Origin: a virus
Virus record (IMG/VR): IMGVR_UViG_3300009026_000047
Coordinates: 1 to 29,326 of that record
Direction: 5' to 3' (one strand)
Length of the DNA stretch: 29,326 nucleotides
Part shown: one piece after another, positions 1 through 29,326 of the stretch
How positions within the stretch are numbered: position 1 is the first letter of the stretch
Layout of the letters: every line of letters starts with the position of its first letter
The notes under the pieces: model-generated
Told to the model about the DNA's origin: nothing
The model's input: only the letters and a program-made list of their open reading frames with translations
The model's database searches: none
Translations under genes and position numbers: made by a program

Positions 1-51
1 AAACTTGCTCCCCATGAGAGGGAGTTTTTGCGTAACTTAGTTGAGTATTAA
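1..51 (+). CDS. 3' end of an upstream gene (partial)
   Basis: Frame 1 is open from the first base to a TAA at 49-51 and encodes 16 residues ending in FLRNLVEY. The other two + frames hit stops within the first 40 bases. Only 14 bases separate this stop from the next ATG, which fits the tight packing seen elsewhere in the window. Too little is present to name a family. Confidence 0.45.
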   Translation, partial: KLAPHEREFLRNLVEY

Positions 52-65
52 AAGGTTATATAATT

Positions 66-677
66 ATGGAAAGAGTAAACATTAAACAGGTACTGCCTAA
101 TCCTGATAATCCTAGATTCATTAAGGACTATAAGTTTGAGAAGTTAGTGAAGAGCATCAAGGAGTTTCCTCAGATGTTAGATCTAAGACCTATAGTAGTG
201 AATCAGGATATGATCGTACTAGGAGGCAACATGAGATTAAAGGCTTGTGAAGAAGCAGGGCTAACAGAAGTGCCTATCATCTTTGCAGATAACCTTACTC
301 CAGATCAGGAGAAGGAATTCATCATTAAGGATAACTCCTCATTCGGTGAATGGGATTGGGATCTTCTAGCTAATGAATGGAATGTTGATCAGTTGAATGA
401 TTGGGGTATGGATGTGCCTTATACTGAGGATGACATTGAGGAGATGGGTAACCCTATGAATGAGCAGAGCGAGAAGCCATTCGCTACTGAGTTAGATACA
501 CAGAGCAATTATCTGGTCCTGAAGTTTGATACAGACATTGATTGGATACAGGCAAAGACTTTGTTCGGTCTAAAGACAGAGACTGCTAAGAGAGCGAATG
601 GTAAGCCTTGGAGTCAGGGGATAGGAAGAGTAATTAATGGAGTTGAGGCAATAAACAAGATCCAGAATGAAGGTTAA
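66..677 (+). CDS. ParB/Srx-fold domain protein (phage ParB-like)
   Basis: 203 aa. The N-terminal 75 residues look like the ParB N-terminal fold: a NPDNPR segment at 11-17, a helix with LVKSIKEFP, RPIVVN at 41-46, and VLGGNMRLKAC at 51-61, which sits where ParB proteins carry the G-E-R-R-like nucleotide-binding turn. The rest is acidic and shows no motif known to me. There is no HTH, so it is probably not a partition protein. Phage proteins of this type often sit beside DNA methylases or other base-modifying enzymes and terminases, as here: the stop overlaps the glycosyltransferase start by 11 nt, so the two are probably co-translated. A CTPase or nuclease activity is possible but not shown. 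Confidence 0.75.
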   Translation: MERVNIKQVLPNPDNPRFIKDYKFEKLVKSIKEFPQMLDLRPIVVNQDMIVLGGNMRLKACEEAGLTEVPIIFADNLTPDQEKEFIIKDNSSFGEWDWDLLANEWNVDQLNDWGMDVPYTEDDIEEMGNPMNEQSEKPFATELDTQSNYLVLKFDTDIDWIQAKTLFGLKTETAKRANGKPWSQGIGRVINGVEAINKIQNEG

Positions 678-1407
678 ATTCTACTCACCATCTTATAAGC
701 GACCAGAGAAGAGTATTACTCAGATTCATTTTCCAGATGTTCAGTTAGTCGTAAGAGAGAGCGAAGCGGAGGAATATATTGCTAATGGAAATGATGTAGT
801 GATCTGCCCAGATTCTGCTCAAGGGAATCTATGTAGGGTTAGAAATTGGATTCTAGATAATCTGTTTGATGATGCGGATTGCATAGTTCTATTGGATGAT
901 GATTGCTCTAGGATCGGGAGATGGGAAGAACAAGTACAGATAAAGTTTAATATGAATGATCTTAGTGAGTTTGCAGAGAATATGGCGAACTTAACTAAAG
1001 ATATGGGATTCCACTTCTGGGGATTGAATTGTGTTACTGACAAGGGAGCGTATAGAGAATACACACCATTCGGCACATTGCAATATATCGGTGGTCCATT
1101 CCAAGCACACCTCAAGACAAGCAAGATCCGATATGATGAAAATCTACCTCTAAAAGAGGACTACGATATCACCCTTCAACATATACATAAGTATGGAGGA
1201 TGCTTGAGAGCAAACTTCGCTCATTATGATGTTAAACAAGCAGAACAAGAGGGAGGATGTGCTACCTACCGAAATCTGAAGAAAGAAAAGAGCCAATTCT
1301 TTGATTTACAGAGGAAATGGGGAAAGGATGTTATTAGAAGAGATAAGGGAAGCAAGAGAAGTTTTGACTTTAACCCTGTAATGAAAGTACCTATTAAAGG
1401 AGTATAG
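667..1407 (+). CDS. GT-A fold glycosyltransferase, TET-associated (TAGT)-like
   Basis: 246 aa. The start KVKFYSPSYKRP is the first strand of a GT-A domain. GNLCRVRNWILDN at 53-65 leads into IVLLDDDCS at 73-81, a DxD-type metal and nucleotide-sugar site with D77-D79. LKEDYDITL near residue 162 offers an acidic catalytic position, followed by HYDV and a basic C-terminus. The overall pattern matches the TET-associated glycosyltransferases described in phages, which add sugar to hydroxymethylated pyrimidines in DNA. No signal peptide or membrane segment is visible, fitting a cytoplasmic substrate. The modified-base role is inference: the TET or other hydroxylase expected beside it is not in this window and may lie upstream. 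A virion-decorating glycosyltransferase is the alternative. Confidence 0.65.
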   Translation: MKVKFYSPSYKRPEKSITQIHFPDVQLVVRESEAEEYIANGNDVVICPDSAQGNLCRVRNWILDNLFDDADCIVLLDDDCSRIGRWEEQVQIKFNMNDLSEFAENMANLTKDMGFHFWGLNCVTDKGAYREYTPFGTLQYIGGPFQAHLKTSKIRYDENLPLKEDYDITLQHIHKYGGCLRANFAHYDVKQAEQEGGCATYRNLKKEKSQFFDLQRKWGKDVIRRDKGSKRSFDFNPVMKVPIKGV

Positions 1408-1408
1408 C

Positions 1409-1756
1409 ATGGACAAGAATAGACAACATAAAAAAGCAATGCTAGAAGCACTAGAGAAATCTCTGGGAGTTGTAACATCAGCCTGTAAGAGTGTAGGGAT
1501 CGGTAGATCTACTCACTATCTATGGATGGAGAAAGATCCAGAGTATAAGAAGGAGGTTCAGGACATTGATAATGTAGCTATAGACTTTGCGGAATCACAA
1601 CTACATCAGCAGATCAAGGGAGGTAATCCTAGTAGCACAATCTTCTATCTAAAGACTAAGGGTAAGAAGAGAGGATATGTTGAGAGACAGGAGATAGCCC
1701 ATGAAGGGCTGAAGACATTCCAGATAGAGGAAGTGGATGAGCAAGATCCGAGTTAA
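1409..1756 (+). CDS. Terminase small subunit-like HTH protein
   Basis: 115 aa. Residues about 10-40 form a helix-turn-helix (LEKSLGVVTSACKSVGIGRSTHY pattern: A-C-K-x-V-G-I-x-R-S-T), followed by W-M-E-K-D-P-E-Y, the usual continuation in phage small-terminase HTH proteins. A helical second half (FAESQLHQQIKGG) and SSTIFYLKTKGKKRGY then follow, which is the classic end of this family. It binds the packaging site and hands DNA to the large subunit. Its position one base after the glycosyltransferase and overlapping terL by 20 nt supports the call. Family assignment is good; DNA-recognition specificity is unknown. Confidence 0.8.
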   Translation: MDKNRQHKKAMLEALEKSLGVVTSACKSVGIGRSTHYLWMEKDPEYKKEVQDIDNVAIDFAESQLHQQIKGGNPSSTIFYLKTKGKKRGYVERQEIAHEGLKTFQIEEVDEQDPS

Positions 1757-2891
1757 TAAAGTCTACGGACATCTTAAGAGATCAGATAAGAAGATAGTAG
1801 TAGAACAGGGAGGTACTCGCTCTGGAAAGACATACAACATCCTCTTATGGATTATCTTCTACTATTGTGGGGAGAATGTAGGTAAGACTATTACAATCGC
1901 TAGGAAGACATTCCCTGCAGTTCGCTCCTCAGTCATGAGGGACTTCTTAGATATCCTAAAAGGATCAGATCTATATAGAGAGGAGAATCATAACAAATCC
2001 AATTCAGAGTATATACTAAACGGCAATCTAGTAGAATTCATATCTATGGATCAGCCTCAGAAGATCAGGGGTAGGAAGAGGGATCTGGCATTCTTAAATG
2101 AGGCTAACGAATTGACCTTTGAGGATTGGCAACAGATCGTATTCCGTACCAACGGAAGAATCATTCTTGACTACAACCCTTCAGATACATTCCATTGGAT
2201 CTATGACAGGGTAATACCAAGAGATGATGCTGACTTCTATCAAACGACTTACAGAGACAATCCATTCCTAGATCAGACTATCATAGATGAGATAGAGCGA
2301 CTAAAGGAAACAGATGAGCATTATTGGAGAGTTTATGGATTAGGTGAGAGAGGAACGAATAGAGCACAGGTATTCCAATTCACAACTATCCAACAGATTC
2401 CTGTTACTGCTAAGTTTCTTTCCTTTGGTCTTGACTTTGGATTCACTAATGATCCTTCTGCATTGGTGGGATGTTATCAGGAAGGAGATAATCTTTACTT
2501 TCAGGAATTACTATATTCAACTAACCTAACCAATCAGGATCTGAACAGAGAATTCCAGAAGTTAGATATAGGGAGATATGATGAGATCTTTGGCGATTCC
2601 TCAGAACCTAAGAGTATAGAGGAACTACATAGAATGGGATGGAATATAAAACCTACTCAGAAGGGAGCAGATTCTGTTAATGCAGGGATTGATATGTTGA
2701 AGAGATATAAGATCCATATCATAGGAAGTAATCTCATGAAGGAGATGGAGAATTATAAATGGATGGAGGATAAGAACGGAAATCTATTGAATAAGCCAGA
2801 GGATAAATACAATCACCTCATTGATGCATTGAGATATGGGGTATATAATAAACTAAGCAAACCTAATTATGGGAGATACACAATCCGTTAG
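1737..2891 (+). CDS. terL: Terminase large subunit (packaging ATPase/nuclease)
   Basis: 384 aa, about normal for the compact PBSX/Terminase_3 class. Walker A is GGTRSGKT at 25-32. Walker B with the catalytic acid is LAFLNEAN at 117-124. A coupling motif region with LDYNPSD lies at 144-150. The RNase H-like nuclease begins at GLDFGFTNDPSA (D233), continues with FGDSSEP (D287) and ends with NHLIDALRYG (D363), giving the three metal-binding acids. All key residues are present, so it should be active. It powers DNA translocation into the prohead through the portal, which here is encoded 11 kb downstream rather than next door. The gene overlaps its upstream partner by 20 nt and its downstream neighbour by 23 nt. 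Confidence 0.95.
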   Translation: MSKIRVNKVYGHLKRSDKKIVVEQGGTRSGKTYNILLWIIFYYCGENVGKTITIARKTFPAVRSSVMRDFLDILKGSDLYREENHNKSNSEYILNGNLVEFISMDQPQKIRGRKRDLAFLNEANELTFEDWQQIVFRTNGRIILDYNPSDTFHWIYDRVIPRDDADFYQTTYRDNPFLDQTIIDEIERLKETDEHYWRVYGLGERGTNRAQVFQFTTIQQIPVTAKFLSFGLDFGFTNDPSALVGCYQEGDNLYFQELLYSTNLTNQDLNREFQKLDIGRYDEIFGDSSEPKSIEELHRMGWNIKPTQKGADSVNAGIDMLKRYKIHIIGSNLMKEMENYKWMEDKNGNLLNKPEDKYNHLIDALRYGVYNKLSKPNYGRYTIR

Positions 2892-3519
2892 CATAGAGAT
2901 TCCAGAGAATCTATCAGATGTGAAGTTATCTGTATACAAGAAATTCATACTCATGGCTAATGAGGAGAATGGTGATGAGATGGCTTTATATCAATTCTGT
3001 GGATTGACTCCTGCTCAACAGGAAGGAATGAAGAAGAAGGATCTGGATCTGATCAGGAATCAAATAGGAGAAGTATTATCTGAGAAGCCTAACCTGATAA
3101 AGACATTCCAATTCAAAGGGAGAGAGTATGGCTTTCATCCTAAGATAGAAGATATCTCTATGGGAGAGTATGTTGATCTAGATACATACCTAAAAGAGCC
3201 TTACAAGAACGCTGAGAAGGTTTTAGGTGTATTGTATAGACCTATTACTAAGAAGGTGTTTGGAAGGCATAGCATTGAGAATTATGATCCAGAGGTGCAT
3301 GATGGCTTAGGCTTTCAGGATCTATCTGCTGACATCTTTCTAGGTTGTCTGCTTTTTTTTTATCGTATCGTAACCAACTTACAGATAACTTTCCTGCAAT
3401 CTTTGGAGAAGGAGGAGAAGAAGGATATGATGCACAATCTAACTTCTCAAGGAAGTGGGGATGGTATGGAGCAGTACATCAAATTGCTCAAGGAGATCTC
3501 TTACGATTTGAAAAAGTAA
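2869..3519 (+). CDS. Tail assembly chaperone, unshifted product (gpG-like)
   Basis: 216 aa. It opens with a PENLSDVKLSVYKKF block and continues with FCGLTPAQ, FKGREYGFHPKIEDISMGEYVDLD and KVLGVLYRPI. I recognise this block series from a conserved protein of Bacteroidota siphophages; its size, its overlapping second frame and its place upstream of tail genes suggest the tail-measure chaperone G. After the T9 run the original frame continues through FFYRIVTNLQITFLQSLEK and ends with GDGMEQYIKLLKEI, which also looks like genuine protein rather than read-through. Translation starts inside the end of terL. The chaperone role is inferred from architecture and position; the fold is not proven. Confidence 0.7.
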   Translation: MGDTQSVSIEIPENLSDVKLSVYKKFILMANEENGDEMALYQFCGLTPAQQEGMKKKDLDLIRNQIGEVLSEKPNLIKTFQFKGREYGFHPKIEDISMGEYVDLDTYLKEPYKNAEKVLGVLYRPITKKVFGRHSIENYDPEVHDGLGFQDLSADIFLGCLLFFYRIVTNLQITFLQSLEKEEKKDMMHNLTSQGSGDGMEQYIKLLKEISYDLKK

Positions 3520-3611
3520 CGGAGTTACCTCTAAGAACTGCACTCACTTATCTGGAGTATGAGATAGATAAGAATGAGGTTGAGAAATCTTTAATGAAAA
3601 AAAGTAATTAA
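2869..3611 (+). CDS. Tail assembly chaperone, -1 frameshift product (gpGT-like)
   Basis: If ribosomes slip back one base on T TTT TTT (3354-3360), codons 2869-3360 join to 3360-3611, giving 164 + 83 = 247 aa. The new C-terminus carries SRKWGWYGAVHQIAQGD, VTELPLRTALTYLEYE and a lysine-rich end. The KWGWY block with a following helical pair is a pattern I associate with the same Bacteroidota phage family, so the -1 frame is very probably expressed. The -1 frame opens without a convincing start of its own: its first ATG (3345) lies just before the slip site and has no separate leader. A one-base sequence error in the T run is the alternative, but then the long 0-frame tail would be unexplained. 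Confidence 0.65.
3353..3361 (+). promoter_or_regulatory. Slippery T9 run for programmed -1 frameshift
   Basis: Nine consecutive T follow GC at 3351-3352. In the zero frame the codons are CTT TTT TTT TAT, giving an X XXY YYZ heptamer T TTT TTT at 3354-3360 that allows both tRNAs to re-pair in the -1 frame. The zero frame has 53 further codons and the -1 frame 83. I did not find a clear downstream stem or pseudoknot by eye. Confidence 0.65.
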
Positions 3612-3617
3612 AATTCT

Positions 3618-3646
3618 CTGTGAATTAAAAATTATATCTATCTTTG
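3618..3646 (+). promoter_or_regulatory. Bacteroidota-type promoter P1 with GA-rich leader
   Basis: TATCTTTG at 3639-3646 matches the -7 consensus TAnnTTTG exactly. A CTG at 3618-3620, 18 nt upstream, is a weak -33 element. The transcript leader AATCAAAAGAGATAGAGAG runs into the ATG at 3670 and resembles the leaders at 23,395 and 28,005. It would drive the small cassette 3670-4276 independently of the structural operon. Confidence 0.65.
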
Positions 3647-3669
3647 AGTAAATCAAAAGAGATAGAGAG

Positions 3670-3930
3670 ATGGAAAGATTTGACAAGTATGAGTTTTTAA
3701 GAGATCTGCAAGATGAGTTGGATAATTCTTATCATGAGGATGTTTATTCATTTATTCATCATGAGATAGATAATGAGTGTGTCTATTACTCAGATTGCTT
3801 TCAGATTATTGAAGCCTGTGGAATGACAGATTGGAAGGATAATGAATTTGGAAACATAACAAACATTCAGCAGTTAGCGTATGTTGCTCTTTATGATTTC
3901 ATTATTGATAATGCTGAAATTCCTGCATGA
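3670..3930 (+). CDS. Small acidic phage protein of unknown function
   Basis: 86 aa, strongly acidic, with a leading ERFDKYEFLRDLQDEL helix, a histidine-rich YSFIHHEIDNEC section and WKDNEFGNITNIQQLAYVALYDFI. The layout (short helix, HHEID, then a Y/F-rich helix) is like small accessory proteins found in many Bacteroidota phages, but I cannot name a function. It is the first gene of a three-gene unit that has its own promoter (P1) and ends at tandem terminators, so it behaves as a moron set between tail genes. Non-structural and early expression is a reasonable guess, possibly acting on the host. Confidence 0.7.
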   Translation: MERFDKYEFLRDLQDELDNSYHEDVYSFIHHEIDNECVYYSDCFQIIEACGMTDWKDNEFGNITNIQQLAYVALYDFIIDNAEIPA

Positions 3931-4136
3931 TGAATTTATACGACAAATTAAGCCCAGAGGCAGTTAAGGTATTGGATCAGGAAATGATTAAGTACCCATA
4001 TTCTACAACTGCATTAATCAGAGGATTGAAGGAGAACAGATACTGCTTAGATCTAACATTGAACCAATGCCATAGAGTAGCAGCGGTATTCGGTTTTGAA
4101 TGCACATTGACTAACATTATAAACTTCTTTGAGTAA
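3927..4136 (+). CDS. Small hypothetical protein
   Basis: 69 aa. It starts at the ATGA overlap with the previous stop (the upstream gene ends ...GCATGA), so the two are translationally coupled. The first residues MMNLYDKLSPEAVKVLDQ form a helix, and the rest (CHRVAAVFGFECTLTNIINFF) is mixed and hydrophobic without a membrane-length run. No family is recognised. It ends in TAATG, which starts the next small gene. Second gene of the P1 cassette. Confidence 0.6.
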   Translation: MMNLYDKLSPEAVKVLDQEMIKYPYSTTALIRGLKENRYCLDLTLNQCHRVAAVFGFECTLTNIINFFE

Positions 4137-4276
4137 TGGGATATCTAGATTGGGAATTAGAAAGCTATCAGAATTATCACGATAGCACTTGTAGTGTTTG
4201 TGGAGAATCAAAAGATCCTGATTACTACGATTGCAGTTGCAAAGATGAGGATGATGATGTACATTTGGGAATCTAG
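4136..4276 (+). CDS. 46-aa Cys-rich (zinc-ribbon-like) protein
   Basis: The ATG overlaps the previous stop (TAATG). The product starts MGYLDWELESYQNYHD and contains C19-x2-C22 and C33-x-C35, a four-cysteine set that could bind one zinc ion, followed by an acidic DEDDD stretch. The start overlap, good codon use and the terminator 23 nt after the stop all support a real gene. Third and last member of the P1 cassette. Function unknown; such small ribbons often bind protein or nucleic acid. Confidence 0.5.
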   Translation: MGYLDWELESYQNYHDSTCSVCGESKDPDYYDCSCKDEDDDVHLGI

Positions 4277-4298
4277 ATTGGTTTACTAGGTTTGGTTT

Positions 4299-4331
4299 GA
4301 GGAGGTCTGTGGTGGATCTCCTCTTTTTTTT
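4299..4331 (+). terminator. Rho-independent terminator 1 of tandem pair
   Basis: A 9-bp stem pairs GAGGAGGTC (4299-4307) with GATCTCCTC (4315-4323), including one G-U pair, around a 7-nt loop. Eight T follow at 4324-4331. It closes the P1 accessory cassette. Confidence 0.85.
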
Positions 4332-4333
4332 AG

Positions 4334-4359
4334 CCCTATTTTAGCGAATAGGGTTTTTT
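4334..4359 (+). terminator. Rho-independent terminator 2 of tandem pair
   Basis: A perfect 7-bp stem CCCTATT (4334-4340) / AATAGGG (4347-4353) with loop TTAGCG is followed by six T. It lies only two bases after the first terminator's T run and immediately before the ATG at 4366, so the downstream tail genes must be reached by read-through or by a promoter I cannot see. Confidence 0.8.
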
Positions 4360-4365
4360 AATTAT

Positions 4366-4821
4366 ATGAAGAAGGGATATTATCAAATTACAGAAGCACT
4401 TGAGAGTGCTGCATCAGCAAATGATCAGATCAACCAAGTAACTTGGGGAGATATCTTTGATCTAGATTTCAGGAAACAGGATATGTTTCCTATTGCTCAT
4501 GTGATGACAGGATCAGCAGTATTAGGAGAGAGAACCATTACCTATGAGTTTGATCTTCTAGTCATGGATATCGTAGATTATAGCAAAGAAGCGAAGGATC
4601 TATATGAGGGTAATATGATGAAGCAGGATGTGTATCATAGAACACTTGCAGCGATATCTGAGATCCTAGCTACATTCAGAAGAGGATCAGAATATGATGC
4701 TTATTTCAGATTGATTAACGATCCTGTTGCAGAGCCTTTTGATGAGGATATGGAAGCTAATATATGTGGATGGAAAGCAACTCTTCAGATAGAGGCTATA
4801 AACCCCAATAACATCTGCTAG
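4366..4821 (+). CDS. Tail terminator/completion-like structural protein
   Basis: 151 aa. Features: helix YYQITEALESA, WGDIFDLDFRKQDMFPIAHV, then a strand-rich core (ERTITYEFDLLVMDIVDYS), a helix LAAISEILATFRRGS, and a last strand GWKATLQIEAINPNN. An alpha-beta layout with this order and size is typical of tail terminator proteins that cap the tail tube. It is followed with no gap by an HK97-gp10-like connector, a usual neighbour. I recognise it as a conserved block in Bacteroidota siphophages; the exact role (tail terminator or neck) is inferred. Confidence 0.6.
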   Translation: MKKGYYQITEALESAASANDQINQVTWGDIFDLDFRKQDMFPIAHVMTGSAVLGERTITYEFDLLVMDIVDYSKEAKDLYEGNMMKQDVYHRTLAAISEILATFRRGSEYDAYFRLINDPVAEPFDEDMEANICGWKATLQIEAINPNNIC

Positions 4822-5319
4822 ATGAATGGAGAGAATACAAAGAGAGTATTAGATAAGTTTGGAAAGTATCTGGTAAAGGAGTCAAGAAAGAACCTTACTA
4901 GAAAGAAGAAGAATGTAACTAATAGCCTATATGAATCTCTAGATTATGATTTGAAGGCTATGCCGAACTCTTTTGAGTTTGACTTCCTGATGAATGAATA
5001 TGGTGAGTGGGTAGATAAGGGAAGGAAGGCAGGAAAGAATCCACCATTCTCACCGCTCAGGAAATGGGTAGAAGATCGCAGGATACAATTCAGAAGCAAC
5101 AAAGGTAAGTTTCAGACTTATGATCAAACTGCTTGGGCTATAGTCAAGAGCATTGGTAAGAAGGGAATACCTGCTTCTAATTTTTATTCCAGACCATTTC
5201 AGTTAGGATATCAGAAACTACCGAATGAGATAGTAGAGGCTTATGCTCTAGATGTTGAGGATTTCCTAGAGTTTACAATAGATAAATTAAACGAACAATA
5301 TAAAGATGGCAGTAATTAG
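4822..5319 (+). CDS. HK97 gp10-like neck/tail-completion protein
   Basis: 165 aa. Helical start KFGKYLVKESRKNL, a strand FEFDFLMNEYGEWVDKGRKAGKNPPFSPLRKWV, and later GIPASNFYSRPFQLGY. The Y-G-x-W-V-D-x-G-x pattern followed by PLRKW and a conserved P-x-F-Y-R-P end is the signature I associate with gp10-type neck proteins, which join the head connector to the tail. The ATG follows directly after the previous stop, and the stop overlaps the next gene by 14 nt, consistent with equimolar assembly genes. Confidence 0.65.
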   Translation: MNGENTKRVLDKFGKYLVKESRKNLTRKKKNVTNSLYESLDYDLKAMPNSFEFDFLMNEYGEWVDKGRKAGKNPPFSPLRKWVEDRRIQFRSNKGKFQTYDQTAWAIVKSIGKKGIPASNFYSRPFQLGYQKLPNEIVEAYALDVEDFLEFTIDKLNEQYKDGSN

Positions 5320-6616
5320 TCCACAAGGCTTAGTAGCCGCAAGATCACCTCTGTTTTTTACATGGGATGGATCTAACAGAGACAGACTTGATGTGATGCA
5401 GTTAGAGATATATGCATGGAGTGGTGAGAAGACTGCAAAACCTTCAACCCCGATATATACCATTAACAGATCTTCTGGATTCGTTGATTTTTATCCTACG
5501 GCAGATATTGCTCCTTTACTAGAGAATGAGTTTATCAATCGGATCTCTAAGTTGCATAACGATTCAATCGTATTTAACTCTCCTGATTCGCAGTTATTTG
5601 TTCAGATAGATTACACCTTAGATTGGTTCAATACGGAATCTGCTCCATTAGGTGCAGGAACTGATACAGGATCAACAGAGATCTTCATAGCAACATATGG
5701 ATACGGAAAATTCGTAGAAGGTGCTAACCACAAGATACAAGGGCCATTCCTTCAGGAGAAGATGAGATATGCTTATGAGAAGGATGCATTCATGTTGCCT
5801 ATATATCTAGGACTTCAGGGAGAGGGATTGGATATTATCTACGGATATCGTGATAGAGTGATAGCAGATGGAGGATCTGTTGAGGCTTTGTCCTGTTGTA
5901 ATATCGGACTCGCTAACATTAAGGTATTGAATGATGATGGAACAAGTTATCAATATGCAGTAACAGAAGCAGATGTATATGAGACTAAAGCAGAAGAGAG
6001 AGTATTATTATTCCCTTCTGGAATTGCGAACCTTTCAAATTGGAAGGCTAATCAAGGATACGGAGGAACTGCGCCTTATAGAACTAATTATTATGATGTT
6101 CAGTTATTGGATGGGTTTAATAGTGTGATTGATCAGGTAAGAATCTACAATGAATGTGAGCCTAAATATGATCCTGTTTCTCTATACTTTGTGAATAGAT
6201 ATGGAACTTGGGATTATGTAACCTTCTTGAAGAGATCAGATGTTGATCTCAATCTAGAGAAGGAGACATATAGATCATCAATAGGTAGTGCCTCAGCATC
6301 TGGATATACTTGGGGAACTCAAGCAAGGGGAATCAGATCATACAATCACGAGGTTACTCACAAGATGAGTTTAAATACAGGCTTTGTATCTGAAGATTAT
6401 GCAGAGGTTATGGAACAACTCCTGATGAGTGAGTATGTATTGATGGTATATGATCGCACAACTGAGAGATCAGGAAGTGAATATGACATATCTCAATCTC
6501 AGAGAGCGGTAAATATCCAGACCAATTCACTAAGACTCCAGAAACATATCAATGATCGCACCATTAATTATAGCATTGATATTGAGATGGCGAACCCTGA
6601 GAATGCAATGATATGA
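5306..6616 (+). CDS. Tail structural protein (distal tail/baseplate candidate)
   Basis: 436 aa, almost all predicted beta with aromatic-rich strands: SPQGLVAARSPLFFTW, LDVMQLEIYAWSG, a central VRIYNECEPKYDPVSLYFVNRYGTWDYVTFLK, and a C-terminal MSLNTGFV...VNIQTNSLRLQKHINDRTINYSI. These blocks are familiar from large beta-rich tail proteins of flavobacterial siphophages, always paired with the protein encoded next. The R-I-Y-N-E-C-x-P-x-Y-D-P block is the strongest marker. Probable part of the tail tip below the tape measure; no enzymatic motif is visible. It overlaps both neighbours. Confidence 0.65.
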   Translation: MAVISPQGLVAARSPLFFTWDGSNRDRLDVMQLEIYAWSGEKTAKPSTPIYTINRSSGFVDFYPTADIAPLLENEFINRISKLHNDSIVFNSPDSQLFVQIDYTLDWFNTESAPLGAGTDTGSTEIFIATYGYGKFVEGANHKIQGPFLQEKMRYAYEKDAFMLPIYLGLQGEGLDIIYGYRDRVIADGGSVEALSCCNIGLANIKVLNDDGTSYQYAVTEADVYETKAEERVLLFPSGIANLSNWKANQGYGGTAPYRTNYYDVQLLDGFNSVIDQVRIYNECEPKYDPVSLYFVNRYGTWDYVTFLKRSDVDLNLEKETYRSSIGSASASGYTWGTQARGIRSYNHEVTHKMSLNTGFVSEDYAEVMEQLLMSEYVLMVYDRTTERSGSEYDISQSQRAVNIQTNSLRLQKHINDRTINYSIDIEMANPENAMI

Positions 6617-8604
6617 TAGAGATCTATATAGGATCAGAGAAGATAGATACCTATAAGGATGAGGATGTGAATATCACATTGAGCATTCAGAATGTCAGAG
6701 ACATATCTAGGCTCTTTACTGATTACACTCAGAACTTTCAAGTACCTGCTTCTAAGACCAATAACGCAGTATTCAAGCATTACTACAATGCAGATATATC
6801 TGGAGGATTCCAAGCCTCATTAAGACAGGATGCTACTTTGTTTATCAATAAGGAAGTATTTAGAGAAGGATCTATTGAGTTGATATCTGTAGATATGACT
6901 AAAGGGAAATCTTCTGCTTATGAGATTGTATTCTTTTCAGCAGGTGTGAATCTAAAAGACTTGTTTGCAGATGATGAATTAACAGATCTTGATCTATCAG
7001 CATATGATCATGCATATGAGGGAGGAGTGATCAGAGGAGCGATGGAAGGAACTACTCCTCTTCATTCTGGAAATGTTATCTATCCATTAATATCTCCTGT
7101 TAAGGATTGGCATTATGACTCTTCGCCTTCGGATCATAGTGAAAATGATATTGCTTATCATACACAGAATGATGATCATGGGATCAATTATTATCAGTTG
7201 AAACCTGCTATCAGGATCAGCAAATTGATTGATGCTATAGAGTCTAAGTATGGAATCACATTCACATCTACCTTCTTCGCTAATTCTAAGTTTACGGATC
7301 TATTCCTGTGGGGACATAGAAGAGAGGGGTATATGTTCAAAGATCAGGCTAACGGCTTTACGGCTCAGAAGATAAACTTCACCTCAGCCACAGGATTGTT
7401 TGATGCTACAACAGATCTCTATACAAATAGCACTTTTATAACATCACTAATCTGGAAGTATAGTATCACATCAACAAATGACTATCAAGTACATTGGTAT
7501 GTTAATGGTCAGTATGTGATGAGCAGACAACATTCAGGAAGTGTTACCAATCAGGAGGTCTATTTAAATGCTTGGCTAAAGGGAGGTGATGAGGTTCAGA
7601 TGAGATTCTCACCGCCTATAGATTGGGGAGGAGAGACTATAACTATTACAGGAAGCAGCATATCTGGAAGACCTTCAGACCTTGCAGCCGATGTATTTAC
7701 GGCAACAACAAGCACATCTCAATCATTTACTACTGATGTGGTGATGAGTGATCAGATGCCTGAGCAGAAGATTTATGACTTTATTCTAGGTCTAGTGAAG
7801 ATGTTCAATCTAGTGATTGAGCCTACAAGCCGAACAAAGTTCAATGTAGAGCCTTTGGATGATTGGTATGCTTCAGGATCTAATTATGATATTACAGATC
7901 ATGTGGATGTTGCTTCAGAGAAGGTAACAAGACCTGAACTCTATAAGAGACTCTCATTTAATTATCAGGAGTCAGGATCATATCTAGAAGAGGCTTATAG
8001 GAATACTAATGGAGGGATAGGATATGGCGATGTAAGAGCAGACTTTACCTTTGATGGAGGCGAGTTAAATACAGAATCAACATTTGAGTTGATGAAATAC
8101 CAGAAGCTAAATGATATTAGTGGAGGTGTTACTTCATTCCTAGTAGGTAAGAGTATTGATAAGGAATTAAAACCTTATATCGGTCAGCCTGTGATCTTCT
8201 ATTCATCTTCTACATTGAGCATATCTTCTAAGCAAATAGGATTCTTAGATGAGACAGGATTAACAACAACTGCTTCTAACCAAGTATATCTATGTGGAAA
8301 TATAAACAACAGAGTTGCAGCAAGTGTAACGCAGATGCTAACCTATGGACTTGAAGTTGATCCTCTTCACGAACAAAGTTTCATACAGACCTTATACAAT
8401 CAATTCTGGGAAGATTATATCACAGATCTCTATTCAACTAGCAGAAGAGTATATTCCATGAAGGCAATACTTCCTTTTAAGGTTGCTGCTCAGTTGCGGA
8501 TGAATGACAAGCTAGATATCTCAGGAAGAAGATATATCATTAATCAGATCCAGATAAACCTCAGAACGGAGGAGGCTACTTTGGAACTTCTAAACGATGT
8601 ATGA
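6613..8604 (+). CDS. Large tail protein (tail-tip hub candidate)
   Basis: 663 aa. The N-terminus carries IQNVRDISRLFTDYTQNFQVPASKTNN and FKHYYNADI, a block I know from Bacteroidota phage tail proteins; it is followed by a strand-rich body. The middle (about 260-380) contains a jelly-roll-like insert with S/T-rich strands, and the C-terminus ends with MNDKLDISGRRYIINQIQINLRTEEATLELLN, which looks like the end domain of tail-hub proteins that close a beta barrel around the tube. The start forms an ATGA overlap with the previous stop. Function as hub or distal tail protein is inference from size and order; it is non-enzymatic by inspection. Confidence 0.6.
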   Translation: MIEIYIGSEKIDTYKDEDVNITLSIQNVRDISRLFTDYTQNFQVPASKTNNAVFKHYYNADISGGFQASLRQDATLFINKEVFREGSIELISVDMTKGKSSAYEIVFFSAGVNLKDLFADDELTDLDLSAYDHAYEGGVIRGAMEGTTPLHSGNVIYPLISPVKDWHYDSSPSDHSENDIAYHTQNDDHGINYYQLKPAIRISKLIDAIESKYGITFTSTFFANSKFTDLFLWGHRREGYMFKDQANGFTAQKINFTSATGLFDATTDLYTNSTFITSLIWKYSITSTNDYQVHWYVNGQYVMSRQHSGSVTNQEVYLNAWLKGGDEVQMRFSPPIDWGGETITITGSSISGRPSDLAADVFTATTSTSQSFTTDVVMSDQMPEQKIYDFILGLVKMFNLVIEPTSRTKFNVEPLDDWYASGSNYDITDHVDVASEKVTRPELYKRLSFNYQESGSYLEEAYRNTNGGIGYGDVRADFTFDGGELNTESTFELMKYQKLNDISGGVTSFLVGKSIDKELKPYIGQPVIFYSSSTLSISSKQIGFLDETGLTTTASNQVYLCGNINNRVAASVTQMLTYGLEVDPLHEQSFIQTLYNQFWEDYITDLYSTSRRVYSMKAILPFKVAAQLRMNDKLDISGRRYIINQIQINLRTEEATLELLNDV

Positions 8605-8747
8605 TGGACTTGGGTTTTATAATTGAGCAACTTCATAAAACAAAGGCTACAGATCAGGATCTGAGGATAGCTAAAGGAGAATGGAAAGTTCTTACTAAAT
8701 GGAGTGAAGCTAAAGAACAAATCAGATGGCAGTTAAGAAAGAGATAG
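8601..8747 (+). CDS. 48-aa hypothetical protein between hub and tape measure
   Basis: Begins ATGATGGAC, overlapping the previous stop (ATGA); either ATG (8601 or 8604) is usable. The product, MMDLGFIIEQLHKTKATDQ..., is helical with W-rich turns (GEWKVLTKWSEAKEQIRWQL) and a basic end. It overlaps the tape-measure start by 22 nt. The start and end overlaps and the absence of any other gene in the 120-base gap support it. Unknown function; possibly a small tail factor. Confidence 0.5.
   Translation: MMDLGFIIEQLHKTKATDQDLRIAKGEWKVLTKWSEAKEQIRWQLRKR
8610..8624 (+). repeat. 15-bp direct repeat copy 1 (TTGGGTTTTATAATT)
   Basis: Identical to copy 2 at 13641-13655. Here it lies inside the 48-aa ORF, just after its start. 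Chance is not excluded because it is AT-rich. Confidence 0.4.
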
Positions 8748-10348
8748 AGATCAATGTAAATACTACGAATGCTGAGAAGAGCGTAGATAATCTAGAAGGT
8801 GGGCTAGAGGGAGTTAGTGCACAAGCAGATAAACTCACAGGAGGTCTAGTTTCTGGATTCCGTAATGGTGTTGCAGGGATTAAGAAAGGGATCACTGCTA
8901 TGAAGTCTCTTAAGGTTGCAGTAGCAGCCACAGGAATAGGTCTATTATTGATTGCTATAACTGCTCTTACATCTTACTTCACAAAGACACAGAGAGGTGC
9001 TGATAAGTTGTCTCAGGCACTCAAAGGAATTGGTGCAGTAGTGGATGTCCTTGTAGATAGAATATCCACCTTTGGAGAGGGATTATTTAAGATCTTATCA
9101 GGAGACTTCTCAGAGGGTGTAGATATCCTGAAAGGAACATTATCAGGATTAGGAGAGGAGATCAGGAATGAGGCAAAAGCAGCAATTGATTTAGAGAAGG
9201 CACAACAGGCTCTAGAAGATAGACAGATCTCATTGATTAAGGTAAATGCTCAGAGAAGAGCATCTATTGAAAAGTTAAGGTTAGCAGCAGAAGATACTAC
9301 TAAGACTGATAAGGAAAGAGCAGATGCACTTAGAGAGGCTGCTAAACTACAGAATGATATCGCAGATGATGAGATATCTATAGCTAAGGAGAGAGCAAGA
9401 ATTGTTAGAGAGAGAGTTGCATTAGGAGAGTCATCTAGAGATGATCTTCAAGAACAGGCAGAGGCAGAAGCCAGAGTAATTGAATTAGAGGCAGAGAGAG
9501 ATAGAAGATTAAAGTCCTTACAGACTAGATTGAATGCTTTCACTAAGGGTACAAAAGATAATACAGATGCAACAGATGCTAATGCGGAGGCTCTTAAGAA
9601 GCTAAATGAAGAGATAGCTAAGAGAGATGAGAGATTAGAAGAAGAATCTGCTAAGTTACAAGAGAAGTTAGCTAGTGAGTATGATGCTATTCTACAGGCT
9701 CAGAATGAAGCACAGACAAATGAACTAAATGCAGTAGAAGACAAGTATAATAGACTTCTAGAGAATGCTCAACAATTAGGTTTTGATGAGATAGAATTGA
9801 ATCGTATTAAGAACGAGGAGATTAATAGAGTCAATAAAAAATATGAGGATGAGGATTCTGCTAGGAAGAAACAAAAAGCAGCAGATGATCAAGCGGTGCA
9901 AATGGCTACACTTGGTGCTATATCAGGAGCATTAGGATCATTGAGTCAATTAGCAGGTAAGGATGCAGCGAGTGGAAAGGCATTAAGTGCTGCTCAGGCA
10001 GTAATCAATACTTATACAGGTGCTACGAAGGCACTTGCTCAGGGTGGTATTGCAGGGCCAATTGCTGCTGCAGGAGTTGTAGCTTCAGGTATCGCATCTA
10101 TAAGACAGATCTATGCTACTAAGATTCCTAGCAGTTCTGGAGGAGGAGTTGGTAGTGGAGCAAGACCACAGATATCAGCATCTGCAATAACACCGAGATT
10201 ATCGTTTGATACTCAGGTATCAGATCTAGGGAATCAGATTAGTCAGTCATTAGAGAGATCTCCTGTGAGAGCGTATGTTGTAAATCAGGATGTGCAGACT
10301 GCAGAGAAGATGGATAGAAAAATAAAGGAAACGGCAACAATAGGATAG
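8726..10348 (+). CDS. Tail tape measure protein
   Basis: 540 aa, almost wholly alpha-helical, rich in A, E, K and L. A hydrophobic segment VAATGIGLLLIAITAL lies at about 66-81. Long charged coiled-coil stretches cover about 150-390 (LEKAQQALEDRQ, ELEAERDRRLKSL, LNEEIAKRDERLEEESAKL). A glycine/alanine-rich hydrophobic part lies near 400-460. This is the standard composition of tape measures, which set tail length and are ejected with DNA. At the usual 0.15 nm per residue a tail of about 80 nm would be expected, fitting a siphovirus. It is short for the family and carries no peptidase or transglycosylase motif that I can see. Confidence 0.85.
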   Translation: MAVKKEIEINVNTTNAEKSVDNLEGGLEGVSAQADKLTGGLVSGFRNGVAGIKKGITAMKSLKVAVAATGIGLLLIAITALTSYFTKTQRGADKLSQALKGIGAVVDVLVDRISTFGEGLFKILSGDFSEGVDILKGTLSGLGEEIRNEAKAAIDLEKAQQALEDRQISLIKVNAQRRASIEKLRLAAEDTTKTDKERADALREAAKLQNDIADDEISIAKERARIVRERVALGESSRDDLQEQAEAEARVIELEAERDRRLKSLQTRLNAFTKGTKDNTDATDANAEALKKLNEEIAKRDERLEEESAKLQEKLASEYDAILQAQNEAQTNELNAVEDKYNRLLENAQQLGFDEIELNRIKNEEINRVNKKYEDEDSARKKQKAADDQAVQMATLGAISGALGSLSQLAGKDAASGKALSAAQAVINTYTGATKALAQGGIAGPIAAAGVVASGIASIRQIYATKIPSSSGGGVGSGARPQISASAITPRLSFDTQVSDLGNQISQSLERSPVRAYVVNQDVQTAEKMDRKIKETATIG

Positions 10349-10350
10349 AT

Positions 10351-11301
10351 ATGAAGTTTTTTGAATTAGTATTAGATGAAGAAAAGCTATTGCATGGAAT
10401 TGATGCAATAAGCATAGTGGAACATCCTGCAATAGAGGAGGACTTCATTACAATGAGTAAGGATCACAAGTTTGAGTTCAAGGAGATAGAGAAGAAGATC
10501 CTGATGGGTGCTGCTATGATTCCAGAGAAGCCGATCTATAGAGTAGATGGTGATCAGGAGTATTATGTATTCTTTACGAAGGAAACGATCAAGAGAGCCT
10601 CTGAATTATATCTGATGAATGGTAAGCAAGGAAATGCTACGCTAGAGCATCAGGAAAAGATCTCAGGCTTATCATTAGTTGAGAGTTGGATCATTGAAGA
10701 TCCAGAGAAGGATAAGAGTAGAGCCTATGGCTTAGAGTATCCTGTAGGAACTTGGATGGTAAGTATGAAGGTTAATAATGATGATATCTGGGAGGAATAT
10801 GTCAAAAGTGGGAAGGTCAAAGGATTCAGCATTGAAGGATGGTTCATGCAGAGAGAGTCAGCTATTGAAGTCAATACAGAACTATCTAGAATTGAATCAG
10901 CAGAATCAGAACACTTGCTCTCACTTTATCTTCTGGGAATAGCTAAGGGAGTTCTAAAGAACGATAAGAGATACAAGAATGGGAAGAAGTTGGAAATGGA
11001 ATCATACAGAGACTATCCTGATTCAGTTTCTAACAATGCAAAGAAAGGGATCGCACTTAATGAGAAGCAAGGGAACAAATGCGCTACTCAAGTGGGTAAA
11101 GTCAGAGCGCAGCAGTTAGCCCAGAAGCAACCTCTATCAGTTGAGACTATTAAGAGAATGTATTCTTATCTAAGTAGAGCACAGGAATACTATGATGAGG
11201 GAGATACCACATCTTGCGGATATATCTCATATATGTTATGGGGAGGATTATCTGCTAGAAGATGGGCAGAGAGTAAATTGAAAGAATTGGATCAGATATG
11301 A
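10351..11301 (+). CDS. XkdF-like prohead protease with C-terminal extension
   Basis: 316 aa. Residues about 45-170 match the XkdF putative serine protease domain: MGAAMIPEKPIYR, YYVFFTKETI, a histidine in ATLEHQ (H100), SLVESWIIEDPEKDKS, GTWMVSMKV and KGFSIEGWF with the candidate nucleophile S160. The His and Ser spacing is as expected for a maturation protease of the herpesvirus-like fold. The remaining 120 residues (SYRDYPDSVSNNAKKGI, NKCATQVGKVRAQQLA, YSYLSRAQEYYDEGD, WGGLSARRWAE) form a separate helical domain that I also associate with phage head proteins. The gene precedes a scaffold-like protein and the capsid protein, the expected order for capsid maturation. Confidence 0.8.
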   Translation: MKFFELVLDEEKLLHGIDAISIVEHPAIEEDFITMSKDHKFEFKEIEKKILMGAAMIPEKPIYRVDGDQEYYVFFTKETIKRASELYLMNGKQGNATLEHQEKISGLSLVESWIIEDPEKDKSRAYGLEYPVGTWMVSMKVNNDDIWEEYVKSGKVKGFSIEGWFMQRESAIEVNTELSRIESAESEHLLSLYLLGIAKGVLKNDKRYKNGKKLEMESYRDYPDSVSNNAKKGIALNEKQGNKCATQVGKVRAQQLAQKQPLSVETIKRMYSYLSRAQEYYDEGDTTSCGYISYMLWGGLSARRWAESKLKELDQI

Positions 11302-11353
11302 AAATGACCCAAAATTGTTAATAATAGTTGTTTAATTAGAAAAGTTCAGAAAA

Positions 11354-11986
11354 ATGAATCTACAAGAAGTGTTCAAAAAGATTGAGATGGCTTTGACTCC
11401 TAGTCAAGATGCTGCTCCTGAAGTTCAGGAAGAAGTGAAAGTTGAAATGGCTACAATGAAACTCGCAGGAGGTGTTGTAGTAGAAGCAGAAGCGTTTGAA
11501 GCAGGTGAGAATGTATTTTTACTAGGTGAAGATGATGAGAAAGTAGCTGCTCCTGTTGGAGAGCATGAGTTAGAAGATGGTAAGATCCTAGTCATAGTAG
11601 AAGAGGGTGTTATTTCTGAGATTCGTGAAGCAGGTGAATCTGAGGAAGTTGTTGAAGAAGAAGCAACAGAGGAAGTTATGGAAGAGCAAGAGATGGCTTA
11701 TGTAAGTAAAGAAGAGTTTACTGCTGCTATTGATGAGGTTAAGGAAATGATCGCAGCTATGATGCCTAAGGAAGAGCAATCTGCTGATGAAGTTTCTGAA
11801 GAGGTTCAAATGAATGAAGAAGCTACTGAAGAAGTAGTTGAGGAGAAGGTAGAGATGAGTGCTGATGAAGTACCTGCTGCTAAGAAGGTCGCTGCTGCTC
11901 CTGTTGAGAAGAAGCCAGATATGCATAAGTTCGCCAATAAGGGCAGACAAGATGCTTTGGCTCGTGTAATGAGTAAATTATCCTAA
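11354..11986 (+). CDS. Acidic scaffold-like protein upstream of capsid
   Basis: 210 aa with glutamate and valine dominating (EEVVEEEATEEVMEEQE and similar runs). An inner strand-rich block (KLAGGVVVEAEAF, VFLLGEDDEKVAAPVGEHELEDGKILVIVEEGVI, about 37-90) is a small beta domain that I associate with proteins encoded before Bacteroidota phage capsid genes. The C-terminal 30 residues turn basic (HKFANKGRQDALARVMSKL), suiting a capsid-binding tail. Together these fit an internal scaffold removed by the protease encoded just upstream. No direct proof of function; role inferred from composition and position. Confidence 0.6.
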   Translation: MNLQEVFKKIEMALTPSQDAAPEVQEEVKVEMATMKLAGGVVVEAEAFEAGENVFLLGEDDEKVAAPVGEHELEDGKILVIVEEGVISEIREAGESEEVVEEEATEEVMEEQEMAYVSKEEFTAAIDEVKEMIAAMMPKEEQSADEVSEEVQMNEEATEEVVEEKVEMSADEVPAAKKVAAAPVEKKPDMHKFANKGRQDALARVMSKLS

Positions 11987-12004
11987 TTTAAATAAAGAAG
12001 AAAA

Positions 12005-12931
12005 ATGGCTACAACCACTTCAATTACCACCACTTATGCAGGTGAATTTGCAGGGAAATATATTTCTGCTGCATTATTGAGTGCCGACACTATTGAGGGT
12101 GGCGGTATTACTATCAAACCAAATGTGAAGTTCAAAGAGGTTATGAAGACCTTGAGCACAGATGCTATCGTAAAAGATGCAACTTGTGATTTCTCTGATA
12201 CTTCAACTATCACTTTGGCTGAGAAGATCCTACAACCAGAAGAGTTCCAAGTGAACCTAGAATTGTGCAAGAAGGACTTTCATAGCGATTGGGAAGCGAT
12301 CTCAATGGGCTACTCTGCATTTGATGAGTTACCAAGTAACTTCGCTGATTTCTTAATCGGTCATGTTGCTGCTAAGGTTGCTCAAAAAACAGAACAAACT
12401 ATCTGGACAGGTGCTACTGCAACTGCAGGTGAATTCAACGGATTCGGTGCTTTATTAGCTGCTGATTCTGATGTAGTAGATGTTACAGGTACTGCAGTTA
12501 CTGCTGCTAATGTTATCACTGAAATGGGTAAAGTAGTTGATGCTATCCCAACTTCAGTATACGGAAAAGAGGATCTTTACATCTATGTTTCTAGCAATGT
12601 TGCTCGTGCTTATGTTCGTGCTCTTGGTGGATTCGGTGCTTCAGGTCTAGGTGCTAATGGTGTTCGTAACGAAGGAACAACTTGGTTCAACAATCAGGAT
12701 CTAGCCTTTGATGGTGTGAAGATCTTTGTTGCTTCAGGTATGGCTGATGACACTATGGTAGCTGCTCAAAAATCAAACTTGTTCTTCGGTACAGGCTTGT
12801 TAGCTGATCAGAATGAGGTGAAACTTTTGGACATGGCTGATCTTGATGGATCACAAAATGTTCGTGTAGTTATGCGCTACACTGCAGGTGTGCAGATTGG
12901 TATCGGTGCTGACATCGTTTACTACGCATAA
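12005..12931 (+). CDS. Major capsid protein
   Basis: 308 aa. The sequence has an A/T/S-rich beginning, a helix block SADTIEGGGITIKPNVKFKEVMKTL, then FQVNLELCKKDFHSDWEAISMG, FADFLIGHVAAKVAQKTEQTIWTG (a spine-helix-like region) and a C-terminal beta part ending ADLDGSQNVRVVMRYTAGVQIGIGADIVYY, the usual closing strand of HK97-like capsid proteins. Codon use shifts toward C-ending and CGT codons, as expected for a highly expressed gene. A strong terminator follows 20 bases after the stop, and the scaffold and protease genes precede it. There is no long N-terminal delta domain; the scaffold is a separate gene. Confidence 0.85.
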   Translation: MATTTSITTTYAGEFAGKYISAALLSADTIEGGGITIKPNVKFKEVMKTLSTDAIVKDATCDFSDTSTITLAEKILQPEEFQVNLELCKKDFHSDWEAISMGYSAFDELPSNFADFLIGHVAAKVAQKTEQTIWTGATATAGEFNGFGALLAADSDVVDVTGTAVTAANVITEMGKVVDAIPTSVYGKEDLYIYVSSNVARAYVRALGGFGASGLGANGVRNEGTTWFNNQDLAFDGVKIFVASGMADDTMVAAQKSNLFFGTGLLADQNEVKLLDMADLDGSQNVRVVMRYTAGVQIGIGADIVYYA

Positions 12932-12950
12932 GAAGTAGATTGATTAATTT

Positions 12951-12989
12951 AAAGGGGCAGGTAGGCTAGTGCTTGTCTGCCCTTTTTTT
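12951..12989 (+). terminator. Terminator after the capsid gene
   Basis: Stem GGGCAG (12955-12960) / CTGCCC (12977-12982), extended by a G-U pair and AAA/TTT, with a 16-nt loop region. A run of seven T follows. It separates the capsid message from the tail tube gene and could set their ratio. Confidence 0.85.
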
Positions 12990-13003
12990 ATACTTTATAC
13001 AAT

Positions 13004-13528
13004 ATGGCATGTGCTTTAACAAAAGGAAGAAACGAACCCTGTAAGGATGTAGTAGGTGGTATTACTGCCGTTTACTTTGCAGACTTCGGTACATTAGGTG
13101 ATCCTACCTATGATACAACAGATACGGATGTGATTGATGCTTTCAGCGGAACACCTTCATGGTTTAAGTTTGAAGTGAAAGGAAACTCTAGCTTTGAGCA
13201 AGCAATTACATCTAGCCGTGAGAACGGAACAACATTCTTTGATCAGACATTAAGTTTGACATTTAAGAAGATGAGTAAGCAGACTCACAATCAGTTAAAA
13301 CTGATCTCTTACAATCGCCCTCATGTAGTAGTTGAGGATAATAACGGCAACAAGTTCCTAATGGGATTAGATTATGGTGCTGAGGTTAATGGTGGTACTA
13401 TCGTTACAGGTGCTGCAATGGGAGATCTATCTGGTTATACTTTAACTATGAATGGTCAGGAGAAGATTCCTGCTAATTTCGTAGATGCTACGATTACTGC
13501 TGATGCTTCTGTGATTGATGATATCTAA
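13004..13528 (+). CDS. Major tail (tube) protein
   Basis: 174 aa, beta-rich. Characteristic blocks are KGNSSFEQAITSSRENGTTFFDQTLSLTFKK, NQLKLISYNRPHVVVEDNNGNKFLMGLDYGAEVNGG and SGYTLTMNGQEKIPANFV; I recognise these as those of the tail tube protein of Bacteroidota siphophages. It lies between two terminators, forming its own unit, as befits a protein made in many copies. Codons are like those of the capsid gene. It begins MACALTKGRNEPCKD, with two cysteines close together whose role I cannot infer. Confidence 0.75.
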   Translation: MACALTKGRNEPCKDVVGGITAVYFADFGTLGDPTYDTTDTDVIDAFSGTPSWFKFEVKGNSSFEQAITSSRENGTTFFDQTLSLTFKKMSKQTHNQLKLISYNRPHVVVEDNNGNKFLMGLDYGAEVNGGTIVTGAAMGDLSGYTLTMNGQEKIPANFVDATITADASVIDDI

Positions 13529-13550
13529 GATCAGATCCTGATAGAATCAA

Positions 13551-13584
13551 AAAAGCCCTTCCATTACGGAGGGGCTTCTTTTTT
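13551..13584 (+). terminator. Terminator after the tail tube gene
   Basis: A 10-bp stem AAGCCCTTCC (13553-13562) / GGAGGGGCTT (13568-13577), with one T-G pair and loop ATTAC, is followed by a C and six T. Confidence 0.9.
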
Positions 13585-13599
13585 GGTAGCAATGCTACC
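13585..13599. repeat. Short perfect hairpin after terminator
   Basis: GGTAGC (13585-13590), loop AAT, GCTACC (13594-13599): a 6-bp perfect inverted repeat directly abutting the terminator T run. It is not followed by T, so it is not itself a terminator. It may be an operator, an RNA stability element or chance. The rest of 13600-13657 shows no gene. Confidence 0.4.
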
Positions 13600-13640
13600 T
13601 AAGAGAGATGAACTATGCAAATGTAACCATTATATTCCTT

Positions 13641-13655
13641 TTGGGTTTTATAATT
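13641..13655 (+). repeat. 15-bp direct repeat copy 2 (TTGGGTTTTATAATT)
   Basis: Identical to copy 1 at 8610-8624. Here it lies 2 nt before the ATG at 13658, and its TATAATT end could be part of the A/T-rich translation start region. Confidence 0.4.
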
Positions 13656-13657
13656 AG

Positions 13658-14014
13658 ATGATAATTGTAGAAGAAAACACAACTCCACAGATAACTATGT
13701 ATCTCAGGGACTTTGCAACAGAGTCTTTTGAGATGGAGATTATATCTGAGGATCAAAGAATAGAGAAAGTAGATACTGCTATATCTGGATCATATGATGA
13801 TTTCAGAAAGGTTCTGACCTTCTCTTATGATGTTTCTGCTTTAGTAGCAGAGAGTTTTTATGTGATCAAGATTTGGGAAGTGGGTAAAATCAAACTACTT
13901 TCACAAGACAAGATGTATATCCTTCCTTCAGGATCTTCAGTAGGTACTTATCAACCTAAGTTAGCTACAACAGAGAAAACGATGGATAACGAGTTTAAGA
14001 TTTATGGAGAATAG
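13658..14014 (+). CDS. Small beta-rich structural protein upstream of portal
   Basis: 118 aa. Short beta strands dominate (PQITMYLRDF, FEMEIISEDQ, VLTFSYDVSALVAESFYVIKIWEVG), ending with DNEFKIYGE. I associate proteins with this N-E-F-x-x-Y-x ending with the portal neighbourhood in Bacteroidota phages, but no function has been assigned to my knowledge. The gene overlaps the portal start by 11 nt, so it is probably co-translated with it. A minor virion or head-assembly protein is the likeliest role. The start is the ATG that follows TTATAATTAG. Confidence 0.5.
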   Translation: MIIVEENTTPQITMYLRDFATESFEMEIISEDQRIEKVDTAISGSYDDFRKVLTFSYDVSALVAESFYVIKIWEVGKIKLLSQDKMYILPSGSSVGTYQPKLATTEKTMDNEFKIYGE

Positions 14015-15782
14015 TCAGTTCAAGTTTGTGCAACTATCTAGTTATACTAGCCCTGTTGTAAGTGAAAACGCAAGAAAGGGTTGGGTAGAATATGGAGATG
14101 ATAATGATTATTTTCAATACCTGATAGATAGATTCAACGGATCTCCTACAAATAATGCAGTAACCTCTGGGATCATTGACATGATCTTTGGGCAGGGTAT
14201 TGATGCTACAGATTCAGGTAAGAATCCAGAAGGATATCTTCAATTAAGAAAGTTGATCTCAGATCAGGAATTGAAGAAAGTAATCAATGATTACTATATG
14301 CTAGGCAATGGTGCTTTTCAGTTGATCTATAATCAGAACAAAAGCAAGATCGTTGAGGTATATCATATGCCTGTGGAGACTCTTAGAGCAGAGAAATGTA
14401 ATGAAGAGGGAGAAGTTGAAGCATATTACTATGCTTATGATTGGAATGAGGTTAGAAGCAAAAAAGGTGTTGATCGCATTCCTGCTTTTGGTTATGGTGA
14501 ACAAGGAGATAAAGTTGAGATCTTATACTTCAGACCTTATCGTAGTGGCTCTTACTATTATTCCCCTGTTGATTATCAAGGTGCATTACCTTATGCAGAA
14601 TTAGAGGGAGAGGTAGCTAACTATCATATCAATAACATCAAGAACGGACTTGCTCCTTCCATGATTGTGAACTTCAATAATGGAGTTCCACCTATGGAGG
14701 AGAGAGATAACATTGAATCTCAGATTAAGCAGAAGTGGGGAGGATCAAGCAATGCAGGGAAGTTCATTCTTTCCTTTAATGATTCAGCGGATACTGCTGC
14801 TTCTATTGAGCCTGTTCAGTTATCAGATGCTCATAATCAGTATGAGTTCCTTTCCAGAGAATCACAACAGAAGGTTTTGGTAGGTCATAGAATCACTAGC
14901 CCTATGTTGTTTGGTGTTAAGGATCAGACAGGATTAGGTAACAATGCTGATGAGATTAAAACCGCATTTACCTTGTTTGATAATAGCGTGATCAGACCTA
15001 AGCAGAATCAGGTGATAGATGCCTTAAATCAGATTTTAGCTTTCAATAATGTTTCGTTGAGCCTATACTTCAAGACTCTTGCTCCATTGGAGTTTACAGA
15101 GGTTGAGGATGTAGATGATCAGGAAGTGATAGAGGAAGAAACAGGAATCAAGATGTCATCTGAAGAGATGCCTGAAGGATACGATTACATTGCTGATGAT
15201 CTCGTTGTTTTAGGTGAGGATGTTAATGAAGATCAATGGGAACTTGTTGACGAGCGTGATGTAGATTACGAAAACGAAGAGGCACTTGACAAGATGCTTA
15301 CTTTTGCTTCAACAGGAACGGCAAGACCAAATGCGAAAAGTTCGCAGGATGGATCAAATGTTGAGGGTTCTAAGTTTTTAGTTCGTTATAAATATGAGGG
15401 AAGCACAAACCCTCAAAGAGATTTTTGCCGTAAAATGATGTCGGCAAACAAAGTGTACCGAAAGGAAGACATTATTGCTATGGAAAACATGGCGGTTAAT
15501 TCTGGTTTTGGTGAGGGAGGATCTTCTACATACTCAATATGGTTCTATAAGGGTGGTGCTAGATGTAAGCACAAGTGGATCAGAAGAACATATATGTCAA
15601 AAGCAGGTGTTAAGCCTGATGTAAATAGCCCTAACTCAGAAACTATTAGCACAACAAAAGCTAGACAAAAAGGATTTAGACCAGAGGCTAACAATCCAAA
15701 GGTTGGGATAACTCCAAGCAACATGAAAAACAAGGGGTTTGTTAACCCACCATCTACTAAGGATATACAAGGAGGATTATAA
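14004..15782 (+). CDS. Portal protein with C-terminal extension
   Basis: 592 aa. Residues 1-365 are a phage portal: GIIDMIFGQGIDA, INDYYMLGNGAFQLIYNQ, VYHMPVETLRAEKC, NHINN-type wing helices, LVGHRITSPMLFG (about 292-304) and FDNSVIRPKQNQVIDALNQIL. These suit the dodecameric DNA-entry ring bound by terminase. After an acidic linker (366-385) comes a further 200-residue extension: EGYDYIADDLVVLGED, KFLVRYKYEG, RDFCRKMMSANKVYRKEDI, YSIWFYKGGARCKHKWIRR, then a low-complexity basic/asparagine-rich tail. I have seen this extension on Bacteroidota phage portal or head proteins, but its function is unknown. Arginine CGN codons are commoner there than in the core, a weak sign of separate origin. Confidence 0.85.
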   Translation: MENSQFKFVQLSSYTSPVVSENARKGWVEYGDDNDYFQYLIDRFNGSPTNNAVTSGIIDMIFGQGIDATDSGKNPEGYLQLRKLISDQELKKVINDYYMLGNGAFQLIYNQNKSKIVEVYHMPVETLRAEKCNEEGEVEAYYYAYDWNEVRSKKGVDRIPAFGYGEQGDKVEILYFRPYRSGSYYYSPVDYQGALPYAELEGEVANYHINNIKNGLAPSMIVNFNNGVPPMEERDNIESQIKQKWGGSSNAGKFILSFNDSADTAASIEPVQLSDAHNQYEFLSRESQQKVLVGHRITSPMLFGVKDQTGLGNNADEIKTAFTLFDNSVIRPKQNQVIDALNQILAFNNVSLSLYFKTLAPLEFTEVEDVDDQEVIEEETGIKMSSEEMPEGYDYIADDLVVLGEDVNEDQWELVDERDVDYENEEALDKMLTFASTGTARPNAKSSQDGSNVEGSKFLVRYKYEGSTNPQRDFCRKMMSANKVYRKEDIIAMENMAVNSGFGEGGSSTYSIWFYKGGARCKHKWIRRTYMSKAGVKPDVNSPNSETISTTKARQKGFRPEANNPKVGITPSNMKNKGFVNPPSTKDIQGGL

Positions 15783-16282
15783 TGGCTCAGATACTATTTG
15801 TCAGCCCTGCTGATGTTATAAAGAGAACAGGGATCAACGGCAATGTTGATCGTGATCAGATGATTCAGTTCATTAAGATCGCTCAGGATATCCATATTCA
15901 GAGTGTTTTAGGAACTAAGCTATTCAATAAGATAGCAAGTGATATAAATGGTGATGCTTTAACAGGAGACTATTTAAGCCTTTTTACGAACTATATTCAG
16001 GATATGGTGATACACTATGCCGCAATAGAGATATTGCCTTATATCCACTTTAAAGTAGCAAATGGAGGCATCTATACGAAAGGATCAGAGAATGGTCAGA
16101 GCGTAACGAAGGAAGATCTTGATTATTTAGTACAGAAAGAAAGAGATGTTGCGGAGCATTATGCTCGTAGATTTGTAGATCATATGGCATTCTACAACTC
16201 AAAATATCCAGAGTACAATGCTTCATCTAATGATGATATGTACCCTAGTAAGAATCAAAACTTCAATGGATGGGTTTTATAG
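15782..16282 (+). CDS. Head-tail connector protein
   Basis: 166 aa, mostly helical. Blocks: FVSPADVIKRTGINGNVDRDQMIQFIKIAQDIHIQSVLGTKLF, LTGDYLSLFTNYIQDMVIHYAAIEILPYI, NGGIYTKGSENGQSVTKEDLDYLV, and RDVAEHYARRFVDHM. This is the pattern of a connector (gp6-like helical bundle) common in Bacteroidota phages that docks below the portal. The start overlaps the portal stop (TAATG). Family call is good, exact position in the neck is inferred. Confidence 0.75.
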   Translation: MAQILFVSPADVIKRTGINGNVDRDQMIQFIKIAQDIHIQSVLGTKLFNKIASDINGDALTGDYLSLFTNYIQDMVIHYAAIEILPYIHFKVANGGIYTKGSENGQSVTKEDLDYLVQKERDVAEHYARRFVDHMAFYNSKYPEYNASSNDDMYPSKNQNFNGWVL

Positions 16283-16368
16283 TAAAGCAAACCTATAAAC
16301 CGAAAGTAGAGAACATCCAGAAGTTGAAGAAGTATCTCATGAAAAAGAATAAGAAGAATGGCAAGTGA
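16270..16368 (+). CDS. 32-aa lysine-rich peptide (possible)
   Basis: ATG at 16270 opens MGFIVKQTYKPKVENIQKLKKYL and ends MKKNKKNGK at a TGA at 16366-16368. It overlaps the previous gene by 13 nt and the next by 11 nt, in the same overlapping style as its neighbours, and fills a 75-base gap. Very basic. Support is positional only; the same bases might just be spacer. Confidence 0.35.
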   Translation: MGFIVKQTYKPKVENIQKLKKYLMKKNKKNGK

Positions 16369-16672
16369 TGAAAGAGGATACGGAAGTATCTATGGATCTA
16401 CTTGGTGGGGATCAGGAGATGCCTTCACCAATACAATAGGTTGGGGATCGGCAATGTTCTATATTCTAGATCCTGCTCAATTCCAACAAAGAGCATTAGA
16501 GGATGGTGCTACGATGGAGGCTTTTGAGTGTGTTTCTAAATCATTGAGAAGATTCCCACAAGCGGATAGAGGCAGACAATTGATGGATGCCTATGATGTT
16601 AGGGTAGAAGCAGCAGCAGGTGATACCGAAGCGAGAACCTGTACTATTAACGAATTAAACGAATTGATATGA
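16358..16672 (+). CDS. Small Gly/Trp-rich protein, likely virion-associated
   Basis: 104 aa. It begins MASDERGYGSIYGSTWWGSG, a short aromatic-glycine start that I associate with small proteins encoded after the connector in these phages. The rest has a helical pair FQQRALEDGATMEAFECVSKSLRRF. Function unknown. It ends with an ATGA overlap into the first tail-fibre-like gene, which suggests co-regulation with adsorption proteins, although the last GATC before the GATC-free segment lies inside it (16,469), placing it at the boundary of that segment. Confidence 0.5.
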   Translation: MASDERGYGSIYGSTWWGSGDAFTNTIGWGSAMFYILDPAQFQQRALEDGATMEAFECVSKSLRRFPQADRGRQLMDAYDVRVEAAAGDTEARTCTINELNELI

Positions 16673-18702
16673 GTCTGTATAAGGATGCCTCATTAGTAAT
16701 GATACCTTCAGCGGTGAAGGATGGTAAGTTGTATAGCATACGCCCTACTCCCGAATATGGAGCAGAGTTAGTTACTAATGGAACTTTTGATAGTGATAGC
16801 GATTGGGATAAAGGAACAGGTTGGACTATTAGTGGTGGTACTGCTAATTGCAACGGAACTAATGATACTGCGATAGAGCAAAACATATCAAGTAGTAACA
16901 CTACCCTAAAAAGAATAACATTTAGTGTATCCAATTATGTAAGTGGTACATTAAGAGTGTATAGCGGAAGTGGCGCAGATGTTTTTTTAAATGTTACTGC
17001 TAACGGAACATACGAACTTGAAAGTTATTTAATTGCTAATAAGATATTTATATACTCATTATCTTCTTTTGTTGGTAGTGTAGACAATGTATCGGTCAAA
17101 GAGGTAATTAAGGGAGATGGGGATTTCACATTTAGTAGGGGTTCAAATCTTGCTGCTACAAGGGTAGATGTTAATGGTCTTATTGAGAAGGGTAGAGAGA
17201 ATCTATTTACCAATTCTAATAATTTCGGCTCCACTTCTTGGGGAGGTTCAGTCATAGAAACAAGCGGTCAAAGTGGCTACAATGGTACTAACGATGCTTG
17301 GTTAATAGAAAACGCTGCAAACGGAAAATATATTAGGCAAGACAACACATCTTCGGGAGTTTTAACTGCTTCAGTTTATGCAAAGGCGGGTAATGTTAAT
17401 TGGTTAAGATTTGCAGTAAGTAATAGCCCTGTTGTTTCCGTTTACTTTGATTTAGTTAATGGTGTTTCTTCAAATCCTTCTAATGTAATAAGCCAAACTA
17501 TTGTAAGTGTAGGGAACGGATGGCATCGTTTATCCGCAACATTTCTTGCTAATTCTATGAGTGGAATGCAGTTTTATCCCGCTGATGGTGCTAATGATTT
17601 AGGGGAAACAGGAGACAATATATTTTTACAAGATGCTCAATTAGAAAGCGGCCTCGTAGCTACCCCTTACATTGAAACAGGAGCATCTACTGCACAAAGT
17701 GGTATATTAGAGGACTTACCAAGATTAGATTATAGTGGTGGTGCTTCGTGTCCATCTCTTTTACTTGAGCCTCAAAGAACGAATAACATACCTTATAGCG
17801 AATATCAATCGGGTAGTGGCTTTTCTTTAGGTGCGAACATTACTTGGAATGGATTTGTAGAGAGTCCAGAGGGATATAATAACGCAAGTAGATTTACTTC
17901 CTCTACAACTTCTGCAAGTTTTGTTCAAGCAAATAGTGTCGTAATTCCTGCGGGTGATTTTACATTCTCAATGTGGGTAAGGGGCGTGAGTGGCTCGTTT
18001 GTAAATAGAAGTATGTATATACCTTCAATGACAGGCTCGCAAGCAACAATGAATGAAGCACCTGTTGCAGGTGAAGATTGGAAGTTAGTTTATGGTACAG
18101 GTGAAAACACAACGGGCGGAGCAATTACACGAACTATTACCCTACCATTTTATGACCAACCTGCGGGAGCAGTATGGGAAATGTATGGATTCCAAGTAGA
18201 AGCAGGAAGTTACCCTACAAGTTACATACCTACTATGGGTTCTGCGGTTACGAGGTCAAGAGATTTTAGCGAGGCAGTATTTACTGAAAATGATATAGCA
18301 CCGACAGGCGGTACAACTTTGTTTATAGAATTTGAAACAAGTGGAGAAGTAGATACTACTCCTAATACAGGAGGGTTTTATCTCAAAAATAACGCAGGTA
18401 CTTTAGGTCATTGGGGTATGTCATTTGGCTATGGAGATAGAATATATTCTAATTACCAAAATGGTTCTACTATTCAATGGGATGGTGCGACTCCTGAAAA
18501 CACCTTATGTAAGGTTGCTTTCCAATTAGTTAATGGAGGTAAGTCATTTCTTAACGGGACAACCAAAGCAACTACAAGTGTTGATTGGTCAACAAGACAA
18601 TTAGGGCAACTTGAATTGCAATATGGAACAAGAGTTAAACAAGCCATTTTATTCCCTACCATTTTAACTGATAGCGAGTGTATCGCATTAACAACTTTGT
18701 AA
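16669..18702 (+). CDS. Lectin-like tail protein A (receptor-binding candidate)
   Basis: 677 aa, nearly all beta, rich in S, T, N and G. Domain order by eye: N-cap MSLYKDASLVMIPSAVKDGKLYS; a carbohydrate-binding-module-like jelly roll at about 30-145 (NGTFDSDSDWDKGTGW to VDNVSVKEV); a GDGDFTFSRGSNLAATRV block; a second CBM-like unit with SGQSGYNGTNDAWLIEN to FLQDAQLESGLVATPY; LPRLDYSGG and LLLEPQRTNNI; a third unit beginning SPEGYNNASRF; then a concanavalin-like C-terminal domain ending LTDSECIALTTL. Such proteins bind surface sugars. Shares most blocks with its neighbour. Glutamine is CAA almost throughout and GATC is absent, unlike the genome backbone. Confidence 0.7.
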   Translation: MSLYKDASLVMIPSAVKDGKLYSIRPTPEYGAELVTNGTFDSDSDWDKGTGWTISGGTANCNGTNDTAIEQNISSSNTTLKRITFSVSNYVSGTLRVYSGSGADVFLNVTANGTYELESYLIANKIFIYSLSSFVGSVDNVSVKEVIKGDGDFTFSRGSNLAATRVDVNGLIEKGRENLFTNSNNFGSTSWGGSVIETSGQSGYNGTNDAWLIENAANGKYIRQDNTSSGVLTASVYAKAGNVNWLRFAVSNSPVVSVYFDLVNGVSSNPSNVISQTIVSVGNGWHRLSATFLANSMSGMQFYPADGANDLGETGDNIFLQDAQLESGLVATPYIETGASTAQSGILEDLPRLDYSGGASCPSLLLEPQRTNNIPYSEYQSGSGFSLGANITWNGFVESPEGYNNASRFTSSTTSASFVQANSVVIPAGDFTFSMWVRGVSGSFVNRSMYIPSMTGSQATMNEAPVAGEDWKLVYGTGENTTGGAITRTITLPFYDQPAGAVWEMYGFQVEAGSYPTSYIPTMGSAVTRSRDFSEAVFTENDIAPTGGTTLFIEFETSGEVDTTPNTGGFYLKNNAGTLGHWGMSFGYGDRIYSNYQNGSTIQWDGATPENTLCKVAFQLVNGGKSFLNGTTKATTSVDWSTRQLGQLELQYGTRVKQAILFPTILTDSECIALTTL

Positions 18703-18705
18703 GAT

Positions 18706-20424
18706 ATGAGCATATACGATAAATCAAGTTTGGTACTTATACCAAGCGGAACAAAGACAGGTAAAGTGTTTAGCCAAAAGCCTGTAAGCGGTGATGGTGA
18801 TTTTACTTTCACTCGTGCAAGTGCTGCTACGAGAGTTAATGCAGATGGTAATATAGAGAAGGAGACACAAAACCTGCTCTTGCAGAGTAACTCGTTTCTT
18901 ACAAGTTGGGTAAGAACAGGATACACCTTGACAAGTGGGCAGAGTGGCTATGATGGAACAAATAATGCTTGGTTAGCAGAATGTACATCAGCAGGTCAAG
19001 CACTATACCAAACATCTAACGCAAGTGGTGTAAGCACATTGAGTTTTCATCTAAAACAAGGCACGGCTAACTTTTTAAGATTGAGAGCAGACCAATCTGC
19101 TGATGCTATTGCAGTTTTTGATTTAAGTGATGGTTCGGTTCATTCATTTAACGGAAATGTTATTGATACTAATGTGGTTGATTTAGGCGGTGGATGGTAT
19201 CGTTGTTCAATGACTTGGAATATAGACACCTTATCCAATGTACAATTACGAGCAGAAGATGGTAATGGAAGTCCTATACTTGGTACATTCTACATCCAAG
19301 ATGCCCAACTTGAGCAGGGACTTGTAGCAAGAGATGTTATCACTACAACTACTGCTGCCGTATACGGAGGTATTACAGACAATACTCCAAGATTAGATTA
19401 TACGGATAGTTCGTGTCCTGCACTATTGTTAGAGCCACAACGGACTAATGAACTATCGCATAGTGAATACATTAATGCAGCAGGTGGTTATGCTATAACA
19501 GGTGCTTCAGTAACATATAATTCAAGCACATCTCCAGATGGCTATACAAATGCCACATTATTTGATATTCCTTATGACAACGCAGGGTTTTACAATTTTG
19601 ATACAGGAGGCTCTAAAAGTGTAGGAGACAAGTTAACAATCTCTTTGTTTGCTAAACTTAAATCAGGCTCCGTTACTAATGTATTGAAGTTGGGCTATGG
19701 TGGTGCAGCCGTAGGAGGCGATAGATTAAGCGAATTTAATCTATCAACAGGTACTATTAGTTATTCTCATCCAAGTGCTGATTCAGTCAGTATTAAAGAT
19801 TATGGCAATGGTTGGTATCGTTTGATTCAAACTCAAACTTGTTCAGCCGATGGCTTTGCAGGAGCAGTAATGTATGGCAAAGGAGAAATGGATGTTTACA
19901 TTTGGGGAGTTCAAAGCGAAGATGCGGCATACGCAACATCCTACATACCTACCTATGGGAGTAGTGTGAGTCGTGTGGTTGATAATGGATACAAAGATGG
20001 CTTATCGGTATTCGGAACGAATAAAGGAAGTTTCTTTGTAGATGCTGAAGGGCCTAATTATAATGGTATTGCCGCAAGTTATTTATTTGATTTGTCCGAT
20101 AACTCATCGGATATAGTTAATCGGTTTGCAGTTTATGCGATTAACCAAAACACCTTTAACATATTTACAAATGGTGGTAATTCGTTTACACTTGATGCAT
20201 CAATTCGTAAAAAAATACTTGTGATTTGGAATGGAACAAACACAAAAGTATATGCTAACGGAGTAAAGGTTTTAGATTTCACTTATGCCAATGCTAATCC
20301 CACAAGCATTAACTTAAATAGCCGTTTTAACGATGTTGAATATGGCAAATCAGAATTTAAACAAGTGTTGACATTCCCAACTGCATTAACTGACCAAGAG
20401 GCGATTGACCTAACAACTATATAA
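18706..20424 (+). CDS. Lectin-like tail protein B (paralogue)
   Basis: 572 aa. Its blocks match the preceding protein in order: MSIYDKSSLVLIPSGTKTGKVFS, GDGDFTFTRASAATRV, SGQSGYDGTNNAWLAE, YIQDAQLEQGLVA, PRLDYTDSSCPALLLEPQRTNEL, SPDGYTNATLF, YGWYRL-like strands, TSYIPTYGSSVSR, and a C-terminus ending LTDQEAIDLTTI. It lacks the first CBM-like domain of protein A, so the size difference is largely one domain. The gap between the two genes is only 3 nt. Nucleotide identity between copies looks low, so the duplication is old or the copies came separately. A receptor-binding or tail-decoration role is inferred. Confidence 0.7.
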   Translation: MSIYDKSSLVLIPSGTKTGKVFSQKPVSGDGDFTFTRASAATRVNADGNIEKETQNLLLQSNSFLTSWVRTGYTLTSGQSGYDGTNNAWLAECTSAGQALYQTSNASGVSTLSFHLKQGTANFLRLRADQSADAIAVFDLSDGSVHSFNGNVIDTNVVDLGGGWYRCSMTWNIDTLSNVQLRAEDGNGSPILGTFYIQDAQLEQGLVARDVITTTTAAVYGGITDNTPRLDYTDSSCPALLLEPQRTNELSHSEYINAAGGYAITGASVTYNSSTSPDGYTNATLFDIPYDNAGFYNFDTGGSKSVGDKLTISLFAKLKSGSVTNVLKLGYGGAAVGGDRLSEFNLSTGTISYSHPSADSVSIKDYGNGWYRLIQTQTCSADGFAGAVMYGKGEMDVYIWGVQSEDAAYATSYIPTYGSSVSRVVDNGYKDGLSVFGTNKGSFFVDAEGPNYNGIAASYLFDLSDNSSDIVNRFAVYAINQNTFNIFTNGGNSFTLDASIRKKILVIWNGTNTKVYANGVKVLDFTYANANPTSINLNSRFNDVEYGKSEFKQVLTFPTALTDQEAIDLTTI

Positions 20425-20426
20425 TT

Positions 20427-20798
20427 ATGAAAACATTTAGAAAATACTCATTCGGCTCTAAAGGAGCAGCAACAACTAAACTGAATGCCTTACCTCACGA
20501 TGAGGAAGGTAACCCTACGCACTCTCACGCCATTGTTCATCTTGGACACTTGGTAGAGACTGAAGGTACATACGATGACGAAGGAAACGAACTCACCGCA
20601 CCTGTACTATCTTCTACCTACCATATAGATGTTCTATGGGATGGTGCACCATTAGAGTCTTGGGATAGTGCTATGGTGTGGTGTCCTCCAATGGGTATCC
20701 ATACTTTCGGTTCATCTTCTGCTATTGCGGAATGGACTGAAGCCTGTAAGGAATTGCATCCAGAATACTTTCCAGAGCCAAGTGAAGATTTAATCTAA
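20427..20798 (+). CDS. Conserved small protein after tail fibres
   Basis: 123 aa. Pattern: helix KKYSF-type start (MKTFRKYSFGSKGAA), LPHDEEGNPTHSHAIVHLGHLVETEGTYDDEGNELTAPVLSSTYHIDVLWDG, then SWDSAMVWCPPMGIHTFGSSSA. I recognise this as a family that follows tail-fibre genes in Bacteroidota phages, with no known role. The WCPPMGIHTFG motif is its best marker. Possible tail-fibre assembly chaperone or a minor virion protein. It starts 2 nt after tail protein B and ends in a TAATG overlap. Confidence 0.55.
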   Translation: MKTFRKYSFGSKGAATTKLNALPHDEEGNPTHSHAIVHLGHLVETEGTYDDEGNELTAPVLSSTYHIDVLWDGAPLESWDSAMVWCPPMGIHTFGSSSAIAEWTEACKELHPEYFPEPSEDLI

Positions 20799-20941
20799 TG
20801 AGCAAGGATAGATACAATGTCCCTCAGGACAAGCGCAAAGGATGTCTTTGCAAAGATGGTAAGCGGTATTCCAGAGAATGTTGCGAAGGTGATTACATGA
20901 ATCAGGGTATAGGTAGCCTCACTAAAGTAGACGAAGAATGA
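20798..20941 (+). CDS. 47-aa Cys-rich basic protein before the endolysin
   Basis: TAATG start, ATGA-type stop overlapping the amidase start. The product has a compact cysteine cluster GCLCKDGKRYSRECCEGD (C16, C18, C28, C29) in a basic context. I associate very similar short proteins with this exact place, between tail proteins and amidase, in flavobacterial phages. A metal site or disulphide knot is possible; function unknown. Both-end overlaps make it a likely real gene. Confidence 0.6.
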   Translation: MSKDRYNVPQDKRKGCLCKDGKRYSRECCEGDYMNQGIGSLTKVDEE

Positions 20942-21354
20942 GAAACATAGAGAAGATTATAGTGCATTGTGCGGCTACTCGTGAGGGTCAAGATATTAAG
21001 ACTGATACAATCAGAGACTGGCATCTAAAGAGAGGTTGGTCAGCCATCGGTTATCACTATGTGATTGAGCTTGATGGTACTATTGGTATTGGTAGACCTT
21101 TGGAGCGTAGCGGAGCGCATACGAAAGGGCTGAATAGCAATAGCATTGGTGTATGCTATATTGGTGGTGTAGAGACTGATGGAAAGACTCCGAAGGATAC
21201 GCTTCAAGGGAAGCAGTTAGAGTCAATGGAGAACTTATTGAGAGGTTTGATGGCTGAGTTTCCAGAAGCTACCCTACACGGACATAACGAATTTGCAGCT
21301 AAAGCTTGCCCTAGCTTTGTGGTTGCTGATAAGTTTGAACATTTGATAGTATGA
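20938..21354 (+). CDS. N-acetylmuramoyl-L-alanine amidase (endolysin)
   Basis: 138 aa, an Amidase_2/T7-lysozyme-type enzyme. Zinc ligands and catalytic residues are visible: H10 in KIIVHCAAT, Y39 in IGYHYVIELDG, H116 in HGHNEF, K122 and C124 in AAKACPSF. The H116, K122, C124 spacing equals that of T7 lysozyme (122, 128, 130). RSGAHTKGLNSNSIGVCYIGG supplies the substrate-binding loop. It cuts the amide bond between muramic acid and the peptide in the periplasm. There is no signal peptide, so it needs a holin for export, and holin-like genes follow directly. Confidence 0.92.
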   Translation: MRNIEKIIVHCAATREGQDIKTDTIRDWHLKRGWSAIGYHYVIELDGTIGIGRPLERSGAHTKGLNSNSIGVCYIGGVETDGKTPKDTLQGKQLESMENLLRGLMAEFPEATLHGHNEFAAKACPSFVVADKFEHLIV

Positions 21355-21587
21355 AAAAACAAGATATGAGTTTTATTGAGATATTTAAGAACAGCAACGA
21401 TTGGAATGAAAAGACCATTATAGGTTTTATGTCGTTTGCAGTAATGATATTAGTAATGATTGCTGATGTGATTACAGGTGCTTGTGGTAAGGATTTAGCA
21501 ATTAATGAATTTACATACAACTCTTTTGTATTCGTTACTCTTGGAAGTTTCGGTATTGCAGGATTGGAAAAGTTTGCAGGGAAATGA
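21351..21587 (+). CDS. Holin-like membrane protein
   Basis: 78 aa with two likely transmembrane segments: TIIGFMSFAVMILVMIADVITGA at about 22-44 and YNSFVFVTLGSFGIAGLEKF at about 56-75. The 20-residue N-terminus is charged and should stay in the cytoplasm. Size, topology and the ATGA overlap with the amidase gene make it the best holin candidate. Identity as holin is inferred. Confidence 0.65.
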   Translation: MKKQDMSFIEIFKNSNDWNEKTIIGFMSFAVMILVMIADVITGACGKDLAINEFTYNSFVFVTLGSFGIAGLEKFAGK

Positions 21588-21748
21588 ATGAAGCAGATAT
21601 AAAACTAATGTTGCTTAATGCAAGTACATTTGCGATTAGCTTCTCACATATAGAGATGGCATTAAAGATTGCGCTGCTCCTAATCTCTATAGGATATACT
21701 GCGCAGCGTTGGTATCTAATGCACAAGGGCAATGGCTCAGGAGACTAA
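21584..21748 (+). CDS. 54-aa single-pass membrane protein
   Basis: ATGA overlap with the holin stop. MNEADIKLMLLNASTFAISFSHIE, then a hydrophobic MALKIALLLISIGYTAQRWYLMHKG segment (about 25-45) with positive residues on its C-terminal side. I recall equivalents beside holins in Bacteroidota phages. It may be a second holin component or an antiholin. The start and end overlap its neighbours (17 nt with the next gene), favouring a real gene. Confidence 0.6.
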   Translation: MNEADIKLMLLNASTFAISFSHIEMALKIALLLISIGYTAQRWYLMHKGNGSGD

Positions 21749-21983
21749 ATCTTTTTTAAAGGAAAATTGGTCAATGTTGATATGGCTTGTTGCAGCAGTC
21801 TTTGCAGCAGGGGGTATTTATGCAGAGTTCTCATCACTCAAGATGGAGTTGAATGTAGTTCATGAAAGATTAGATAAAAAGATTCTAGTCATAGAGAATC
21901 TAGAGGGAAGGATTTACGATATTGAAAAACACTTAGAATACGAAAAAGGATATAATGAATCACAAAGAAACAAGCCAAGATAG
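21732..21983 (+). CDS. Membrane-anchored coiled-coil protein of the lysis cassette
   Basis: 83 aa. One transmembrane segment SMLIWLVAAVFAAGGIYAEF at about 14-33, then a heptad-patterned, charged segment (LKMELNVVHERLDKKILVIENLEGRIYDIEKHLEYEK) that should form a coiled coil. N-terminus cytoplasmic, coiled coil in the periplasm: the layout of an inner-membrane spanin-like or holin-regulating protein. Could work with the lipoprotein gene downstream. Functional name not assigned. Confidence 0.55.
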   Translation: MAQETKSFLKENWSMLIWLVAAVFAAGGIYAEFSSLKMELNVVHERLDKKILVIENLEGRIYDIEKHLEYEKGYNESQRNKPR

Positions 21984-22074
21984 TTTTGAAGACTTCGTTG
22001 ATGAACTAACAAACCTAGAGCAACCTAGTTGCAACATTGATAATCCTGAAGATTGCGAAGCATGTGGATCGTAA
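21955..22074 (+). CDS. 39-aa acidic Cys protein (possible)
   Basis: ATG inside the end of the previous gene (29-nt overlap), stop TAA at 22072-22074, overlapping the next start by 13 nt. Product MNHKETSQDSFEDFVDEL... with C26, C34 and C37 (C-x2-C at the end) in an acidic setting. It bridges the gap between the coiled-coil and lipoprotein genes. Real-gene support is the open frame plus overlaps; no function suggested. Confidence 0.4.
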   Translation: MNHKETSQDSFEDFVDELTNLEQPSCNIDNPEDCEACGS

Positions 22075-22469
22075 CAAGAGCAGTTCTAATAGGGCTGCTT
22101 TTTTGGTCTTGTGGTGCGAAGTATCACCTAAATCGTGCGATTGCAAAAGATCCTCAGATCCTAGATTCAGTTGCCCTGAAAGTGGACACTCTAATCATAA
22201 CTCAAAAAGAAGAGGTTAGAGACACTTTAATTCTTGAGAAAGTAGATACTATCACTTTAGAGAGAAACGGCATTAGAATTGATCTTAGGAGGGTATACGA
22301 CACTATAGAGGTAGATGTTCAATGTCCTAGTGATACTATCAGGATCCAGAAGGAGATTAAAGTACCTCAACTTGTCTATCAGGAAAAGAACTTTGATAGG
22401 AAGTATCTATATATGTTGATTATCTCAATAATCCTTTATACCTTCGGTCTTATTAAGTTACTTAAGTAA
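22062..22469 (+). CDS. Unimolecular spanin (u-spanin)-like lipoprotein
   Basis: 135 aa from the ATG at 22062 (an upstream TTG at 22053 is less likely). It begins with a lipoprotein signal: positive MWIVTR, hydrophobic AVLIGLLFW, then S16-C17 as lipobox-like cleavage site, followed by GAKYHLN. The middle is charged and strand/helix mixed (DTLILEKVDTITLERNG, RRVYDTIEV). The last 22 residues, YLYMLIISIILYTFGLIKLL, form a C-terminal transmembrane segment. A lipid anchor at one end and a membrane anchor at the other is the hallmark of one-protein spanins, which fuse inner and outer membrane at lysis. The lipobox is non-standard (LFWSC), a caution. Confidence 0.65.
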   Translation: MWIVTRAVLIGLLFWSCGAKYHLNRAIAKDPQILDSVALKVDTLIITQKEEVRDTLILEKVDTITLERNGIRIDLRRVYDTIEVDVQCPSDTIRIQKEIKVPQLVYQEKNFDRKYLYMLIISIILYTFGLIKLLK

Positions 22470-22471
22470 CT
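22456..22471. repeat. 16-bp perfect palindrome at a gene end
   Basis: AGTTACTTAAGTAACT reads the same on both strands and overlaps the spanin stop codon. Just before an AT-only repeat, between the lysis and replication modules. Candidate binding site for a dimeric protein; not a terminator because no T run follows. Confidence 0.6.
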
Positions 22472-22520
22472 ATTATATATACTATATATACTATATATAT
22501 ACTATATACAATATATATTT
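22471..22520. repeat. AT-only repeat with TATATACT units
   Basis: From 22471 to 22532 there is no G. TATATACT occurs at 22476-22483, 22485-22492 and 22496-22503 within alternating TA tracts. Such a stretch melts easily; it could be an unwinding element of a replication origin or a very AT-rich promoter region for the genes starting at 22543. No DnaA-box-like cluster was found nearby. Confidence 0.5.
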
Positions 22521-22542
22521 TACTCTCTTACAGAGAGATATT

Positions 22543-22695
22543 ATGACTAGAAGACAAAAGAGTATAGCTATAGAGATGGGTAAGTTAGAGGATGATTACA
22601 ATAATCACTTCTTATCGCATTTTGGATTTCATGATGAACAGAGATCTGATCATTATAGTTTCTGGAAGTATTATCAAACAGAACAGGTCGTATGA
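22543..22695 (+). CDS. 50-aa hypothetical protein, first gene of replication half
   Basis: ATG preceded by a CAGAGAGATATT leader like those of the P1-P3 promoters. Product MTRRQKSIAIEMGKLEDDYNNHF..., charged, with F/H/Y-rich middle (HFLSHFGFHDEQ) and a short tail. Its TGA overlaps the next ATG. No family recognised. Confidence 0.5.
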   Translation: MTRRQKSIAIEMGKLEDDYNNHFLSHFGFHDEQRSDHYSFWKYYQTEQVV

Positions 22696-22832
22696 CAATG
22701 AGAGAAGCACAGACTTTAGCAGTTAGCCTTAATGATAAGGGATATACTGCTTGGGCAGTTCAAGGGTTTAGCGTTAAGCTAACAATCAACGGAGTAGTAT
22801 ACGAAATTAAAGAAGCAGATGAGAGATCCTAA
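22692..22832 (+). CDS. 46-aa hypothetical protein
   Basis: ATG at 22692 in an ATGA overlap with the previous stop. Sequence MTMREAQTLAVSLNDKGYTAWAVQGFSVKLTING has an alpha-beta hairpin look, close to a small ferredoxin-like or RHH-like half, but is too short for a firm call. Overlaps the next start by 14 nt. Function unknown. Confidence 0.5.
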   Translation: MTMREAQTLAVSLNDKGYTAWAVQGFSVKLTINGVVYEIKEADERS

Positions 22833-22992
22833 CATTGATAAATATCTTCACAAGATGGCTATGTTATTCCAGAACTTAGGATCCGAATCAACTCCAGAGG
22901 AAAGGATCTATGCTAAAGAAGAAGAGAGAAGATACTTAGGTAGAATAGCAGAGATTGATTCAGAGTATGCTGAGAGATTAGGATATGACTGA
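22819..22992 (+). CDS. 57-aa helical hypothetical protein
   Basis: Product MRDPNIDKYLHKMAMLFQNLG... is strongly helical and rich in E, R and Y at the end (AKEEERRYLGRIAEIDSEYAERL), suited to a coiled coil or short helical pair. Overlaps the RusA-like start by 8 nt, so probably coupled. No function inferred. Confidence 0.5.
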   Translation: MRDPNIDKYLHKMAMLFQNLGSESTPEERIYAKEEERRYLGRIAEIDSEYAERLGYD

Positions 22993-23353
22993 TCATACTA
23001 AAATAGAGATAACATTAGGAAAGATACCTAGCCTTAATAAATTCTACTCCTCACCTCATTGGACATTCAGATCCAGAGAGAAGAATAAATGGAAGGAGAT
23101 CATTTCTGATCAATTAGATTACGACTTTCAATTTGAGTATTGCGTAATTACTGCAAAGGTCAATTACAGGTATGATCTGGACAATTGCATAATGGCTATC
23201 AAGTTCACTCAGGATGCATTAGTAGATGCAGGAATGATAGCAGATGATAATAAGAAGTTCATCAGGTCAGTCAGGATAGAACCTGCTACAGACATCCCTA
23301 AGGATACATCAGTGATCCAGATAGAGGGAAAAATAATTCACAAACTTTTTTAA
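22985..23353 (+). CDS. rusA: RusA-family Holliday junction resolvase
   Basis: 122 aa. The family pattern is complete: GKIPSLNKFY near the start (P-S-x-N-x-x-Y), the basic WTFRSREKNKWK, and the core YRYDLDNCIMAIKFTQDALVDAGMIADDNKKF. D64 and D66 match the D-x-D-N acids of RusA, and D77/D87/D88 are candidates for the third metal ligand. RusA cuts four-way DNA junctions and can resolve replication or recombination branches before packaging. Fits the surrounding SSB, helicase and exonuclease genes. It is followed by a promoter-like site 8 nt after its stop. Confidence 0.75.
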   Translation: MTDHTKIEITLGKIPSLNKFYSSPHWTFRSREKNKWKEIISDQLDYDFQFEYCVITAKVNYRYDLDNCIMAIKFTQDALVDAGMIADDNKKFIRSVRIEPATDIPKDTSVIQIEGKIIHKLF

Positions 23354-23360
23354 TAATTCT

Positions 23361-23390
23361 TTGTAGTCTCAGATTTTATTCTTTTCTTTG
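23361..23390 (+). promoter_or_regulatory. Bacteroidota-type promoter P2 with GA-rich leader
   Basis: TTG at 23361-23363, then 19 nt, then TTTCTTTG at 23383-23390 (one mismatch to TAnnTTTG). The leader AATATCAAAAGAGAGAGAGAT leads to the ATG at 23413 and shares its core with P1 and P3. It would drive the genes up to the terminator at 24341. Confidence 0.65.
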
Positions 23391-23412
23391 AAATATCAAA
23401 AGAGAGAGAGAT

Positions 23413-23616
23413 ATGAAAACTACTAAGATCAGAAAAGGAGAATACCAAATCACAATCGGAGGCAAAACTTTAGATTTAATCAATGACATATGTATTGATA
23501 CAGGCAAAAATCAAGGTTGGAATTTATACAACGATCAAGGCGAATGGATGGGGTCTTCTGATACTAAAAAGCAAATGGTGCAATCATTGAAACACGCTAC
23601 ACCAGACGAACTTTAA
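23413..23616 (+). CDS. 67-aa hypothetical protein (P2 first gene)
   Basis: Small, mostly beta: TKIRKGEYQITIGGKTLDL, then NQGWNLYNDQGEWMGSSDTKKQMVQSLKH. A strand-turn-strand with W residues followed by a short helix is like small phage proteins that sit behind early promoters. No family name. It has its own strong promoter, so expression early and at a high level is likely. Confidence 0.6.
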   Translation: MKTTKIRKGEYQITIGGKTLDLINDICIDTGKNQGWNLYNDQGEWMGSSDTKKQMVQSLKHATPDEL

Positions 23617-23617
23617 T

Positions 23618-23800
23618 ATGCAAGATTGGCAAGAACAGATCTTAGAAAGAGAAGGATTTAAAAAGAGAGATATGAATACAGAGAACATTTATCAGATCAT
23701 TGATGATCTAGAAGGATTCGCAGAGAGAGTAGGAAGCGAATGGATGAAAGAAAGACTAGCAATGCTAGAGGTGCACATTATTAATCAATCAAGTAAATAA
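23618..23800 (+). CDS. 60-aa helical acidic protein
   Basis: Product MQDWQEQILEREGFKKRDMNTENIYQIIDDLEGFAERVGSEW... Two helices with a central break and acidic bias. Starts 1 nt after the previous stop and is followed by the SSB-like gene after 2 nt, in one operon with it. An internal ATG at residue 19 gives a shorter alternative. Function unknown. Confidence 0.55.
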   Translation: MQDWQEQILEREGFKKRDMNTENIYQIIDDLEGFAERVGSEWMKERLAMLEVHIINQSSK

Positions 23801-23802
23801 TC

Positions 23803-24318
23803 ATGAAGAAAGCAAAAGTAGTTGCGGTTAATCCGCAGGGAGATTATCAGTTAAAGGATGGAAGAACTTTATACAAGTTCGCTCTAACATTTGACAATGG
23901 AGATTCAGGAGAATACTCTTCAGTTAAACCAGATCAGACTAAATTCGTAGTTGGTATGGAAGCAGAGTATGAATTGAATGCTACTCAATATGGAAACCGA
24001 ATCAAGCCTGTTTACAATCAGGGAGGTGGTTTCTCAGGTGGTGGATATTCTGGAGGTAGTTACTCTTCAGGAGGAGACACTAAGCAGAAGATGATTGTAA
24101 AGCAGTCCTGTTTAAAAGCAGCAGTTGATCTCTTAAAAGACAAAGGTGCTAAGAGCACAGATGTTCTAAAGGTAGCAGACTCATTTGTGAGTTGGGTTAT
24201 GGAAGATGATAAGAAGGAGACTACATATGATAATCACTTCTCTTCCAGAGAGGAAAAGATAGAGGTAGCAAATGCTATCGTAAACGGACAAGCAACAGAT
24301 GATAACTTACCATTCTAG
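23803..24318 (+). CDS. SSB-like single-stranded DNA-binding protein
   Basis: 171 aa. Residues 1-70 are strand-rich (KAKVVAVNPQGDYQLKDGRTLYKFALTFDNG, FVVGMEAEYELN) and suit an OB fold. A glycine/serine/tyrosine-rich linker runs about 73-92. A helical part (QSCLKAAVDLLKDKG, VLKVADSFVSWVMED) follows. The protein ends DDNLPF, close to the DDDIPF-type tip that bacterial SSBs use to recruit repair and replication proteins. The tip, linker and neighbourhood (RusA, helicase, exonuclease) support a DNA-binding role. The linker sits in the middle and a helical domain precedes the tip, which differs from a standard SSB; homology to the E. coli protein is not proven. Confidence 0.65.
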   Translation: MKKAKVVAVNPQGDYQLKDGRTLYKFALTFDNGDSGEYSSVKPDQTKFVVGMEAEYELNATQYGNRIKPVYNQGGGFSGGGYSGGSYSSGGDTKQKMIVKQSCLKAAVDLLKDKGAKSTDVLKVADSFVSWVMEDDKKETTYDNHFSSREEKIEVANAIVNGQATDDNLPF

Positions 24319-24340
24319 TTGATTGATTGTGTTAGGTAGA

Positions 24341-24369
24341 GAGGGGTAGAAATACTCCTCTTTTTTTTT
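24341..24369 (+). terminator. Terminator after SSB-like gene
   Basis: An 8-bp stem GAGGGGTA (24341-24348) / TACTCCTC (24353-24360), with one G-U pair, capped by a GAAA tetraloop and followed by nine T. Confidence 0.9.
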
Positions 24370-24382
24370 CTCAGGATCTGAG
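24370..24382. promoter_or_regulatory. Inverted repeat upstream of the helicase gene
   Basis: CTCAG GAT CTGAG directly after the terminator's T run: a 5-bp inverted repeat with a 3-nt centre, 30 nt before the helicase ATG. An AATGTTTG at 24391 resembles a -7 element. Could be an operator or promoter part; the evidence is slight. Confidence 0.3.
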
Positions 24383-24411
24383 ATATTAAAAATGTTTGTT
24401 AAATTAGAGGG

Positions 24412-25338
24412 ATGATACATAAGCACATAATACAATCAAATAAGACTCTTCGCTATCTAGAGAGAGCAAGAGAGGGGAAGATAGCAGAGGCATCAAGATT
24501 TGGAGTAGGAGAGATAGATGATCACTTAAGATTCAAGAAGGGCAACTTCGTAGTAGTAACAGGACACGCTAATGTAGGAAAGACTCATACGATGACATAC
24601 CTGCAATTACTACATACATTAGAGAATGGAACTAGATGGCTGATCTATTCCTCAGAGAATGAGGTTCAATCCCTCCAGAGAAAGATCATTGAATTCCTAG
24701 CAGGAAAGCCAATCAATCAGATTGATGAACAGACATTCTGGAGACATCACGCTTTTGTTGAAGGACATTGGGCATTCATAGATTCAGAGTTGATTGTTAA
24801 TGCTTTTGAGTTATTAGATATTGCTAGAGAGATCTATGATGCTTGGGAGTTTCAGGGAATGATGATAGATCCTTATAACTCGCTAACGATAAAGAAGGAA
24901 GATGTAGGTAAGGGAATCTCAACGCATGAATATCATTACGAGGTAACAAGCCATATTAGAAAGTTCTGTAAGGAATATGGTGTAACTACGATAGTGAATA
25001 CGCATCCTGCAACACAGGCACTAAGACAAGTTCATAGAGGATCTCATGAATATGTAAATCATACGATGCCTCCTATGGCTAGTGATGTTGAAGGCGGTGG
25101 TAAATTCGTGAACCGCTCTGATGAATTCTTTGTGATCCATAGATACACGCAGCATAGTCAGGATTGGATCTTCACAGATATTCATGTAAGGAAGGTGAAG
25201 GAGTTAGAATCTGGAGGTAGACCTACACCATTAGATTTACCGATCAGGATGGAATCTACAAATGGGAATTGTGGGTTTAGAATAAATGGAATAAATTTGG
25301 TAACTAAAGAAAGACAATTAGATGGATCTCCATTTTGA
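24412..25338 (+). CDS. DnaB/RecA-fold helicase ATPase domain
   Basis: 308 aa. A short N-terminal helix leads into GVGEIDDHLRFKKGNFVVVTGHANVGKTHTMTYLQLL: Walker A GHANVGKT at 51-58. Walker B is GMMIDPYNSL at 149-158. VTTIVNTHPATQALR at 191-205 resembles the motif 3 region of DnaB-type helicases, and SDVEGGGKFVNRSDEFFVIHR follows as in DnaB C-terminal domains. No N-terminal primase-binding domain is present; loading would need another protein. Possible replicative helicase of the phage or a RadA/RecA-like repair ATPase. I favour the helicase because of the SSB-like and DnaA-like neighbours. Confidence 0.75.
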   Translation: MIHKHIIQSNKTLRYLERAREGKIAEASRFGVGEIDDHLRFKKGNFVVVTGHANVGKTHTMTYLQLLHTLENGTRWLIYSSENEVQSLQRKIIEFLAGKPINQIDEQTFWRHHAFVEGHWAFIDSELIVNAFELLDIAREIYDAWEFQGMMIDPYNSLTIKKEDVGKGISTHEYHYEVTSHIRKFCKEYGVTTIVNTHPATQALRQVHRGSHEYVNHTMPPMASDVEGGGKFVNRSDEFFVIHRYTQHSQDWIFTDIHVRKVKELESGGRPTPLDLPIRMESTNGNCGFRINGINLVTKERQLDGSPF

Positions 25339-25636
25339 AGGTAATAGGCTATACTATATGGAAAAGGAGGCAGAGTTATATCAGGCTCTGGACTACCTAA
25401 GTAAAGAATTAAGTGATCAGGAATCAATGACTAAAGAGCAGATGTGGGAGGTGTTTCATATCTGTGCTGATACCGCAGCAGTCTATAGACATATAACAGA
25501 TTACTTTACGACTCTAGATAAACTGATCCTAGATGCTAGGATTAAGAATGGTAAGTTGAAGCAGGAGTTGTATGATCTGAAGAAAGAGAATCATAAATTA
25601 AATGAGATGCTAAATAGAGAGATGGATGGATTTTAA
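25322..25636 (+). CDS. 104-aa coiled-coil protein
   Basis: Overlaps the helicase end by 17 nt. Helical with clear heptads at the C-terminal half (LDKLILDARIKNGKLKQELYDLKKENHKLNEML), which should dimerise. The N-terminal half (YYMEKEAELYQALDYLSKELSDQE) is acidic. No domain is recognised. Position between helicase and DnaA-like gene suggests a replication accessory, perhaps a loader or partner; this is inference only. Confidence 0.6.
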   Translation: MDLHFEGNRLYYMEKEAELYQALDYLSKELSDQESMTKEQMWEVFHICADTAAVYRHITDYFTTLDKLILDARIKNGKLKQELYDLKKENHKLNEMLNREMDGF

Positions 25637-25856
25637 AAGGAAGATGCTCAACGGACAGAGGTTTGAGATCAATGGTATGGAGTTCGTATGTATGGAGACT
25701 CATGCATATCTGCAAACTAGAACCGATCAGGAAGAATCAGATATTGATGTAGGATCTAGTTATTACATAGTCAGGAACACATCAACAGGGAGGCTACACA
25801 GGATCCCATTTCAAAAGATAATAGATAAAGAAAAAGAGATAACATGGAAGATTTAA
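25626..25856 (+). CDS. 76-aa beta-rich hypothetical protein
   Basis: Strand-rich: KMLNGQRFEINGMEFVCMETHAYLQ, then SYYIVRNTSTGRLHRIPFQKI. The G-x-R-F-E-I-N-G-x-E-F-V start could be a small SH3 or SHOCT-like barrel. Overlaps both neighbours (11 and 13 nt), so co-translated. No function known to me. Confidence 0.55.
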   Translation: MDFKRKMLNGQRFEINGMEFVCMETHAYLQTRTDQEESDIDVGSSYYIVRNTSTGRLHRIPFQKIIDKEKEITWKI

Positions 25857-26293
25857 GTAAGATATTGAAGGAGTATTATGATGAGATCAATCTCATTCCT
25901 AACAACTCTAGAGAAACAGAACAGGTATATGCGAGATCAGCTATGATGGTCTCAATGAGAAAGTATATGACCTTGATGCAGATAGGCAGGATCTTTGATA
26001 AGAATCACGCTACAATACATCACGCAGTTAAGAATCACGAGATTAATCATGATTGGAGTGAGTTGTATAGATTTTACTTCTCAACTGCAACGCAGATGCT
26101 CTTGGATTGTCCTATTGAGAACATTCAAAGTGATAACAGATTACAGGCTCAGTTCACTAGACAGAAGATGAGAATTGTAGAACTAGAGTATGAAGTGCAG
26201 AAATTAACACTGAAGTGTCAAGAATTGAATGATAATTGCAGTATATTACGAAAACAAAATAAAAACTTTAAGGAGTTGATAAATGCAAATTGA
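25844..26293 (+). CDS. DnaA domain IV-like HTH protein
   Basis: 149 aa. Residues 30-70 resemble the DNA-binding domain IV of DnaA: RSAMMVSMRKYMTLMQIGRIFDKNHATIHHAVKNHE, where the signature helix D-H-x-T-V-x-H-A-x-x-K is mirrored by K-N-H-A-T-I-H-H-A-V-K. The remaining part is a helix with a coiled-coil tail (LEYEVQKLTLKCQELNDNC). There is no AAA+ domain, so it may bind DnaA-box-like sites at a phage origin without an ATPase of its own, or compete with host DnaA. Overlaps the previous gene by 13 nt. Confidence 0.6.
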   Translation: MEDLSKILKEYYDEINLIPNNSRETEQVYARSAMMVSMRKYMTLMQIGRIFDKNHATIHHAVKNHEINHDWSELYRFYFSTATQMLLDCPIENIQSDNRLQAQFTRQKMRIVELEYEVQKLTLKCQELNDNCSILRKQNKNFKELINAN

Positions 26294-26426
26294 ATTTAGC
26301 CCTTTATATGGATTGATGTTTGGACTTAATTATGCTTACTATCCTGAGGATATTGAGCGTAAACCAATGCACCTGATCCAGATGGGGCTAGGTTTAGTTA
26401 TGGTACAAATAACATGGGAAGAATAG
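26283..26426 (+). CDS. 47-aa small hydrophobic protein
   Basis: ATG inside the end of the DnaA-like gene; stop overlaps the next start by 13 nt. MQIEFSPLYGLMFGLNYAYYPEDIERKPMHLIQMGLGLVMVQITW has two short hydrophobic segments, borderline for membrane insertion. I associate similar short proteins with early genes of Bacteroidota phages. Function unknown. Fills a 120-base gap that would otherwise be empty. Confidence 0.55.
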   Translation: MQIEFSPLYGLMFGLNYAYYPEDIERKPMHLIQMGLGLVMVQITWEE

Positions 26427-26953
26427 AAACATTCTACAGGAAGAATTTCAAAAGACTCACAGGATTTATTAAGGAATATACTGATGGTTCTTATGAGATT
26501 GCATCTGATATAGTTCAGATGGTGTTTCTACGACTTTTAGAATTAGAGAGCGAAGGGAGAACCAACTTTTACGAGGAGGACTCCCTTAACTTTTTTTATG
26601 TCTATAGATCCTGTATCAATACGGCTCTTAAATACCAGAGAGCAAAGAAGAAGATCAATAAGGTATCTCTAGAGGATTTTGATATTGAAGATTACAAACC
26701 CTATCCAGAGGAGAAAGCAGCACTTGAGAAACTCATAACCTATATGGAGGATGAGATGAAGGAACTTCATTGGTATGATGAGAAGATGATCAGAATACAT
26801 ATGGAGGGAACGAGTATGAATCAGATCCATAGAGATACAGATATAGGTTTAACATCAATTAAGAATACGATCAAGAATGGCAAAGCAAGAATCCACGACA
26901 GACTCAGAGAAGATTGGGAAGATTTCGGAAACGGAGACTACGAAAAAATCTAA
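26414..26953 (+). CDS. Sigma-70-like (ECF-type) regulator
   Basis: 179 aa. Region-2-like N-terminal half: FIKEYTDGSYEIASDIVQMVFLRLLELE (21-45), where A-S-D-I-V-Q-x-V-F-L-R-L is the typical region 2.2 helix, and NFFYVYRSCINTALKYQRAKKK follows. Region-4-like HTH at 123-160: EKMIRIHMEGTSMNQIHRDTDIGLTSIKNTIKNGKARIHDRL, matching the ECF sigma helix pair. There are no other domains. It may act as a phage sigma factor for later genes, or as a regulator using the fold. Overlaps the next gene by 77 nt in a different frame. Confidence 0.65.
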   Translation: MGRIETFYRKNFKRLTGFIKEYTDGSYEIASDIVQMVFLRLLELESEGRTNFYEEDSLNFFYVYRSCINTALKYQRAKKKINKVSLEDFDIEDYKPYPEEKAALEKLITYMEDEMKELHWYDEKMIRIHMEGTSMNQIHRDTDIGLTSIKNTIKNGKARIHDRLREDWEDFGNGDYEKI

Positions 26954-27329
26954 GAAGAGAGGCAGACCAAAGAAGAATAAGCCTAAGGGATTAGGAGATA
27001 CTATTGAGCAGTTCACAGAGGCAACAGGAATCAAGAAGGTAGTTAAGGCTATTGCAGGAGATGATTGTGGCTGCAATCAGAGAAGGGACAGACTCAATAA
27101 GATATTCCCGTATTCTAGACAACCTGAATGTTTAGATCCTGAAGAGATTGAATATCTAGATTCTGGTATTCTCAGAAAGAAATCATTAAAGCATCAGGAT
27201 CGTGAGAGGATTGCTACGATTCACGCTAGAGTGTTTAACCATAAGTTTGATGTCCCCTGCACCTGCTCACCTAAGATCTGGATGCAATGGATGAGAGAAC
27301 TTCAGGAGTTACTAGATGTCTCTAAATAA
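26877..27329 (+). CDS. AT-hook and Cys-cluster protein
   Basis: 150 aa. The start is within the sigma-like gene (77-nt overlap); no later ATG precedes the conserved part. An AT-hook KKRGRPKKNKP at about 26-36 suits minor-groove binding. It continues with GLGDTIEQFTEATGIKKVVKAIAG, then DDCGCNQRRDRLNKIFPYSRQPECL and a C-terminal CTCSPK pattern. I recognise the GIKK...GDDCGCxxR block as a common Bacteroidota phage family of unknown role; cysteines C65, C67, C84 and the CTC pair may bind metal. Confidence 0.7.
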   Translation: MAKQESTTDSEKIGKISETETTKKSKKRGRPKKNKPKGLGDTIEQFTEATGIKKVVKAIAGDDCGCNQRRDRLNKIFPYSRQPECLDPEEIEYLDSGILRKKSLKHQDRERIATIHARVFNHKFDVPCTCSPKIWMQWMRELQELLDVSK

Positions 27330-27831
27330 TTATCTAAAGAAGGGATTGCAACAATCCGATGATAGAACCAATCATTGTATATCCATAGGTAAAGATGGTG
27401 AGGCTTTGTTTAAGGAATTAACAGGTGCTATCAAATCGGAACTAGAAGATGATAAGAAGCACATTGACTTCTATTGGGATGGTAAGTGTATTGATGTAAA
27501 AGGATTAAAGCCTATGCATAAGCACGGCTTCATTCTTCTGGAGTTTCTTAATGTATGGGGATATCACGGATGGTGTGCTAAAGATTCTAAAGCAGACTAC
27601 ATAGCTTTTCAATTTCCTGATAGGTTCTATGTGTTTAAGAAAGATGATCTCAGACAGAGGGTGATTGACAAGTGCGAAAAGTATAGCCCTGATGTTGTAT
27701 TAAGGAAGAACAGGGTTAAGCCTTCACAGGGACTTTATAAGTGGATAGGGAGATTCGGAAAGCAGGATGTGTTTACTTATCTAAGAATAGAAGATGTTGA
27801 AGACCTTCTAATACAAGAAATCAAATACTAG
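27316..27831 (+). CDS. PD-(D/E)XK-like nuclease
   Basis: 171 aa. GKDGEALFKELTG holds E29; HIDFYWDGKCIDVKGLK holds D51, D60 and K62. E-x21-D-x8-D-x-K is the layout of the PD-(D/E)XK superfamily catalytic core (helix acid, strand acid, then D-x-K), and a WGYHGWCAKDSKADYIAFQFPDRFYVF strand follows. The C-terminal ending is basic. Possible roles are restriction-type protection against other DNA, processing of recombination intermediates, or a homing-like activity. Overlaps the AT-hook gene by 14 nt. Confidence 0.6.
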   Translation: MSLNNYLKKGLQQSDDRTNHCISIGKDGEALFKELTGAIKSELEDDKKHIDFYWDGKCIDVKGLKPMHKHGFILLEFLNVWGYHGWCAKDSKADYIAFQFPDRFYVFKKDDLRQRVIDKCEKYSPDVVLRKNRVKPSQGLYKWIGRFGKQDVFTYLRIEDVEDLLIQEIKY

Positions 27832-27835
27832 AGAA

Positions 27836-27961
27836 ATGATATTAATATTATTTGGGATAGGATTAGGCATTGCTCTTAATCAAATCAGATCTCTTAACAG
27901 GAGAGTTAATGACTTGGAAACATTCATCGGAGAAACTTTTTTTGATGATGATGAAAAATAA
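27836..27961 (+). CDS. 41-aa single-pass membrane protein
   Basis: ATG 4 nt after the nuclease stop. MILILFGIGLGIALNQI is a short N-terminal hydrophobic segment, then a charged LNRRVNDLETFIGE helix and an acidic FFDDDEK end. Its stop precedes promoter P3. Small single-pass proteins of this kind are common in phages; function unknown. Confidence 0.5.
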   Translation: MILILFGIGLGIALNQIRSLNRRVNDLETFIGETFFDDDEK

Positions 27962-27974
27962 TTATTAAAATTCA

Positions 27975-28004
27975 TTGTCAATTCAAATATCTTTCTTAGA
28001 TTTG
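27975..28004 (+). promoter_or_regulatory. Bacteroidota-type promoter P3 with GA-rich leader
   Basis: TTG at 27975-27977, 19 nt, then TAGATTTG at 27997-28004, a full match to TAnnTTTG. The leader AATATCAAACAAAGAGAGAG leads to the ATG at 28029. Best of the three sites by consensus. Confidence 0.75.
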
Positions 28005-28028
28005 AATATCAAACAAAGAGAGAGAGAT

Positions 28029-28475
28029 ATGACACTTACAGAAAAACTTACAATTGAGACTCAAGAATTAAAAAAGGCTTACATTGAAAAAACAATCATT
28101 TGGGCGAAAGATGATTTTCAATCAATAAAACAAGCGGTTTCAGATCACAAATACACTACTGAAGGAACTAAAGAATGGTGGGCGATGGAACGCAAAATGG
28201 AAAAATTGCCACTATGTTTTTGGAGAAACGATATTGATACTTGGATTGAGATTCAAGTTGAATCAGCAAAAAAACACTACGCAAACTCAATCGTAAAACT
28301 TGCTCAGAGAATTGAGAAGAAAGATCTAAACCAAGATAAATTAGAATTAACCACATCTTACATGGATCTAAATATCTCTACAACGATCACAGATGGAGAG
28401 AAGAAAGTTAGAGCATACACAATTATCGCTTGTGGAGAGATTCAGAAACCACATTACAGATACTTAGTAAAATAA
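28029..28475 (+). CDS. 148-aa helical accessory protein (P3 gene)
   Basis: The ATG at 28029 follows the GA leader; an upstream TTG in frame (27975) is inside the promoter and is rejected. Helical TEKLTIETQELKKAYIEKTIIWAKDDFQSIKQAVSDH, then WWAMERKMEKLPLCFWRNDIDTWIEIQVESAKKHY, and a strand pair at the end (YTIIACGEIQKPHYRYLVK). No family recognised. It stands alone between its promoter and the hairpin at 28484, so it is a single-gene accessory unit. Codon choice (CAA, AAA-rich) differs from the neighbouring AGA/GATC-rich genes, as in an acquired gene. Confidence 0.6.
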   Translation: MTLTEKLTIETQELKKAYIEKTIIWAKDDFQSIKQAVSDHKYTTEGTKEWWAMERKMEKLPLCFWRNDIDTWIEIQVESAKKHYANSIVKLAQRIEKKDLNQDKLELTTSYMDLNISTTITDGEKKVRAYTIIACGEIQKPHYRYLVK

Positions 28476-28481
28476 TAATCA

Positions 28482-28510
28482 AGGGAGGGGGAAACCCCTC
28501 CTTCATTTAA
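28482..28510 (+). terminator. Hairpin/terminator after the P3 gene
   Basis: A perfect 7-bp stem GGAGGGG (28484-28490) / CCCCTCC (28495-28501) with a GAAA loop, extended by weaker pairs at the base. The T tract (TTCATTT) is interrupted, so termination may be partial. Confidence 0.7.
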
Positions 28511-28521
28511 ATAAGAGAGAG

Positions 28522-28647
28522 ATGAAAAAGATTGATTGGAATAAGGTAGCAGTAGTTGCATTCTTGCAGACTATGGTCATTCTAGGAATGGTTGCTATGA
28601 TAGCAGTATTTGAATTAGTAGAAATCTTAACCTGTTACTCATGTTAA
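28522..28647 (+). CDS. 41-aa membrane protein
   Basis: The ATG follows an AAATAAGAGAGAG leader like those after P1-P3, though no -7 box is visible. MKKIDWNKVAVVAFLQTMVILGMVAMIAVFELVEIL has a clear transmembrane segment (about 9-31) with a positive N-terminus; ends LTCYSC. TAATG overlap with the next gene supports translation. Function unknown. Confidence 0.5.
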   Translation: MKKIDWNKVAVVAFLQTMVILGMVAMIAVFELVEILTCYSC

Positions 28648-29326
28648 TGTTAGATGGTGCTGACTACGATCAGCAATGGTTAATAGATAAAGCCAGAGGT
28701 GATGAGTTCTATTATGGAGCATTGAATAAGATAGCATTATCCTCTTCTAGTTGTAAGATGCTTCTAGATAGTCCTAAGACATTCTATAATGTTCAGAAGT
28801 ATGGATCAGTAGAATCATCTCCTGCTCTTCTAATGGGAAGGGTTATTCATGTGATGATCTTAGAGCCTCAGAACTTTGATGATATCTTTGAGGTAGTAGA
28901 TGTTGCTTCTAAGAATACTAAAGCCTTTAAGGAGGCTCAGTTAGATAATCCTAAGACTTGCATCACTAGAAAGGATAAGGAAGCAGGAGATCGTATGGCT
29001 GATGCATTTAATAGGAATGAATTAGCATTGAGTTATCTATCAGGATCTGAATGTGAAGTTCCTATGGTAGATCTGATCGGAGGATTCCCGTTTAGAGGGA
29101 AGGCAGATATCCAGAGAGGAGGAGAGATCATTGATCTTAAGACAACCACAGATCTAAAAGCCTTCAAATATTCAGCAGATAAATATGGATATGATCTACA
29201 ATGCTATATCTACTGCAATCTATTCAAGACCTCATATAAGGACTTCACATTTATAGTATTAGATAAGTCATCTACAGATATAGGAATCTATGATGTATCA
29301 GAGGAGTTCTATAAGAGAGGAGAGGC
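28647..29326 (+). CDS. RecE-type PD-(D/E)XK exonuclease (partial at 3' end)
   Basis: The frame is open from the ATG at 28647 (TAATG overlap; an ATG at 28641 is also in frame) to the end of the window, at least 226 aa. Blocks are those of the RecE C-terminal/DUF3799 exonuclease family: IALSSSSCKMLLDSPKTFY, then LLMGRVIHVMILEP with H68, later FPFRGKADI with D154 and EIIDLKTTTD with D163-x-K165. These are the expected metal-binding residues. The enzyme chews 5' ends to make 3' single strands for annealing by a partner protein that may follow beyond the window. Fits the SSB-like, RusA and nuclease genes as a recombination set. Confidence 0.8.
   Translation, partial: MLDGADYDQQWLIDKARGDEFYYGALNKIALSSSSCKMLLDSPKTFYNVQKYGSVESSPALLMGRVIHVMILEPQNFDDIFEVVDVASKNTKAFKEAQLDNPKTCITRKDKEAGDRMADAFNRNELALSYLSGSECEVPMVDLIGGFPFRGKADIQRGGEIIDLKTTTDLKAFKYSADKYGYDLQCYIYCNLFKTSYKDFTFIVLDKSSTDIGIYDVSEEFYKRGE

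Follow-up and report, generated by a model that had tools for sequence, protein, structure and literature searches.

We propose that a ParB-like gene and the glycosyltransferase (GT) gene that it overlaps make up one DNA-modification cassette with the GT as its probable modifier. Sequence comparison with related phages shows that the cassette lies immediately before the terminase genes, in a slot whose contents are exchanged. The window, meaning the whole stretch of DNA analysed here (29,326 bp), corresponds to a single IMG/VR virus record, and the features of the pair and its surroundings are collected in Table 1.

Table 1 Features of the ParB-GT pair and the adjoining terminase genes (window positions).
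Feature	Position	Strand	Evidence or remark
ParB_N protein, 203 aa	66..677	+	Constant cassette partner; Pfam ParB_N PF02195, 5.2e-6
ParB N-domain (aa 1-118), NTP-binding ParB-CTPase fold	66..419	+	Kept whatever the enzyme
ParB C-terminal tail (aa 119-203)	420..677	+	Co-inherited with the GT; identity tracks the enzyme
Exchangeable unit (ParB tail and enzyme)	414..1408 (approx.)	.	Block-replaced in sister phages, flanks preserved
TAGT-like GT-A glycosyltransferase (GT), 246 aa	667..1407	+	Pfam TAGT, 5.5e-10
DDD (DxD) metal/NDP-sugar motif (aa 77-79)	895..903	+	Invariant in alignments A1 and A2
LKEDYD motif (aa 162-167)	1150..1167	+	Invariant in alignments A1 and A2
GGC (aa 196-198)	1252..1260	+	Common to T6 Ggt
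C-terminal FDFNPxxKxPIKGV, specific to the window GT subfamily	1363..1404	+	D234, N236, P237, P242 and G245 invariant
Terminase small subunit (terS)	1409..1756	+	Fixed downstream border of the slot
Terminase large subunit (terL)	1737..2891	+	Fixed neighbour; Terminase_3, 2.7e-23

A conserved gene pair beside the terminase

The ParB and GT reading frames are both present and have 11 nt in common, with terS and terL downstream of them, which confirms the original prediction of a ParB-like gene overlapping a GT gene by this length beside the terminase. Of 77 related viral loci, 72 have ParB as the next gene upstream of the GT; in a second, more distant set this is true of 56 of 75 loci, and ParB is found nearby in a further eight, with nine loci of this distant set, in which a simple ORF picker had missed the GT, set aside. 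An 11-nt overlap of the two genes was seen in 51 loci and a 4-nt overlap in 39. The pairing is far beyond chance. Across 86 gene-rich GT loci the recurrent genes were the GT (80), ParB (77) and the terminase, the next family reached a count of 32, and no universally conserved third gene or enzyme was found among these loci.

The same pair occupies the same pre-terminase slot in the Streptococcus prophage Javan291, where the GT is 45% and ParB 35% identical to the window proteins. It was also found in contigs of genomes named Bacteroides, Phascolarctobacterium, Lentisphaerae, Victivallaceae and Chitinophagaceae, and the GT itself was found in Roseibacillus; a plasmid collection gave no match. 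Two loci carry in-frame TGA codons in the GT frame of otherwise well-matching genes, three in L148:170-904 and five in L156:10001-10756, which suggests that these phages read TGA as an amino acid. Elsewhere in the window, the neighbouring large proteins encoded at 16669-18702 and 18706-20424 belong to one sequence family (F193) and are probably duplicated tail-region proteins.

The glycosyltransferase belongs to the TAGT family

A profile search of the GT against the Pfam family TAGT (PF20691) gave 40.0 bits over residues 6-197 (E 5.5e-10), above the curated cut-off of 27.5 bits, and the protein also matched PHROG 842, 'beta-glucosyl-HMC-alpha-glucosyltransferase', at 9e-17. Its AlphaFold2 model (pLDDT 91.5) returned TAGT-annotated proteins and a Klebsiella phage beta-glucosyl-HMC-alpha-glucosyl-transferase among the top matches in BFVD, a set of predicted viral structures (E 5e-19 to ~4e-10, TM up to 0.86). 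The TAGT models there, with E values down to 1e-19 and TM scores mostly of 0.7-0.86, are separated by a large gap from generic GT-A models (E ~1e-6, TM ~0.5). Fold matches in the PDB were GT-A enzymes of a general kind, the best being polypeptide GalNAc-transferases, cellulose synthase and capsule-type enzymes, at Z ~13. In hhalign, the GT family profile and T6 Ggt aligned across GT residues ~27-224 (94.5%, E 8e-8). Profile, fold matches and homology to T6 Ggt together place the GT within the TAGT sequence family, in support of the predicted TAGT-like enzyme with a GT-A DxD motif, here a DDD that is invariant in the family. phmmer found no match for the GT among PDB sequences, NCBIfam holds no family for it, and the GT family profile, when compared directly with the TAGT of the sister phage L210, gave no useful score, though both match PF20691.

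In an alignment of 37 relatives, P8-S9-Y10, R12, D77-D78-D79, LKEDYD (162-167), GGC (196-198) and KWG (217-219) are invariant, as are D234, N236-P237, P242 and G245 at the C-terminus. We infer that LKEDYD marks the xED-type catalytic-base position of GT-A/GT2 enzymes. The C-terminal FDFNPxxKxPIKGV is absent from the L200-type, L210 and T6 proteins. The GT of the Microbacterium phage Honeyfin, gp84, was rejected as a member of this family, having no Pfam TAGT match and 24% identity; it is likely to be a distant relative of the pair.

ParB combines a common N-domain with a partner-specific tail

The ParB_N match of the upstream protein lies just above the cut-off (26.9 against 26.3 bits), and the model of this N-domain (pLDDT ~90) has CTP-bound ParB (7bnr) as its best PDB match. 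The GxxR motif of the domain reads GGNMR (aa 53-57), with G53, G54 and R57 invariant, and the arginine of this motif is required for NTP binding in the ParB N-domain fold (PMC12704722). ParB_N was the only domain found in Pfam searches with E up to 10, which returned neither an HTH nor a C-terminal dimerisation domain, and no ParA was among the Pfam families listed for the window and its relatives. Modelling gave no confident structure for the tail.

The two parts of ParB follow different partners. Over residues 1-118, sister phages whose partner is Mom, a methyltransferase (MTase), TET, GNAT or TAGT match the window at 70-95% identity, and residues 119-203 are 2-18% identical wherever the partner is anything other than a window-type GT. 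Beside a window-type GT the tail is 60-96% identical even where the N-domain falls to 34-78%, as in L005 (78% for the N-domain and 96% for the tail), L008 (65 and 92%), L051 (64 and 71%) and L070 (34 and 60%). In the methylase versions the enzyme itself takes the place of the ParB tail. The N-domain is plausibly the common NTP- and DNA-handling part of the protein, with the tail serving to dock the enzyme.

Sister phages carry other enzymes in the same slot

We surveyed the slot in contigs picked by terL alone, at 85-100% identity to the window terL. The 52 contigs with enough upstream sequence comprised nine with ParB and a GT, 32 in which ParB has another partner or is fused to an enzyme, and 11 with neither; the GTs of this set form a second type that has 28-30% identity with the one in the window. 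The flanks of the slot are 77-95% identical among the sister phages. Compared with window DNA, the Mom carrier L196 is 90% identical up to position 413 and 93% from 1409, the ABC-GNAT carrier L197 95% to 413 and 93% from 1425, the methylase carrier L205 89% to 422 and 87% from 1429, and L211, which has no enzyme, 91% to 406 and 88% from 1406.

Between these flanks we found Mom (PF25680, 7e-32 and 3e-51; carried by L192, L196 and L254), an N6_N4_Mtase fused to ParB_N (3e-18; L205, L224 and L226) and Tet_JBP (2e-27 and 5e-19), the first Tet_JBP type (2e-27) being followed by an amidotransferase, an amino acid:DNA transferase (ADDT, 7e-19) and a P-loop kinase in varied combinations. A 388-aa 'DNA modification methylase' occupies the slot in the streptococcal prophage Javan486. 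At the level of sequence, this comparison demonstrates that exchange moves the ParB tail together with its enzyme and that the ParB N-domain is common to the sister phages. The preserved flanks, the block replacement by other enzymes and the tail that tracks its enzyme argue for a DNA-modification cassette that is exchangeable and whose modifier is the solitary GT.

Several versions of the slot deserve separate mention. L207:1017-4348, L213:2-3435, L215:2204-5176 and L230:445-3945 hold ParB and TET/JBP together with an amidotransferase, GNAT, an amino acid:DNA transferase and a P-loop kinase in varied combinations, and the slot of L230 also has an oxidoreductase-like gene with a FAD-dependent look by eye; these four look like a thymine hypermodification pathway in phages of roughly 29 kb. 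An ABC ATPase-GNAT protein (PHROG 11143) replaces the GT beside ParB in L197:559-1644 and L212:1160-2248 and is a candidate for a new DNA modifier. A strict TAGT (PF20691, 5e-31) with its own long ParB tail is found in L210:4087-5668; the search of this 29.5 kb record for TET/JBP was negative. The second TAGT-like GT subfamily, which goes with a different ParB tail, occupies the same slot in L200:1325-2044 and in seven more loci. In the Psychrobacter phage vB_PmaS_Y8A, the table of PMC10434257 gives ParB (ORF16) and the terminase small subunit (ORF18) on either side of a gap that would fit one gene with no function listed (ORF17), which is possibly another version of the slot.

Searches for a base hydroxylase

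Those TAGT and T-even DNA GTs that have been characterised use as acceptor a base that is hydroxylated or carries a sugar already (PMC13216743, PMC13390438). Tet_JBP was found in none of 27 and none of 50 GT-carrying records, many of them fragments, with Javan291 and Honeyfin searched whole; the identical search was positive in 7 of 45 sister phages, so the search itself works. Neither did any member of the thymidylate synthase family (dCMP hydroxymethylase type) exceed the cut-off in the 27 and 50 GT-carrying records, the match in the window reaching 11.8 bits, inside ORF 26414-26953, against a cut-off of 24.3 bits. A C5-methylase was over its cut-off in only 3 of 27 GT-carrying records. As a constant partner of the pair, TET/JBP, a thymidylate-synthase-type hydroxymethylase and a C5-methylase were all rejected (0/77, 0/77 and 3/27).

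The original prediction had pointed upstream of position 1 as the place to look for a hydroxylase gene. A contig that is 98.7% identical to window positions 1-2739 also matches 28,972-29,323, and because it matches both window ends it bridges the unsequenced part, about 1.1 kb in length. Read from this contig, the ~1.1 kb that closes the genome holds the end of a DUF3799 gene, an ORF resembling an HNH nuclease and small ORFs, and no hydroxylase. Five relatives of 28.5-33 kb have overlapping ends and therefore look near-complete. When some 150 proteins standing for 11 records were scanned with Pfam, no 2OG oxygenase or hydroxymethylase appeared, and neither alpha-GT (PF11440) nor beta-GT (PF09198) was among the Pfam families listed for the representative proteins (A3: 25 of 36 families). 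These hydroxylase searches cover recognised families, and an unrecognised family would escape them.

The predicted hypermodification thus survives in part. DNA modification is strongly supported, since the other enzymes of the slot in sister phages (Mom, N6/N4 methylase and TET/JBP) are DNA modifiers by family, but the hydroxylase partner that the prediction implied was not found in the window, in the 77 GT-carrying records or in the bridged upstream region.

GATC density is independent of the enzyme

The window contains 231 GATC sites, and its coding sequence has 205 against 138 expected from synonymous-codon shuffling. By the same shuffling the window genes would be expected to hold 73 TCGA, 43 ACGT, 15 CCGG and 11 CGCG sites; they hold none, and all four are missing from the whole window. 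The density of GATC, which the original prediction took to be tolerable through masking of sites in modified DNA, is real as a count and has no link to the GT. GATC exceeds expectation in most sister phages, at similar density whether they carry Mom, a methylase, TET or no enzyme, and the GT carriers L021 and L048 have no GATC at all. Density independent of the enzyme is a lineage trait, and the masking explanation fails.

Avoidance of other palindromes likewise persists. Sister phages nearly all lack ACGT and mostly lack TCGA, whichever enzyme they carry, and other GT carriers are without CATG or GTAC. Among relatives more widely, CATG, GTAC, CTAG or GATC may be missing, a very strict restriction-site avoidance whose set differs between relatives. 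Carrying the GT brings no general relief from restriction pressure. Restriction palindromes are still wholly avoided in GT phages, so any protection must be limited in extent or to certain sites; the avoidance would fit a modification that is partial or site-specific and speaks against complete base replacement.

Discussion

The GT probably glycosylates phage DNA under the guidance of ParB. In such a mechanism ParB would bind NTP and phage DNA, and its partner-specific tail would deliver or activate the GT, which would move a sugar from an NDP-sugar onto bases at a limited set of sites once the DNA is replicated but not yet packaged; the sugar would protect the DNA against some host nucleases. 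With no third gene consistently present, the GT must use an acceptor already in DNA, which would most simply be an unmodified base and otherwise a host-made handle. We tentatively suggest, at somewhat less than even confidence, that a ParB-guided GT-A enzyme may put a sugar directly on an unmodified base (e.g. on an exocyclic amine) in one step and with no hydroxylated precursor, one ParB N-domain serving many enzymes via interchangeable tails. As an observation on the sugar, the genes for ParB, the GT and a 260-aa protein resembling UDP-glucose dehydrogenase form an overlapping series in the complete genome of the cultured phage Honeyfin (L089:40655-42830), a hint of UDP-glucuronate in that phage, whose GT has no TAGT match. 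Such a ParB-GT-UDP-glucose dehydrogenase order, with a distant GT, is shared by the Microbacterium quhwahviruses (Honeyfin, Quhwah and Paschalis; 56 records), which are laboratory phages.

A hydroxylase-dependent route, in which a phage TET/JBP or thymidylate-synthase-type enzyme supplies hmC or hmU for the GT to cap, is favoured by the TAGT family name and the T6 precedent. It also has a parallel in a Flavobacteriaceae MAG, where genes for ParB, for a distant GT of TAGT-like type and for a TET/JBP-like protein stand in a row (L098:289-2337), as the original prediction expected; the last of these genes matches PHROG 6059/24024, as does the Tet_JBP protein of L207. However, Tet_JBP was not found in the 77 GT-carrying records and was found in seven of the 45 sister phages, no thymidylate synthase exceeds the cut-off, and both the bridged upstream region and the Pfam scans came up empty, so that the route is largely refuted for the window GT subfamily and, taken as a whole, very improbable. 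The handle might instead be made by the host or by a host-encoded methylase or hydroxylase, as the want of any detected phage gene for it would allow. Yet the pair is linked to hosts as different as Streptococcus, Bacteroides, Phascolarctobacterium and Victivallaceae, which makes one shared host enzyme unlikely, and no common bacterial source of hmC or hmU is known; we consider a host-made handle improbable.

We also weighed whether DNA is the target at all. The closest solved GT-A structures modify proteins and polysaccharides, which would fit glycosylation of a cell-surface polymer or of a protein, be it one of the host or one of the phage (a structural protein, the terminase or ParB itself); this is rather unlikely, given that TAGT models match the GT far better than generic GT-A models do, that the slot otherwise holds DNA modifiers, and that ParB N-domains are fused to DNA methylases at the same position. 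As for ParB, its ParB_N domain with GxxR and its resemblance to CTP-bound ParB are what a partition protein for a plasmid-like prophage state would have, with the GT as an unrelated neighbour. To this reading we give next to no credence, as ParB has no detected HTH or C-terminal dimerisation domain, no ParA is among the Pfam families listed, and the ParB tail covaries with the neighbouring enzyme.

ParB-guided transfer of a sugar to DNA by the GT would, if no hydroxylated handle is involved, amount to NDP-sugar-dependent glycosylation of a normal DNA base, a new chemistry useful for DNA labelling. The swapping slot is also a place to seek further DNA modifiers, such as the ABC-GNAT protein. 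In the literature searched, whose coverage of ParB-TAGT neighbours is incomplete, we came across no account of the exchange slot or of ParB tails matched to a partner, and we make no priority claim.

Among the closest known systems is T6 Ggt (TAGT, PF20691), which acts on glucosyl-hmC (PMC13216743). It is homologous to the window GT, is likewise of GT-A type and has DDD, ED and GGC..R in common with it; however, its gene adjoins that of the dCMP hydroxymethylase gp42, whereas no partner genes of that kind accompany the window GT, which is coupled to ParB and has its own C-terminal FDFNPxxKxPIKGV. Solitary TAGT homologues were reported in 288 of 753 phage genomes, their function left open (PMC13216743). 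They are TAGTs without an alpha-GT or beta-GT, as the window GT also appears to be; here, a constant ParB partner, the terminase slot and enzyme swapping are added, and the role of such solitary homologues becomes testable.

The same holds for the company that ParB domains keep with phage DNA-modifying enzymes (PMC12783734, PMC12704722). Phage fusions of ParB_N with N6/N4 methyltransferases are known (PMC12704722); they have the same ParB N-domain, and the sister phages L205, L224 and L226 carry such a fusion in exactly the same slot, whereas the window GT is a separate, overlapping gene and its ParB has a dedicated tail. ParBc genes also neighbour the DNA carboxymethyltransferase CmoX, a case of a ParB_N gene, its role stated to be unknown, near a phage DNA modifier (PMC12783734), but the CmoX chemistry, C5 carboxymethylation followed by an amide ligase, differs from that of the GT. 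Mom of phage Mu (PF25680), finally, is a single-gene DNA modifier that acts on adenine and whose family replaces the GT beside ParB in the same slot, with acyltransferase-type chemistry in place of the sugar transfer expected of the GT.

Follow-up and report, generated by a model that had tools for sequence, protein, structure and literature searches.

The window, meaning the whole 29,326 bp stretch of viral DNA analyzed here, shares with the Nonlabens phages P12024S and P12024L (Inhavirus) the gene order portal, fibre, endolysin, holin, and its portal protein is 37% identical to theirs. Two paralogous spike/fibre genes, termed adhesins 1 and 2, lie between the portal gene and a group of small genes that includes the endolysin (Table 1). 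Both adhesins matched the NCBIfam model NF048003 (GTA_spike_fiber; E 6.4e-50 for adhesin 1 and 2.5e-57 for adhesin 2), the two scores of 194.4 and 170.2 bits being well over the curated cut-off of 36, and both matched phrog_5939 (tail protein; E 8.4e-36 and 3.8e-49, respectively). Based on this domain alone they may be likened to the head-spike type of gene transfer agents; the head spike and tail fibre of the Rhodobacter agent are described as binding capsular polysaccharide (PMC10218006). The AlphaFold model of adhesin 2 contained beta-rich domains with linkers between them (mean pLDDT 64, pTM 0.37). Its best Foldseek match was the baseplate/tail fibre of Pseudomonas phage Pa193, with a TM-score of only 0.26-0.29, and the fold matches serve as support only, because the confidence of the model is modest. 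No match in Pfam or PHROG was obtained for the reading frame at the holin position. Searches of 50,697 phage records revealed no DNA relative (megablast of 1-24000, blastn of 16300-22300), and none of 26 pattern matches in the genome collection was confirmed as a relative of the portal.

Table 1. Features of the window, with the basis on which each was assigned
Feature	Position	Strand	Basis
GATC-free stretch	16473..22066	none	site positions and codon shuffles
Portal protein, backbone reference gene	14004..15782	+	phrog_33693 E 1.5e-121; 18 GATC
Adhesin 1, spike/fibre protein, 677 aa	16669..18702	+	NF048003 and phrog_5939
Conserved DNA patch, adhesin 1 end / adhesin 2 N-terminal part	18650..18909	+	nucleotide identity
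Adhesin 2, spike/fibre protein paralogous to adhesin 1, 572 aa	18706..20424	+	NF048003 and phrog_5939
Conserved DNA patch, adhesin 2 inter-domain linker (aa ~194-256)	19285..19473	+	nucleotide identity
Small ORF 3' of the adhesins	20427..20798	+	phrog_18574 E 2.1e-6
Endolysin, N-acetylmuramoyl-L-alanine amidase	20938..21354	+	PF01510 E 4.8e-15; phrog_822 E 7.1e-55
Small ORF at the holin position of P12024S/L	21351..21587	+	gene order alone
Possible spanin (Rz-like), weak	21732..21983	+	phrog_739 E 0.0017

The window contains 231 GATC sites, none of which falls within 16473-22066. The sites bracketing this gap start at 16469 and 22067, and the second-longest gap measures 477 bp. The first-pass annotation had given the limits of the island exactly, and its counts of 28 sites in the first 2.8 kb and about 19 expected in the island from base composition (~3.4/kb) were reproduced. 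Chance, which it had held open, was rejected when synonymous codons were shuffled 1000 times within each gene, with protein and codon usage kept. The island genes have 0 GATC against 11.2 expected (sd 2.6, minimum 3) and the genes outside it 208 against 136.9 (sd 7.5); the significant under-representation expected of an avoided restriction site is thus a property of the island and not of the whole genome. When all genes of the window were shuffled 1000 times, the longest GATC-free run averaged 1356 bp and reached 3157 bp at most. The enrichment of GATC in the backbone, also claimed at first, is real (1.52-fold), but GATC is only eighth by z-score among the over-represented tetramers of the tolerant clade, so that the enrichment need not be GATC-specific.

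The core of the stretch consists of the two adhesin genes (16669-20424), for which 9.0 GATC were expected and zero was reached in 0 of 1000 shuffles. The first-pass annotation had spoken of a module for adsorption and lysis, of which the adhesin part was upheld. Extension into the lysis genes is marginal at most, since 20427-22066 alone has an expectation of 2.5 GATC (P(0)=0.051), and GATC returns at ~20.78-20.89 kb, in window terms, in four relatives. The class of the small ORF directly behind the adhesins has 6 GATC against 10 expected in tolerant relatives (8 genes). A chimeric assembly is unlikely, because two contigs from other IMG/VR records, which are possibly not independent samples, each span one island junction at 100% identity to the window (L001, window 6666-19479; L081, 18747-29326).

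Recurrence of the hole was examined in 59 non-redundant phages from the environment that are akin to those of marine flavobacteria. For phages with an adhesin similarity of at least 200 bits, the backbones were classed by the observed/expected ratio (O/E) of GATC as tolerant (at least 0.7) or avoiding (at most 0.15). In the 17 tolerant phages GATC was 1122/814.8 (observed/expected) in the backbones and 17/96.8 in the adhesins, with L149 alone supplying 14 of the 17 adhesin sites; in the 17 avoiding phages the values were 1/281.6 and 0/111.8. Adhesin O/E lay below backbone O/E in 16 of the 17 tolerant phages (sign test P 0.0003). A second set comprised 33 non-redundant tolerant phages of the window's clade (O/E at least 0.6). 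Here the adhesins, in classes of 12 and 11 genes, had 1/53 and 1/34 GATC and 2/61 and 1/58 CTAG, respectively, and 13 gene classes between 1737 and 16282 had a GATC O/E of 1.11-1.80. The full hole was found at the same place in L021, L024, L009 and L069, and up to the contig end in L070, L023, L039 and L034, in all cases with differing adhesin sequences; most contigs may be fragments, and the GATC-rich G022 is uninformative because its contig stops before the adhesins. Adhesin homologues with normal GATC also exist: P12024S (5/2.8) and P12024L (4/3.2), whose fibre genes are in this respect unlike the window adhesins, L191 (12/12) and L202 (15/15), while L149, with 14 sites against 5.5 expected, is the clear exception.

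The island had been read in the first-pass annotation as a module exchanged from a phage whose hosts cut or mark GATC. An exchanged, adhesion-related module with the mark of GATC-avoiding phages is borne out: the GATC-free L084 and L085 (0 in 8.3 and 13.8 kb) are among the DNA matches of the cassette, at 77-90% identity in patches. These matches, and the different adhesins of L021 beside a portal that shares 95.6% identity with that of the window, would fit a single recent import of adhesins and lysis genes from one GATC-avoiding phage, which is very unlikely all the same. A separate import would be required for each of the eight relatives with holes, their alleles do not go back to one donor clade on the adhesin tree, and in most relatives the adhesins have little or no GATC, irrespective of the backbone. 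Such an import would be a single-genome case of the explanation preferred below.

Codon usage was no guide to a donor. The reported preference for CAA was confirmed, at 0.87 of the island's 46 glutamine codons and 0.41 of the 307 in the rest of the window, but it is common to the pool of adhesins (0.84 of 1158 glutamine codons; backbones, 0.55 of 2503) and therefore names no donor. Nor did whole codon usage single out GATC-avoiding phages: the log-likelihood ratio per codon for avoiding versus tolerant backbone usage was -0.020 in adhesins of tolerant and -0.018 in those of avoiding phages, the backbones themselves giving +0.034 (avoiding) and -0.028 (tolerant).

Breakpoints shared with relatives, for which a check had been suggested at first and which are expected of an exchanged module, were found. 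DNA identity stops at window 16748-16749 in eight relatives (L009, L010, L017, L018, L021, L024, L034 and L036), at 16355 in L023, L069 and L070, and at 16806 in L039; after short patches it is back at ~20.38-20.42 kb in L021, L024, L009 and L069. The conserved patches at the start of adhesin 2 and in its linker are 86% and 90% identical, respectively, to L084/L085. Identity at 4-fold sites of adhesin 2 is 0.55-0.56 at aa 1-60 and 0.64 at aa 211-240, versus ~0.33-0.37 at aa 271-390, and aa 205-246 form a stretch of low pLDDT. Judged from these identities, the two patches are likely recombination joints, and linkers would be the places at which recombination occurs.

Adhesins and backbones have different histories. 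On FastTree trees, in both of which long branches meet, the tolerant class required 10 changes on the portal tree against 24.3 when shuffled (0/500 as low), which is clustered, and 20 against 21.7 (140/500 as low) on the adhesin tree, which is nearly scattered. Weak residual clustering on the adhesin tree was seen for the avoiding class (18 changes against 22.2, 28/500 as low), and all three classes together gave 22 against 25.4 (16/200 as low). Pairwise turnover was in agreement with this discordance. Adhesin identity was calculated from the single best-aligned segment, multiplied by the fraction of the shorter gene that it covers, a value that insertions can lower. At 98-100% portal identity the same adhesin was present in 10 of the 16 pairs of loci (5 of the 9 pairs of contigs in a hand recount with one-contig loci merged), at 95-98% in 0 of 8 pairs and below that in 0 of 332. 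Adhesins can differ even at 99.7% portal identity. End branches of the adhesin tree are long (median 0.74), so that the sequences examined include no very recent donor for the adhesins of tolerant phages.

GATC is not the sole palindrome avoided in the island. Both window adhesins are also devoid of CTAG, CATG, ACGT, TCGA and CCGG, and AGCT is avoided too; for CTAG the values in the window are 89/74.7 in the backbone and 0/13.5 in the adhesins. The missing palindromes come close to the union of those avoided by different backbones. Without L149, backbones tolerating ACGT (n=10) had 151/177 and their adhesins 7/72; the corresponding values were 116/139 and 0/28 for CATG (n=8), 60/46 and 0/11 for CCGG (n=4), and 31/33 and 6/22 for TCGA (n=3). 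Over 16 palindromes and 59 phages the union test gave a Spearman coefficient of -0.53 (P 0.036). In a 38-phage pool (15 palindromes), from which L149 was left out after the data had been seen, it gave -0.83 (P 0.00013); with L149 kept (39 phages) it was weaker (rho -0.44, P 0.09), and CGCG stood at 18/15 in the adhesins of 3 tolerant phages.

A constraint intrinsic to the adhesin genes (protein content, codon pairs, RNA structure or escape from GATC-directed mismatch repair) that excludes these tetramers in any carrier would produce depletion in the majority of the family, whether the carrier is tolerant or avoiding, as was seen. Carriers also do not account for the depletion of GTAC, which no backbone avoids and which is at 0.68 in adhesins, or of AGCT, avoided by 3 backbones, tolerated by 23 and at 0.25 in the tolerators' adhesins; both cases tell against the explanation preferred below. 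Some non-palindromes (CTGG, ACAG and CAGC) are low as well. A precedent is phiX174, which lacks GATC, an absence linked to escape from mismatch repair (PMC5014478). We nevertheless regard it as quite unlikely. The null keeps protein and codon usage, homologues with normal GATC exist, with L149 and the distant ones hinting at neutral gain of sites over long evolution in tolerant carriers, and the strongest depletions are mostly of palindromes of differing composition, with the control palindromes TTAA, TGCA, TATA, ATAT and AATT, avoided by no backbone, at 0.87-1.02 in adhesins; mismatch-repair escape would touch GATC only.

Absence of sites from the leading end is known for some other phages with slowly entering genomes. 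A local hole would likewise result if the adhesin region entered first, was exposed to restriction before protection and alone was kept free of sites. This order of entry is highly improbable here, since the depletion is confined to two middle late genes with GATC-rich flanks on both the portal side and that of the early genes. Moreover, the window backbone has TCGA 0 of 63 expected and ACGT 0 of 28 over its whole length, which indicates a general rather than a positional defence, and GATC-free phages are free throughout the DNA examined (G026, 0 in 31.6 kb).

The island is probably a cassette from a fast-circulating pool of adhesin genes that is shared by many backbones and filtered by many restriction systems. 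The two paralogous receptor-binding genes would be drawn from this pool, and the restriction palindromes avoided would differ from one backbone lineage to the next, depending on the hosts and the modification genes of the lineage. Alleles would change carriers often by way of conserved linker DNA, and an allele with GATC, CTAG or another site would be purged while in carriers that forbid that site, leaving a pool without nearly the union of the sites forbidden anywhere. In a GATC-tolerant carrier such as this phage the cassette would be replaced again before mutation brings GATC back, and would therefore stand out as a gap without sites in a genome otherwise rich in them. Removal of sites from the adhesins is of no benefit to a phage that has 200 of them in its backbone; the avoidance would therefore have been acquired in other backbones, with restriction-modification presumably the selective agent and the hole presumably due to short residence rather than to local selection against GATC.

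Passive lag, with a newly tolerant backbone and an adhesin lagging in place, was rejected, because GATC already exceeds expectation in the backbone classes of the 33 tolerant phages, and the 31 GATC-creating changes available in the window adhesins should yield about one GATC per 0.1 synonymous divergence. Forbidden sites must be regained by mutation after transfer; site counts therefore date the stay of a host-range gene, and missing restriction sites become a tracer of gene movement. The residence estimated from GATC gains was 0.028 (95% 0.008-0.071) synonymous changes per site, and that from CTAG gains 0.027 (0.010-0.059). The two motifs concur on a residence of ~3% synonymous divergence. 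Fibre genes that mostly have none of the sites avoided by various members of the group, even beside other genes full of them, suggest a movement of fibres between phages that outpaces the origin of new cut sites in them, and phage host-range genes may be shaped by the immunity of the bacterial community at large instead of that of a single host. A further reading, which is unlikely, is that restriction itself determines both the swappable module and its borders, the adhesin cassettes being under direct selection as mobile units proof against restriction. A cassette without cut sites for most nucleases of the community would then remain whole in a restricting cell that destroys its carrier, and recombination with a co-infecting phage could rescue it.

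Under-representation of palindromic restriction sites in phage genomes was described by Rusinov et al. 2018 (PMC6286503), with GATC below expectation in 46 of 46 phages with a matching host enzyme. That work, as far as consulted, concerns whole genomes, and its main text makes no mention of mosaicism, horizontal or gene exchange, genome parts or late genes, whereas in the window avoidance is confined to one module of a genome and changes to 1.5-fold enrichment of GATC in the backbone. In the parts consulted, Shaw et al. 2023 (PMC10359461) report that targets are avoided more strongly in the genes of plasmids and in plasmids with a broad host range. The parallel is that mobile genes exposed to a larger number of restriction systems avoid more of their targets. 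That study compares replicons and pangenome fractions, with an effect for 6-bp and not 4-bp palindromes; here the unit is one gene cassette in a phage and several 4-bp palindromes are nearly gone. In their study the larger elements carry methyltransferases. Here 8 of the 22 records classed as tolerant or intermediate, and 0 of the 17 avoiders, had a PF01555 methyltransferase over cut-off (Fisher P 0.0056). No methyltransferase was found in the window, where Pfam was applied to 30 of the 39 genes called and four families were sought across the record, and PF05869 and PF02086, sought as a cause of GATC tolerance, were each found in 0 of 53 records. PF00145 was over cut-off in 4 of 39: G008 and G022 (tolerant), G020 (intermediate, backbone O/E 0.56) and G041 (O/E 0.33, classed with the avoiders). 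One of the PF01555 enzymes resembles DpnA and CcrM alike.

The window, a virus record of 29,326 bases, carries 231 GATC sites, none of them between the sites starting at 16469 and 22067; the second-longest GATC-free gap is 477 bp. When synonymous codons were shuffled within each gene, preserving protein and codon usage, 11.2 sites were expected in the genes of this island (sd 2.6; minimum 3 in 1000 shuffles) and none was observed, while the remaining genes held 208 against 136.9 expected (sd 7.5). In 1000 shuffles of all window genes the longest GATC-free run did not exceed 3157 bp. Glutamine was encoded by CAA in 0.87 of 46 island codons versus 0.41 of 307 elsewhere. The first-pass annotation, which had described an island without GATC, a flanking genome richer in it and a reversed glutamine codon choice, was thus borne out, and the permutation it had proposed rejects chance. 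Its assignment of the island to adsorption and lysis genes holds for the adsorption side, the adhesin pair being expected to contain 9.0 sites (never zero in 1000 shuffles); the lysis side is borderline, 2.5 sites being expected across the small ORFs and lysis genes that make up the 1.6 kb on the right (P 0.051). The two adhesin genes hold nearly all of the depletion signal, and the island begins about 200 bp ahead of adhesin 1.

Both adhesins matched NCBIfam NF048003 (phage head spike fibre domain) far over the cut-off, and also PHROG tail protein family 5939; from their sequences they are predicted paralogous receptor-binding spike or fibre proteins, sited on either head or tail. The predicted structure of adhesin 2 is beta-rich (mean pLDDT 64; low-confidence stretches 205-246 and 408-433), and its fold matches, of low TM-score, include carbohydrate-binding domains as well as phage tail fibres. 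Among isolates the nearest relatives are two Nonlabens phages from seawater, P12024S and P12024L (portal identity 37%), and on this basis a marine flavobacterial host can reasonably be proposed.

Features of the window and of two related loci
Feature	Coordinates	Remarks
Region of ParB_N protein	66-1407	possible slot for alternative DNA-modification genes
Portal and other structural genes		upstream of adhesins
Small gene class, left	16358-16672	beside adhesins
GATC-free island	16473-22066
Adhesin 1	16669-18702
Adhesin 2	18706-20424
Small gene class, right	20427-20798	beside adhesins
Amidase		downstream of adhesins
Small ORF		downstream of adhesins
Possible spanin		downstream of adhesins; weak match
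PF01555-ParB_N fusion	L211:11235-12419	related locus
PF01555-ParB_N fusion	L217:3657-4820	related locus

Related IMG/VR loci were gathered through the portal (best 80 of 262), the amidase (best 80 of 173) and adhesin 2 (49), the sets overlapping in part; except for two isolates they are metagenomic contigs, possibly fragments, with mechanical gene calls. Four relatives (L021, L024, L009, L069) have a GATC-bearing backbone and a 4.0-4.5 kb hole at the window's place, with different adhesin sequences; GATC restarts at window 20.78-20.89 kb (block coordinates), just past the adhesins. The hole extends to the contig end in L070, L023, L039 and L034. In contig G025 a hole of 2.9 kb directly follows the portal, and those of G023 and G002 lie at contig ends. 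L014 is a less clear case, GATC being sparse throughout (longest gaps 2598, 1711 and 1532 bp). Still other phages are entirely free of GATC, the L186 contig having none over 31.6 kb. Contigs G002 and G023 seemingly end within the adhesin region (L039; L058/L166); such ends appear as expected if assembly breaks at adhesin alleles variable in the population. Homologues of adhesin 1 contained 16 GATC against 175.6 expected (42 genes) and those of adhesin 2 46 against 316.2 (98 genes), compared with 962 against 1050.5 for the portal class (117 genes; 204/208 loci, window copies excluded and redundancy kept).

For non-redundant counts, 59 phages with 900 bp or more of adhesin sequence and 1500 bp or more of other genes were retained, and classes were tallied among those whose adhesins reached 200 bits or more in comparison with the window's. 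Seventeen GATC-tolerant phages (backbone observed/expected ratio, O/E, at least 0.7) had 1122 backbone sites against 814.8 expected and 17 adhesin sites against 96.8; in 17 avoiding phages the figures were 1 against 281.6 and 0 against 111.8. All but one of the tolerant phages (16 of 17) had a lower O/E in the adhesins than in the backbone (P 0.0003). In the window's clade (33 non-redundant tolerant phages), GATC O/E was 1.11-1.80 in the 13 gene classes spanning 1737-16282, 0.02 in one adhesin class (12 genes) and 0.03 in the other (11 genes); the adjacent small genes had 0.82 (left) and 0.60 (right). A single phage, L149, holds 14 of the 17 adhesin sites of tolerant phages and demonstrates that adhesins of this family can be rich in GATC if the carrier is. 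Its 16.1 kb contig, G001, has 243 GATC (about 15 per kb), the adhesin having 14 against 5.5 expected; it has a PF01555 methyltransferase match and no CTAG in non-adhesin genes (7 expected).

A phage already carrying some 200 GATC would not benefit from losing a handful more; on this argument the hole cannot owe its origin to restriction acting on the present genome, and the avoidance must come from elsewhere. The contrast between the portal and adhesin trees agrees with this: the tolerant class required 10 changes on the portal tree (24.3 when shuffled; 0/500 as low) and 20 on the adhesin tree (21.7; 140/500). The avoiding class retained weak clustering on the adhesin tree (18 changes versus 22.2; 28/500). 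Sister adhesins in opposite-class carriers included L018/L169, L024/L174, L088/L176 and L089/L100. The same adhesin was found in 10 of 16 locus pairs at 98-100% portal identity (5 of 9 contig pairs once loci on the same contig were merged by hand), in 0 of 8 at 95-98% (4 partly alike) and in 0 of 332 below 95%; adhesin turnover is fast. L021 and the window differ in adhesins at 95.6% portal identity, and L167 differs from L099 and L102 although the portals are 99.7% identical. These last three are GATC-free phages, and the L167 difference is a very recent swap. A shared breakpoint, of the kind that the first-pass annotation had suggested looking for near 16.5 and 22.1 kb, was found in eight relatives, whose DNA identity to the window stops at 16748-16749.

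Short patches are 77-90% identical in DNA to the GATC-free phages L084 and L085. Fourfold-degenerate identity in them reaches 0.64 in adhesin 2 and 0.73 in adhesin 1, compared with about 0.25-0.4 in variable parts and 0.31-0.59 in portal windows used as yardstick. From these patches, recombination at linkers is a reasonable candidate for the way in which adhesins are swapped. Residence was estimated by counting synonymous changes able to create a site in adhesins of tolerant phages, L149 excluded, assuming site-free arrival and neutrality in a tolerant carrier. Four GATC in 30 adhesin genes put the mean at 0.028 (95% 0.008-0.071) synonymous changes per site; for six CTAG in 29 genes the value was 0.027 (0.010-0.059). 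A residence of this length fits the turnover from the portal comparison.

In 120 non-redundant adhesin genes the strongest tetramer depletions were mostly palindromes: GATC (O/E 0.13), CCGG (0.14), CATG (0.16), CTAG (0.18), TCGA (0.22), ACGT (0.27) and AGCT (0.38), with milder values for CGCG and GGCC (0.51 each) and GTAC (0.68), and 0.86-1.01 for ATAT, AATT, TATA, TGCA, GCGC and TTAA. The non-palindromes CTGG, ACAG and CAGC were also low. Because the depletion is palindrome-specific, we infer restriction as the selective agent. The window backbone tolerates GATC, CTAG and CATG and lacks TCGA (63 expected), ACGT (28) and CCGG (9); its adhesins lack all six. CGCG (9 expected) is likewise absent from the backbone genes, those left of 16300 or right of 22000, and the four absent palindromes all have a central CG or a CG pair. 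GATC (1.52) and CTAG (1.19) are enriched in this backbone. Reciprocally, ACGT- or CCGG-tolerant backbones carry adhesins poor in ACGT or CCGG (L149 excluded). For each palindrome, the fraction of avoiding backbones was compared with adhesin depletion in tolerating carriers, giving a Spearman coefficient of -0.53 in 59 phages (P 0.036). In a 39-phage pool it was -0.44 with L149 (P 0.09) and -0.83 without it (P 0.00013; 15 palindromes), an exclusion chosen after the fact. GTAC (0.68) and AGCT (0.25) are rarer in adhesins than their carriers predict.

Restriction-site avoidance is already known at the phage-genome level (PMC6286503), as is its greater strength in broad-host-range plasmids (PMC10359461). 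Among the matches listed from an open-access library, none described avoidance that was uncoupled from the backbone or limited to genes for receptor binding.

Of 22 tolerant or intermediate records, 8 have a PF01555 methyltransferase scoring over the cut-off, versus 0 of 17 avoiders, the classes being our own and the IMG/VR records possibly fragments. In two relatives it is fused to ParB_N, and the window retains the ParB_N part, which shares 72% identity with the N-terminal end of the L211 fusion across 139 aligned columns. This slot may hold alternative DNA-modification genes. In the window a TET-associated glycosyltransferase (PF20691) adjoins the ParB_N protein, upstream of the terminase.
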